From: Ilex aquifolium
Taxonomy: Eukaryota > Streptophyta > Magnoliopsida > Aquifoliales > Aquifoliaceae
Length of the DNA stretch: 64,000 nucleotides
NCBI GenBank assembly: GCA_951799425.1
Contig: OX637396.1
Span: 33,596,701 to 33,660,700 of the forward strand
Direction: 5' to 3'
Both the position numbers and the translations under genes were made by a program. Positions 1-64,000 of the stretch are shown here, in pieces. The notes under the pieces were generated by a model. It was given only the letters and a program-made list of their open reading frames with translations, had not been told where the DNA came from and ran no database searches. The first letter of the stretch is position 1, and every line of letters begins with the position of its first letter.

Positions 1-728
1 ATTGTCAATGTTTAAGATCTTAATAAATCTAGTGGTCCTCAACCATATGTACAAACAAAAAAGGAAAGCAAATTGAAAGAGCCATTAGTAAGAGGTTTAC
101 ATTTCTAAATAGTAGGAAAATACAGTTCAGACTTTTAAGCTATTGAGTTTTCTACGGCCTAAAGTTTCGGTCATCACGTACACATTTTAGCTTTTTATAT
201 TTTTGTATTACTTAATTACCCTTATCTTAATTCATGACTAATAAATTGACGATTTTCTTATTTTCAGGTACGTTGAACTGTTACAAGAGATTTTTCAAAC
301 TGATGTGATTTAGAAACCATTCAAAATTTGATGTTCAAAATCTTTGTTACAAGTAACCAAAATTTGTCTTCTTCAATCATTACATTTTTTTGAACCAGCA
401 ACATAATTTTTTCTTTAGCCATTGATTTGATGAAATCGAATGTTAATTTTTTATTTTTATTTATAAATTGGGTCTCAATTGGATAAAATTAAATGTTAAA
501 TTCAAAAATTTTTAATGTTAATTTGATAAAATTTATTGTCAATTTTGTGTTAATTTGATGAAATTGAATTTTAAGAAATAAAATTGAAGGTTAATTTGAC
601 GTTAATTTGATGAAATCGAATGTTAATTTAATGGATTGGATCTCAATTACATGAAATTGAATGTTAAATTCATGAATCAATATTTTTACCATCATATTGG
701 TTATATTTAATATCATTAAGGGCGGAAC
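1..728. other. AT-rich intergenic flank
   Basis: No gene is visible. From about 420 to 660 the sequence is a degenerate repeat built on 'TTAATTTGATGAAAT', the same motif that forms the minisatellite at 35306-36630. An inverted copy lies at about 15940-16060, on the far side of the first retrotransposon. Short ORFs here are AT-rich and show no coding character. Confidence 0.6.
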
Positions 729-904
729 AATGTTATTGAGACATAATTTGGAGACATAATGCATTGTCACCAATAGAGTGATAGTGGAATGCATTTAATG
801 CTACAATGGGTCCTATCATTATGCTACAATGGGTCCTATCAACTCATTGGTCACAATGCATTATGTCCCTAAATTATATTCTTCAATTATGTCTCAATAG
901 CATT
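729..904. mobile_element. Small MITE with about 50-bp inverted ends
   Basis: The left end (AATGTTATTGAGACATAATT) and the reverse complement of the right end (AATGCTATTGAGACATAATT) agree over most of about 50 bp, and the centre holds a short direct repeat around 'CTACAATGGGTCCTATCA'. The element is 176 bp and non-coding. I could not define a clean target duplication, so its superfamily is unknown. Confidence 0.6.
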
Positions 905-1211
905 AGTGTTAATGATATTATTACCACTGTTGTTGTAAAATTTACCAAAAATGTGGGTAATTTACCACAATTAAGGACATGTTTATCACATTTGAAGATG
1001 AGTTTATCACAGTTGTGAATAAATTTACAAGTTTAGATGAGAATTTTCAACTTCTTTGGTTAAAATTCCAATAAGTTTAGGTGTAACCTTATGAAGTTAA
1101 ATGGTGATTTTACTCATAGAAGTGACTTAAGCTAAAATCATGGTGGATGAATTTATCATAATTGTGAATAAAATTACTAGTATATAGGTCTATTTTACTT
1201 TCATTTTGGTT
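905..1211. other. AT-rich repeat-derived sequence
   Basis: Rich in 'TTTACCACAATT'-like words that also occur at 15000-15350, just beyond the first retrotransposon. This was one continuous repeat-rich stretch before that element inserted. No gene is seen. Confidence 0.5.
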
Positions 1212-1216
1212 AATAC
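1212..1216. repeat. Target-site duplication AATAC (left)
   Basis: AATAC immediately precedes the TGATGATACC start of the 5' LTR and is repeated at 14854-14858 directly after the 3' LTR. A 5-bp duplication is normal for Ty3/gypsy integrases. Confidence 0.93.
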
Positions 1217-1610
1217 TGATGATACCTAGAATAAAACTGACACGTGCTCACTAAATGAGCTCAGCTCGGGAGCTCAGGCAAAGTAGGCTGAGCTCCCCTA
1301 GCCATGGGCAGAGCTCATCCAGTCAGCGCTAAGAGCTCCTCGTCGAAGGCGCGAGATGAGAAATGCTAAGGGAACAACAAGATGACTCGGATACCCTTAT
1401 TAAGGAAGTAGAATCCAATCCGAGGCAAAAAACCCGTATTTAACCATGATCTCCTCCTCCTAAAACTAAGGAGGATCCCACAGAAGGAGGCATACATCTC
1501 TCCGTTTGAAGCCATCCATAAGGAATTTAGGTAACTCCGGAATTGTGGATGAAGATAGGGCACGATCCCTTCAATGTAGGATAGTCCCGTATTAGAGGTA
1601 AGTATGAGGC

Positions 1611-1618
1611 TATAAAAA
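1611..1618 (+). promoter_or_regulatory. LTR TATA box (TATAAAAA)
   Basis: TATAAAAA about 270 bp before the LTR end and about 85 bp before the AATAAA at 1700. The same box occurs at 14587 in the 3' LTR and, in reverse, at 49202-49209 and 61995-62002 in copy 2. It probably drives the genomic retrotransposon RNA. Confidence 0.7.
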
Positions 1619-1699
1619 GGAAGAGAGAGCCCCCATTAGAGGGGGACGATTGGGAATCCAAAAACCCTGAGTATTCTGTTGTAACACATCCGATTGATC

Positions 1700-1705
1700 A
1701 ATAAA
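1700..1705 (+). terminator. LTR polyadenylation signal AATAAA
   Basis: AATAAA downstream of the LTR TATA box; the equivalent in the 3' LTR is at 14676-14681. The position fits the R region, where the 3' LTR copy would direct RNA 3'-end formation. Confidence 0.5.
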
Positions 1706-1880
1706 GGGATAGGAGCAAGAGCCTCCATTAGAGAGTGGACTAGCTGAGCTCCGGCCGGTGAACCACTATAGCTTTGTCTCATTATCACCCCTTTCCCAAA
1801 GACCCTCTGAACATCAACATTATTTTGTATTACATAATTCAGGACCACTATTCATTTCGTGTAGATTTACACCATCAGTT

Positions 1881-1897
1881 TGGCGCCGTCTGTGGGA
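1881..1897 (+). other. Primer-binding site of copy 1
   Basis: TGGCGCCGTCTGTGGGA starts 3 nt after the LTR. The first nine bases, TGGCGCCGT, are complementary to the CCA-terminated 3' end expected of plant tRNA-Asp, the primer reported for Athila/Tat elements. The match weakens afterwards, so the exact tRNA is not certain. Confidence 0.8.
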
Positions 1898-1941
1898 AGA
1901 ACGCTTCTCATTAAACAAATATACTGATTTCTCAGTAATTG

Positions 1942-4900
1942 ATGGTTTCTACACGCAACACGAGCAAGAATCAAAGGAATCCCTCAAGGGCGCAGAGCCC
2001 GCAAGCAGCCGCCGATAGGAGGCAGACGGAAGACCTTCGTGATTTTGAGCCCGCCACCGGGGACGACCTACCCACGATGAATCCACCTCCAGGCAACGAA
2101 CTGGACGCCCTACGCCTGGTTAATCAACGATTACTCCAGCAAAACGAGGAACTCATGAAACTCTTACAAGGTCCTCAGCGAAATCGGAACGGCTCTCCCC
2201 ATAGAGAGCAGCAGAACCATGACCCCCTCAGAGAAGCGGATGAGGGGGGAGAGGACAGTCAGGCACCTCATCTGCAGCCTAGAAGAGGAATGGAGGAAGA
2301 AGCACAGAGCCGGGGCGAAGGAGTTGAAAGAAATAACTTTCCACCTTTTCCGCAGGAGAGAATGGAGCAATATTGGGAACACCGTTTCCAAGATATTCAA
2401 CAAGAGCTCAGCCAAATGAGGGAGGCAGTAAAGGCTAAAACTCCAGTGACCATGGACGCCCTAGTGCAGCAAACAGAATCCCCTTTCACCGTCGGAGTAT
2501 TGCATTTCCCTTTACCGCCGAAGTTCAGACCACCTCAGATGGAGGTCTTCGATGGGACTAAGGATCCGGTAGACCACCTCAATACTTACAAGAATCAAAT
2601 GGAATTGCATGGATATCAGGACCCGGTGCGATGCCGGGCTTTCGCCATTACATTGAAAGGAACAGCCTTAGCATGGTTCCATAGACTCCCCCCGGCATCG
2701 ATCTCTTCCTTTAAGGAACTTTCCGTTGCTTTCGTGTCCCACTTCATCGGGGCTCGGATCTACAGAAAACCGAGTTACCATTTGCTGAACGTGAAGCAGA
2801 GACCTGATGAAAACCTGCGCTCCTATGTGCAGAGATTTAACTCCGAGTCCCTGAAGGTAGACATCCCGGATGAGAAGTTTGCCATCACCGCCTTCATTGC
2901 GGGATTGGGAGTGCAGTCAAAGGATCTGATGTTTTCAGTGTCAAAGAACCCTCAGGCGAGCATGGCTGAGGTGTTAGCCAAAGCAGAGAAGTACATTAAT
3001 GGTGAAGAGGCGCTCCTCTCCAAAGTAGGGGGCACGTCTTCACGAAGGGAGAAGGAGAAAGAAGAAAAAAGAAGGGACCGGAGTCCCAGAAAGGAAAAAG
3101 GGCGAGAGAGGTCCCCCAGAAGGGATAGGGATCGTTCGCCAAAGAGAAGAGGAAATGTCAGAGACCGCCTGGGCCCCCCGCAGCCGGAACTGCAGCCCAG
3201 ATATGGACCTCAGCGATTCACCCCACTCACGGCCGCTGTGTCGCAAGTTTTATATGAGGTCCAAAATGAGAAGTTCTTACGATGGCCACCCCGAATGAAG
3301 GCGGATCCAGCCAAAAGAGACCCTACTAAGTACTGTGATTACCACCGAGATCATGGTCACCACACTGATGACTGCATTCAGTTGAAGAAGGAGATTGAGT
3401 TCTTGATCCAGCGAGGTCAGCTACGTCGTTTCGTAGCCCATGACAACCAGAACCGAGCTCTTCCACCTCCACCACCTCAGCAGCAGGCACCTGTACCACA
3501 TCAGCAGCCTCTGGGTGAGATCAGAGTGATATCTGGAGGGTTCGCAGGAGGCGGAGAGTCTAGCTCGGCTAGGAAAGCACATCTCCGCCGGATCAGAGCC
3601 GAAGAAGCTCTCGAGGTGCAAACTGTATCCAAAGCACCACGCCTAGATACAGTTATCACATTTTCGGATGCCGATTTGGAGGGATGCCAGTACCCTCATG
3701 ATGACCCATTGGTGGTACGAGCAGTGGTGGCGAATAGAACCGTTCATCGTGTTCTAATCGATAATGGGAGCTCGGCAGATATCATTTTCGCACCTGCCTT
3801 TGATAAGATGGATGTAGGAAGGGAAAAACTTGAGCCAGTAAGCGCTCACTTGCTAGGATTCTCAGGGGAGAGGGTGCTACCCCTAGGTTCAATCCAGCTC
3901 GTGCTCACCCTAGGGGACCCACCTTGCCAGGCCACTACCACTGTAAAGTTCCTAGTGGTCGATGCACCCTCTGCATACAACATCTTGCTTGGGAGGTCAT
4001 CCCTTAATTCAATGAAGGCAATCCCATCGGCCTACCATTTAGTCGTGAAATTCCCTACAGACAATGGAATCGGAGTGGTCCGAGGAGACCAACGGGTGGC
4101 AAGGGAATGCTACATGGCTTCTGTAAAAAGGAAGGAAGTTGAGAACATCCAACTGGATGAACTCGACATGAGAGATGAAATGGAGACAAGACCAATGCCA
4201 TCGGAAGAGCTGGAACCAGTTCAGCTTGATGAAAAGCCAGAACACCTTGTTTATGTGGGTTCCAGACTGAACGCTGAAATCAAAGGACTCCTCATACAGT
4301 TCCTAAAGAAGAATATAGGAGTGTTCGCATGGAAACAAGAAGACATGGAAGGAATTGACCCTTCGGTTATTACCCACAAGCTATGCGTGAACCCAACTTG
4401 CAAACCCATCAAACAGAAGAGGAGGAGCTTTGCCTCTGAAAGGCAAAGGGCAATCAATGAAGAGGTCAGAAAACTCCTCCACGCCAAAGCTATCAGGGAG
4501 GTTGATTACCCCACTTGGTTAGCAAATGTAGTTCTTGTAAAGAAAACCAATGGGAAGTGGCGACTGTGCATCGACTTCACAGATCTCAACCGAGCATGCC
4601 CCAAGGACAGTTTTCCTTTACCTCGGATAGACCTAATAGTGGACGCCACCGCAGGGCACGAGCTCCTCAGTTTCATGGACGCCTTCTCAGGCTACAACCA
4701 GATCATGATGGATCCCAGCGACCAAGAGAAGACCTCCTTTGTAACTGAACAGGGAACATATTGTTATCAGGTCATGCCCTTCGGATTGAAGAACGCTGGA
4801 GCCACTTACCAGCGGTTAGTGAACAGGATGTTCCAGAAGCAAATAGGAGCATCCATGGAGGTTTATATTGATGACATGCTAGTGAAGTCACTGAAAGCAG

Positions 4901-7416
4901 AGCTCCACATCGACCACTTAGCTGAGTCGTTCCGAATTCTAAAGGAGTACAAGATGAAGCTAAATCCTGCGAAATGTGCATTTGGGGTCTCGGCAGGAAA
5001 ATTCCTGGGCTTTATAGTCAGCAGCAGAGGGATTGAAGCCAATCCAGAAAAGGTTAGAGCAATGGTAGAAATGAAATCACCGTCCAACACGAAAGAGGTG
5101 CAACGTTTGACAGGTAGGATAGCTGCACTGAGCCGTTTTGTGTCTAGATCCAGCGATAAATGCCAGCCATTTTTTCAGATCTTGAAGAAAGCATTCCATT
5201 GGGATGCCGAGTGTGAAGAAGCATTTAAAGCTCTGAAAGATTATATGAGCTCTCCTCCAGTATTGGTGAGCCCTCTAGAAGGGGAGGTCCTTACTCTATA
5301 CCTGGCGGTTTCAGATTTTTCGACAAGCGCAGCGCTGGTCAGGGAGAGAGACAGAGCTCAGCAACCCGTCTACTACTGTAGCAGAGCTCTGAGGGGGGCC
5401 GAGGAGAGATACCCGAAGATGGAGAAACTCATTTTAGCGTTGGTGACAACAGCCAGAAGACTTAGGCCCTATTTCCAGGCCCATACTATCGAGGTTCCAA
5501 CAGACCAGCCCATGAAGCAAGTGCTACATAAGCCAGAATCCTCAGGGAGGTTGGTTAAATGGGCTATAGAGCTCAGTGAGTTTGACATAAGATACAAGCC
5601 AAGAACTGCCATCAAAGGGCAAATTTTGGCGGATTTTATTGCAGAGTTTACACCAGCGACGCCCATGGAGACCACAGATTTAATCTCAGACCTCCCCATA
5701 TGGAGACTCTCAGTGGATGGAGCTGCCAATGCACATGGAAGCGGCGCAGGAATGATCCTGACCTCCCCAGAAGGAATAGATGTTGAGTATGCCTTAAGAT
5801 TTGGGTTCAAAGCTTCAAATAATGAGGCAGAATATGAAGCCGTCATTGCTGGGCTTAACCTTGCCCGTTCTATGGAAGCAGAGCAGTTGGAGATCTGCAG
5901 TGACTCTCAACTGGTAGTAAAGCAGATAGAGGAGTGCTACGAAGCGAGAGGCGAAAAGATGGCCCTTTACCTCAAAAAGGTACAAGAACTAATAAAAAAA
6001 TTCGTGCAGGTTAAGGTCAGACACATACCCAGAACGGAGAATTCACGAGCAGATGCTCTGGCAAGGTTAGCAACTGCCTCGCAAGAAGACTTGGATAGAC
6101 TTATACCAGTGGAACACCTCCCAGAACCTTCAGTGAGTATCGAAAAAGAGGACATACTATCAGTCGAGGCTCAGCCGAGCTGGATGGATCCCATCCGTGG
6201 GTACCTGCAGAATGGGGCTTTGCCAAGTAATGCTAAGGAGGCATCCAAGCTGAGGACCAGGTCAGCCAGATTCTCCTTGGTGCAAGGAAATCTGTACAAG
6301 CGAGGATTCTCAACACCACTCCTTAAATGCGTGGGGGGTGAGGATGCTAACTACATACTTAGAGAGGTACACGAAGGAATATGTGGCAATCACATCGGAG
6401 CCCGGGCCTTGGCGGGAAAAGTGTTGAGACAGGGATATTACTGGCCCACCATGCTCAAGGATGCCACCGACTTGGTAAGGAAATGTAAGACTTGCCAGGA
6501 GCACGCCAACGTTTCCCACTGTCCTCCCGAGCTCCTAACCTCGGTGGTAAGCCCGTGGCCTTTTCAGCAATGGGGTTTGGACATTCTTGGACCCCTTCCC
6601 ACCAGTATGGGGCAGTACAAGTTTGCCATCATAGGGGTGGATTACTTCACTAAATGGGCAGAGGTCGAACCTTTGGCAACGATCACTGAGCAAAAGGTTC
6701 AAAACTTTGTTTGGAAATCGATAGTTTGCAGGTTTGGAGTTCCCAGAGCACTCGTATCCGACAACGGGAAGCAGTTTGATAATTCGAAGTTCAAAAGCTT
6801 TTGCGCTGAACTCGGAATTAAGAACTACTTCTCAGCCCCGGCACATCCCCAGTCTAATGGGCAGGCAGAGGTCACAATCAGAACCATAAAGTCGGCTCTG
6901 AAGACCAAGTTAGAAAATCTGAAGGGAAAATGGGTGGAATACATCCCAGAGGTATTGTGGGCCTACAGGACCACCACCAAGTCTGCAACTCAGGAAACCC
7001 CCTTCGCCTTGGCCTTTGGAACCGAGGCAGTAGCCCCTGTGGAGATAGGGCTCCAGTCGCCAAGGGTGGAATTTGCAGATGCCGAGCACAATGATGAATC
7101 CCTCCTGTTAAACCTCGATCTCCTGGATGAAAAAAGGGATAGAGCTCTGCATCGTGTCCACATTTACCAAAGGAAAACTGCAAGGTATTACGACAGGAAG
7201 GTAAGGCACCGAAGCTTCAAGGCTGGGGACTTGGTACTTCGGAGGCTTCTACTTGCAAGAAAGGATCCCACGCATGGAAAATTGGGGCCCAACTGGGAAA
7301 GGCCCTACATCGTGACAAGGGTAATCAGACCAGGGAATTACGAACTGCAAACAGAGGAGGGAAAGATCCTACCTCACTCGTGGAATGCCGAACACCTTAA
7401 GAAATTTTTTCAGTAA
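1942..7416 (+). CDS. gag-pol: Gag-Pol polyprotein of Tat-type retrotransposon, copy 1
   Basis: An uninterrupted 1824-aa polyprotein supplying capsid, protease, reverse transcriptase, RNase H and integrase for retrotransposition in cytoplasmic particles and integration in the nucleus. The ATG at 1942 (MVSTRN) is chosen; the frame is open slightly upstream but lacks an ATG. Approximate domains: Gag core 205-305; basic RS-like stretch about 365-410; CxxH..GH..C zinc knuckle about 466-480; aspartic protease with IDNGSSADI near 603; reverse transcriptase 830-1010 with YIDDM near 975; a degenerate gypsy RNase H 1110-1230; a second archaeal-like RNase H 1250-1380 (VDGAANAHGSGAG, NNEAEYEA, SDSQLVVKQ, RADALARLA); integrase HHCC finger 1476-1520; D, D and E near 1545, 1606 and 1643. 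The dual RNase H marks the Tat clade. Unlike copy 2, the C-terminal GPY motif reads WERPY (codon 7300-7302) and a protease-region LGRPS is LGRSS, so activity may be reduced. Confidence 0.95.
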   Translation: MVSTRNTSKNQRNPSRAQSPQAAADRRQTEDLRDFEPATGDDLPTMNPPPGNELDALRLVNQRLLQQNEELMKLLQGPQRNRNGSPHREQQNHDPLREADEGGEDSQAPHLQPRRGMEEEAQSRGEGVERNNFPPFPQERMEQYWEHRFQDIQQELSQMREAVKAKTPVTMDALVQQTESPFTVGVLHFPLPPKFRPPQMEVFDGTKDPVDHLNTYKNQMELHGYQDPVRCRAFAITLKGTALAWFHRLPPASISSFKELSVAFVSHFIGARIYRKPSYHLLNVKQRPDENLRSYVQRFNSESLKVDIPDEKFAITAFIAGLGVQSKDLMFSVSKNPQASMAEVLAKAEKYINGEEALLSKVGGTSSRREKEKEEKRRDRSPRKEKGRERSPRRDRDRSPKRRGNVRDRLGPPQPELQPRYGPQRFTPLTAAVSQVLYEVQNEKFLRWPPRMKADPAKRDPTKYCDYHRDHGHHTDDCIQLKKEIEFLIQRGQLRRFVAHDNQNRALPPPPPQQQAPVPHQQPLGEIRVISGGFAGGGESSSARKAHLRRIRAEEALEVQTVSKAPRLDTVITFSDADLEGCQYPHDDPLVVRAVVANRTVHRVLIDNGSSADIIFAPAFDKMDVGREKLEPVSAHLLGFSGERVLPLGSIQLVLTLGDPPCQATTTVKFLVVDAPSAYNILLGRSSLNSMKAIPSAYHLVVKFPTDNGIGVVRGDQRVARECYMASVKRKEVENIQLDELDMRDEMETRPMPSEELEPVQLDEKPEHLVYVGSRLNAEIKGLLIQFLKKNIGVFAWKQEDMEGIDPSVITHKLCVNPTCKPIKQKRRSFASERQRAINEEVRKLLHAKAIREVDYPTWLANVVLVKKTNGKWRLCIDFTDLNRACPKDSFPLPRIDLIVDATAGHELLSFMDAFSGYNQIMMDPSDQEKTSFVTEQGTYCYQVMPFGLKNAGATYQRLVNRMFQKQIGASMEVYIDDMLVKSLKAELHIDHLAESFRILKEYKMKLNPAKCAFGVSAGKFLGFIVSSRGIEANPEKVRAMVEMKSPSNTKEVQRLTGRIAALSRFVSRSSDKCQPFFQILKKAFHWDAECEEAFKALKDYMSSPPVLVSPLEGEVLTLYLAVSDFSTSAALVRERDRAQQPVYYCSRALRGAEERYPKMEKLILALVTTARRLRPYFQAHTIEVPTDQPMKQVLHKPESSGRLVKWAIELSEFDIRYKPRTAIKGQILADFIAEFTPATPMETTDLISDLPIWRLSVDGAANAHGSGAGMILTSPEGIDVEYALRFGFKASNNEAEYEAVIAGLNLARSMEAEQLEICSDSQLVVKQIEECYEARGEKMALYLKKVQELIKKFVQVKVRHIPRTENSRADALARLATASQEDLDRLIPVEHLPEPSVSIEKEDILSVEAQPSWMDPIRGYLQNGALPSNAKEASKLRTRSARFSLVQGNLYKRGFSTPLLKCVGGEDANYILREVHEGICGNHIGARALAGKVLRQGYYWPTMLKDATDLVRKCKTCQEHANVSHCPPELLTSVVSPWPFQQWGLDILGPLPTSMGQYKFAIIGVDYFTKWAEVEPLATITEQKVQNFVWKSIVCRFGVPRALVSDNGKQFDNSKFKSFCAELGIKNYFSAPAHPQSNGQAEVTIRTIKSALKTKLENLKGKWVEYIPEVLWAYRTTTKSATQETPFALAFGTEAVAPVEIGLQSPRVEFADAEHNDESLLLNLDLLDEKRDRALHRVHIYQRKTARYYDRKVRHRSFKAGDLVLRRLLLARKDPTHGKLGPNWERPYIVTRVIRPGNYELQTEEGKILPHSWNAEHLKKFFQ

Positions 7417-7494
7417 GTGTTACTTGTAACGGAGTTATTTTTGAATAATAACGAGCAGGTCTTTTATTCGCCCTTCTATGATTTCCAAAGTAAA

Positions 7495-8060
7495 ACGATA
7501 AGCTTCAAAGCTTATAAGTAAAAGATGAGCTCTTCAGCTCATAAATACACGATAAGCTTCAAAGCTTATAAATGAAAGATGAGCTCCTCAGCTTATAAAT
7601 ATACGATAAGCTTCAAAGCTTATAAGTAAAAGATGAGCTCTTCAGCTCATAAATACACGATAAGCTTCAAAGCTTATAAGTAAAAGATGAGCTCTTCAGC
7701 TCATAAATACACGATAAGCTTCAAAGCTTATAAATGAAAGATGAGCTCCTCAGCTTATAAATATACGATAAGCTTCAAAGCTTATAAGTAAAAGATGAGC
7801 TCTTCAGCTCATAAATACACGATAAGCTTCAAAGCTTATAAGTAAAAGATGAGCTCTTCAGCTCATAAATACACGATAAGCTTCAAAGCTTATAAATGAA
7901 AGATGAGCTCCTCAGCTTATAAATATACGATAAGCTTCAAAGCTTATAAGTAAAAGATGAGCTCTTCAGCTCATAAATACACGATAAGCTTCAAAGCTTA
8001 TAAAAGGAAGATGAGCTCTTCAGCTCATAATTACACGATAAAGCCTTAAACCTAATAAAA
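7495..8060. repeat. 54-bp tandem array (about 10.5 units) in copy 1
   Basis: Units begin ACGATAAGCTTC at 7495, 7549, 7603, 7657, 7711, 7765, 7819, 7873, 7927 and 7981, with a decayed start at about 8035. Each unit holds two small palindromes, one built on AAGCTT..AAGCTT and one on GAGCTC..AGCTC. Two variants alternate: 'GTAAAAG..CTCTTCAGCTC' and 'ATGAAAG..CTCCTCAGCTT', giving a three-unit (162-bp) higher-order pattern. It lies directly after gag-pol and before the convergent antisense gene. Copy 2 has about two fewer units. Confidence 0.93.
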
Positions 8061-8586
<526 letters not shown>

Positions 8587-9681
8587 CTATTTCTTCTTAA
8601 GCTGTGACTTCAGCTCAGCCATTTCCTCCTTCAGGCAAACATTCTCCTCCTTCAGTTCATCTCTTTCTTGCTCAGCCTTATGAAGAGACTGAAGAAGCTT
8701 TTGGCCTGCTGGGGTAAGGAAGATAGTGGATAGGGAGTCGGGAGAAAAGGAGCCCTCTCTCCTACGCCTCTTTGAGCTCGCGCCAGTGTCCCCCTCCTCA
8801 TCAGAGTCATATTTCTCGTCGGAATCAGAGAAAGAGGTCCAAGAAGGATAGGGGACGAAGGAGAACTCATACTCGGTAGCCTCGGCCCCGAGCAAATAAA
8901 GGTTTGCATCTGTCATCAGCTCAGAGTAAGTCCTGGATTCCACCTGCAGCATCCTGTCGATTGTCACCCTCTCTGGCACATCCACATCAAGTGGACCTGA
9001 GGAACAAGAATGTAATAAGAATATACCTTTAAAGGAAAAAGATCCATATTCAAAAGAGCTCAGGAAGGACTTACTAATGCGAGAGTAGCTCTTCCAAGAA
9101 CGAGGAATCCTAGCCTCACGGCAACGATCCTCAGAAGACCGCCAAGACTCCCCGGATGCAAAAAAGAAGCGTTTCAACCATCCTTCAGGATTAGGAGGAA
9201 AGTCTAAAACCAAGGGTCGCAATCTAAAATCCCTCCAGCGGAAGAAGCTAAAACAGGCGGCATCATCTTCCTCTATCTCGAAGAAGAACAGAAACTCTGA
9301 GACATAAGGAAATCTACCAACGCCGTGTAGGCGCCAAAACAAGAAGAAGCTCACCATAACGGCCCATCCTCGTGGGGAAAGGCGTGAGGGGCATAAGCCA
9401 TAGTAGGCGAGGACTCGCCCTATGGCAGGATGAATGGGAAGGCGGAGCCCCATATCCATGGCGCCTTCGAAAAAGCAGACTTCCCCTGAAGGAAGATAGT
9501 TACAGGGCTCGTCGGCAGTAGGAACCCGCAAAGGCAAGTCAAGATCGGGGAAAAAACGTTTTTGAATGGTTTCCAGATCAGGGGAAACCAAGTTCGATGG
9601 AGAAAGACAGTAACGATGCCACGACCAATCGATTCCATAGGAAACTCGCTCCTGGAACAGAGAAGAAGTGGGGGCAGCCAT
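8587..9681 (-). CDS. Antisense accessory gene B, Transposase_28-like with coiled coil (copy 1)
   Basis: Read on the - strand from ATG at 9681 (MAAPTSSLF) to the stop at 8587. A 78-nt intron (9074-8997) has a GTAAGT donor and a TCAG acceptor. It lacks in-frame stops, so spliced (338 aa; exons 9681-9075 and 8996-8587) and unspliced (364 aa) products are both open. Residues about 77-135 (GLRLPIHPAIGRVLAYYG... then SRLSPRGW) resemble Pfam Transposase_28, 'putative gypsy type transposon', seen in antisense ORFs of Tat elements. The C-terminus has an acidic stretch, an RRRR basic patch and a heptad-like Lys/Glu/Leu tail that should form a coiled coil. No catalytic motif is visible and the biochemical role is unknown. 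It converges on gag-pol, so its transcripts would be antisense to part of the genomic RNA. The copy-2 version at 54042-55136 is nearly identical. Confidence 0.82.
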   Translation of the reverse strand: MAAPTSSLFQERVSYGIDWSWHRYCLSPSNLVSPDLETIQKRFFPDLDLPLRVPTADEPCNYLPSGEVCFFEGAMDMGLRLPIHPAIGRVLAYYGLCPSRLSPRGWAVMVSFFLFWRLHGVGRFPYVSEFLFFFEIEEDDAACFSFFRWRDFRLRPLVLDFPPNPEGWLKRFFFASGESWRSSEDRCREARIPRSWKSYSRISKSFLSSFEYGSFSFKGIFLLHSCSSGPLDVDVPERVTIDRMLQVESRTYSELMTDANLYLLGAEATEYEFSFVPYPSWTSFSDSDEKYDSDEEGDTGASSKRRRREGSFSPDSLSTIFLTPAGQKLLQSLHKAEQERDELKEENVCLKEEMAELKSQLKKK

Positions 9682-10964
9682 TGAAGCTTGCAAAGAAAGC
9701 AGATGGTGGCCACGAAGAATCAAGAAGAATCCAAGGAGAAATACAGGAGTATTCTTGGCAAAGGGAGAAGAAGCTTGGAAGGTTAAAGGAGACTTAAAGA
9801 AGGCAGCAGATTTAGGAAACCAAGAAGCATACCAACTGTCCCTCTAGTTTCCTAATTAATAAAGACGGTTATGGTTATGGAAAGCGGTTGAGAAAAAGGC
9901 GGGAAAAGGAGCCAGCACAAGATTAACCCTCTTCTCGCACTCTGCACGACAGAGGAAAATTCTAAACCCACCAGAATGTTCTTCTTTTCTGGTAAAGATA
10001 AGAGGACTCAGTGCAAAATTCAGAAAGGAAGAAGGAGTCAGCGGCCTGTCTAGTCTCTTAGTTAATGAGGGTAGCGGCAGTTATGGAAAGTGATTGCGGT
10101 CAGTCAAAAACAGAGCACTTGTATACCAAGTCTTTGAGGTGTGAAAGCTCAAAGTCTCGCTTAAAGAAGACCTAAAGCACTCCGCCAAGCAAGATGTGGG
10201 GAAAAGAGAGATGAAACGTAGAAGAAGGTCTTCTGTTCTTAGAGAAATGAAGCAACGAAATTTATTATCCGATCCAGAAAAGGGTTCGCTGAAAGAATCA
10301 CGAAGCTCAGACAGAACCTCTAAATTCAGACAAAAGAGCCATGAAGCTCAGAAATAAACCTTAAGATCAGACAACAGAGCCGAATAGCTCAGAAAGCGCT
10401 CTTCAGTTCATACAGAAAAGATAAAGAGCTCAGTAAGAGCTTTTAGGTTCGAAAGAAGAGCCGTCTTAGCTCAGCAAGAATGTATAGGCCCACAAGCACG
10501 AGCTATGCAACTCTGAAGGAGCACGCCAGTTCAGAATATAGAGCTGAGCAGCTCAGGACGAAGAAGAATAAGGAATGGATCCCTAGGGTACCAACTACCG
10601 AGCCTAAAGGGCTCAAGAGAAGCAGTGGAGCATAACACCAAGTCTCCTGTACTGTTCAAACCTTGTGATTTTGCTTCAAAAAGTGCACAGCACCACTCGA
10701 AGCAAAAGGGGGCAAGGGGAGTATACAAAGCTGTACATGCAAAGCAAGTCAAATAAGTGAACAGTTGAAAGCTGTACATGCAAAGCAAGTCAAATAAGTG
10801 AACAGTTGCGGTTCGAATCGGAATCGAATCGAAGTTCAAAGATACATATGTGCTGAAAGTAAAAGATATATATATATATGTGCTAAGCCAGCAAAAGAGC
10901 AACGTATGAAGTCAAAGACTACATCACGAAAAATTCTTTACAGAGGAATTACAACTAAAAAGAC
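9682..10964. other. Spacer between antisense genes A and B (copy 1)
   Basis: No gene is convincing, though a - strand frame around 10531-10902 is open in both copies. The stretch is rich in GAGCTC and 'AGAGCTCAG' words. It has a tandem duplication of about 46 bp around 10722-10806 ('GCTGTACATGCAAAGCAAGT' twice) and a TA microsatellite near 10867-10879. It must hold the 3' end of gene A and the promoter of gene B, whose immediate upstream region is CT-rich on the - strand. Confidence 0.5.
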
Positions 10965-13543
10965 CTAGGTTTCTGGAAGAGGAGGGATTGAAGGGTCTCG
11001 CGGCTCAGTAGATGAGTTCCTTGCTTCTGTTGCTGAGGGCTCAGACACCAAGACAGCTGGAAACGATGCAGAAACAGGAACAGCAGGAGCTGCAGCAGAA
11101 AGCTCAAGAATCGTCGCTGAAGGCTCAGGAAGTGCGATAATAGCCCCTGAGGTCCCAGGGGCAGGTGTGTCTTGACTTAAGGCAGCAGCTGGGGAGACTG
11201 AGATATCCTCCTCATTATCAGTGCCAGATTCTTCCATTTCCTCCTCAGTGGGGATAGGGAGATTGAAATCAAGGTCTGGATATGTTTTGGTAGCCTTACG
11301 CCTAAAAGCGAGCCATCCAGTAGCCCATGAAGTGGTGGCCTCATCCTTAAGCTCGGCAAACTCCTTTTTCTGCTCCTCGAGCTCCTCACAGAGTTTGCCG
11401 TTAGCCTCACTGAGGGCAAGATAATCTTGGTTGACCTGGATGAGCTCCCTCTTAGCGTCAAAGGCCTCCTGGTTAGCCTTGGACCATGCCTCAACCTTAG
11501 CCTGCAGCTCTTCCTTAACCGCCTTCAGCTCATCCCGAGTCTTCTTTTCCCCTTCCTCAGCTCTGACCTTGACTGTCAATGTATGCTTGAGGTCGGAGGC
11601 TTGCTTCACCATCTGCTCGTTGAGACCCTCCATCTGCACTTTAAGGCTCTCCACCTGAGCTCTGAGGTCTTCATTCTCAAGAGACAATTCAGAAACCTTG
11701 GTCTGGTATTTCTTTAAGACCTGGAAAGAGCTCTCTTGAGAACGAACTCGGTGCAGCAGACCTTTCGTATGAAGGGCAGCCTGAGAATATAAGGAAAGTA
11801 CAGCAAATAATGTCAGACCGCAAAATGCAAACGAGCAAAGAGAGACAGGGGGCTAACACTTACAGAAGCAGCTCCCTGAAGAGCCAAAGAGATGGATTCC
11901 TCCAAGGGCATGGAAGCAGCCTTCAGGACGTCAGATTCAGAAAAGATAGAGGAAAGAGCTCCAGCAGCAAGGTCTATATTGTCAAAAAAGGAGTCCTAAT
12001 CTTCCTCCTCAGATTTTCTCCCTTTTTCAATCACCTTCCCAGAAGCACTGTATTTGAAACTCCCGGGTTGAAGGTCGGGAACCAATTTCAAAGCCTCCTC
12101 AACCTCAGAAGAAGAAGGGGAAGCCTGATCCCCCTCTCGAGCAGACGCCAACTTAGAAGGGGCCACTGGAGGGGAAGAGGTGTTTGCAGCTTGTGGAGTC
12201 CCAGAGGAGGAGGGTGGAGCCTTGCTCGGAACCTGTCCTTCAGCTGCAGAGGGGGGAGAAGATACTTCCAATCTGGGGATCTTAGCTCGAGAGTTTGGGC
12301 CGCTCCCAGAGCCTACCCGAGCTTTGCGTTTCCCAGACCTGCCACCCTCCATCAGCTCTGTGATTTTGGCCTGAATCTCTTCTGGAGTAGTCTTCATGGT
12401 AGAAGGACCTGGGAGATCTGGAAGAAGTAGGAGAATGTAAAGAAAAAGAGAAAAGGAGGAAAGATGATGAAGAAAGGAAAAAGAGTGGCGTTGAAATTAC
12501 CTTCGTCAGCCCCTAAAACAGATAGTGGGATCGCTAAAGTCACCGCAGGAGGGCTCAGACCTAGCCGCACCAAATTTTTCAACTCAATTAGGTCAGCGTA
12601 CTTTTCCGGTTTAATCTTCGCCAACTTTGCCAGCACTTTATTGTCTTCAGGGCTGAGCTCAAGACGACCACCTGAAAAGAAGAAAAGGTACAAGTAAGAG
12701 AAAGGCAAGAGGCCTATAAGTTCCAGATCAGAGCTCAGCCGACTCGAGTAAAGACTCACGCAAGTTGTCTGGTTCAGTCCAAGCCATAGGGATACCGAGT
12801 GTGTCTGTCTTATCAGCAGGGTTGTACTCCCAATTGGTGCCCCCGACAAAAAAGAAATGCTCCTTCCAGTGCTTATGAGATGAAGGAATGTTAGAGATAA
12901 GCTGCCTAACGTTGGCACGCTTAGAGGCGTACAAGAAGCCTTCAGAGGTCGGTTTGACGTTAAAAAACTCTTGAAACAGAGAAATGCTAGGAACCCCGAG
13001 CTTATGCTTCTTGAAGATGACTAAAAAACCAACCATGACGCCATAGAAGTTGGGAGAAATCTGGGAGGGGCACACACGGAAGTGTTGCAGAATAGCCTTG
13101 ATGAAGGGGTGCAGAGGAAAGCGAAGACCGTTATCAAAGGCGGCAAGAAAGAAGCAGACCCTATTGCGTACTGGTTCTACGTAGTAGACAGAGCTACCTG
13201 GGCACCAGGGCTCGACCCCAGGAGGAAAACCATACCGAACCTTATAGATTTTCATTAGCTCAGGGGCTTCTTTACTGTAGCCCACAGACTCGGAATGCCT
13301 GAAGGCAGACCCCAAGTACGAAACTTTTTCTTCAACCCCGACTCCACTCACCTTAACTTTGCCTTTATCAGGTCTGGGGGGCATAGGAGAAGAGGAGGAG
13401 GGGGGTTCCTCGGTGCCGACCTCGGCCTCTCCCACACAGGGAAAGTTGTCAATTTCGTCGCCAATATCCCCCAAATCGGTGTCTTCAGATCGACCCCCTA
13501 GTAGCGAAACAGATGAGCGAGTGGCTCCAGAAGAAGCCGACAT
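10965..13543 (-). pseudogene. Antisense accessory gene A, Transposase_28-like, interrupted by a stop (copy 1)
   Basis: Four exons on the - strand: 13543-12760, 12671-12501, 12417-11864 and 11780-10965, all with GT-AG junctions that preserve frame. Start: MSASSGATR at 13543; an open extension to 13870 lacks an ATG. Intact, the product would be about 774 aa. Residues about 138-200 (GLRFPLHPFIKAILQHF... PNFYGVMVGF) match the Transposase_28 type. A Ser/Pro/Glu-rich linker follows, then a long heptad-repeat coiled coil at about 505-665 and a conserved-looking GWLAFRRKATKTYPDLDF segment. In this copy the third exon has TAG at 11998-11996 where copy 2 has GAG, so the coiled-coil part is lost. Function unknown; a trans-acting or regulatory role for the element is only inference. 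Confidence 0.82.
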
Positions 13544-14175
13544 AGTGGGAAGAGAAAAAGGAAGATTAAAGGAGCGATAAAGAGGGGGAACACTGGTCAA
13601 ACTCTCCCTAATAACCCTAGGGTCAGCACAGTAACTCCCGACGGCAAGGATGTGGATTATAGAGCCCCAATCGACGAAATGAGGAAGAGGGGCTAAACAA
13701 CGGTCACGATTCCAAAAATAAAAGAACCGAAAAGCCCAAAAATGCAATAACCACCTCGAGCTCGAGGGATCCAGAGCAAAAGAGGAAGAAATAAGGGCAA
13801 AGGACGTACCTAACTCAGGGATAGTGGCAAACAGAAACTTGGAACGAAATCGGAAAAGGAGGCGTCGCAAATCTTCGAAACGAGGTCCGGAAATTCGATT
13901 TCAAGCAAGAAAGCAGAAAGGTTCAATGGCCCAAAATCGCAGAGAGAATAGAGACAAAGAGCAGCAGTGAAGATGAACAGTGTGAAGAAAACGGTTCATG
14001 TAGCCGTTTCTGGGTATTTAAAAGCTTGGAGGACGTGGGCTGAGACATGCGCGGGAATCGAGGAGAAATCATGATTACTGCAAACCGTCAAAAATCCCCA
14101 GGTCACGTACTAGCCACGTGAATATTTAATTCAGTCCGGATTGCAGGTCAGCCCTTACCTAAGCCAGCTTAAGGC
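13544..14175 (-). promoter_or_regulatory. Leader and promoter region of antisense gene A (copy 1)
   Basis: Upstream of gene A on the - strand. It has a TTTAAATA TATA-like box about 480 bp before the ATG (about 14016-14023), CT-rich sequence afterwards, and a strong AG|GTACGT donor-like site near 13809, suggesting a 5'-UTR intron. The open frame runs through much of it. Placing an internal promoter here is inference from sequence only. Confidence 0.4.
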
Positions 14176-14192
14176 AAGAGCTGGGGGGCAAC
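14176..14192 (+). other. Polypurine tract of copy 1
   Basis: AAGAGCTGGGGGGCAAC directly precedes the 3' LTR, with a G6 core at 14183-14188. This is the expected second-strand primer. Copy 2 has the same sequence reversed at 49604-49620. Confidence 0.8.
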
Positions 14193-14853
14193 TGATGATA
14201 CCTAGAATAAAACTGACACGTGCTCACTAAATGAGCTCAGCTCGGGAGCTCAGGCAAAGTAGGCTGAGCTCCCCTAGCCATGGGCAGAGCTCATCCAGTC
14301 AGCGCTAAGAGCTCCTCGTCGAAGGCGCGAGATGAGAAATGCTAAGGGAACAACAAGATGACTCGGATACCCTTATTAAGGAAGTAGAATCCAATCCGAG
14401 GCAAAAAACCCGTATTTAACCATGATCTCCTCCTCCTAAAACTAAGGAGGATCCCACAGAAGGAGGCATACATCTCTCCGTTTGAAGCCATCCATAAGGA
14501 ATTTAGGTAACTCCGGAATTGTGGATGAAGATAGGGCACGATCCCTTCAATGTAGGATAGTCCCGTATTAGAGGTAAGTATGAGGCTATAAAAAGGAAGA
14601 GAGAGCCCCCATTAGAGGGGGACGATTGGGAATCCAAAAACCCTGAGTATTCTGTTGTAACACATCCGATTGATCAATAAAGGGATAGGAGCAAGAGCCT
14701 CCATTAGAGAGTGGACTAGCTGAGCTCCGGCCGGTGAACCACTATAGCTTTGTCTCATTATCACCCCTTTCCCAAAGACCCTCTGAACATCAACATTATT
14801 TTGTATTACATAATTCAGGACCACTATTCATTTCGTGTAGATTTACACCATCA
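14193..14853 (+). repeat. 3' LTR of Tat element copy 1
   Basis: 661 bp, TG...CA, matching 1217-1877 with no difference found by eye, including the TATA box (14587) and AATAAA (14676). It is followed by the AATAC target duplication at 14854-14858. Confidence 0.96.
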
Positions 14854-14858
14854 AATAC
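14854..14858. repeat. Target-site duplication AATAC (right)
   Basis: Matches 1212-1216 exactly and follows the 3' LTR without a gap. Confidence 0.93.
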
Positions 14859-16084
14859 TATGATGATTTTGGATAATAATACAAACTTAAAGGCAAATGT
14901 ACGGCATTAGTGAGATACATTAGTGTCGTATTTACGACTAATATGATTAAAGGTGTTAATTATACTTTTATCACTGTATTGGTTAGATTTAATATCATTA
15001 AGGATAATATTATCACTATTGTAGTAAAAATTTACCACTTATGAGGGTGAATTTACCACAATTATGGATAAATTTATAAATTTAGAAGAGAATTTATAAT
15101 TCTTTTGGTGAAGTTTATGATAACTTTGGGTAATATATATTTGTAACTTTATCCACAACTACAATAACTTTACTCATAACTATGGTAAGTTTACCTACAA
15201 CTGTGAAATTATAAGTCCATCTAGGAGGACTCAACCTCAATTTTCACTTTAATAAAGTAGTTGCAAATTTGTCTAATATAGTAGTAACTTTACCCACAAT
15301 TGTGATTAATTATAGTAACTTACCCACAATTACAGTAACTTTAACCAAAATAATTAATGTATACCACTGTATTATTTACCTAAAAAAGAGTAGGAATATT
15401 TTTAACTGTCTAAAAGGTTACCGATTTCCTCATTTCTTTTATACTGACCCATCTTATTGCTTTTATACTCATGTTTAGATACATATTTTGGGCCCTGGTA
15501 TTATCACATAGAAATCTATATAATAAAATAGCTAAATTGTTTGTCTTGAATTTTTCACGGCTAAAATTGTTTTGATCCAATGGTCCTAATTTGACTTTCA
15601 TTCTTTTTACAATTTTAAGATTCTCATCTCTCGTATAACTCTCTCTCTATCTTACTCTATCTCTCATACAGTCATACTATTATATATATTTTTTTGTTTC
15701 CTCAGTGTTGTTTTTGTTATTATTTATCCCATAAAACAAATGAAACTACATGTTATGCAATTATTTATTCTATGAAACTAATTCAAAGTTTTTATATATT
15801 TGATGACATGTATTTTGCCACTTGCTTCTTAATTTGTAAATAACACTCAATGTAAATACAAAATAACATATTTACTATAAACACCAAATAATATTCAACA
15901 CGAAATGAACCTTAGATTGTAAATTAATATATAATTTTATCAAAAATTGACATTTAATTTTATCCAATTTATATTCAACTTTGTCGAATTAATATCAAAT
16001 TAATTTTTATTGTTATCAAATTAATATTAAAATTTATTGAATCAATTTTTTGGAGTACTAAATTATATCAATTTTTTGGGTACT
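14859..16084. other. AT-rich intergenic sequence
   Basis: Repeats of 'TTTACCCACAATT'-type words at 15000-15350 continue the sequence at 905-1211. At about 15940-16060 lies the inverted counterpart of the AT-rich repeat at 420-660 (shared 'ATTGGATAAAATTAAATG' on opposite strands). No gene is seen. Confidence 0.5.
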
Positions 16085-16290
16085 AAATCAAATTTTATTT
16101 GATTTTATTAAATTTTTAATTTTTTTAATACTAAATTTGAGAAGGGCAATTGTAAAAATAATAATAAAAAAATTGATTAAATTATTAATTTTCGTTAGCA
16201 ACATTGACGGATTTTTTAATTTTTTTAATACTAAATTTGGAGAAGGATAATTGTAAAAATAATAAAGTTTTTTGTAATGAAATTATCAAT
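16085..16290. repeat. Two-copy tandem duplication of about 100 bp
   Basis: The words 'TTTTTTAATACTAAATTTG' and 'CAATTGTAAAAATAATAA' occur near 16120-16165 and again near 16217-16262, followed each time by a 'GTTAGNAANATTGACG' segment. Non-coding AT-rich DNA. Confidence 0.6.
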
Positions 16291-16299
16291 TTTTGTTAG

Positions 16300-17030
16300 A
16301 AATATTGACGAAAGGGTGGTAGAAGGAGTCTCCATGCAATGAATTCAAACATCAGGCAATCTCCGTGTAATTTATAAAATGTCAGGAGATGTCCGTGTAC
16401 TATTGTCAAAACATAGGGGATGTCTGTGATTTTTACCCTGTTTTTTAATTTATTAATGAAGAGGGTGAAAGAATGAGAGAGAAATCACCACCAAACTCAT
16501 ACTTAAAAGGAATAAGAAATTTATTGCTCAGTATTTCTCAATGGCATTTCAACAAACATTTCATGTGCCATATGGTTGGAGCTGTGGGGTTGGGTGCCGT
16601 CCGATGAAGGGGTGTGGTTGTGGTGGTAGCCGAAGATGGAAGAGAAAGAGGGGAAAAGAGAGGGGGGGACAAAGGGAGAGAAAATACCTGGATAGTGAGA
16701 GAAAAATACCTAGCGATTTGGCGTCGTTGCTGGTAATGTTGCTGCTGTTGGCGGCGTTATTAGGGGATGAAGGAGAGAGGGGAAGAAAGGGAGAAAGAAA
16801 GGAAGATGCCAAGAGAGTGAGAGAGGAGCAGAGTTGTGGTTGCTTGTGGCTTTCCATTGCGGGTCGCTGTTTGAACAAACATAGAAGAGAGATGCATGAG
16901 TCAGAGAGAGGGGTTATTGGGTTAACGATCGAATGAGAGAGAGGGAATGAATTTTGAGAAAGAGGGCATGACAGAGACGGTTTGGGGGAATATGTATGAT
17001 ATAAAATTTTGAGTTGCTAGTGATTTATTA
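16300..17030. other. Low-complexity stretch with possible leader on - strand
   Basis: 16310-16440 carries an interspersed-repeat-like segment with three 'GNGNATGTCNGTG' words. 16541-16936 is open on both strands, but the composition is GA/CT-biased. On the - strand it resembles a pyrimidine-rich plant 5' leader followed by a Ser/Pro-rich reading frame. I recognise no domain and do not call a gene. Confidence 0.4.
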
Positions 17031-17033
17031 TAT

Positions 17034-17340
17034 AGATATAGATAACTAGGGGTAGTCATATACGATGTAATGTAAATGATTTTAAATGGATGTTAGTAGT
17101 TATTCGACAAGTCTATTTAAAATTATCGAAAGAGTTTATTAAAACTTGTCATATTTTATATTATAGACTAGAAGTAACTTATCCTTGAAGACACGTAAAT
17201 GAGAAATGATGGATTTAGGAGAAAAAATTCAATGTGAATTGTTTTGATAGGAATATTGGTGACCGTTGAATGAGTTTATTTGAAATCGTCAGATGAGTTT
17301 ATTAAAATGTATCCTATTTTATGTTATAAATTTTTTTTCT
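17034..17340. repeat. Interspersed repeat related to 31130-31240
   Basis: The 17225-17330 part ('AATGTGAATTGTTTTGATAG' then 'GACCGTTGAATGAGTTTATT') aligns well with 31135-31235, including the ending 'TTTTATNTTATA'. It is one of several scattered copies of a non-coding intergenic repeat in this window. Confidence 0.55.
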
Positions 17341-17439
17341 TCCAAACGTTTAAACCAAACATACGAGCTGTTTTTGAAATGATAACTTAAGTATCACAAC
17401 AATGGTTTAGATTATTTCAATTTTAATCCAACGGTACCA

Positions 17440-17887
17440 AATTGTTTTTCCCATTGTTTGATCCCTTCACTCTGCCGTCCCACTCTGTCCCCTCCCATCT
17501 CTCCTCCCTCTTTCTTCTCTCTCTGTCGCTCACCCATTTCTCTCTCCCTCTCCAGCGTTCGACTCCGGCGAAATCCCAGCGACTTAGCAACTCCGGCGAC
17601 TCTATCACTCTTTAAGGCTAGTCTCCTTCTCTCTCTACCCCTCTTCTCAGCGACACAACAACACACAGAGCATCTCTCTCTTCTCTGCAAGACAAACAAC
17701 ACCACACGCACATACACCATCACATCACACACAAATACACGCATACACACAGCGCACACACCACACACACATCTCTGACGCACACCCAGAACACACACAC
17801 CACACACCCCTCAGTCACTCCCAGATACACTCTTCATAGCTATTTTCCAATTTTCGATTCAATCCAATTTATGGTTGAGTACATATG
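17440..17887 (+). other. CT- and CA-rich leader-like exon of a decayed gene
   Basis: Strongly pyrimidine-rich with (CA)n-type tracts, ending in ACATATG|GTGAGT, a good splice donor. This is the composition of a plant promoter-proximal 5' UTR. Downstream sequence is T-rich like introns. I read it as the first exon of the decayed gene whose remnants lie to 22800. No protein is recognised. Confidence 0.4.
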
Positions 17888-18278
17888 GTGAGTCTCCTGA
17901 TGTCAGTGAGTTATTTTCATTTGCCTATGGGGTCATCTGTTCTTTGCTTAATTGGTTTGCTCTGGTTTGAGATATATCTTGTGATACATGGGATTTACCA
18001 GGAGCTTTTGTGTATGGTTACACATTGGTGCAAAGCTGGGCAGTTACACCTTGGCTATATTCAAAATTGGGTCTTCTTCTCTGCCTCTGGCCTATATATT
18101 TGTTTTGATGCATACTAGGTGATCGATAAAATGTCAGTGAGAAGAAAAGAAAATCCGGGCCAGTCCTTGGTTGACCTTATATGCTCAGCTGATCACGTCA
18201 TCGGTGTTAAGGTGATAGCTAGAACTATTTGGTTGTACTTCGGTTGATTCCTTGGTAATGGGAATTATCTGATTTCAT

Positions 18279-18838
18279 GAGTTTGCTACTTGGTTGTGTT
18301 TATATTAATTAATTAATGGTGGGTCATTGGACCCGGATCAAGATCCACCCACATGGGGGAAATGGATTCCAACTTAAGTGGTTGGTGGAAGTTACAAGAG
18401 TAAACCACTCTCCTAAGTGGAGGTGATTATGGTACTCCACGATTGGGTGGTTACTTGGAGGTTACCTTGGTAGTTACCTCCATCTATATAAATAAAGGAA
18501 ACATTCTCCGCATTTTTTTGAACAAGGGAATATACAATTCTTCCAAAGCAAATACTCTCCCTTGCCATCTACTTTCTATCTCTCTTTACATTCTCTTTGT
18601 GTTAACACCATACACCCTTGAATTTGTGAGCGTGAGAATTCAAGAAGGGACTCTAGTAGCCACTTCTTTAACCTAGTACGAGATTCGGGTTTGGCATCGT
18701 TGGGCTCATAACAATAAGTAACGATCTGGTTAATCTTTGGGTTCTTCAAGAGTATAATGAAAACCCATTATGTGTGACGTGTGATTAAATGTCAACGATA
18801 TTCATAGGTTGTTCTTATAGAGTTTGCTACTTGGTTGT
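18279..18838 (+). mobile_element. Insertion flanked by a 19-bp direct repeat
   Basis: GAGTTTGCTACTTGGTTGT occurs at 18279-18297 and again at 18820-18838. The 522 bp between carry a TATA-like TATATAAATAAAG near 18484, a CT-rich leader-like stretch and no ORF of note, which is LTR-like or promoter-like. A 19-bp duplication is longer than LTR elements make and would suit target-primed retroposition or a local duplication. Family unknown. Confidence 0.5.
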
Positions 18839-19068
18839 CCAAGATTGTCAGGCAACCATTTAACGTGTCCAAGATTGCACAGTTATGTTTGGGTTTTTAT
18901 TCCCCTTTTTGGGTGTCAATTTTGCTGAAGGCTAATTCATTTATGTAGAAAATGAAACGGATGTTGCTAATGAAATTGAATTTTGACTCTTGCATAAATC
19001 GCTTTGGGTTCATTCAGATATAACTTAAACTGAATTTGACGAGTCCTACTGTAATTCAGATATAGGTT

Positions 19069-19185
19069 GTTTTTTTTTTTGAGTTGCGGAAACAACTTCT
19101 CTTTTCGTAGGAGTACGGCTACGTACATCTAACCCTCTACAGACCCCGCAATGGCGGGAGCCTCGTGCACTGGGTACGCCATTTA
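19069..19185 (-). mobile_element. Au-SINE-like fragment
   Basis: On the - strand the order is CAGTGCACGAGGCTCCCGCC, then GCGGGGTCTG, a GTACGTAGCC word, 'GTTTCCGCAACTC' and a terminal A-run (T10 at 19071-19080 on +). The 'gcacgaggctcccgcc..gcggggtc' core is characteristic of the plant Au SINE family. The tRNA-like 5' part is not clear, so it is probably 5'-truncated. Confidence 0.6.
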
Positions 19186-19189
19186 CAAC

Positions 19190-21679
19190 TAATGTCATAT
19201 GTTGTGCTAATTCAATCAACTTATTATATCTCCATTTTAGAGGTTGAAGAACTGTGACCATAGACAAAGTTGATCTAGATGATAGAAGCCGAACTGTGAT
19301 TTTTCCATGAATTTAGAGTTGGCCCCCGTTCTTGCATGGGACATAAGACTTTCATATCAATAAGTTGTTTTCACCATTTTTCTATTTATACAATCTGATA
19401 CATTGCCATATAGTTAGTAGATTCTCTATAATTAAGTTCTAGAATTGCCTTGAGAATGTTTTAATCCAGTGGACCTACAACTATTATATGGGCCTGCCCA
19501 CAGCTTCCCTTAATCCTTTGATCCTTCATTCCGGTCTTTGATTGAATTATTTGAAATTCAATTTCTATAGCGTGGTGAAGAGCTCATGGACCACATCGAG
19601 CTCTTTTGGTACTTGATCATACTTCCTTTCTCTAGCTGTGTGTGTTCACATTGGGCAGCTTCTTGAATATTTGTTGTCATGGCTTTGTACATTTGCTACT
19701 TGCTTTGATGATTGTTTGCATGACGATGAATTGGTGCAATCACCAATGCTTAACGTTGCCATGATAGTGCCATTTGGGCTTTTGATTAAGTAAAAAAAAA
19801 TTCTCAAAAAGTTGTTATTTTTTGTATTTCTTCTTTTGGTTTCATTTATGTGATTATAACCAAACAAGCAAAAATAAGATGTGTGTCTTTTATCTTACGT
19901 TAGTAATTCGAACTAGATTGTGTGTTTGAAATGAATTCTAAGAGAATGTGATTTTTTTAGGGCTTGATTTTTTTTTTTAGAAAATGTGGATTTCCAATTT
20001 TGTCTGTACATGGGTTTAAGACTGGTCAAGTGATATGGGTTGTGACTTTGTAATGTGGGATTGGAAAAAGTTTTGTATTTTGGTTGCATTTGGTTCGTTA
20101 TTTTGATTGAGTTGAAAAATTATGTGCTGATTATGGATTAAATTGCATTTCCTAATCGGTTTGTGTTAGACCTCGACAATTTTCTGGTTCCTTTGAAATG
20201 GTGCTCCCCGTAAATTGCATTTCCTTAACTATTGTTTGATTTGTTGTATTGGTTTTTCTTTTGGACCTTAAAAGACAGTGCCTTTCAGAACGACATTTGG
20301 ATTTTAGGCTCCATAATGTTGGCCGAGTATGTTGGTCTAATTGAGGTTCTTGGTGGGACCATGACATGTTTGCAGAACATGCCGCAGGTTCTGTTTCAGT
20401 TGTTGCTAATAGAATTGGGGGCTTGAATTTTGTTGTATGCGATAGAGTGGTTCAATTCTTTTTGTTTTCCCTTTTCAATGAATATGTCTTGAAGATTTGC
20501 TCTAGTGACAATGATGTCATCTATGTGAATTTCACCGAAGGTTAGCATATTTTGAGTTTCATTTTTAATTTTGTTTCTTTATTGCATTTTGGGATTTTTA
20601 ATGTTGCATTACGATTCAGTTCAAGTGTATAGAAAATGTATGATTCAGTTACATACACTCTTCTTTGTATTGGAGATAAGTGTTCAAGTTTTACATATCA
20701 CATTGATCTTTTATGTCATATGCATATTTGGTGGACATGAATTTATTTGTGGTCGAATTTTTTTATTGATTTGATTCTTAAACTATTTTTTTTTTCGAAT
20801 TTGGTGTTGGTGGTTATAGATATGTTTGGGATTTTGGATTTGGGTGGTGGTATGGTTGTTTTGGTCGTTGTGGGCTACAAAGATAAAAAGTTGGAATGTT
20901 GGATGTGGTTAGAGATCCTTTTCCTATCTCTAACACATGGGTTCTATGATTTTTTTGTGTTTATCATTTGTTGACGGCTGTTTGTGAGCCCAAAGTTGAG
21001 TTGGTAAATTTTTCTCTTTTTCCGAATTGTTGATTCATGCGATCAGATGTATAGACCAAAATCGTAATCGGTACATATATTCTTTCGGTTGATTTGTTGT
21101 CATGGATTGAATTTGACATATATTTGGGTTTATGGATATGTGGGCAAACTCTATTTTTAGAATTTTTGTTTGGTCGTGCTTTCGAGCGTATTTCTCAAAT
21201 TAATTGTGCTTTTTGTTTACTATCTATTAGCTCTTTATTACCATGTTTGGTGCTACCGAACATATATTTATAGTTTTATTTTAATCACAGTCCAAATTAC
21301 CTAAGCTTTGGATGTCGTGGAGCAAAGTACATTTTTTCCATTTAAAATTAGTAGGGGTCCAAGAAGTGATTAAACACCATTACTTCGAAGGGGCATTTGT
21401 GATATGCTTGGGTTAAAGGGTTACTAATGTGGTCACTTGAGAGGCTTTTTCTTTTAATAAGAAGTGAGGCTCCTTTAAAGATGCGGAAAACCTGACTTAA
21501 TATACAAATACTGAATCTGTTGAATTTGTTGTTGCGACCTTTACATTTGATTTTAGTTAAAGTAACTTAATACTGAATTGGATTACTCCTCCTTCGACAA
21601 CTCTCAATGTGGTATTGTTTTAGGTGATGACACATTTTTGGGAAAAATTATTTAATTAGTTAAGAATTTGATTAGGCAG
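19190..21679. other. T-rich intron-like or intergenic sequence
   Basis: Strong T/G bias on the + strand, typical of plant introns, with poly-T runs and no supportable ORF apart from the short exon-like frame near 20270-20378. It probably belongs to the decayed gene around it. Confidence 0.4.
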
Positions 21680-22796
21680 GTGTTGATAGTGCGCAAAATG
21701 CTATGGGATCGGAGCATAATGAGGACAGGATTTTGAGGGGAAGTAAGCTTCCTTTCAATTCATTTGATTACTGTTGAAAGAAACTATTTGAAGATATTTT
21801 CTATTTGATTTGTATTGTTTCCTTTAACTTTATGAATCTAGATTAAAGTTTATTCAATTATATATCAAAATGGATAATTTCTTGTATTACAGTGTCTTCA
21901 GGCACGGGTTCGTCGCTAGTATTTACTATAGATCGCTTCCATCTTGACTAGAGTTGTACAAAATATGAAAATTTCTTGGTCACATTGATATCGATGTGGA
22001 TCATACTGAGCAGAGTTCTCTATGGAGGATAGTAAACCTCAGTGTTTTCTCTAGTTTTTTCAAAATTAAAAGTTTTACCACTTTTGATACATTATCTGTA
22101 ATCACAATATAGCCAACCTTAGATCAAGATATAGCCAACTTTAGATCAAGATATAGTCAGATCTAAATAGTGGAGATGTTTTATGATTATAACTACACAA
22201 TGTCTATGCAAAGGAAAAAAAGCATGTCATATATCAATAACATGTAATAAATTTTTTATTTTAAAAAGGTTTTGATAGTTAATTAGTTTTTACATGTCTC
22301 TGAGATATAGAAGTTCATGCCGTCAACTTCATGAAAACTTTTGTCTACCGTAATCCTTCCCCTCATAAATAGTTCTACTATGCAATAGAGGAAGGTAACA
22401 TTGTATTCGGGGTGAAAATGAAACTCTCAATATGTTCAGCTGACCTATAGATAATGAACTCCCATGACAATCTCAAACATGACCACATTTCGAGTGTCGT
22501 ATCATGACTTGAGGACATGGTCGAGGAGGGCAATGATACAAAATATATAGAAACAATAACTACAGATGTAAATACCTTTTTTCCCATATCTTCTGTTGCC
22601 TTTTCCTCTCTCCCTCCGTGGGTGCTTTAATTTTCTTAAAGTCTTATGTTTTCACATGCTGCAGTCAAGACTGAAGGGACTACAAAAGAACTGATAGTAT
22701 TGGGATTGTTAATGGTGATGTTTCAAATTTGGAGTTGGGGAAAAACCCATAAATCTTTTGGCAAAAATTAGGCCAACAAGGCAGAAGAATAAATTG

Positions 22797-24540
22797 GTAA
22801 GCTTTGCATCTTCCTATCTGTAATGCTTTCTTCAGATAATACTCAAATGAATTACCAAAGGTTTCTTTAATATGGTCGCTTATATCCATTGTGGGACTCA
22901 AAACTCGAGTGATTCTTTACTTTGCTTATATTCGCTTTAAGGAAATAAGTGTAAGTACTACGTTTTTTTGTGAAAGAAATGAGCTTAGGAGTTTGTTAAA
23001 TAGAGTCGATGGTGAAATCCTGTTGCGAATGTTTCAGTTGGTCTTCGTTGAATGGACTTGAATTGACAAGTAATATGATACTTCTGGCTTGTCACAATAT
23101 TTATCTCCGGGTACCTGGCATTTAGATAATAGAACAATTCATTTTACATGTAGTTTGGTGTAACGAAATGTATAACACAAATGTAAAAGGACCTAGGAGA
23201 AAGTGAGTGAGAGAAGACACGTATTCAGAATTGGCTTTGATGTTGTGAATGACTAGGAATCTGTCAGGCTCTTTATGAAGCAATGAAGTGCAAACTGCAA
23301 CGTATACCTTTCGAGTTTCGGCTAACTGGGAGGATTGTAGTGAAGCTGGAAACTTGGGGGTACATAGCGTTTTCTATCATCAGAATTGGTGAGCAAGTGA
23401 TGGATCTTGTTCAGCTTCTGTGCATCCCTTGCATAGTTTGGTTATTCAAGTTCTTCGATCGATTTTTGAGAGTGACTGCCACAATAATGATACAAGCACT
23501 TTTCTTTTAGCTATTGGTATCTTATTATCCCCGCAATTTTATGTAGGTAAGGAACAAAACAGTCTGTTCATCATCGCAATAAGTTCCACTGGAGATGATC
23601 AAAACAGGACTGGAACTCATTGCTGTCTCTTAGCTATCGCTTGGCAGGTTTGTGCAACCTTGCTGGAAGATGCAAGGATGATGAACGTTTGTCTATGACT
23701 TTGTTGTTGGAGGACAATGTGATGCAATAACTTGTGTTGATGCTTTGCAAGAATGATAATTAAATGTACTTTGAGAACCATGATTTCATCAGGGTAGCTC
23801 TCAATGGGCATATAAGCGTCCTAATTACAGTCAAAGATTTCATATATTACTTAGTTCGGTCTGAGTAGATTGCACTTCAATACTAGTCTGATCCATTTAT
23901 TAGCATGTCATTGAAGGTCTTTGATACATATATCTAATAATAATTTGAATCCGTGAATCCGTTAGTTTGACAAATAGTATTTGGATATAAATCAATACAA
24001 TATGCTGACAAATTGACCTAGAAATTTTTTTGGTTAGTTACATAAGTACACCTCATAATAGACGAAGGAAGATCAACAGCTCTAAATAGTACGATAGTAA
24101 ATTCTTCTACACCACATTAGTTGTTGCATTGCTTGTCTAATTCTTCTCTTTTTTTTTTTGTCATCACATTTCTATTTACACATCTATAATCTCTTTCAAT
24201 CAAAACGTACAAATAATAGTTCCAAAGATCACAAAAGAAAAATAAAAAATTGTGAAGTCACTCGGTAGCTAAACAAGGCACAATAATATTACAAACTTCA
24301 TCGGGCAAATGTACAAAATCCCTGTGTAGTTCTCAAGGAACAATCTCTAAACTCAACTTGATACTATTCAATTATTATAACAGGAAGTTGGCAACTTACC
24401 ACAAAGCAAAACAAATGAAGTTGGTAGTCACATGCCCCTGTATAATAATTACAAAGAGGAATATATAGCACTCTAGACAATAATATCACACATGAGAATA
24501 GAAAATGTAAAGAGAAAAAACAATGACAAGCTAACATTTA
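22797..24540. other. Intergenic sequence without recognisable genes
   Basis: Open frames at 23283-23510 and 23420-23698 are short and match nothing I know; 23283-23450 could be a further remnant exon of the upstream decayed gene. 24100-24540 is AT-rich with a T-run and no feature. Confidence 0.4.
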
Positions 24541-24624
24541 AGAAGCACTTTTCAAATCGAGCCCCTCTGTGGTTGGCACTTGAGAAAGTTGCTCCTTACA
24601 ACAAGTCTGCCTCCTCATCACAAT
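24541..24624 (-). other. Possible alternative last exon / 3' UTR of the NLR gene
   Basis: On the - strand a good acceptor (TTCACAG|ATTG) at 24624 could pair with the CAG|GTTCC donor at 25925/25924 near the end of the NLR reading frame. Joining them would give a C-terminus ...SSSRL-stop instead of ...SSSRFHFFPF-stop and turn 24625-25924 into a 1300-nt intron holding two MITEs. 3'-region introns are common in this NLR type. This is inference from splice-site sequence. Confidence 0.35.
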
Positions 24625-25029
24625 CTGTGAACACCAACACAAATTAAGAATTTAGCGGCATACTGAATGATAGTTGATCACAAAGCAAAATGAGTATTAG
24701 TTTACTTTCAGCTGGGTAAAGATTACACTCGTGAATTATGACCCTAGTTTTACATTGCCTCTTCTACTATTGATTTTTTTCACGTTGAACCTTTTATTAT
24801 TTCCAGTTTCAGAAGGAAAAAAAAACCTTTAACTGCTTGAATTTGTTTCACATAGTCCCAAAGCCAAAGGTTCGTTTTGTTTCAGATGGAAAATGCATGG
24901 CCAGTGAATTTTGTAGCAATGTGTAACGAATTAAAAGTAGGCGGGGGGAAAGAGGGTGGCAATAAAGGGTCTTGTGAAACCAATTAACCGGGGTAATATG
25001 AAAAAATTGATTATAGAGGTAGCAAATGA

Positions 25030-25880
25030 GATTTGGGCAATAGTCAAAAATTTTAAGATTTTTCACTTTCTACAATTAAATATTAGATTTCTCATATTAC
25101 ACTCTTAAATATTTAATTTTTCACATTGTACTCAATGTATTAAAAGTGTTACAACGTGACTAGGGGTGTTCACCCTATCATACGGGTAGGAAATATAGTC
25201 TTCCGTCTTCCTACCCGATACTTTGCGGAACAATTATAATAAAACCCAAGAAAGAATGAACATCAATCCATTATAATTGTTATACAAATAAAATAACAAT
25301 TATTTTAAGTTTAAACCATATGAAACACATTAAAATCATAATTACTTCAAAAGATCACCACTTCACCACAAATCATGTAACCTACACAAAAAATAAGTCA
25401 ATATGTTAGCAACTCAAACATCCACAACAATAACAATGTCATAATATAAATTATACCACACAAATACTCTTATAATTACAAAAAAAAATATAAAAAATTT
25501 AAATATATTTTTTGCGGATAGGATAGGGTAGTAATGCGAAAATTGATAGGTATTCCGCATTCCTACCCGATTTAATCGGAAGACTAAAAACTCTTTCGCA
25601 TTCCAACCCGATTTTTGCGGCTAGCCGTTCAGTATAGGGTAGGAAATTGCGGCCAATCGAAATTTGAACACCCCTAAACGTGACCATCTATAAGCTTTCA
25701 TTGCTTATTATGTCAAAAATCACCCCAATAACATTGATGATATTAGTAACAGAAGCTACCAGAAGGACCACATTGCAACGCTTTTAATACATTCAAGATG
25801 CAATGTGAAGAATATAATCTTTGAGGGTACAAAGTGAGAATTTATAAATATTTTAGGGTGTAAAGTAAAATTCCCATAAA
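25030..25880. mobile_element. Foldback/MITE element, interrupted by a hAT MITE
   Basis: Outer inverted repeats: words such as 'CACATTGTACTCAATGTATT' and 'TTAAAAGTGTTACAACGTGAC' on the left reappear inverted at 25770-25870. The family matches the uninterrupted 304-bp element at 43548-43851. The hAT MITE at 25161-25676 is inserted inside, so the outer element is older. It lies immediately 3' of the NLR coding region. Confidence 0.6.
25161..25676. mobile_element. Non-autonomous hAT MITE with 8-bp TSD
   Basis: 516 bp with perfect 12-bp terminal inverted repeats TAGGGGTGTTCA and an exact 8-bp target duplication AACGTGAC at 25153-25160 and 25677-25684. TIR sequence and 8-bp TSD fit the hAT superfamily. 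The interior has inverted words around 'TACGGGTAGGAA' and 'TTCCTACCCG' and no transposase. It sits inside the older foldback at 25030-25880. Confidence 0.88.
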
Positions 25881-25902
25881 ATTGAAAACAGAGCCAAGCA
25901 GA

Positions 25903-28900
25903 TTAAAAAGGAAAGAAATGGAACCTGCTAGAACTAATCTGAACGTAGGGAATGTGAGCAATCTTGGGCCAATCTACTCCATTCTCCTTGGAATACCGTC
26001 CTTCAAGAAGTGGGCATTTTTCTATGATGAGACTTGAAAGTGTGTCAAGTATTCTTTCGTTCGGCAAGGAACCCAACTCGGGGCAAATCATGATTATCAG
26101 ATGCTCAAGAGAGGTTAGGTTTTGAAGCCCCTCAGAGAGAGACTCAAACTTAGGGCAATTGTTGATTTGCAGACGCTCAAGAGAGGTCAAGTTTCGGAGC
26201 CCCATAGAGAGAGACTTCAGATTCCAGAATCGAAAAATACGAAGGGATTTTAGAGTAGCAGGAAGAAAACACGAGTCCGGAAAGGAAAGTAGCTCTGGAT
26301 ATACATGGTTGATGGTGAAACTCCGAAGAGAGGAGAGTCTTTGTAGGCCCCACTCTGATAGAGGCTTTAGTTCTCCGTAATTGCAGATAGATAGCTCTTC
26401 TAGGTTGGGGGGCAAATTCTGGTCAGGAAAGGACTCAAGACTTTTACAATCACGTATAGTGAGTGATTTAAGGAATGTGAAGCTTTGACTCTGGCTAGGA
26501 AAGTAAAAGGGATTTTCAAACCCATAAATTTCAAGACTTACTAAGTTGGGAGTGCGCAAACCACTCCCTGAGAGCGAGTGGGGGATTTGATATTTCAACT
26601 TGCATCGTAATTCCTGCCTGTATACTGTAAAACCCTCCAAATTGGGCCAATTACTGATCCCAAAGCTTCCCGACATGATGCTCTGTTCGACCGTTTCTTT
26701 AACCCACTCCAAATTCCCGCAATTGTCAATGTAAACTGACTTAAGCATGGAGAGAAGAGTGTCTATTGGGAAAGAACTTAGAGAGGAGCAATTACTGAGG
26801 GTCAAGTGTTCAAGACGAGCGATGCAATTAGGGATGGACTCCAGAGAATCACAATTTTTAACGACAAGAAGTCTAAGCGTGGGCGGGAGACTGTCCTCTG
26901 GAAAAGAGACAAGCTTTGGGCAATTATAGATTTCCACAACCTTGAGAGATGTAAGGTTTTTCAGGCCATAAGGCAACCTCTCCAGATTTTCACAAGATTT
27001 TACACGCAAAAGGGAAAGGTTTTTTGGTGCAAGCCCATTCTGCCACAAAGTCACCAACGGGGCACATTTTGCAATTGTAAGATCTTTAAGTGACACCAAC
27101 ACATTCATGAACTCCTTCGGCAGATGAGTTGGACCCGGCATATTCTCAATTTTCAATGTGTTTAATGAGGGTAATTTGATAAAACTTTTCAACACAGCCT
27201 CATCACAATTTGTTATCTCTAAATTGCCACGAGAGAGAAGTCTTAAAAGTGGAACACTCACCAATTTAGGACAATTGCGTATAATAAGCTGACGAAGGCG
27301 AGGGAAATGTCCTTTAAAATCAACACCATAAGAAAAAGACCATTCCTCCCATTTTGGCATCTCACCAAACAATAGAATCTCAAGTGATGGAAATGGAATC
27401 TCCAAAGTGCTACCACCGTAATAGAACTCTGCACCCACGCTTTTCACAGCATGCATGTCGCCTATGTATAGTTCTTTGAGCAAGGGTAGCTGGCCCAGTG
27501 GTGGTAAAAACTCGCATTTCGTACAACCTTGAAGACGAATATTCATTGTTTTAGAGAATGAAGGATCCCCAATCCAACTAGGAAATGTGATGCCCCCGTA
27601 GAATTCAATTGTCAAACTTTTTAATTCTCTATGCGGCCGTAGCATTTGAAGTACACTAACTTGCAGCCCATCATTTTGAGAATCTTCAATGACACTATTC
27701 CATTTAAATTCCAACTCTTTAATATCCTGCTTGCAACTTAAATTAGCCTCCTTTGCATCCTGCACGTCCATAACATTTTCTAACCCTGCAATGGAAAGCA
27801 TCCCTCTCAGAAACAATAGCTTGTTCAAATCTCCTAGTCCAAATCCACTATTTTTGCTGACAACAATCTTTGGCAATGTTTGCAACCATTTCAATCTATC
27901 AATTCCTGAGGGCATCTCTTCTAATTTTGGAGTATCTCGAATGTCAAGATGGCGCAAGTTCACCAAATTTCCAATGTTGGTGGGCAACTTACAAAGGGCG
28001 GCGCAACCTTTTAATAATAATGTTTGTAAATTATAGAGAGTACTCACTGATTCAGGCAACCTTTTAATCAATGTCTGAGATAAATTCAGGTACCGAAGAT
28101 GTTTCAAACCCCCCATCGAATTGGGTAGCTCACTTAATTTGTACTCACTTAAAGATAATACTCTTAAGCGCTGCAATTTCGGCAGTAGGTTGACCAAAAT
28201 ACTATTGCTTAAATGGAAGTCTTCCCAACGGGATGACTTATAAATTGGTAGCGGTAAGAAAGTCCGCAAACCCTGAAGTTCATGAAATGCCTCAAATCTT
28301 TTATAGACCTCATATTTGTGGCGAATGAATGACGAGTGACGAGCTTTCTCAGAAATCTTACACCGTTCATTGCCCTCCATATTATCATCCAACCTAAAGC
28401 ATGTTTCTCCTGCAACATATTGAGCTAGATCATTCAAAATGTCATGCATCACAAATTTTGATTTCGTGCCACCTGAACGTTGGAAGAAGGACCTTGATAA
28501 TAGCTCCATGAAACACTTTCCACCTAACACTTCCATTTCTTCTGATTGTTGCAGAAATCCTTCTGCCATCCATAACAAAACTAACTCATCCATTTCAAAC
28601 TCGTAGTCCTTTGGAAATATAGCACAATATGCAAACATTTGCTTCAACTCAGAAGGGAGATGATGATAGCTTAATCTCAGAGCTGGAAGGATGCCACTCT
28701 TGTGCTCGGATAACTCCCAGATTTTGCTATTCAGTATAGCTTTCCACTCATCTGGGCTATGTATATTACGCAGAAGGCCTCCTAGTGTCTTCGCTGCCAA
28801 AGGCAAACATTCACACTTGTTGACTATATCCTTGCCAATTGCTTCCAAATTTGGATGGTCGTCAAATTTTTTTGTACCCAACGCATGTTGAGCCAATAAA

Positions 28901-29928
28901 GACAAACAATCGTCTTCTGCCAAAACATTCAGGGGGTAAGAAGTAACAGAACCCATGATCCGTGCAACACCTTCATTTCGAGTCGTAACAATAATTTTAC
29001 TTCCAGGTAGTCCAACTAAAAAAGGAGCACGGAGGCGATCCCAATCTTGGTAGTTCTCGTTCCAAACATCATCCAAAACAATAAGAAATTTTCTTCGAGA
29101 AAGTTTCTCTTTGAGACTCACTTGCAACATGTTGAGGTCGTTGAAGTCACATCTTTCCTTGGTCACTGCCTGACAAATAATCTTGGTTATCATGAATACA
29201 TCGAACTCTTCAGAAACACACACCCATGCTTTCGTATCAAAGAAATCCTTAACCTTCTCATCATTGTAGACAAGTTGAGCAAGAGTGGTCTTGCCCACAC
29301 CACCCATACCAACTATTGGAATGACGCGTGCTTCATCATTATTGGATTCATCCTTGAGCACCAATTCAAGTATTTCTTGTTTTTCCTTTTCCCGACCATA
29401 GACATGGGATTCAACCACCAAGGAAGTTGTTTCCGATCTCTCTCTGCTTTTGCTTGACCCTGCTTCTGGAGCTCTCAAACTCAGAACATCTCTTAGTTGT
29501 GCAATATCGTCTAATCTGACAACGATCTCCTCAATCTTGGGCTCCAACTTGAATTTGAGCTCAATAGATCTATGGAAATCAGTCAAAGAAGTAGGGAGGA
29601 AGTTCGGAACCTTGCTTGTGGTAGTTGCTGCTTCGGTCTCCGTCTTCAATTTATGGGCCAAAGCTTCTGTCTCGATCTCGTCTACAAGATCATCCACATC
29701 GTAAGCCAGATCCCTCAGATCCGCCAGCCACAGATTCACAGTTTCGTCACTTATTTGCTTAGTCTCTGCATCGTTGAGCAAAGCTTTAATAGTACTCAAC
29801 ACTTTGAGCAATTTCATCACCTGGGCATGAATTCCCACGCTGCGAGCAAAGTTCAACAGATCGCCAGAGGCCAATCTCTCGAATAGCACAGCTAAAAACG
29901 CGCCAAGAAAAATTTCTGCAATAGCCAT
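25903..29928 (-). CDS. CC-NBS-LRR (CNL) disease-resistance protein, RPP13-like 1 type
   Basis: A single-exon 1341-aa intracellular immune receptor; such proteins detect pathogen effectors and, in the ATP-bound state, trigger defence and cell death. The ATG at 29928 (MAIAEIFLGAF) is chosen because the open 16 residues upstream lack an ATG. Order: Rx-type coiled coil 1-150 with the EDVID-like AYDVDDLVDE (75-84); NB-ARC about 175-500 with P-loop GMGGVGKTT (207-215), RNBS-A FDTKAWVCVSEEFD, kinase-2 LIVLDDVW (282-289; final W typical of CNLs), RNBS-B KIIVTTR, CLPLA (374-378), RNBS-D FAYCAIFPKDYE and MHD (494-496); then leucine-rich repeats to the end, many with the 'L.I.NC..L.S.P' form. All key motifs are present and no stop or frameshift is seen, so it looks functional. 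It is flanked by MITEs on both sides. The exact resistance specificity cannot be inferred. Confidence 0.95.
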   Translation of the reverse strand: MAIAEIFLGAFLAVLFERLASGDLLNFARSVGIHAQVMKLLKVLSTIKALLNDAETKQISDETVNLWLADLRDLAYDVDDLVDEIETEALAHKLKTETEAATTTSKVPNFLPTSLTDFHRSIELKFKLEPKIEEIVVRLDDIAQLRDVLSLRAPEAGSSKSRERSETTSLVVESHVYGREKEKQEILELVLKDESNNDEARVIPIVGMGGVGKTTLAQLVYNDEKVKDFFDTKAWVCVSEEFDVFMITKIICQAVTKERCDFNDLNMLQVSLKEKLSRRKFLIVLDDVWNENYQDWDRLRAPFLVGLPGSKIIVTTRNEGVARIMGSVTSYPLNVLAEDDCLSLLAQHALGTKKFDDHPNLEAIGKDIVNKCECLPLAAKTLGGLLRNIHSPDEWKAILNSKIWELSEHKSGILPALRLSYHHLPSELKQMFAYCAIFPKDYEFEMDELVLLWMAEGFLQQSEEMEVLGGKCFMELLSRSFFQRSGGTKSKFVMHDILNDLAQYVAGETCFRLDDNMEGNERCKISEKARHSSFIRHKYEVYKRFEAFHELQGLRTFLPLPIYKSSRWEDFHLSNSILVNLLPKLQRLRVLSLSEYKLSELPNSMGGLKHLRYLNLSQTLIKRLPESVSTLYNLQTLLLKGCAALCKLPTNIGNLVNLRHLDIRDTPKLEEMPSGIDRLKWLQTLPKIVVSKNSGFGLGDLNKLLFLRGMLSIAGLENVMDVQDAKEANLSCKQDIKELEFKWNSVIEDSQNDGLQVSVLQMLRPHRELKSLTIEFYGGITFPSWIGDPSFSKTMNIRLQGCTKCEFLPPLGQLPLLKELYIGDMHAVKSVGAEFYYGGSTLEIPFPSLEILLFGEMPKWEEWSFSYGVDFKGHFPRLRQLIIRNCPKLVSVPLLRLLSRGNLEITNCDEAVLKSFIKLPSLNTLKIENMPGPTHLPKEFMNVLVSLKDLTIAKCAPLVTLWQNGLAPKNLSLLRVKSCENLERLPYGLKNLTSLKVVEIYNCPKLVSFPEDSLPPTLRLLVVKNCDSLESIPNCIARLEHLTLSNCSSLSSFPIDTLLSMLKSVYIDNCGNLEWVKETVEQSIMSGSFGISNWPNLEGFTVYRQELRCKLKYQIPHSLSGSGLRTPNLVSLEIYGFENPFYFPSQSQSFTFLKSLTIRDCKSLESFPDQNLPPNLEELSICNYGELKPLSEWGLQRLSSLRSFTINHVYPELLSFPDSCFLPATLKSLRIFRFWNLKSLSMGLRNLTSLERLQINNCPKFESLSEGLQNLTSLEHLIIMICPELGSLPNERILDTLSSLIIEKCPLLEGRYSKENGVDWPKIAHIPYVQISSSRFHFFPF

Positions 29929-30065
29929 TTTGTTTTCGGTTTTGGGAGATGGATTGGGAACAAGAAGAGGAAACACAGAGAGAAAATGGAGGTGTGTGAA
30001 GGATGGGTTTCAACAGTCCTGATTAAGGCCTCCTCAAAGTCTATGAGATGAAAGGAAAAAAAAAA

Positions 30066-30591
30066 GTTAATTCCACCGGAAGTCCTTAAAAAATATATGA
30101 TTTATCTCATTCTAATCCTTAATATTTTAATTATATTATTTTAATTTTTGAAGCATTGAATATATTTATATATAATTCCTCAAGCAAACAACGTCTAAAT
30201 TGCTAACGATTTTTGATTATAAACTTGCTACGTAATACCTCAATATAGACGAAAAAATAATTTGGATAATTTTTAATCAAATTTTTACATAAATTTTGGT
30301 TAAAAGGGCTATGCAAATTATACAGTTTTAATTATAAGTTATCAAAATTTTGGTCAAAAATTATCCATATAATACATTTTTGGTAAATAATTATCTAAAT
30401 TATTTTTTGTCAATATTTAGGTATCACGTGACAAGTTTATAATAAAAAAATCGTTAGTAATTTAGATGTTATATACTTGAGGAACTATATGAAACATATT
30501 CAATACTTTAGAGACTAAAATAATGTAATTAAAATATTATAGACTAAAATGAGACAAATTCTATATTTTAAGAACCTTCAAAACAATTAAC
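30066..30591. mobile_element. Large imperfect inverted-repeat (foldback) element upstream of the NLR
   Basis: About 170-bp arms are inverted copies: left words 'TAATATTTTAATTATATTAT', 'CTAAATTGCTAACGATTTTT' and 'ATAAACTTGCTACGTAATACC' all recur reversed in 30430-30590. Ends read GTTAATT...AATTAAC. 526 bp, AT-rich, non-coding. It starts about 140 bp upstream of the NLR start codon, so it probably overlaps the promoter. No clear target duplication; superfamily uncertain. Confidence 0.75.
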
Positions 30592-31274
30592 TCACAAAAA
30601 AAAGGTGTTTTTTTCAACAGGGGAATAAAAAATAATGCAAACCAAAATCAAGAAATTTTAACATAAATTCCAATAAACTTTCGACCCATGCAAGTTGAAC
30701 AACTTTCAAATTTATCAAAACCGTGTTAATATTAGAACAAACCCCGAATCATTATGTGGCTGCCTAGGGCCCCAAATGAAATTTAGGGCCTTCGAGTTCA
30801 ACCCGAGTTTTTTATTTTAATTTTTTTTAAAATAAGAGAACATATATATTTTTCTGCTAATATAATCCTATTGATATTTTGTTATCAAAATTAAGCAGCT
30901 AATTAATGAATTGTCTATCACCAAAGTGTTATGTAATTTGTAGCTTTTTATTTTTTAGGTTAAATTCGAGACCTGTATCTGACAGTGAGGTTGAAAGAGG
31001 CGATAACATAAATAATGCAATTGTCTGTATCAATGAGTTGAACTTTAAATATTTTATGCAAGATTATATAGAAGTTGTTTGTATAGAAAATGGACAAAAA
31101 AAAAAAGGTAACCCATGCTTGAAGGTACAATGCAATGTGAATGGTTTTGAGAGGAATGTTGGTGGCCATTACATGAATTTATTTGAGACCGTCGAATAGG
31201 CTTATTGAAATCTGTCCTGTTTTATATTATAGATTACAAGTGAAAATAACAACGGTTGTCTTCCTAATGCATAA
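30592..31274. repeat. Intergenic repeats, including a copy of a roughly 130-bp family
   Basis: 30960-31110 aligns with 33015-33140, 33167-33300 and 47440-47560 (shared words 'ATGCAAGATT', 'AGTTGTTTGTAT' and 'GGACAAAA'). 31130-31240 aligns with 17225-17330. No coding capacity is evident; the short ORFs do not match between copies. Confidence 0.55.
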
Positions 31275-32157
31275 GCAAAGAGTGATCCATACAGTTTAAA
31301 AGAGAGGGTGGGTATTGATACAACGATAAAATTATTTTATTATGACTTGATTGTCATGGGTTTGCATTATGGAGATAACTTTTACACACAAGGGATAAAA
31401 TATGTACATGTGACTCTTTGGAGACGTTGCAATGATAGGAGCTTCATGCACGGGATTATTATTTTTTATCAAAAAGAAAAAAGAAAAAGAAAGTGCTTTG
31501 CATTTGCTTGTGAGAGAGCATAAGAGAACAAATCATGTTGGACCAACTTTTTGGTTAAGAGAGTGAAAGGTGGTCCAACCAGGCAAATATTTATTTAGAT
31601 CAAAGTTTGAAAAGCACTATATTTTTACTTAATGCAAGTTGGCAACTTGGTTCTTATTGTTAATTTCCATGGTACCATGTTGTTCTTTAATTTTGTAGCA
31701 ATAATTTTGTAGGGAGGCTACCCAGAAACTTTCTCATCCAACATATAACAAATGATCCATTGTGATTGAACTTCAAAACGGGTCATTGCTTATATAGAAC
31801 AAAAAAGTAATTTTTAAAAAAGTAATAGGCTATATATTTCCAAACTCATTCGGAAAAAAATGGACAATGTAACTTACTCGGGAAAAAAAGGGAACGGGAA
31901 TTTTGAACGACAACGTTTTGGAATTACAACTTAATCATATCAAGTTACGACTCAAATAAATTTGGTAACGACTCAATTGGTTGACTTACAATTGATCAAA
32001 AAAGCTTGGGATTAATCCCAAGTCTTTAGGATCGATCCCAAGTTTTTGAACTTCATTGGATCGTAATTTTGCCCTCATTGAATTATAATTTGTTCTTATT
32101 GAATAGTAATGTTTTTTCAAAATTTTCCTGAAAGGAATAAAATAGAAGAGGAGTGGT
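31275..32157. repeat. Intergenic direct duplicate (unit 1)
   Basis: Aligns in the same orientation with 43919-44594, sharing for example 'GCAAGTTGGCAACTTGGTTC', 'CCATGGTACCATGTTGTTC' and 'TTTAGGATCGATCCCAAG'. The segment 31330-31565 is absent from that copy but related sequence occurs at 63055-63275. The two copies bracket the CACTA element. Confidence 0.75.
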
Positions 32158-33954
32158 GACCATTATAGTCTTTTGATTGACTGTAGACTCCATCAAATAT
32201 TAAAACTTGGTGTTAATCCAACAATTTTAATAAAATTATGTCATTAGGTCAGCATATTAGGTCAAATTTTTAAGTCTAAATAGTATTACTCTTGTTTTAG
32301 GATTACATAGAGATATGTCTTAACTTCAAAATCTAACAAAAAAACATTTCGAAATATATGTATATATATATACAACAAGGGTGTCCTAGAATTGGACTAT
32401 TTAAGGATCAAAGCAGCTCGAGTTTGACTCGGGCTTGGTTTATTATAGGTTCGTTCAAATTGCAAATTGACATGAATTTCATATAATTTTTAAGCTCATT
32501 TTTTGAGCAAGTTGAATTAAGTATCGTGTAGTGTAGGTGTCAAAATATAACACAATTCATTAACACGACACAAACACAATACGAAAATAGATGGTTTGAG
32601 CCTTCTTTAAGCTATTCGGTCCATTAATGAGTGGACCCGACACGACACAATTAAACAAATTAGGTATCGGTGAAGCCAATAAAAAAATTACACGACTCGA
32701 CTCATGTATATATCAATTATACCCGATTCATACATGATATGAATTCGATACGACACGAATTAATTAACTAATCGAGTAGGAGTTAAGTATTGTTGTGAGA
32801 CGAACCCGCGAAGACCCGACATGATTGATATACTTAGGTGAGACAACTGCAAAATTTCGAGCAAGTGGCAATGGATTAGATGCAACTTTGTCTGGGGACC
32901 TAATTATATGTAACTATGAGATTAGTTATGTGTTCTAATGTTAGATGAAACACAATTCTAATCTCTGGGTTATATTGAATTGTGTTCCTAAATTTGTAGC
33001 TTACTATTTTTTAGGCCAGTATGTTGAAAGGGATGACAATATAAATAATGCAATGTCTCCATCAATGATCTGTCCTTATCTATATTTTATGCAAGATTCT
33101 ATAGAGGTTGTTTGTATGAAAAATGGACAAAACAAAAGGTTCCAAGATTAAATAATGCATTTAGGTTGAAAGGGATGACAATATAAATAATCCAATTGTC
33201 TGCATCAATGAGCTGTACTTATAAATATTTCATGCAATATTCTATAGGGGTTGTTTCTATGGAAAATGGATTAAAAAAAAAAGGTTCCAAGGTTATTACT
33301 TAAATTACAAGTGAAAATATTTTAATGCTTATCTTCCTAATGTTTGAGCAAACAATGATTTATCTATATTTATATTACTAATAAAAGTACTTTAACATGA
33401 ATTTTTTTTAAATCTTTATTTTACCCTTATAAAAAATTGCAAATATCACTCTATCTTTTTACAATTAAATATCTAAATTATCACCATATCATTACGTATT
33501 TAAATCTCTAAATTATTTCTAAAATCATTTTTAATTATCAATTTTTTATGTATAAATATCAGTTTCTATAAAACTTTTTTATTGATTATATTACCATTAA
33601 AAAAATATGCATCATTATATTTTTAATAAAGTGTTCAAAAAACCTTTAAAAACAACATTAAACTAATATTATTCATCTCATATGAAAAAAATAAAATTAT
33701 GCCTAAATATGTGTATTTCCTTTTTTATTGAAAAGTTTAACCTTTTCATTTCTAAGATAAAAAATAATCGTATATATAATTTTTTAAAATAATTTATGTT
33801 ACATCAATACAATTTTTCAGTCAAAATAAACTTTCTAAGTTGTATTAAGATTTTATGTGAAAATAGATAAAATAGTGTATTTTTAAGTAAAACTTGATTT
33901 TTTTTAGAATTTTAATATGTTTGATAATATATATTATAGAGTAGTATATTAAAT
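32158..33954. other. AT-rich intergenic repeats
   Basis: 32540-32830 carries words such as 'ACACGACACAA', 'CGATACGACACGAATTAA' and 'CGAACCCGCGAAGACCCGAC', a common plant dispersed-repeat style. 33015-33140 and 33167-33300 are further copies of the 30960 repeat. 33380-33950 is AT-rich without features. Confidence 0.45.
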
Positions 33955-33970
33955 CACTACAACAAAAAGC
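33955..33970 (+). repeat. Left CACTA terminus
   Basis: CACTACAACAAAAAGC begins the element; subterminal GCGACG follows from 33978. The outer right partner is missing in this window. Confidence 0.8.
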
Positions 33971-33977
33971 ATTTTTT

Positions 33978-35290
33978 GCGACGTTTTTTTTGCGACGATT
34001 TTAAATTTGTCGCAAATAGTTTACTATTAGCGACGATTTTTTAATTTCGTCGCAAATTTCTGTTTTGCTAAATTTTTTAAACATTTTACTTAAATAAGAA
34101 ATTTAAAAAATATCAATTTAATTGACTTTTAGCGATGTTTTTAAAAAACGTCGCAAATAAATATTTTACTTAAATAAAAACTTTTAAAAAAATATCAATT
34201 AATTCACTTTTAGCGACGTTTTTTAAAAACGTCGCAAATAATCATTTAACTTAAATAAAAAATTTAAAAAATATCAATTGAATTGACTTTTAGAAAAACG
34301 TCGCAAATACACATTTTACTTAAAAAAAATATCAATTTAATTGACTTTTAGCGACGTTTTTAAAAAACGTCGCAAATAAACATTTTACGCAAAAAATTTA
34401 AAAATATCAATTTAATTGACTTTTCGCGACGTTTTTAAAAAACGTCGCAAATAAACATTTTACTTTAATAAAAACTTTAAAAAATATCAATTTAATTGAA
34501 TTTTAGCGACATTTTTAAAAAACGTCGCAAATAAATATTTTACTTAAATAAATACTTTTCAAAAAATATCAATTAATTCACTTTTAGCGACGTTTTTTTT
34601 AAAAACGTCGCAAATAATCATTTAACTTAAATAAAAAATTTAAAAAATATCAATTGAATTGACTTTTAGCGACGTTTTTCAAAAACGTCGCAAATACACA
34701 CTTTACTTAAAAAAAAACTTTAAAAAAAATATCAATTTAATTGACTTTTAGCGATGTTTTTGAAAAACGTCGCAAATAAATATTTTACGTAAATAAAAAA
34801 TTTTAAAAAAAAATTTAATTGACTTTTCGCAACATTTTTAAAAAACGTCGCAAATAAACATTTTACTTTAATAAAAACTTTAAAAAAATATCAATTTAAT
34901 TTACTTTTAGCGACGTTTTTGATAAACGTTGCAAATAAACATTTTACGTAAATAAAAAATTTAAAAATATCAATTTAATTGACTTTTCGCGACGTTTTTA
35001 AAAAACATCGCAAATAAACATTTTACTTTAATAAAAACTTTAAAAAATATCAATTTAATTGACTTTTAGCAACGTTTTTAAAAAACGTCGCAACTAAACA
35101 TTTTACTTTAATAAAAACTTTAAAAAATATCAATTTAATTAACTTTTAGCGATGTTTTTGAAAAATGTCGCAAATAAAAATTTTACTTAAATCAAAAATT
35201 TTAAAAATATCATTTAAATTGACTTTTAGCGACGTTTTTAAAAAACGTCGCAAATAAACATTTTACTTTAATAAAAAATTTTTAAAAAAA
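33978..35290. repeat. Left subterminal array of about 80-bp palindromic units
   Basis: About 15 units, each with a GCGACGTTTTT / AAAAACGTCGC hairpin followed by an A/T spacer ending 'ATCAATTTAATTGAC'. Consecutive CGTCGC words are spaced by about 75-85 bp (34148, 34231, 34367, 34443, 34607, 34684, 34768 and so on). In CACTA elements such subterminal repeats bind the TnpA-type protein. Confidence 0.85.
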
Positions 35291-35305
35291 ATCAATTTAA
35301 TTCAC

Positions 35306-36630
35306 ATGTTAATTTGAATGTTAATTTAATGAAATTGAAAGTCGATTTGATGAAATTACATGTTAATTTGATGAAATAAAATGCCAATTTGATAAATTGA
35401 ATGTTAATTTGATGAAATTGAATGTCAATTTGATAAATCGAATGTTAATTTAATAAAATTCAAAGTCGATTTGATGAAATTATATGTTAATTTGATGAAA
35501 TTGAATGTCAATTTAATAAATTGAATGTTAATTTAATGAAATTGAATGTCAATTTGATAAATTGAATGTTAATTTAATGAAATTGAAAATCGATTTGATG
35601 AAATTACATGTTAATTTGATGAAATTGAATGTCAATTTAATAAATTGAATGTTAATTTGATGAAATTGAATGTCAATTTGATAAATTGAATGTTAATTTA
35701 ATGTAATTGAAAGTCGATTTGATGAGATTACTTGTTAATTTGATGAAATTGAATGTTAATTTAATAAATTGAATGTAAATTTGATAAATTGAATGTTAAT
35801 TTAATGAAATTGAAATCGATTTGATGAAATTACATGTTAATTTGATTAAATTGAATGTCAATTTAATAAATTGAATGTTAATTTGATGAAATTGAATGTC
35901 AATTTGATAAATTGAATGTTAATTTCATAAAATTGAAAAGTCGATTTGATGAAATTACTTGTTAATTTGATGAAATTGAATATCAATTTAATAAATTGAA
36001 TGTTAATTTGCTGAAATTGAATGTCAATTTGATAAATTGAATGTTAATTTAATGAAATTGAAAGTCGATTTGATGAAATTACTTGTTAATTTGATGAAAT
36101 TGAATGTCAATTTAATAAATTGAATGTTAATTTGATAAAATTGAATGTGAATTTGATAAATTGAATGTTAATTTAATGAAATTGAAAGTCGATTTGATGA
36201 AATTACTTGTTAATTTGATGAAATTGAATGTCAATTTAATAAATTGAATGTTAATTTAATAAATTGAATGTTAATTTGATGAAATTGAATGTCAATTTGA
36301 TAAATTGAATGTTAATTTAATGAAATTGAAAGTCGATTTGATGAAATTACTTGTTAATTTGATGAAATTGAATGTTAATTTGATAATTTGAATGTTAATT
36401 TGATGAATTGGGTGTTAATTTAATAAAATTGAAAGTTTATTTAATGAAATTGAAAGTCGATTTGATGAAATTACTTGTTAATTTGATGAAATTGAATGTT
36501 AATTTGATAATTTGATGAATTGGGTGTTAATTTAATGTAATTGAAAGTTTATTTGATTACTTTAAATGTTTAATTGAATGTTAATTTGATAAATTGAATG
36601 TTAATTTGATGAAATTGAATGTTTTTCAAA
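35306..36630. repeat. Minisatellite with a roughly 123-bp higher-order unit
   Basis: Sub-units of about 18-21 bp of the form 'TTGAATGTTAATTTGATGAA' are organised into repeats marked by 'TCGATTTGATGAAATTA' near 35341, 35466, 35589, 35712, 35815, 35939, 36062, 36188, 36332 and 36466, i.e. mostly every 120-126 bp. Non-coding; inside the CACTA element. Confidence 0.85.
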
Positions 36631-36847
36631 AACGTCGCGAAAATGCAATTCGCTCCTAGTAATTTTTTTGCGAGAGAAATGGCGGGAATTGGAAATTTTA
36701 AGGCAATTATTTTTTCGCAATAAAATTTTAAAAAATTACAATCTACCTATTTTTTCGCGACGTTTTCAAAAGACGTAGCCAATAGTTAACTTTTTCGTAA
36801 ATTAAAACCGGCCGAGTTAGACAAACCGGATGGTTTGATTGCATTAG

Positions 36848-37186
36848 TATAAATGTTAGATTTTTTTCCCCCTTTCTTTTTTCTCCTTTTGTTTTGTTTT
36901 GTTGCCCTAAAATCTAAATCGATCCAGAGTTCAGACTTCAGTTCAGAGACTCCAGTCCAGCCGACTCCACTCCTCCAGACCAGGTGACTTCGCAGCACAG
37001 CGGCACAGCCTCGCCTCCACGGTTCCAAACTTCAACCACCAACGATCCAGTTCAGCGACTCCAGTCAGCAATCCAGTGCAGCAACGATCGCGATCCAGCA
37101 GCGACTCCACCAGTCCACCGAGCGAGCAACAGGCAGTCGAGGTCCAGTCCAGTGCCCAGCAGCGAATCCAGTCATAAACCAATGAA
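36848..37186 (+). promoter_or_regulatory. Promoter and first exon inside the CACTA element
   Basis: A TATAAAT box at 36848-36854 is followed by a C/A-rich leader with repeated 'GATCCAG/GACTCCAG' words and a first exon ending ATGAA|GTGAGT at 37186. Spliced to the next recognisable exon (37789) the ATG at 37182 would hit a stop after ten codons, so any transcript is probably non-coding. It may be the leftover promoter of the element's own transposase gene. Confidence 0.45.
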
Positions 37187-37788
37187 GTGAGTTTCCCCCT
37201 CTCTCTCGGTCACTCCCCCTTTTTCTTTTCTCTGTCTCAGTCCAATATATGTCTCTCTCAGTTTGGGTATTTTATGTTGCAGTTTTTTTTTGTAATTTTG
37301 CAATTGTACAACACAGTGAACACACAGTGCTTGAATTCTTTGAAATCAAAATGAAAGTTGGGAATTAGACTCTAATCAAAATGGTTCCAAACTTTCCTTT
37401 GCATTCTTCGTTGGTCAGTGTTTTTCCCCCCATTGTGCCTGACTCAATTTGTTAAAGGGAAGGGGTTTACGTTTCTTTTCCTATTTGTGTGTGTCTGGGT
37501 GTGTGTTTGAGGATTGATTTGTGTTCGATTAATTTACGTTTCTTTTCCTATTTATTTTCTTTTCATGCAATATTTTGTATGAGGTAGTACGTAAGGTTCT
37601 GTTGTTCCATGTATGAGGCCTCTAGGCTCTGAATTCTCCATTTCTGTGTCCACTAGAGACGCATTTAGGTTGATCCAATCATGCGGTTAATTGACCATCT
37701 TTGTTTATGTATTAGCATTCCAGTGGTATGCTGCTCTCTTACTGTGCCATTCTGTTTTCTGAAAAAGGCTTGTGCAATCTGTTCGCAG
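37187..37788 (+). other. Intron-like sequence before the first captured exon
   Basis: T-rich, bounded by a GTGAGT donor at 37187 and a TCGCAG acceptor at 37788. The part nearest 37789 is probably the natural gamma-COP intron. No ORF of note. Confidence 0.4.
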
Positions 37789-37930
37789 GTTCGTGATAGG
37801 GCTACTTTGTATCTGAATACTATTACAGAAGATAGTTCAATTGTTGAAGGCAATAAAGATGTGAAGGAATTCCTGTTTGGGTCACTGGATGTCCCACTGG
37901 TCAACCTAGAGACAAGTTTGAAGAACTATG
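37789..37930 (+). pseudogene. Captured exon of coatomer gamma subunit (later exon)
   Basis: Encodes VRDRATLYLNTITEDSS... FLFGSLDVPLVNLE... KNY, the part of COPI gamma-COP that in a complete gene follows the ...CLYDSDDE exon. It is flanked by a CAG acceptor and a GTGAGT donor. The preceding exon of the normal gene is found 3.3 kb further downstream (41265-41315), so the gene pieces are in permuted order. The exon itself is undamaged, but its neighbours are GST exons. Only a fragment; the COPI vesicle-coat function cannot be served by it. Confidence 0.85.
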
Positions 37931-38056
37931 TGAGTCGCAAAATTTAAATCGTCTTTCTTTTGGGTATTTTGATTTGAATCGTATTTCTTCTGGGTATTTT
38001 GATCTGGCTCTGATTTTTTGTTCATTCCTGTATTAACTCTCTCTCTCTCTCTGAAG

Positions 38057-40225
38057 GGTGCAAGAGACTCTTCCACCTGCCCTCGACTCGACTTCAGACC
38101 CACCTGCAATCTTAGATGGAACTACAAGGTTGGTTAAGAATTTGGTTTCTCTTTTGGGGCTATTTGATTTATAAATTTGTGGTTAATTGTTATTGATGTG
38201 TTTATGTTTGCGGGAATGCTTATATGGACCTTTTTGCATTTATAAGAACTCCTTTTGTAAACTTACATATGCCCTCGTGCATTTTAATGATTGCAGGCTG
38301 TATATATCTTACACATGCCCATATGCACAACGCGTATGGATTATTCGGAATTATAAGGTTGTTTCAAGAATTCTTCTTGATCTTGGTTCTGCTTTATTTA
38401 ATCTCTCTCCCTTTCTCTCCCCTTAAATTGCAAAACACCCCGGGTTTGGCAGATAACCTCCCTCAACTTTGTCTCCCTCAACCTTAAACCGTTGCATCAA
38501 ACCTCCTTAAACTACAATTTCTTGTGTAAAACAAGACGGCCGTCGAAAATTGAGCGGCACGTACCAAACACGCCCAAAACAGCGACAGAGTGGCCAAATT
38601 TATCAAATTTTTTATCTAAAATTTAAAAAATATCCCCATTTCTTCCTCCCCCCTCTCTTCCCCTTGTGTTTCTCTCTTTCTCCCCTCATCACCGGCTAAC
38701 AGTCCACCACTATCAGTCTTCTCTCTCTTCACATGCGAACACCCACCACCACCCAGCACATCAAAACCTCCACTGCCCAACACCCCAATCAAAATTCCAC
38801 CAAAACAAAACCCTACCTTGAACATGGATGACAACCCATCTCAAAACAACAACCCATGGTACTCCACAACATTTGCACCCCCCACCCCAAGATATAGAGA
38901 GAGAAGGGTTTGAGGTAGAGTATTTTAGTATTTTTATAAATTTTGTAGCACTTTATTTTTAAATTGAGGGGGTTTAAGTATTATAGTTAAAACTAGGAGA
39001 AGGTCATGTGCAAATGACTCTTAAGTACAAGGTTTTTTTTTTTTTTTTTTGCATTTAACCTGTTAAATTTTGCATAGTTCTTGCAGAGTTTACATTGTTA
39101 AATATATGTTCAACTTTCTTCGGAGAACAGGGACTACAGGAGAAGATAAAATTGGTTCCTATTGACCTACAAAACAGGCCAGCTTGGTACAAGGAGAAAG
39201 TTTACCCACCAAACAAGGTGAAATTATATGTTTTATGGTTATAAATAGTACCACCATTATAAGTTTACCCATATCAAAATTATTACCTCTTAAAAACTAA
39301 GTACGCACAATGTGTCAGTTATGTTTGAACTTAATATGTGTGTTCAATGGCATCGAAAGTGAAACAAATAGGTTGCAAAGAATTGTAGAAAACTTTTAAG
39401 TACTCATTAGTTGTTTCCTACATCCATATTCTTTTGCCCTTTATTATATGTGACACGTTCATGCAGGTGCCATCTTTGGAGCACAATAATGAAGTTAAGG
39501 GGGAGAATCTTGATTTGATCAAATACATTGACAGCAACTTTGAAGGGCCTTCTCTTTTCCCTGATGTAAGATCCGGAGACTCTTATTCTAACATATTTTT
39601 CAAGACATGTGACTCTGCATTCTGAAAGAATGTTAAAAATTTGGTAATGTAGGATCCATCCAAGAAAGAGTTTGCAGAGGAGTTGCTGTCATACACTGAC
39701 TCGTTCCATAAGGCCGTGATTGCTTCTTTCAAGGCAGACGGAAATGATGGAGCTGGTGAGCTGAACACTTAACTGATGTTGAAGTTGTGAATTTCAAAAT
39801 AAACTGGCGTAATTGTTGTGATGAACTGCTTTAGGTGCTGCATTTGATTATATTGAGACGGCTCTTTCCAAATTCGAGGATGGACCTTTTTTCCTGGGCC
39901 AGTTCAGTCTGGTGAGTGAAAACCTTTCTTATGTTATCTGCATGATGTATAACATTATTCCTGAGTTAAGCTTTTAAAAGTGGCAGCTAATTATCATCCC
40001 ATTTTGTGAAGAGAAATATTAGATGAGGTTAAAATTGTAAGATGAGGGAAAATTGTGCTTTGTGATTTGACAAGTTTTGATGTCTGTGGTCTCTAAGTTC
40101 ATATCCGTGTCCTTCAGGTGGACATAGCTTAGGTGCCATTCATCGAAAGGTTTCAGCCCTTTTGGCTGGATGTGAAGAACTATGACATCACTGTAGGCAG
40201 GCCAAAACTGGCAACATGGATTGAG
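38057..40225 (+). pseudogene. Captured lambda-class glutathione S-transferase gene fragment
   Basis: Seven exons in natural order with GT-AG introns: 38057-38128, 38297-38357, 39131-39217, 39467-39565, 39653-39755, 39835-39911 and 40118-40225. They read like plant GSTL/In2-1 proteins, including the YTCPYAQRVW active-site region (Cys-type, as in lambda GSTs), GENLDLIKYID and PFFLGQFSLVDIA. The start-codon exon and the last C-terminal exon are absent. Exon 7 has an in-frame TAG at 40130-40132 where a Tyr codon is expected (VDIA-stop-VPFIERF). Retained introns show a DNA-level copy, not a retrocopy. The intron between exons 2 and 3 holds an extra inserted repeat (about 38430-39060). Frame does not continue from the upstream gamma-COP exon. 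Confidence 0.88.
38430..39060. repeat. Repeat inserted in GST-fragment intron 2
   Basis: The other introns of the fragment are 86-310 nt while this one is 773 nt. The extra part contains a C/T-rich stretch and an open but unrecognised - strand frame. It ends near CTTAAGTAC followed by an 18-bp T-run (39033-39050). Insertion boundaries are uncertain; CTTAA occurs at both ends. Confidence 0.4.
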
Positions 40226-40714
40226 GTATTGCAATTAGATTTATTCTTTGTATGACCTTGCGTATATCTAGGTCTCCATGGAATCATCAGTTTCTGTTTG
40301 CTAAGACATGGCAAGGACTCTATGTCATTCCCTGAAGAGTGGTGGGCACGTAAAAGTGATGATAATTTGCCACAATTAAGACGTGAAATTAAAAACCTTT
40401 GAAACACTTTTATGCTCAAATAAACAGGCATGGTGTATTATGCTCAAATAAATCAAGCTCTCCCAATTGCTTTGCATTTTCGTATTTATCTATGTTCACG
40501 CACCCATACACAAAAGATGGTTCCGGTTTCTGTGATGATTGAACATGTAAAGAGCACATGCATTACTATGAACACTGAGAATGTCTCCTTTGACAAATTT
40601 GGAAGCTGAAGAGCAGTTTCTATACCTTGGAATTTGCTCATCCTTGTAATCAGTTTACACTCCTATCAGCTTCATTGGATAACCATATCGTATTTCTTGT
40701 CATTCTCTTTTTAG
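40226..40714 (+). other. Junction between GST and gamma-COP fragments
   Basis: Non-coding, bounded by the GTATTG donor after the last GST exon and the TTTTAG acceptor of the next gamma-COP exon. The break between the two captured genes lies somewhere here; I cannot place it more exactly. Confidence 0.45.
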
Positions 40715-41315
40715 GATGAATTTCTTAAGCAATATACTGAGGGAAGAAGGTGGATTTGAGTACAAGAAGGCAATTATTGATTCTATTGTGATCCTCATAA
40801 GAGATATACCGGAGGCAAAAGAAATCGGGTTGCTTCATCTATGTGAATTTATTGAGGATTGTGAATTTACATATCTTTCTACACAGGTTGAAATGTTATC
40901 TCCTATTGCTACTCTATTTGTTTCGTTCATAGTGTTTCTCTTTTGCTGCACTTAGGTGTGTATGATTTTCCTAAGCTCTTTTCATGAACTTTATTTCTTC
41001 CTTTCCTTATTAGATACTCCACTTTCTTGGAATTGAGGGACCAAAGACCTCAGATCCCAGCAAATACATAAGGTATATCTATAATCGAGTAATACTTGAG
41101 AATGCAACTGTTCGTGCCAGTGCCGTGAAAACATTGGCAACGTTTGCTGCTATGGTTGATTCTTTGAAGGTAAGCTTTCTTTCTTTTAATCTACAAACAT
41201 GCACTGGGATTGCTTGGTGGGCTCCTAACTTGGAGTGGACTTTTGTGGTTTTATTGTGTTGCAGCCGCGTATATTTGTCTTGTTGAGGCGCTGTCTCTAC
41301 GACAGTGATGATGAG
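40715..41315 (+). pseudogene. Captured exons of coatomer gamma subunit (earlier exons)
   Basis: Three exons with GT-AG introns: 40715-40886 ([20 protein letters not shown]... [13 protein letters not shown]), 41014-41169 ([20 protein letters not shown]... [10 protein letters not shown]) and 41265-41315 ([17 protein letters not shown]). These are consecutive exons of the gamma-COP adaptin-like trunk, and the next one in a normal gene is the exon at 37789-37930. No stop is seen within them. They are the downstream end of the captured block and lack both the start and the C-terminal appendage of the protein. Confidence 0.88.
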
Positions 41316-42465
41316 GTCAGCTTTTGGTTTATGCTATTTAATATTTTGGTATTTATGTTTAACTATATATATGTAAGATATTACAAAGTGCTTTTTACTT
41401 CTTCGTCAAGATCATGGAAAGTTTACCAACATGTTTTTTAAATTTTTTTTTAAGATTAGACTGAAAAATTGTCCATGAAATAGTTTGAGAACTTGACTTA
41501 CTAAAGTTGCTATGATACTGTGGTGGGAGAGTGTGAGAAAACCTTCAACTTGGTTAGAGTTTGGTTAAGTTTCGGTTAACTTTGGTTTGATTAAATTGGA
41601 ATAAGGAATAAGGTTAAGTTTTGTTTTTATTTTAACCAGCTTCTTCACGTTGACCAGCTACATCTTTCATTTAGTTAATTTTTGGTTTCGAGGTAATTAA
41701 ATTATGTGTTCTTGTTCACTGAAGTTCAGTGTAGTTCTTCATGCATTTTTCAGTACTACATAAGTGATATTCATCTGCTAGTGAATAATAGTGGCTGCAT
41801 TACTAAGTTTCATCTGTCTCTTGTCTCAGAGACTTCATTATTTAGTGGGTTGCCTTTTTACGTGTGTCTGCATCATGATATATATGAAAACTTCTACAAC
41901 AAGCTACTGCCATATTTGCAGTGTTGAGTTAATTTCATGAGCTGAATTCTGAAGTGCAGTTTTTGTTAGAATGAGGAGTGCATGTTTAGCAGTCTGTACT
42001 ATTGCAGTCTGTGCAGTGCTGATGAGTAGCAGGTGAAACTGGAATGTTGTAGATATGCTGAGATGGAATGATGTTCAGAGGGTGTTGTCTGTTGTAAAGT
42101 GCCAGGAGCTGAATGGATCAGGCACCTGCACTGTGGCCTGATTTTTCTGATCCGACTTCAGTCTGGGTTGGTACTGATTTGTTGACCTTGGAGATGGTAT
42201 TTCAAGGCATGGAGCTGGACTGCTGGAGCTGTTCAAGTTTAAGAGATATTAAATGTAATTAGAGATGGTTTAAATCCTCTTGAAGGATTAAAGCCATTTT
42301 TTTAATTTTTAGAACTGCTTGTTCTTTGATTCTTGTAATTCATTCTTTTTTGAAATAAAATTGTTTTTTTTTTAAAGATGTGAAATGTATGTTGAATGGA
42401 AAAGATGTGAAATGTATTAATTATGTTAATTTTTTATTGAACACAGATATTATTGGTGTACAGGT
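41316..42465 (+). other. Intron remnant and 3'-UTR-like region of the CACTA element
   Basis: T-rich intron-like sequence to about 41930, then a G-rich, non-coding stretch (41940-42240) and AATAAAATT near 42355, resembling a 3' untranslated end. No recognisable protein. It may derive from the element's original transposase transcript. Confidence 0.35.
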
Positions 42466-43526
42466 GAAAAATTTTATTGGAATATCAATTTTTATGAATT
42501 ACTTTAAAAAAAAATGAACTTTTTGCGACGAAATTAAAATCGTCGCGAAAATTGTAGGAACAATATTTTTCGCGACGATTTTTATACGTCGCAAATTTAT
42601 TTATTTAATTATTTTTTTACATTTTTTATTTTTGTAAAAAATTATTCGCGACGTTTTTTTTTCCGTCACTAAAAATTAATTAAATTATTATTTTTTATTT
42701 TTTGTAAAAAACTATTGGCGACGATTTTTTTATGTCGCTAAAAATTAATTTAATTATAATTTTTTACATTTTTATTTTTGTAAAAAACTATTGGCGACGA
42801 TTTTTTTACGTCGCTAAAAATTAATTTAATTATTATTTTTTACTTTTTTATTTTTGTAAAAAATTATTTGCGACGATTTTTTTTACGTCGCTAAAAATTA
42901 ATTAAATTATTGGAATATCAATTTTTATGAATTACTTTAAAAAAAAATGAACTTTTTGCGACGAAATTAAAATTGTCGCGAAAATTGTAGGAACAATATT
43001 TTTCGCGACGATTTTTATACGTCGCAAATTTATTTATTTAATTATTTTTTTACATTTTTTATTTTTGTAAAAAATTATTCGCGACGTTTTTTTTTCCGTC
43101 ACTAAAAATTAATTAAATTATTATTTTTTATTTTTTGTAAAAAACTATTGGCGACGATTTTTTTATGTCGCTAAAAATTAATTTAATTATAATTTTTTAC
43201 ATTTTTATTTTTGTAAAAAACTATTGGCGACGATTTTTTTACGTCGCTAAAAATTAATATAATTATTATTTTTTACTTTTTTATTTTTGTAAAAATTTAT
43301 TTGCGACGATTTTTTTTACGTCGCTAAAAATTAATTAAATTATTATTTTTTATTTTGTTACATTGGTGGAACATATTTTAGCTACGTTTTTATAACTTTT
43401 AGCGACGTTTTTTTTTTCGTCGCAAAATTTTTTTTTTGCGATGAAAATAAATTTGCGTCGCAAAATATTTTCTGCGACGAGGCTATTGCGACGAACACGC
43501 GACGAAAATAAAACGTCGCAAAAAAT
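42466..43526. repeat. Right subterminal GCGACG array with a 434-bp tandem duplication
   Basis: Hairpins of GCGACG / CGTCGC with A/T spacers mirror the left array. The block from about 42478 to 42911 ('GGAATATCAATTTTTATG' onward) is repeated almost exactly from 42912 to about 43345, an internal tandem duplication of about 434 bp. The terminal portion 43380-43526 carries the densest GCGACG motifs. Confidence 0.85.
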
Positions 43527-43547
43527 AATTTGCATGGAAAATAAAAA

Positions 43548-43851
43548 GGTTTTTCGCACTTTATACCCCGAAAGATTTTAAGTTTTTTACTTTATATTTC
43601 AAAGATTAAATTTCTCACATTGTACACTCCATATATCAAAAGTATTGCAATGTAACCATTCGGTTAGCTTTTCGTTAGATTTTCAATCAATGTCAATGGG
43701 TTGACTTTTTACAAAAAAAATAACGGAAAGCTACTAAAGGGCCATATTACAACAATTTTGATAAATTGAGGGTACAATGTGAAAAATTTAATCTTTGCAA
43801 ATGGAAACTAAAAAATTTGAAATCTTTCAGGGTTGCAAAGTAAAATTAGCC
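43548..43851. mobile_element. MITE/foldback adjacent to the CACTA right end
   Basis: 304 bp with about 130-bp imperfect inverted arms (left 'GATTAAATTTCTCACATTGT'; right arm reversed 'GATTAAATTTTTCACATTGT'). Same family as the outer element at 25030-25880. It begins 22 bp after the last CACTA motif, so its insertion or an associated deletion may explain the missing CACTA tip. Confidence 0.7.
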
Positions 43852-43918
43852 TAAAATAAAAAGAAAAAAATAGTTCCAAGATTTATTACTTAAATTACAA
43901 GTGAAAATAATAAGTGTA

Positions 43919-44594
43919 AGCAAAGAGTGTTTCATATAAATCAAAAGAGAGGGAGGTACTCGGTACAACGATGAAAGGTGGTCCAATCTGGCAACTACAA
44001 TGTTGATTTATTCATCAACACATCCAAGGAGACGACTGATTCAAGATTATATAATATATATTTTGATAAAAGTTTGAAAAGCACTATACTTTAATTTAAT
44101 GCAAGTTGGCAACTTGGTTCTTATTGTTAATTTCCATGGTACCATGTTGTTCTTTAATTTTGTAGCAGTAATTTTGAAGGGAAGCTACCCATAAACTTTC
44201 TCATCGAGCATACAACAAATGATCCACTATGATTGAACTTCAAAACGAGTCATTGTCTACATAGAAGAAAAAAGTAATTTAAAAGTAAGTAATCGGCTAC
44301 ATATTACCAGACTCGTTCGGAAAAGAAGGGACAATGTAACTTACTTGGGAAAAAAAGGAGACGGGAATTTTCAACGACAACATTTTGGAATTACAACTTA
44401 ATCATATGAAACACTCAATTGTCTGACTTACAATTGATCAAAAGAACTTGGGATTAATCTCAAGTCTTTAGGATCGATCCCAAGTTTTTGAACTTCATTG
44501 AATTGTAATTTTGACCTAATTGAATTATAATTTGTTCTTATTGATTCGTAAATTTTTTTTAAAAAAATTCCGAAAGGAATAAAGTAGACAGTGG
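43919..44594. repeat. Intergenic direct duplicate (unit 2)
   Basis: Same-orientation partner of 31275-32157. It lacks the 31330-31565 part and has about 65 extra bases near 43995-44060. Non-coding. Confidence 0.75.
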
Positions 44595-46389
44595 TCTAGG
44601 AGTCCGAGCATTTGCTATGCATTTTCGTGTGCATGTGGACAATGAAGAAGAAATTGCTTAGCATTTTCGTATGTAGACGACATGGCCAAACTGATACTTC
44701 ATTTTCGTTCAAACTGCAAATTGCTCTTTTTTTGAAGAATTTGAATTAAGTAACGCGTAGTTCAACTCGATTAGATTCTTATATATAAATAATTTTAATT
44801 TTATTTTGAAACAATAGCGATCCGAAAGATGATTAACTCTCCACTACACACACCTCTTTATCTCTTCGCTCAAATAAAGTTTTGGTTATTTAAAATTCTA
44901 GATTTGATTTTATAGGTTATTATATAGATTTGGGGATATTCTTAAAGAGAAATTGATTATTCTAGGATTAATTTTGGACAACTTTGCTATGAAATTGAGC
45001 ACAATTTTTGCTCGAGTTTGGCTCCACTGTTTGCAAGCTTCTATGTTACGCGCACGATTTTGGGTGATTTGTAAAACAAAGAAAAAAATAGAATCAGAAA
45101 AGAAAACCCACTTCGGGGGGGGGGGGGGGGGGGGGTGAAAATATCCAATGACTCAATTTGAGAAGGACCAAATTTCCAAAACTTCTACAAGAAAGTTCAA
45201 TACAATATTCAACATATCATTTCCATTAATAGAAAAGCCTTCAAATACAAGTTGATAAATACTACCTTAATAACTAACTTAACTCATAACTCCACTATCA
45301 TAATAACCACCTAGAAAACTAGCCACAAAATACTCTATCACTAACCCATTACAACATATCCTCTAATTAACTAGCTAACTACATCTAATATTTTGCATCA
45401 AATAAATATATAGAAAACAGGTACATGACATTCTACTAAGTTGAGATTGTGCAAGAATATAAGTTTGACAGTCGAGTTTGAACTTGGGTCAGTCCCATCC
45501 AAACTAAACTTGAGCATATTCAAGCTCAAAAAACTCAATTTAATTAAAACTCTTATCGTAGAATGATAAACCGTTGTTTGAAGACCACATATAGATTCTT
45601 CTTAACTTCATAATCTAGTTTTTCTTTTTGTAAATTACATTCCCACCCCCCCTTTTGAAAAATCTCAGAATAGAGCATCTGTTACAGCCTTATATATGAG
45701 GACTTTCTCTCTATTACCCTTTTTTATTTAATACATTGCTTCACTTTCTAAAAGGGTGATAGAGAGTTTTAATCAAGACGCACACAAAGGACGCCCAAAC
45801 CGGTGTCGTTTTGTAAGTGTTTAGGAACAAGAATCACAGGTGCAAAGCAGAGGAAGCTGTTCTCTGGCCAAGTACGGAGGATTTGTAAGTGTCGACTAAT
45901 GTTTGGGTAGGTGACTATTTTTTTCTGTTTTTTTGTTTTAGAGAAATTCATGGTACAATGTGATATATGCGAGATATTTCACTGACCCCCCTGTCAGTGG
46001 GCTAACAGACGTGACGGAAATAGATGTTTTACTATTTTACTCATGAATTTTATAAAAATTTACATATTCATCAATTATTTTTCATTAAACTATATATAAA
46101 TATATATTCCTATTTCCTGTAAGTATAGACATATTTATTTGCCGGATATATGAGGTATTAGAAAGTGGGATAGAGTAAATAGTACATGTGGCCCACTTAT
46201 TACCTTGTTTGGTTGACATTTTATATGCAGTACTATTTTTCGGGTTACAATACCGACCTGATCTGTACAGTAACTTTTATCCTTTGTACATGACTTTAAT
46301 GAATACCACCTACCAAGTGGTATTATTTGCTAGTAAAAACCACTAATGGTACAAGCAAGAAAAATGACACAAATACCCTCCTATGTATA
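44595..46389. other. Intergenic AT-rich sequence
   Basis: No gene. Contains the G21 run at 45115-45135. From about 45640 to 47160 the ends carry 'ACATTCCCACCCCCCC' and 'AGAGGGGGTGTAGATAAA', which may be inverted ends of one old element; too diverged to call. Confidence 0.4.
45115..45135. repeat. G21 homopolymer
   Basis: Twenty-one consecutive G residues in AT-rich DNA. Could be a real G-tract able to form a quadruplex, or a length error at a sequencing homopolymer or gap join. Confidence 0.8.
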
Positions 46390-46760
46390 GTTCACATATG
46401 ACAAATTTTTTCCTTGTATTATGTTTAAGCGTACGGTGTCACCGTTTTTTTTTATTTTTTATTTTTAAAAATTATTTTGAATTTTTTCCTTGTATTATGT
46501 TTAAGCGTACGATGTCACCGGTTTTTTTTTAAAAAAAAATTCTAAAAAAATTATTTTAAATTTTTTCCTTGTATTATATTTAAGCGTACGGTGTTAGCGG
46601 TTTTTTTTTTTAAAAAAAATTATTTTGAATTTTTTTCTTGTATTATGTTTAAGAATACGGTGTTACCGGTTTTTTTTTAATTTTTTTTTTAAAATTATTT
46701 TGAATTTTTTCCTTATATTATGTTTAAGCGTACGGTCTCACCGGTTTTTTTTTTGTTTTT
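46390..46760. repeat. Minisatellite, five units of about 71-78 bp
   Basis: Units share 'TTGTATTATGTTTAAGCGTA' followed by 'CGGTGTCACCGG' at about 46412, 46488, 46566, 46637 and 46710, separated by T-runs of variable length. Each unit contains a GGTGTCACC-type palindrome. Non-coding. Confidence 0.85.
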
Positions 46761-46903
46761 TTTTACAGTGTCAGCGATTCATAGCACTAATTTTTTTATT
46801 TTTTATGTGAATTTTTTATATTATTCTTCACCGGTTCATGCTAGGACCAGCGGCTTGGGTTCATTGCCACGTTTTTGCAGTTAGATGATTGAGTTGTTGA
46901 GGC

Positions 46904-46906
<3 letters not shown>

Positions 46907-46939
<33 letters not shown>
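46907..46939. repeat. (GA)n microsatellite
   Basis: About 16 uninterrupted GA dinucleotides. Simple-sequence repeat with no gene nearby. Confidence 0.9.
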
Positions 46940-46942
<3 letters not shown>

Positions 46943-47250
46943 GGCGGGGGAACAAGGGTTTCATTTGGAATAAGAAGGGTAAAATTGGCATTATATAAAA
47001 AATTTGGTATGACATCAGCACTTTTCTGATGGTCAGTAACGGCAGGTTACGGTAGGGGGTCTAGGTGAAGAGGACATATAAACTAGAAGGAAGTGCAGTG
47101 AAATTTCAGAAAAGACAGGGGTGTCGTTGAAGATAGACCTATTTAGAGGGGGTGTAGATAAAATTTTCCCAATAAACAATAATACTAAAAGTGCAAGATC
47201 TTTGTCTACGCCGACTGATCATCTGAGTCTTTATTAATTATATCTTTGAA

Positions 47251-47432
47251 GGAAAATGTAATGCATACCAAAATTTTTATCAAAAAATATTTTAATCAAA
47301 TGAGTTGACAGTTTCAGATTACTCTTAGACCCACCAAATGCTGATCAAAATATTTTTGATTGGATATGAGGTTGACAACTCATTTAGTAAAAACACTTTT
47401 TGATAAAAAATTTAGTAAGCATAACATTACTC
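47251..47432. mobile_element. Mutator-like MITE with 9-bp TSD
   Basis: 182 bp. The left end (from 47251, GGAAAATGTAATGCATACC) and reversed right end (GAGTAATGTTATGCTTACT) align over about 50 bp. ATCTTTGAA at 47242-47250 is repeated at 47433-47441, a 9-bp duplication as expected for Mutator-like elements. Non-coding. Confidence 0.7.
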
Positions 47433-47439
47433 ATCTTTG

Positions 47440-47600
47440 AAAGGGATAAAAACATAAGTAATGCAAATTGTCTTTATCAATGAGCTGTACTTGTAAATAT
47501 TTTATGCAAGATTCTATGGAGCTTGTTTGTATGTCGAACGAACAAAAGAAAAGAGTTCCAAGGTTATCACCTAAATTACATGTGAAAATAATAAGTTGAT
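47440..47600. repeat. Copy of the 30960/33167 intergenic repeat
   Basis: 'ATCAATGAGCTGTACTTGTA', 'TTTTATGCAAGATTCTATGG' and 'CCAAGGTTATCACCTAAATT' align with 33167-33310. Non-coding. Confidence 0.6.
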
Positions 47601-47683
47601 TGATCTTTCTGTTTTTACTTCTCTCATTTCTGTTTTTACCTCATCCTTAATTCAAGGATGACCCAGGAATGGGAGTAAATATT

Positions 47684-48616
47684 GGGTGTAACTGTTGATG
47701 CACAAAATAGTCTCGTGCAAGATCAACAGTTGAGTGTGTGATGAGGTATAATTAATGGACAATAAATAAAACAATCAATGACATAATGTAAATATTGAGT
47801 CAACACACAAATATATAGTAGTTCGGTCTGGGTGACTTACTCCAATCTGAAAAACGGCAACGGTAGTCAGGGGGTCTTTATTGATGAAGTAAGATAAACG
47901 AGGGAGAGAACAATAGTTAGCTCTAGGAGAGATACAATAGCTAGGAGAGGAAAAAGCTATGTGTGTGTAGAGAGGTGTAGAGGTAGAGCTCAACGTGTCC
48001 TCTCATGTAGAGAGGACTTACAATTTATAGGCACATGACCTTGGTTAAGGCGGTGACTTGGAGGCAAATGTACTAATTCTCCAGGTGTCTACAAAAGGTA
48101 ATTGTCATAAAAGGTTGTTTTGATTTTCGAGAGGGAATATCCCGATAATTGCTCTCAATGTGCTCTAATTCTTCTTGGACTCTTTGGAACTTGGGCTAGG
48201 TCGGATTCACGAACTGGGCTTGCCTGCCTTTTAGTTGACTTGGGCTTGTTGGATTTATTGGGCCTGATCCAGTTAGATTTGGGCTTGTCAGTAACAGTGA
48301 CACTACGTTATTATTAATATGTGATGTTACCATCTAATAATAATAAACTTTTAAATAGGTAAGATAAATCCCACTTTTTTTTTTAAAGAAATGATATAAG
48401 TATTATTAAGGACAAATATCTGAAAGAAGGAGAGACACAATGAACTCAAGTGCACTCTCTTCCCAGACAACGAAATTATATAGAAACTCAACATTTCTCG
48501 CTAATTGGTGCGCAACTATAGTTACTAGAATATGTGAGATTCATTTATTTATTTGTTATGTTTTATTAGATGGTAACATCAGGTGACAATGATAGCATAA
48601 TGTCACTGTTACACCC
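47684..48616. mobile_element. MITE interrupted in its left TIR by a solo LTR
   Basis: The right end, reversed, reads GGGTGTAACAGTGACA. The left end is split: GGGTGTAAC at 47684-47692, then the solo LTR, then GTAACAGTGACA from 48291. Removing the LTR and one GTAAC restores the inverted repeat, and both sides continue into matching 'GATGTTACCATCTAATAA' words. About 330 bp without the insertion; non-coding. Its own target duplication is not clear. Confidence 0.75.
47693..48290 (-). mobile_element. Solo LTR with TSD GTAAC
   Basis: 598 bp with TG...CA ends (TGTTGATGCAC...GGGCTTGTCA) and an exact 5-bp duplication GTAAC at 47688-47692 and 48291-48295. A TATAAAT at 48029-48023 on the - strand suggests that orientation. 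No internal retrotransposon sequence lies next to it, so it is a product of LTR-LTR recombination. The short + strand ORF at 48120-48317 is not a gene. Confidence 0.85.
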
Positions 48617-48942
48617 ACTATTTTTTTCCAGGCGTAGGCCACAAAGGTGGTGGTTGTTTGTGGCTCCAAAATAAATCACGAAATTATTTTTTTAGAAGCG
48701 TTTTAAAAAAACTATTTTCCATGCTATAAAAAAAATATATCTCTTACTATAGTACTTTTAATGTCTTGCAATCAGAGTCGATTGGTTATTAATTATCACC
48801 AAATTTCTATGAATTGCAATCTTGTTCTTACAAATTTGACTCCCTTTTTAATTTCGTTGAAAAGTTTTATATGCACAAAATGACCGAAACATATTGAGTA
48901 TGAGTAGCTTACTATCCGGACGCTATTTGTAACAATAATATT
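48617..48942. other. AT-rich flank of Tat copy 2
   Basis: No feature apart from the ATATT target duplication at 48938-48942. Confidence 0.5.
48938..48942. repeat. Target-site duplication ATATT (left)
   Basis: ATATT precedes the LTR at 48943 and is repeated at 62397-62401 after the other LTR. Confidence 0.93.
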
Positions 48943-49603
48943 TGATGGTGTAAATCTACGCGAAATGAATAGTGGTCCTGAATTATGTAATACAAAATAA
49001 TGTTGATGTTCAGGGGGTCTTTGGGAAAGGGGTGATAATGAGACAAGGCTATAGTGGTTCACCGGCCGGAGCTCAGCTAGTCCACTCTCTAATGGAGGCT
49101 CTTGCTCCTATCCCTTTATTGATCAATCGGATGTGTTACAACAGAATACTCAGGGTTTTTGGATTCCCAATCGTCCCCCTCTAATGGGGGCTCTCTCTTC
49201 CTTTTTATAGCCTCATACTTACCTCTAATACGGGACTATCCTACATTGAAGGGATCGTGCCCTATCTTCCTCCACAATTCCGGAGTTACCTAAATTCCTT
49301 ATGGATGGCTTCAAACGGAGAGATGTATGCCTCCTTCTGTGGGATCCTCCTTAGTTTTAGGAGGAGGAGATCATGGTTAAATACGGGTTTTTTGCCTCGG
49401 ATTGGATTCTACTTCCTTAATAAGGGTATCCGAGTCATCTTGTTGTTCCCTTAGCATTTCTCATCTCGCGCCTTCGACGAGGAGCTCTTAGCGCTGACTG
49501 GATGAGCTCTGCCCATGGCTAGGGGAGCTCAGCCTACTTTGCCTGAGCTCCCGAGCTGAGCTCATTTAGTGAGCACGTGTCAGTTTTATTCTAGGTATCA
49601 TCA
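48943..49603 (-). repeat. 3' LTR of Tat element copy 2
   Basis: 661 bp, 3' relative to the - strand gag-pol. Differs from 61736-62396 at 49068 (G versus A). TATA box at 49209-49202 on the - strand. Confidence 0.95.
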
Positions 49604-49620
49604 GTTGCCCCCCAGCTCTT
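49604..49620 (-). other. Polypurine tract of copy 2
   Basis: Reverse complement of AAGAGCTGGGGGGCAAC next to the 3' LTR, identical to copy 1. Confidence 0.8.
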
Positions 49621-50252
49621 GCCTTAAGCTGGCTTAGGTAAGGGCTGACCTGCAATCCGGACTGAATTAAATATTCACGTGGCTAGTACGTGACCTGGGG
49701 ATTTTTGACGGTTTGCAGTAATCATGATTTCTCCTCGATTCCCGCGCATGTCTCAGCCCACGTCCTCCAAGCTTTTAAATACCCAGAAACGGCTACATGA
49801 ACCGTTTTCTTCACACTGTTCATCTTCACTGCTGCTCTTTGTCTCTATTCTCTCTGCGATTTTGGGCCATTGAACCTTTCTGCTTTCTTGCTTGAAATCG
49901 AATTTCCGGACCTCGTTTCGAAGATTTGCGACGCCTCCTTTTCCGATTTCGTTCCAAGTTTCTGTTTGCCACTATCCCTGAGTTAGGTACGTCCTTTGCC
50001 CTTATTTCTTCCTCTTTTGCTCTGGATCCCTCGAGCTCGAGGTGGTTATTGCATTTTTGGGCTTTTCGGTTCTTTTATTTTTGGAATCGTGACCGTTGTT
50101 TAGCCCCTCTTCCTCATTTCGTCGATTGGGGCTCTATAATCCACATCCTTGCCGTCGGGAGTTACTGTGCTGACCCTAGGGTTATTAGGGAGAGTTTGAC
50201 CAGTGTTCCCCTTCTCTACCGCTCTTTTAATCTTCCCTTTCCTCTTCCCATT
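49621..50252 (+). promoter_or_regulatory. Leader and promoter region of antisense gene A (copy 2)
   Basis: A TTTAAATA box near 49774 precedes a CT-rich leader. A strong AG|GTACGT donor-like site lies near 49987, hinting at a 5'-UTR intron. The frame of gene A stays open from 49926 but has no ATG until 50253. Almost identical to 13544-14175. Confidence 0.4.
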
Positions 50253-52831
50253 ATGTCTGCTTCTTCCGGAGCCACTCGTTCATCTGTTTCGCTACTAGGG
50301 GGTCGATCTGAAGACACCGATTTGGGGGATATTGGCGACAAAATTGACAACTTTCCCTGTGTGGGAGAGGCCGAGGTCGGCACCGAGGAACCCCCCTCCT
50401 CCTCTTCCCCTATGCCCCCCAGACCTGATAAAGGCAAAGTTAAGGTGAGTGGAGTCGGGGTTGAAGAAAAAGTTTCGTACTTGGGGTCTGCTTTCAGGCA
50501 TTCCGAGTCTGTGGGCTACAGTAAAGAAGCCCCTGAGCTAATGAAAATCTATAAGGTTCGGTATGGTTTTCCTCCTGGGGTCGAGCCCTGGTGCCCAGGT
50601 CGCTCTGTCTACTACGTAGAACCAGTACGCAATAGGGTCTGCTTCTTTCTTGCCGCCTTTGATAACGGTCTTCGCTTTCCTCTGCACCCCTTCATCAAGG
50701 CTATTCTGCAACACTTCCGTGTGTGCCCCTCCCAGATTTCTCCCAACTTCTATGGCGTCATGGTTGGTTTTTTAGTCATCTTCAAGAAGCATAAGCTCGG
50801 GGTTCCTAGCATTTCTCTGTTTCAAGAGTTTTTTAACGTCAAACCGACCTCTGAAGGCTTCTTGTACGCCTCTAAGCGTGCCAACGTTAGGCAGCTTATC
50901 TCTAACATTCCTTCGTCTCATAAGCACTGGAAGGAGCATTTCTTTTTTGTCGGGGGCATCAATTGGGAGTATAATCCTGCTGATAAGACAGATACACTCG
51001 GTATCCCTACGGCTTGGACTGAACCAGACAACTTGCGTGAGTCTTTACTCGAGTCGGCTGAGCTCTGATCTGGAACTTATAGGCCTCTTGCCTTTCTCTT
51101 ACTTGTACCTTTTCTTCTTTTCAGGTGGTCGTCTTGAGCTCAGCCCTGAAGACAATAAAGTGCTGGCAAAGTTGGCGAAGATTAAACCGGAAAAGTACGC
51201 TGACCTAATTGAGTTGAAAAATTTGGTGCGGCTAGGTCTGAGCCCTCCTGCGGTGACTTTAGCGATCCCACTATCTGTTTTAGGGGCTGACGAAGGTAAT
51301 TTCAACGCCACTCTTTTTCCTTTCTTCATCATCTTTCCTCCTTTTCTCTTTTTCTTTACATTCTCCTACTTCTTCCAGATCTCCCAGGTCCTTCTACCAT
51401 GAAGACTACTCCAGAGGAGATTCAGGCCAAAATCGCAGAGCTGATGGAGGGTGGCAGGTCTGGGAAACACAAAGCTCGGGTAGGCTCTGGGAGCGGCCCA
51501 AACTCTCGAACTAAGATCCCCAGATTGGAAGTATCTTCTTCCCCCTCTGCAGCTGAAGGACAGGTTCCGAGCAAGGCTCCACCCTCCTCCTCTGGGACTC
51601 CACAAGCTGCAACCACCTCTTCCCCTCCAGTGGCCCCTTCTAAGTTGGCGTCTGCTCGAGAGGGGGATCAGGCTTCCCCTTCTTCTTCTGAGGTTGAGGA
51701 GGCTTTGAAATTGGTTCCCGACCTTCAACCCGGGAGTTTCAAATACAGTGCTTCTGGGAAGGTGATTGAAAAAGAGAGAAAATCTGAGGAGGAAGACGAG
51801 GACTCCTTTTTTGACAATATAGACCTTGCTGCTGGAGCTCTTTCCTCTATCTTTTCTGAATCTGACGTCCTGAAGGCTGCTTCCATGCCCTTGGAGGAAT
51901 CCATCTCTTTGGCTCTTCAGGGAGCTGCTTCTGTAAGTGTTAGCCCCCTGTCTCTCTTTGCTCGTTTGCATTTTGTGGTCTGACATTATTTGCTGTACTT
52001 TCCTTATATTCTCAGGCTGCCCTTCATACGAAAGGTCTGCTGCACCGAGTTCGTTCTCAAGAGAGCTCTTTCCAGGTCTTAAAGAAATACCAGACCAAGG
52101 TTTCTGAATTGTCTCTTGAGAATGAAGACCTCAGAGCTCAGGTGGAGAGCCTTAAAGTGCAGATGGAGGGTCTCAACGAGCAGATGGTGAAGCAAGCCTC
52201 CGACCTCAAGCATACATTGACAGTCAAGGTCAGAGCTGAGGAAGGGGAAAAGAAGACTCGGGATGAGCTGAAGGCGGTTAAGGAAGAGCTGCAGGCTAAG
52301 GTTGAGGCATGGTCCAAGGCTAACCAGGAGGCCTTTGACGCTAAGAGGGAGCTCATCCAGGTCAACCAAGATTATCTTGCCCTTAGTGAGGCTAACGGCA
52401 AACTCTGTGAGGAGCTCGAGGAGCAGAAAAAGGAGTTTGCCGAGCTTAAGGATGAGGCCACCACTTCATGGGCTACTGGATGGCTCGCTTTTAGGCGTAA
52501 GGCTACCAAAACATATCCAGACCTTGATTTCAATCTCCCTATCCCCACTGAGGAAGAAATGGAAGAATCTGGCACTGACAATGAGGAGGATATCTCAGTC
52601 TCCCCAGCTGCTGCCTTAAGTCAAGACACACCTGGTCCTGGGACCTCAGGGGCTATTATCGCACTTCCTGAGCCTTCAACGACGATTCTTGAGCTTTCTG
52701 CTGCAGCTCCTGCTGTTCCTGTTTCTGCATCGTTTCCAGCTGTCTTGGTGTCTGAGCCCTCAGCAACAGAAGCAAGGAACTCATCTACTGAGCCGCGAGA
52801 CCCTTCAATCCCTCCTCTTCCAGAAACCTAG
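50253..52831 (+). CDS. Antisense accessory gene A, Transposase_28-like with coiled coil (copy 2, intact)
   Basis: Four exons, 50253-51036, 51125-51295, 51379-51932 and 52016-52831, with GT-AG junctions and continuous frame; 2325 nt, 774 aa. ATG at 50253 (MSASSGATR) is the first in frame. Residues about 138-200 (GLRFPLHPFIKAILQHF, PSQISPNFYGVMVGF) match the 'putative gypsy type transposon' family Transposase_28. Exon 2 adds a LSPEDNKVLAKLAKIKPEKY segment. Exon 3 is a Ser/Pro-rich, low-complexity linker. Exon 4 has a long heptad coiled coil and GWLAFRRKATKTYPDLDF, then an acidic, Ala/Pro-rich tail. It runs opposite to gag-pol between the polypurine tract and gene B. No enzyme motif is seen; the coiled coil suggests self-association. 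The copy-1 version is truncated by a stop. Confidence 0.85.
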
Positions 52832-54041
52832 ATCTTTTTAGTTGTAATTCCTCTGTAAAGAATTTTTCGTGATGTAGTCTTTGACTTCATATGTTGCTCT
52901 TTTGCTGGCTTAGCACATATATATATATATATCTTTTACTTTCAGCACATATGTATCTTTGAACTTCGATTCGATTCCGATTCGAACCGCAACTGTTCAC
53001 TTATTTGACTTGCTTTGCATGTACAGCTTTCAACTGTTCATTTATTTGACTTGCTTTGCATGTACAGCTTTGTATACTCCCCTTGCCCCTTTTTGCTTCG
53101 AGTGGTGCTGTGCACTTGTTGAAGCAAAATCACAAGGTTTGAACAGTACAGGAGACTTGGTGTTATGCTCCACTGCTTCTCCTGAGCCCTTTAGGCTCGG
53201 TAGTTGGTACCCTAGGGATCCATTCCTTATTCTTCTTCGTCCTGAGCTGCTCTGCTCTATATTCTGAACTGGCGTGCTCCTTCAGAGTTGCATAGCTCGT
53301 GCTTGTGGGCCTATAAATTCTTGCTGAGCTAAGACGGCTCTTCTTTCGAACCTAAAAGTTCTTACTGAGCTCTTTATCTTTTCTGTATGAACTGAAGAGC
53401 GCTTTCTGAGCTATTTGGCTCTGTTGTCTGATCTTAAGGTTTATTTCTGAGCTTCATGGCTCTTTTGTCTGAATTTAGAGGTTCTGTCTGAGCTTCGTGA
53501 TTCTTCGTGATTCTCTCTTTTCCCCACATCTTGCTTGGCGGAGTGCTTTAGGTCTTCTTTAAGCGAGGCTTTGAGCTTTCACACCTCAAAGACTTGGTAT
53601 ACAAGTGCTCTGTTTTTGACTGACCGCAATCACTTTCCATAACTGCCGCTACCCTCATTAACTAAGAGACTAGATAGGCCGCTGACTCCTTCTTCCTTTC
53701 TGAATTTTGCACTGAGTCCTCTTATCTTTACCAGAAAAGAAGAACATTCTGGTGGGTTTAGAATTTTCCTCTGTCGTGCAGAGTGCGAGAAGAGGGTTAA
53801 TCTTGCGCTGGCTCCTTTTCCCGCCTTTTTCTCAACCGTTTTCCATAACCATAACCGTCTTTATTAATTAGGAAACTAAAGGGACAGTTGGTATGCTTCT
53901 TGGTTTCTTAAATCTGCTGCCTTCTTTAAGTCTCCTTTAACCTTCCAAGCTTCTTCTCCCTTTGCCAAGAATACTCCTGTATTTCTCCTTGGATTCTTCT
54001 TGATTCTTCGTGGCCACCATCTGCTTTCTTTGCGAGCTTCA
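52832..54041. other. Spacer between antisense genes A and B (copy 2)
   Basis: Counterpart of 9682-10964. Includes a (TA)n near 52917-52931, the duplicated 'TTGCTTTGCATGTACAGCTT', many GAGCTC words and, at 53071-53119, a block resembling one after gene B (55281-55326). 53930-54040 is CT-rich and is the likely leader of gene B. Confidence 0.5.
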
Positions 54042-55136
54042 ATGGCTGCCCCCACTTCTTCTCTGTTCCAGGAGCGGGTGTCCTATGGAATCGATTGGTC
54101 GTGGCGTCGTTACTGTCTTTCTCCATCGAACTTGGTTTCCCCTGATCTGGAAACCATTCGAAAACGTTTTTTCCCCGATCTTGACTTGCCTTTGCGGGTT
54201 CCTACTGCCGACGAGCCCTGTAACTATCTTCCTTCAGGGGAAGTCTGCTTTTTCGAAGGCGCCATGGATATGGGGCTCCGCCTTCCCATTCATCCTGCCA
54301 TAGGGCGAGTCCTCGCCTACTATGGCTTATGCCCCTCACGCCTTTCCCCACGAGGATGGGCCGTTATGGTGAGCTTCTTCTTGTTTTGGCGCCTACACGG
54401 CGTTGGTAGATTTCCTTATGTCTCAGAGTTTCTGTTCTTCTTCGAGATAGAGGAAGATGATGCCACCTGCTTTAGCTTTTTCCGCTGGAGGGATTTTAGA
54501 TTGCGACCCTTGGTTTTAGACTTTCCTCCTAATCCTGAAGGATGGTTGAAACGCTTCTTTTTTGCATCCGGGGAGTCTTGGCGGTCTTCTGAGGATCGTT
54601 GCCGTGAGGCTAGGATTCCTCGTTCTTGGAAGAGCTACTCTCGCATTAGTAAGTCCTTCCTGAGCTCTTTTGAATATGGATCTTTTTCCTTTAAAGGTAT
54701 ATTCTTATTACATTCTTGTTCCTCAGGTCCACCTGATGTGGATGTGCCAGAGAGGGTGACAATCGACAGGATGCTGCAGGTGGAATCCAGGACTTACTCT
54801 GAGCTGATGACAGATGCAAACCTTTATTTGCTCGGGGCCGAGGCTACCGAGTATGAGTTCTCCTTCGTCCCCTATCCTTCTTGGACCTCTTTCTCTGATT
54901 CCGATGAGAAATATGATTCTGATGAGGAGGGGGACACTGGCGCGAGCTCAAAGAGGCGTAGGAGAGAGGGCTCCTTTTCTCCCGACTCCCTATCCACTAT
55001 CTTCCTTACCCCAGCAGGCCAAAAGCTTCTTCAGTCTCTTCATAAGGCTGAGCAAGAAAGAGATGAACTGAAGGAAGAGAATGTTTACCTGAAGGAGGAA
55101 ATGGCTGAGCTGAAGTCACAGCTTAAGAAGAAATAG
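54042..55136 (+). CDS. Antisense accessory gene B, Transposase_28-like with coiled coil (copy 2)
   Basis: ATG at 54042 (MAAPTSSLF). Exons 54042-54648 and 54727-55136 around a 78-nt intron with GTAAGT donor and CTCAG acceptor. The intron is in frame and open, so 338 aa (spliced) or 364 aa (retained) are possible. Residues about 77-135 (GLRLPIHPAIGRVLAYYG, SRLSPRGW) are the Transposase_28-like part. The tail carries an Asp/Glu-rich stretch, a KRRRRE basic patch and a Lys/Glu/Leu coiled coil. Its layout repeats that of gene A in short form, suggesting that the two are ancient duplicates. It ends shortly before the tandem array and converges on gag-pol. Function unknown. Confidence 0.84.
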   Translation: MAAPTSSLFQERVSYGIDWSWRRYCLSPSNLVSPDLETIRKRFFPDLDLPLRVPTADEPCNYLPSGEVCFFEGAMDMGLRLPIHPAIGRVLAYYGLCPSRLSPRGWAVMVSFFLFWRLHGVGRFPYVSEFLFFFEIEEDDATCFSFFRWRDFRLRPLVLDFPPNPEGWLKRFFFASGESWRSSEDRCREARIPRSWKSYSRISKSFLSSFEYGSFSFKGIFLLHSCSSGPPDVDVPERVTIDRMLQVESRTYSELMTDANLYLLGAEATEYEFSFVPYPSWTSFSDSDEKYDSDEEGDTGASSKRRRREGSFSPDSLSTIFLTPAGQKLLQSLHKAEQERDELKEENVYLKEEMAELKSQLKKK

Positions 55137-55650
<514 letters not shown>

Positions 55651-55659
55651 AAGAGCTCA

Positions 55660-56125
55660 TCTTTTATTAGGTTTAAGGCTTTATCGTGTAATTATGAGCT
55701 GAAGAGCTCATCTTCCTTTTATAAGCTTCGAAGCTTATCGTGTATTTATGAGCTGAAGAGCTCATCTTTTACTTATAAGCTTTGAAGCTTATCGTATATT
55801 TATGAGCTGAAGAGCTCATCTTTTACTTATAAGCTTTGAAGCTTATCGTGTATTTATGAGCTGAAGGGCTCATCTTTTACTTATAAGCTTTGAAGCTTAT
55901 CGTATATTTATGAGCTGAAGAGCTCATCTTTCATTTATAAGCTTTGAAATTATCGTGTATTTATGAGCTGAAGAGCTCATCTTTTACTTATAAGCTTTGA
56001 AGCTTATCGTATATTTATGAGCTGAAGAGCTCATCTTTCATTTATAAACTTTGAAGCTTATCGTGTATTTATGAGCTGAAGAACTCATCTTTTACTTATA
56101 AGCTTTGAAGCTTATCGTTTTACTT
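55660..56125. repeat. 54-bp tandem array (about 8.5 units) in copy 2
   Basis: Same unit as 7495-8060 on the opposite strand, with AAGCTT and GAGCTC palindromes. One unit has lost a few bases ('TTTGAAATTATCG' near 55945). It has about two fewer units than copy 1, so the array has changed length since the copies diverged. Confidence 0.92.
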
Positions 56126-56196
56126 TGGAAATCATAGAAGGGCGGATAAAAGACCTGCTCGTTCTTATTCAAAAATAACTCCATTACAAGTAACAC

Positions 56197-59100
56197 TTAC
56201 TGAAAAAACTTCTTAAGGTGTTCGGCATTCCACGAGTGAGGTAGGATCTTTCCCTCCTCTGTTTGCAGTTCGTAATTCCCTGGTCTGATTACCCTTGTCA
56301 CGATGTAGGGCCCTTCCCAGTTGGGCCCCAATTTTCCATGCGTGGGATCTTTTCTTGCAAGTAGAAGCCTCCGAAGTACCAAGTCCCCAGCCTTGAAGCT
56401 TCGGTGCCTTACCTTCCTGTCGTAATACCTTGCAGTTTTCCTTTGGTAAATGCGGACACGATGCAGAGCTCTATCCCTTTTTTCATCCAGGAGATCGAGG
56501 TTTAACAGGAGGGATTCATCATTGTGCTCGGCATCTGCAAATTCCACCCTTGGCGACTGGAGCCCTATCTCCACAGGGGCTACTGCCTCGGTTCCAAAGG
56601 CCAAGGCGAAGGGGGTTTCCTGAGTTGCAGACTTGGTGGTGGTCCTGTAGGCCCACAATACCTCTGGGATGTATTCCACCCATTTTCCCTTCAGATTTTC
56701 TAACTTGGTCTTTAGAGCCGACTTTATGGTTCTGATTGTGACCTCTGCCTGCCCATTAGACTGGGGATGTGCCGGGGCTGAGAAGTAGTTCTTAATTCCG
56801 AGTTCAGCGCAAAAGCTTTTGAACTTCGAATTATCAAACTGCTTCCCGTTGTCGGATACGAGTGCTCTGGGAACTCCAAACCTGCAAACTATCGATTTCC
56901 AAACAAAGTTTTGAACCTTTTGCTCAGTGATCGTTGCCAAAGGTTCGACCTCTGCCCATTTAGTGAAGTAATTCACCCCTATGATGGCAAACTTGCACTG
57001 CCCCATACCGGTGGGAAGGGGTCCAAGAATGTCCAAACCCCATTGCTGAAAAGGCCACGGGCTTACCACCGAGGTTAGGAGCTCGGGAGGACAGTGGGAA
57101 ACGTTGGCGTGCTCCTGGCAAGTCTTACATTTCCTTACCAAGTCGGTGGCATCCTTGAGCATGGTGGGCCAGTAATATCCCTGTCTCAACACTTTTCCCG
57201 CCAAGGCCCGGGCTCCGATGTGATTGCCACATATTCCTTCGTGTACCTCTCTAAGTATGTAGTTAGCATCCTCACCCCCCACGCATTTAAGGAGTGGTGT
57301 TGAGAATCCTCGCTTGTACAGATTTCCTTGCACCAAGGAGAATCTGGCTGACCTGGTCCTCAGCTTGGATGCCTCCTTAGCATTACTTGGCAAAGCCCCA
57401 TTCTGCAGGTACCCACGGATGGGATCCATCCAGCTCGGCTGAGCCTCGACTGATAGTATGTCCTCTTTTTCGATACTCACTGAAGGTTCTGGGAGGTGTT
57501 CCACTGGTATAAGTCTATCCAAGTCTTCTTGCGAGGCAGTTGCTAACCTTGCCAGAGCATCTGCTCGTGAATTCTCCGTTCTGGGTATGTGTCTGACCTT
57601 AACCTGCACGAATTTTTTTATTAGTTCTTGTACCTTTTTGAGGTAAAGGGCCATCTTTTCGCCTCTCGCTTCGTAGCACTCCTCTATCTGCTTTACTACC
57701 AGTTGAGAGTCACTGCAGATCTCCAACTGCTCTGCTTCCATAGAACGGGCAAGGTTAAGCCCAGCAATGACGGCTTCATATTCTGCCTCATTATTTGAAG
57801 CTTTGAACCCAAATCTTAAGGCATACTCAACATCTATTCCTTCTGGGGAGGTCAGGATCATTCCTGCGCCGCTTCCATGTGCATTGGCAGCTCCATCCAC
57901 TGAGAGTCTCCATATGGGGAGGTCTGAGATTAAATCTGTGGTCTCCATGGGCGTCGCTGGTGTAAACTCTGCAAGAAAATCCGCCAAAATTTGCCCTTTG
58001 ATGGCAGTTCTTGGCTTGTATCTTATGTCAAACTCACTGAGCTCTATAGCCCATTTAACCAACCTCCCTGAGGATTCTGGCTTATGTAGCACTTGCTTCA
58101 TTGGCTGGTCTGTTGGAACCTCGATAGTATGGGCCTGGAAATAGGGCCTAAGTCTTCTGGCTGTTGTCACCAACGCTAAAATGAGTTTCTCCATCTTCGG
58201 GTATCTCTCCTCTGCCCCCCTCAGAGCTCTGCTACAGTAGTAGACGGGTTGCTGAGCTCTGTCTCTCTCCCTGACCAGCGCTGCGCTTGTCGAAAAATCT
58301 GAAACCGCCAGGTATAGAGTAAGGACCTCCCCTTCTAGAGGGCTCACCAATACTGGAGGAGAGCTCATATAATCTTTCAGAGCTTTAAATGCTTCTTCAC
58401 ACTCGGCATCCCAATTGAATGCTTTCTTCAAGATCTGAAAAAATGGCTGGCATTTATCGCTGGATCTAGACACAAAACGGCTCAGTGCAGCTATCCTACC
58501 TGTCAAACGTTGCACCTCTTTCGTGTTAGACGGTGATTTCATTTCTACCATTGCTCTAACCTTTTCTGGATTGGCTTCAATCCCTCTGCTGCTGACTATA
58601 AAGCCCAGGAATTTTCCTGCCGAGACCCCAAATGCACATTTCGCAGGATTTAGCTTCATCTTGTACTCCTTTAGAATTCGAAACGACTCAGCTAAGTGGT
58701 CGATGTGGAGCTCTGCTTTCAGTGACTTCACTAGCATGTCATCAATATAAACCTCCATGGATGCTCCTATTTGCTTCTGGAACATCCTGTTCACTAACCG
58801 CTGGTAAGTGGCTCCAGCGTTCTTCAATCCGAAGGGCATGACCTGATAACAATATGTTCTCTGTTCAGTTACAAAGGAGGTCTTCTCTTGGTCGCTGGGA
58901 TCCATCATGACCTGGTTGTAGCCTGAGAAGGCGTCCATGAAACTGAGGAGCTCGTGCCCTGCGGTGGCGTCCACTATTAGGTCTATCCGAGGTAAAGGAA
59001 AACTGTCCTTGGGGCATGCTCGGTTGAGATCTGTGAAGTCGATGCACAGTCGCCACTTCCCATTGGTTTTCTTTACAAGAACTACATTTGCTAACCAAGT

Positions 59101-61671
59101 GGGGTAATCAACCTCCCTGATAGCTTTGGCGTGGAGGAGTTTTCTGACCTCTTCATTGATTGCCCTTTGCCTTTCAGAGGCAAAGCTCCTCCTCTTCTGT
59201 TTGATGGGTTTGCAAGTTGGGTTCACGCATAGCTTGTGGGTAATAACCGAAGGGTCAATTCCTTCCATGTCTTCTTGTTTCCATGCGAACACTCCTATAT
59301 TCTTCTTTAGGAACTGTATGAGGAGTCCTTTGATCTCAGCGTTCAGTCTGGAACCCACATAAACAAGGTGTTCTGGCTTTTCATCAAGCTGAACTGGTTC
59401 CAGCTCTTCCGATGGCATTGGTCTTGTCTCCATTTCATCTCTCATGTCGAGTTCATCCAGTTGGATGTTCTCAACTTCCTTCCTTTTTACAGAAGCCATG
59501 TAGCATTCCCTTGCCACCCGTTGGTCTCCTCGGACCACTCCGATTCCATTGTCTGTAGGGAATTTCACGACTAAATGGTAGGCCGATGGGATTGCCTTCA
59601 TTGAATTAAGGGATGGCCTCCCAAGCAAGATGTTGTATGCAGAGGGTGCATCGACCACTAGGAACTTTACAGTGGTAGTGGCCTGGCAAGGTGGGTCCCC
59701 TAGGGTGAGCACGAGCTGGATTGAACCTAGGGGTAGCACCCTCTCCCCTGAGAATCCTAGCAAGTGAGCGCTTACTGGCTCAAGTTTTTCCTTTCCTACA
59801 TCCATCTTATCAAAGGCAGGTGCGAAAATGATATCTGCCGAGCTCCCATTATCGATTAGAACACGATGAACGGTTCTATTAGCCACCACTGCTCGTACCA
59901 CCAATGGGTCATCATGAGGGTACTGGCATCCCTCCAAATCGGCATCCGAAAATGTGATAACTGTATCTAGGCGTGGTGCTTTGGATACAGTTTGCACCTC
60001 GAGAGCTTCTTCGGCTCTGATCCGGCGGAGATGTGCTTTCCTAGCTGAGCTAGACTCTCCGCCTCCTGCGAACCCTCCAGATATCACTCTGATCTCACCC
60101 AGAGGCTGCTGATGTGGTACAGGTGCCTGCTGCTGAGGTGGTGGAGGTGGAAGAGCTCGGTTCTGGTTGTCATGGGCTACGAAACGACGTAGCTGACCTC
60201 GCTGGATCAAGAACTCAATCTCCTTCTTCAACTGAATGCAGTCATCAGTGTGGTGACCATGATCTCGGTGGTAATCACAGTACTTAGTAGGGTCTCTTTT
60301 GGCTGGATCCGCCTTCATTCGGGGTGGCCATCGTAAGAACTTCTCATTTTGGACCTCATATAGAACTTGCGACACAGCGGCCGTGAGTGGGGTGAATCGC
60401 TGAGGTCCATATCTGGGCTGCAGTTCCGGCTGCGGGGGGCCCAGGCGGTCTCTGACATTTCCTCTTCTCTTTGGCGAACGATCCCTATCCCTTCTGGGGG
60501 ACCTCTCTCGCCCTTTTTCCTTTCTGGGACTCCGGTCCCTTCTTTTTTCTTCTTTCTCCTTCTCCCTTCGTGAAGACGTGCCCCCTACTTTGGAGAGGAG
60601 CGCCTCTTCACCATTAATGTACTTCTCTGCTTTGGCTAACACCTCAGCCATGCTCGCCTGAGGGTTCTTTGACACTGAAAACATTAGATCCTTTGACTGC
60701 ACTCCCAATCCCGCAATGAAGGCGGTGATGGCAAACTTCTCATCCGGGATGTCTACCTTCAGGGACTCGGAGTTAAATCTCTGCACATAGGAGCGCAGGT
60801 TTTCATCAGGTCTCTGCTTCACGTTCAGCAAATGGTAACTCGGTTTTCTGTAGATCCGAGCCCCGATGAAGTGGGACACGAAAGCAACGGAAAGTTCCTT
60901 AAAGGAAGAGATCGATGCCGGGGGGAGTCTATGGAACCATGCTAAGGCTGTTCCTTTCAATGTAATGGCGAAAGCCCGGCATCGCACCGGGTCCTGATAT
61001 CCATGCAATTCCATTTGATTCTTGTAAGTATTGAGGTGGTCTACCGGATCCTTAGTCCCATCGAAGACCTCCATCTGAGGTGGTCTGAACTTCGGCGGTA
61101 AAGGGAAATGCAATACTCCGACGGTGAAAGGGGATTCTGTTTGCTGCACTAGGGCGTCCATGGTCACTGGAGTTTTAGCCTTTACTGCCTCCCTCATTTG
61201 GCTGAGCTCTTGTTGAATATCTTGGAAACGGTGTTCCCAATATTGCTCCATTCTCTCCTGCGAAAAAGGTGGAAAGTTATTTCTTTCAACTCCTTCGCCC
61301 CGGCTCTGTGCTTCTTCCTCCATTCCTCTTCTAGGCTGCAGATGAGGTGCCTGACTGTTCTCTCCCCCCTCATCCGCTTCTCTGAGGGGGTCATGGTTCT
61401 GCTGCTCTCTATGGGGAGAGCCGTTCCGGTTTCGCTGAGGACCTTGTAAGAGTTTCATGAGTTCCTCGTTTTGCTGGAGTAATCGTTGATTAACCAGGCG
61501 TAGGGCGTCCAGTTCGTTGCCTGGAGGTGGATTCATCGTGGGTAGGTCGTCCCCGGTGGCGGGCTCAAAATCACGAAGGTCTTCCGTCTGCCTCCTATCG
61601 GCGGCTGCCTGCGGGCTCTGCGCCCTTGAGGGATTCCTTCGATTCTTGCTCGTGTTGCGTGTAGAAACCAT
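56197..61671 (-). CDS. gag-pol: Gag-Pol polyprotein of Tat-type retrotransposon, copy 2
   Basis: 1824-aa uninterrupted polyprotein, start ATG at 61671. It has the same domain order as copy 1: Gag, zinc knuckle, protease (IDNGSSADI), reverse transcriptase (YIDDM), gypsy RNase H, archaeal-like RNase H, integrase with HHCC and DDE. About 14 residues differ from copy 1. Here the protease-region LGRPS and the integrase WEGPY keep the usual form. However, the reverse-transcriptase stretch before CYQVMPFGL reads EQRTY instead of EQGTY (codon 58860-58858), and the integrase core has GVNYF instead of GVDYF. Neither change hits a catalytic residue. No stops or frameshifts, so it may still be functional. 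Confidence 0.95.
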   Translation of the reverse strand: MVSTRNTSKNRRNPSRAQSPQAAADRRQTEDLRDFEPATGDDLPTMNPPPGNELDALRLVNQRLLQQNEELMKLLQGPQRNRNGSPHREQQNHDPLREADEGGENSQAPHLQPRRGMEEEAQSRGEGVERNNFPPFSQERMEQYWEHRFQDIQQELSQMREAVKAKTPVTMDALVQQTESPFTVGVLHFPLPPKFRPPQMEVFDGTKDPVDHLNTYKNQMELHGYQDPVRCRAFAITLKGTALAWFHRLPPASISSFKELSVAFVSHFIGARIYRKPSYHLLNVKQRPDENLRSYVQRFNSESLKVDIPDEKFAITAFIAGLGVQSKDLMFSVSKNPQASMAEVLAKAEKYINGEEALLSKVGGTSSRREKEKEEKRRDRSPRKEKGRERSPRRDRDRSPKRRGNVRDRLGPPQPELQPRYGPQRFTPLTAAVSQVLYEVQNEKFLRWPPRMKADPAKRDPTKYCDYHRDHGHHTDDCIQLKKEIEFLIQRGQLRRFVAHDNQNRALPPPPPQQQAPVPHQQPLGEIRVISGGFAGGGESSSARKAHLRRIRAEEALEVQTVSKAPRLDTVITFSDADLEGCQYPHDDPLVVRAVVANRTVHRVLIDNGSSADIIFAPAFDKMDVGKEKLEPVSAHLLGFSGERVLPLGSIQLVLTLGDPPCQATTTVKFLVVDAPSAYNILLGRPSLNSMKAIPSAYHLVVKFPTDNGIGVVRGDQRVARECYMASVKRKEVENIQLDELDMRDEMETRPMPSEELEPVQLDEKPEHLVYVGSRLNAEIKGLLIQFLKKNIGVFAWKQEDMEGIDPSVITHKLCVNPTCKPIKQKRRSFASERQRAINEEVRKLLHAKAIREVDYPTWLANVVLVKKTNGKWRLCIDFTDLNRACPKDSFPLPRIDLIVDATAGHELLSFMDAFSGYNQVMMDPSDQEKTSFVTEQRTYCYQVMPFGLKNAGATYQRLVNRMFQKQIGASMEVYIDDMLVKSLKAELHIDHLAESFRILKEYKMKLNPAKCAFGVSAGKFLGFIVSSRGIEANPEKVRAMVEMKSPSNTKEVQRLTGRIAALSRFVSRSSDKCQPFFQILKKAFNWDAECEEAFKALKDYMSSPPVLVSPLEGEVLTLYLAVSDFSTSAALVRERDRAQQPVYYCSRALRGAEERYPKMEKLILALVTTARRLRPYFQAHTIEVPTDQPMKQVLHKPESSGRLVKWAIELSEFDIRYKPRTAIKGQILADFLAEFTPATPMETTDLISDLPIWRLSVDGAANAHGSGAGMILTSPEGIDVEYALRFGFKASNNEAEYEAVIAGLNLARSMEAEQLEICSDSQLVVKQIEECYEARGEKMALYLKKVQELIKKFVQVKVRHIPRTENSRADALARLATASQEDLDRLIPVEHLPEPSVSIEKEDILSVEAQPSWMDPIRGYLQNGALPSNAKEASKLRTRSARFSLVQGNLYKRGFSTPLLKCVGGEDANYILREVHEGICGNHIGARALAGKVLRQGYYWPTMLKDATDLVRKCKTCQEHANVSHCPPELLTSVVSPWPFQQWGLDILGPLPTGMGQCKFAIIGVNYFTKWAEVEPLATITEQKVQNFVWKSIVCRFGVPRALVSDNGKQFDNSKFKSFCAELGIKNYFSAPAHPQSNGQAEVTIRTIKSALKTKLENLKGKWVEYIPEVLWAYRTTTKSATQETPFALAFGTEAVAPVEIGLQSPRVEFADAEHNDESLLLNLDLLDEKRDRALHRVRIYQRKTARYYDRKVRHRSFKAGDLVLRRLLLARKDPTHGKLGPNWEGPYIVTRVIRPGNYELQTEEGKILPHSWNAEHLKKFFQ

Positions 61672-61715
61672 CAATTACTGAGAAATCAGTATATTTGTTT
61701 AATGAGAAGCGTTCT

Positions 61716-61732
61716 TCCCACAGACGGCGCCA
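61716..61732 (-). other. Primer-binding site of copy 2
   Basis: TGGCGCCGTCTGTGGGA on the - strand, 3 nt inside the 5' LTR, identical to copy 1. Confidence 0.8.
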
Positions 61733-61735
61733 AAC

Positions 61736-62396
61736 TGATGGTGTAAATCTACGCGAAATGAATAGTGGTCCTGAATTATGTAATACAAAATAATGTTGAT
61801 GTTCAGGGGGTCTTTGGGAAAGGGGTGATAATGAGACAAGGCTATAGTGGTTCACCGGCCAGAGCTCAGCTAGTCCACTCTCTAATGGAGGCTCTTGCTC
61901 CTATCCCTTTATTGATCAATCGGATGTGTTACAACAGAATACTCAGGGTTTTTGGATTCCCAATCGTCCCCCTCTAATGGGGGCTCTCTCTTCCTTTTTA
62001 TAGCCTCATACTTACCTCTAATACGGGACTATCCTACATTGAAGGGATCGTGCCCTATCTTCCTCCACAATTCCGGAGTTACCTAAATTCCTTATGGATG
62101 GCTTCAAACGGAGAGATGTATGCCTCCTTCTGTGGGATCCTCCTTAGTTTTAGGAGGAGGAGATCATGGTTAAATACGGGTTTTTTGCCTCGGATTGGAT
62201 TCTACTTCCTTAATAAGGGTATCCGAGTCATCTTGTTGTTCCCTTAGCATTTCTCATCTCGCGCCTTCGACGAGGAGCTCTTAGCGCTGACTGGATGAGC
62301 TCTGCCCATGGCTAGGGGAGCTCAGCCTACTTTGCCTGAGCTCCCGAGCTGAGCTCATTTAGTGAGCACGTGTCAGTTTTATTCTAGGTATCATCA
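61736..62396 (-). repeat. 5' LTR of Tat element copy 2
   Basis: 661 bp; TATA box at 62002-61995 on the - strand. One substitution (A at 61861) relative to 48943-49603. Followed by the ATATT duplication at 62397-62401. Confidence 0.95.
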
Positions 62397-62401
62397 ATAT
62401 T
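62397..62401. repeat. Target-site duplication ATATT (right)
   Basis: Matches 48938-48942 exactly. Confidence 0.93.
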
Positions 62402-63054
62402 AATTCTAAATTTTATCGTTCAAATACGACTTCGTATCTATTCAATTACTTCTCATTTATTCTAGAAATTCAACAAATACAAATTTCTAATTATATTTTC
62501 AAACATAATTGTTGTGCTACCAAAATAATATTTCTATTCTGTCTTCAACTGATAAGTGATGAGAATTTTCTACTCAATTCTCAACATCCATTGCTGCTCC
62601 ATTGAATCTACTTTTTTTAGATATATATGTTAATAGTTCGATAAATTTTTAAAACCCCAAATGATAGCTCGAGTGGAGATGAGGGTAAACCTAAAAGTCC
62701 TGAATTTGAAACTTGACAACCTCTTGGGAGCCAGCTTCTTGGGCGTCAGCACAGTTTGATTAGTACGACTAGCGTTTATTGATTGGATGAACCGTGTTTG
62801 ATTAGTACGACTAGCCTCTATTGATTGGACGAACTATATCGAGCCCTGGGGTGTGGGTTTGACTCTTTGCCGCCGATTGTGCGAGTTTTGATTTAATCGT
62901 TGCAAGTGTTGAGAGGCCGGTGCATGCGAAACTTCTCCGAATAAATTTTTAGTAATATCTATATTATTGTACTACATATTATTAGGGCTTCATTTAACAT
63001 TTTTGCTTAGGGCCACTATATGTTGGGCAACAAAAGGAGCTTAAAAAAAAAAAT
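62402..63054. other. Intergenic flank, with a possible tRNA-derived SINE
   Basis: 62655-62930 has a 'TAGCTCGAGTGG' word like a tRNA A box, a weak B-box-like 'GAATTTGAAACTT', and a 43-bp tandem duplication ('GTTTGATTAGTACGACTAGC' at about 62754 and 62797). This could be a SINE. The rest is AT-rich with no gene. Confidence 0.35.
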
Positions 63055-63275
63055 ATTCCTACATATATGACACCTTGCAATGATATGAGCTTCATGCTAT
63101 TATTTTTAATCAAATCAAAAAGAAAAAAAGGAAGAAAAAAAATTAGGAAACTGCTTTGCACTTGCGTGAGAGAGCATAAATAAGAGACCAAATCTTGTAT
63201 TTTGCAGTGATTGATCTTTTACATTTTCATTACAAGAGTGAAAGTTGTCCCAACCAAGCAACCACCCTATTGGTA
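63055..63275. repeat. Third, partial copy of the 31.4-kb intergenic unit
   Basis: 'TTGCAATGATATGAGCTTCA', 'CTGCTTTGCACTTGCGTGAG' and 'GTCCCAACCAAGCAACC' align with 31425-31600, the part missing from the copy at 43919-44594. Non-coding. Confidence 0.6.
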
Positions 63276-63465
63276 GGGCTGTTAGTCGAACTAGCTCGAG
63301 CTAAGTTCGAACCGAGTTTGAAAAGCTTATTTCTTAATTGAGCCTAAAAAATTGTTCAAGTTCGACTCGTTTCCTAAATGAGCTAAACCTGAACGAGTCC
63401 AAAACAAGTCGAGCCCGAGGCAAGTCCGACGAGTTTGAGCCGAGTTTGTAAAGTTTGTTTTCTAC
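63276..63465. other. Dispersed repeat rich in GAGCTCGA/ACTCG words
   Basis: A common plant interspersed-repeat style ('CTAGCTCGAGCTAAGTTCG', 'CAAGTTCGACTCG'). It continues after the MITE at 63466-63677, so the MITE is inserted in it. Confidence 0.45.
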
Positions 63466-63677
63466 GGCCCCGTTTGGTAACGTTTTCGTTTTTCATTTTT
63501 TTTTTAATTTTTAGAGTAAACAAGAAAAAAAAAACTCGTTTGATAACCGATTTTGTTTTTTTTTTCTACCACCGTTTTGTAAACGAGGGGCGATTTTTAA
63601 AAACCAAAAAAAGTTGTTTTCGGTTTTCGTTTTTTGTTTTTGAAAAAAGAAAAACGGAAACGTTACCAAACGGGGTC
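63466..63677. mobile_element. MITE with GGCCCCGTTTGGTAACG ends
   Basis: 212 bp. Left end GGCCCCGTTTGGTAACGTTT; reversed right end GACCCCGTTTGGTAACGTTT. The arms are A/T-homopolymer-rich inverted copies. No clear TSD. The open frames on both strands across it are repeat artefacts. Confidence 0.8.
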
Positions 63678-63801
63678 TAAACAAACATAAAAACTTGTTC
63701 AAGTTCGGACTCGTTTAGAAAACAAACCGAGCCTGAACGAGTTGAACTCGAACCAAACTCAAGTAGCTCAGTTTGATTAACAACTCTACCTATTGGGTTA
63801 G

Positions 63802-63983
63802 AGTAACACTAGATTGATCAAAAAATAAGACAAAAAATAAATATCGAGTGATGTGACATTATCATAAATGGTGTTGTTAGTTCTACTTTTATACATTTAA
63901 AATTCAAAATTTTCTCATTACGGTAGTATCATATCAGTTGATCTTTATTATTTGTCTTATTTTTTTGTCAATATAGCATTACT
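63802..63983. mobile_element. MITE with about 50-bp inverted ends
   Basis: 182 bp. Left end AGTAACACTAGATTGATCAA; reversed right end AGTAATGCTATATTGACAAA; then 'AATAAGACAAA' on both arms. Non-coding; TSD not resolved. Confidence 0.65.
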
Positions 63984-64000
63984 TGTTCATTTATTCATGA

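Follow-up and report, generated by a model that had tools for sequence, protein, structure and literature searches.

The window, a stretch of 64,000 bp from Ilex aquifolium (contig OX637396.1), contains a CACTA-type transposable element with fragments of two host genes, all on the forward strand. From left to right, the left CACTA terminus is followed by tandem arrays, a piece of a gamma-COP gene with exon E4, a fragment of a lambda glutathione transferase gene (GSTL), a piece of the last intron of gamma-COP, gamma-COP exons E1 to E3, a CACTA tail and a right array. This permuted order on a single strand is the one originally predicted. The left terminus CACTACAACAAAA (33955–33967, no mismatches) shares its 13 bases with six relatives (S2, S3, S5, S6, S9, and S10). 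The adjoining subterminal array of GCGACGTTTTT-type units (33972–35302) was resolved by TRF into 15.6 copies with a period of 80 (34078–35302) and a further stretch at 33972–34002. An internal tandem array of AT-rich units of approximately 21, 41, and 124 bp (35297–36623, TRF) has comparable arrays in the sister elements. The element's own 5′ segment (36624–37562), which matches the sisters and three further copies (M1, M2, and M3), contains ATGAA|GTGAGT at approximately 37182. Up to 37487, it is 86.8–92.4% identical to five sisters (S1, S2, S4, S5, and S6), and 36946–37487 is 96.9% identical to S3. Positions 37431–37553 recur in M1 and M3 (97.6%) and 36624–37553 in M2 (87%); no gamma-COP sequence was found within the 4-kb stretches of these three copies. 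The element's own 3′ tail (41507–42475) was delimited by the gamma-COP-free tail copies N1, N2, and N5, which place the capture join at 41507; its part 41862–42200 recurs in further copies. The right subterminal array (42474–43534) contains an internal duplication of 433 bp and stops at approximately 43534 without a right CACTA terminus, about 60 bp short of the terminus position in S2, S6, S9, and S10.

Among eight other element loci scanned, both CACTA termini were detected in six (S2, S3, S5, S6, S9, and S10), only the right end in S1 and neither in S4. The 3-bp flanks are equal in five of the six two-ended relatives, the exception being S10 (AGA/GAT), and these five all carry gamma-COP. 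A tnp2-type transposase is found in S9 (Transposase_21, E 3.8e-99; Transpos_assoc, E 3.1e-26); the window copy contains no open reading frame of at least 220 amino acids. The predicted CACTA element is confirmed, with an exact left terminus and with CACTA-type subterminal arrays on both sides of the cargo. Because its right end is lost, the window copy is not an intact, two-terminus Pack-CACTA. As in Pack-TYPE elements, it holds captured host genes, gamma-COP and GSTL, with identifiable donors.

Both parental loci were found in the same genome; they are unlinked, each with one best place, in agreement with the predicted capture and permutation of host gene fragments. The gamma-COP donor (S7, C6 at approximately 3.60 Mb) is 97.8–99% identical by block, the GSTL donor (L002, C1 at approximately 52.475 Mb) 94.8%. 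Chance similarity is excluded, because identities of 94.8–99% to donors in the same genome extend over 98 to 2517 aligned bases. The E4 piece (37563–37935; donor 10365–10750) comprises the end of intron 3, exon E4 and the first bases of intron 4. Near its start it lacks 13 bp relative to the donor; identity is 98.6% over 368 bp from 37568, the first bases having been read by eye. The exon itself starts at 37789, as predicted, but ends at 37931, one base past the predicted 37930. Besides E4 and E1–E3, both already recognized, a third gamma-COP stretch had been missed, which stems from the last intron of the donor (40575–40687). Of its piece A (40575–40672; donor 12508–12605, 98.98% identity), six sisters (S1–S6) retain approximately 27 bp. 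Piece B (40669–40687; donor 12485–12503, read by eye) represents a backward jump in the donor and is common to all six sisters except at one base, where the window copy alone differs. Piece C (40685–41509; donor 9316–10140) contains exons E1 (40715–40886), E2, and E3 (41265–41315) with their introns and is 97.8% identical to the donor and 98.7–99.3% to the six sisters. Joined in the inferred natural order, E1–E3 and E4 gave one colinear match to the coatomer gamma-1 chain 5a1u_E (residues 398–562, E 6.9e-56), so the exon at 37789 is indeed the one due after 41315.

The GSTL fragment (37939–40574) extends from intron 1 of its donor onward, past the putative start-codon exon, and the seven exons predicted match glutathione transferase lambda1 (4pqh_A, E 9.4e-90). 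Exon 7 contains an in-frame TAG stop that the donor lacks. Identity to the donor is 94.8% over 2517 columns at 37972–40443, 95% at 37939–37975 and 86% at 40453–40581; comparison by eye revealed a re-copied stretch TTATGCTCAAATAAA (40438–40452), after which the match jumps forward along the donor. A repeat-like stretch within an intron (38430–39010) is already present in the donor (identical at 554 of 573 aligned sites; 39 of the 47 gap columns form one block), and part of it (approximately 38472–38890) occurs at other places too. At the beginning of the fragment, a 30-bp unit is duplicated in tandem (37942–38003). This was considered as a join scar, but part of the second unit is present in the donor as well, and the duplication may be ordinary sequence. 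Overall, GSTL is more diverged from its donor than gamma-COP (96.1% identity without gaps) and may be an older capture; alternatively, it may derive from a copy other than L002. Where changes could be polarized, over a single stretch (39417–40312), it differs at 20 of 896 sites, similar to the gamma-COP blocks. At present, the cargo most likely has no effect beyond that of pseudogenes; an element-driven chimeric transcript would be possible.

At the E4/GSTL join, the 3-bp filler CGC (37936–37938) is found in neither donor at that point. The overlaps at the joins, read by eye, are 2, 0 (plus the filler), 0 or 4, 4, 3, and 3 bp; in a simulation with random breakpoints, a sum of 12 had P = 0.011 and a sum of 16 P = 0.0006. 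Re-copied stretches are located close to join J1 and to the right-hand end of GSTL. Short overlaps, filler, and re-copied stretches together favor template switching; end joining could account for the overlaps as well. Three joins, near 37563, 37938, and 40575, occur in the window copy alone, as might be expected from a misassembly of unrelated pieces. Such an artifact is hardly credible, given the long contigs (C6, 42.8 Mb), the recurrence of the A/B/C and 41507 joins at six other places and the scattered substitutions relative to the donors in the blocks flanking these three joins.

A search for sister elements with other arrangements had been suggested, and such elements do exist. The joins of the last-intron pieces A and B to C, and of C to the tail, are common to the window copy and all six sisters and are therefore older than their split. 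The same internal slot holds E4 and GSTL in the window copy versus, in S1, a cytokinin riboside phosphoribohydrolase-like fragment, here termed LONELY GUY (LOG)-like; S2–S6 match S1 across it. S1–S6 have A at donor site 9898, where G is present in the donor, S10, and the window copy; this argues against derivation of the window copy from the LOG form. N1, N2, and N5 display the tail join site before gamma-COP capture: the tail starts at 41507 with other sequence on its left, and no gamma-COP was found in the 5.5–6 kb examined at each. N2 and N5 are alike for approximately 530 bp left of this site and onward through it, and N1 shares approximately 22 bp on the left. These relatives suggest that the captures happened stepwise. 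Ages do not separate the capture steps (donor-branch changes: C, 3/825; E4, 3/367; part of GSTL, 7/896; N3, 19/2443). The tail tree is weak (one of eight inner branches starred).

Other elements hold other parts of gamma-COP. Two carry donor positions 6895–9380 in normal order, and S9, from a distant subfamily (tail 88% identical to that of the window copy over 42207–42479), carries 10500–11953, which includes the 10500–10750 part of E4's piece. This distribution, with 9316–10140 in the present family, would suit separate captures in different elements that were joined later by recombination between them. We consider this history unlikely. S9 is an improbable source of the window E4, as it has extra changes absent from the latter and starts at 10500, not 10365. 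Among the places scored, 10365–10499 occurs only in the window copy and in genes, the window copy is the sole carrier of an E4 piece starting at 10365 and of GSTL, and no other element has the 98 bp of 12508–12605. Moreover, the joins have overlaps of 0–4 bp and not long shared stretches.

The original prediction offered two gamma-COP captures, or one capture with tandem or circular rearrangement and GST insertion; the relatives show signs of stepwise assembly, and template switching is favored as the process. A rearrangement of the latter kind would start with a CACTA insertion in intron 3 of gamma-COP and a tandem duplication or circularization of the locus, after which the outer ends of two copies mobilized the span from E4 to E1–E3, with GSTL added later. 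The donor ends of E1–E3 (10140) and E4 (10365 or 10383) lie 224–242 bp apart in a single intron, which suits an opening there; all pieces are on one strand, and the route published for Pack-CACTA elements runs through insertions lying close together. This route is nevertheless quite improbable and less economical, requiring an extra duplication or circle, several deletions, and a similar history each for GSTL and for the LOG-like piece. The path 12605 to 12485–12503 to 9316 is not a single duplication join, and no element with 10365–12605 continuous was detected among the places scored. The four donor stretches L002, L003, L021, and L022 contain four CACTA-like 13-mers with at most two mismatches and no subterminal-repeat match, although an old insertion could have left. 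One such 13-mer in the last intron of the gamma-COP donor (S7 12809, two mismatches) was rejected as a terminus because subterminal repeats are absent beyond it.

We consider it fairly probable that the window element is a right-truncated, non-autonomous member of a gene-capturing Pack-CACTA family built by serial, microhomology-guided template switching, with internal cargo differing by lineage. Repair DNA synthesis within an element is the probable process by which the pieces were copied. Gap repair has reportedly been put forward for Ds by Rubin & Levy, whose work is also cited in connection with capture. The growing strand would have left its template at short matches and copied gamma-COP, with 10365–12605 presumably once continuous in an ancestor, and would then have jumped backwards (12605 to 12485–12503 to 9316) before meeting the element at 41507. 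Later rounds may have altered the internal cargo, to E4 and GSTL in the window lineage and to the LOG-like fragment in that of S1–S6. More tentatively, the internal slot of the family might be rewritten repeatedly by repair synthesis that draws on unlinked genes. A gamma-COP fragment already in place would direct repair back to the gamma-COP locus, so that this one host gene is copied piece by piece and in scrambled order; we hold this to be a doubtful but possible extension.

No published CACTA element with permuted pieces of one donor was announced in the titles and abstract openings surveyed, a scope outside which most subscription papers lie. The element resembles the Pack-CACTA/Pack-TYPE elements, as far as outlined in the portions of Gisby & Catoni (PMC8903248, citing Catoni et al., 2019) used here, in the CACTA termini of the family, the host gene fragments with introns, the multiple copies and, for the window copy, the lack of any open reading frame of at least 220 amino acids. 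Their model, the fusion of neighboring insertions, retains the DNA between these insertions, whereas here pieces of one donor are permuted and an unlinked gene is mixed in; such fusion alone would not yield a permuted order. Soybean Tgm-Express1 (PMC1947982), also of the CACTA type, likewise contains several fragments of host genes that retain exons and introns, but these stem from five different genes, and permuted pieces of a single gene are not described for it in the sections consulted. For animal Pack-TIRs, the excerpts of PMC8277862 propose template switching with microhomology (1–36 bp, median 2 bp) in gap-filling and FoSTeST models of capture by TIR transposons, with multicopy cases spread through transposition; those elements differ in being animal ones, and the authors deem the case of plant Pack-MULEs worth exploring. 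A 2026 review (PMC13317346) treats the way in which DNA transposons bring fragments of unlinked genes together as an open question and allows for another mechanism that is still to be discovered. For the family described here, a single genome contains the donors, the sites as they were before capture, variant forms and sister copies, which allows the breakpoints to be put in order and the models to be weighed directly against one another. If the slot is indeed rewritten repeatedly, Pack-CACTA cargo would have a replicative origin separate from the fusion of neighboring insertions.

In the I. aquifolium genome (800 Mb, 103 contigs), the window lies at C6:33596701-33660700. The left end of its CACTA element is exact at 33955 (CACTACAACAAAA) and is followed by two tandem arrays. 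The right array stops at approximately 43534 without a terminus; the related elements S2, S6, S9, and S10 continue for approximately 60 bp more (S1 for approximately 30 bp), up to TTTTGTTGTAGTG. Immediately past the truncated end, an 81-bp inverted repeat is located (43580-43817, 75% complementary). A direct repeat (31586-32146 and 44053-44588, 86% identical) flanks the element on both sides and is possibly an older element that was the target of the CACTA insertion. Farther out, two LTR retrotransposons of opposite orientation (1215-14853 and 48943-62396) share 98.2-99.0% identity by piece, with LTRs that are 100% and 99.85% identical within the respective element. Both contain ORFs of 1825 aa, and in the first element gag, RT, RNase H, and integrase domains were identified. 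The ORF at 25903-29976 on the reverse strand (1357 aa; Rx_N, NB-ARC, and LRR domains) is a predicted resistance gene of the CC-NBS-LRR type.

The gamma-COP pieces are numbered along the donor locus, S7, read in the direction of the gene (a position p in S7 corresponds to C6 position 3610300-p). Between the arrays, the element's own 5' segment is followed by S7 10365-10750 with exon E4 (37789-37931), which near its start is 13 bp shorter than the donor, the filler CGC, a lambda-GST (GSTL) fragment, S7 12508-12605 (piece A, 40575-40672), S7 12485-12503 (piece B, 40669-40687), S7 9316-10140 with exons E1-E3 (piece C, 40685-41509), and the element tail. In the donor, the pieces from 12.5 kb fall between the penultimate and the last exon-like frame. 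The gamma-COP exons matched coatomer gamma-1 protein (residues 398-562, E 6.9e-56) and GSTL matched GST lambda1 (E 9.4e-90); Pfam assigned E1-E3 to Adaptin_N and GSTL to GST_N_3, with no match for E4 alone. The reading frames are open in E1-E3 and E4. The GSTL piece starts downstream of the donor's putative start-codon exon and carries a stop in exon 7 that the donor lacks, and any function of the cargo is putative.

Of 113 candidates in the first genome search, 40 were scored, and 63 matches were listed; all counts of relatives are therefore lower bounds. Ten 20-kb loci were retrieved: eight elements (S1-S6, S9, S10), the donor S7, and S8, a paralogous gene that agrees with the donor at 689 of 812 sites over E1-E3. 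S1-S6 are 97.2-98.6% identical to the window copy from 40646 onward through the tail, and all six contain the join AATCAGTTTACACTCCTATCAGCTTCAGTGGATAACCATATCGTAT (with a single C in S3), in which A, B, and C follow each other in backward order. The fragment left of A differs from that of the window copy. In S1, its first exon-like piece, when translated, matched putative cytokinin riboside 5'-monophosphate phosphoribohydrolases and At2g37210 (E 2.6e-17) over approximately 35 residues, with no Pfam match; the second had no counterpart among the protein matches listed. S2-S6 match S1 across this LOG-like stretch. In S10, S7 9762-10140 stands ahead of the tail.

The overlaps at the six joins J1-J6, read by eye, are 2, 0 (with the 3-bp filler), 0 or 4, 4, 3, and 3 bp. 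For random breakpoints in the same sequences, a sum of 12 has P = 0.011 and a sum of 16 P = 0.0006, with J4-J6 being common to the window copy and its sisters, so that not all six joins are events of the window copy. Both J1 and the right end of GSTL have short re-copied stretches nearby. Together, overlaps and re-copied stretches fit repair synthesis with template switching. Such overlaps could also arise by end joining, but copying more naturally accounts for a backward order of pieces from a single donor.

Piece A is 98 bp long in the window copy versus approximately 27 bp in the sisters. The simplest reading is that the ancestor had a longer A whose left part was subsequently overwritten in each of two lineages, by the LOG-like piece in one and by GSTL in the other. 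We infer that E4 comes from the same ancestral stretch (10365-12605) as A; among the places scored, no element holding this stretch whole was found. At donor site 9898, the donor, the window copy, and S10 have G, and S1-S6 have A. The window copy differs from the sisters by 2.40-3.14% in the 5' segment and 0.73-1.33% in E1-E3, compared with 0-1.80% and 0-0.73% among the sisters themselves. In the tail tree (one of eight inner branches starred), it falls outside S2-S6, and S1, S10, and the window copy are unseparated. For dating, changes were polarised with paralogous genes and counted on the donor branch: 3/825 for C, 3/367 for E4, 0/98 for A, 7/896 for part of GSTL (overall agreement with its donor is lower, 2394 of 2491 sites), 12/1451 for S9, 19/2443 for N3, and 10/1558 for N4. 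These counts are too small to separate the captures in time.

Further loci carry other forms of the family. In N3 and N4, S7 6895-9380 is present in normal order, interrupted by an internal gap in N4, and the sequence then continues at 41638 of the tail; farther left, as far as fetched, the window's 5' segment had no match. N1, N2, and N5 possess the tail, with gamma-COP absent from the 5.5-6 kb fetched. N2 resembles N5 over approximately 530 bp left of the site corresponding to 41507, where C joins the tail, and on through it; the likeness of N1 left of the site covers approximately 22 bp only. These three loci represent the join in its pre-capture state. M1-M3 share the 5' segment up to 37553, followed by other sequence. 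S9 is a distant CACTA element of 15.1 kb with a tnp2 transposase, which carries S7 10500-11953 (1398 of 1451 sites equal to the donor), a stretch that also includes E4, and, on the other strand, an RRM fragment. Its tail is 88% identical to that of the window copy, compared with 96% identity of its gamma-COP piece to the donor, which suggests that gamma-COP was captured here independently, an event taken to be rare in PMC8903248. The transposase-bearing CACTA relative with gamma-COP and antisense RRM gene fragments lies at C2:53968000-53987999 (L025, L026); capture is therefore not limited to elements without transposase.

The window copy belongs to a CACTA family because of its left terminus, its arrays, and its relatives with equal 3-bp flanks (five of six). 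It resembles a Pack-TYPE cargo carrier in the way it works; with one end gone, it is not an intact Pack-CACTA. In the published Pack-CACTA model, the DNA between two neighbouring insertions is moved. This model alone would keep the order and would not join unlinked genes, whereas the window copy is permuted and has two unlinked donors; for unlinked genes, a 2026 review (PMC13317346) leaves room for another mechanism.
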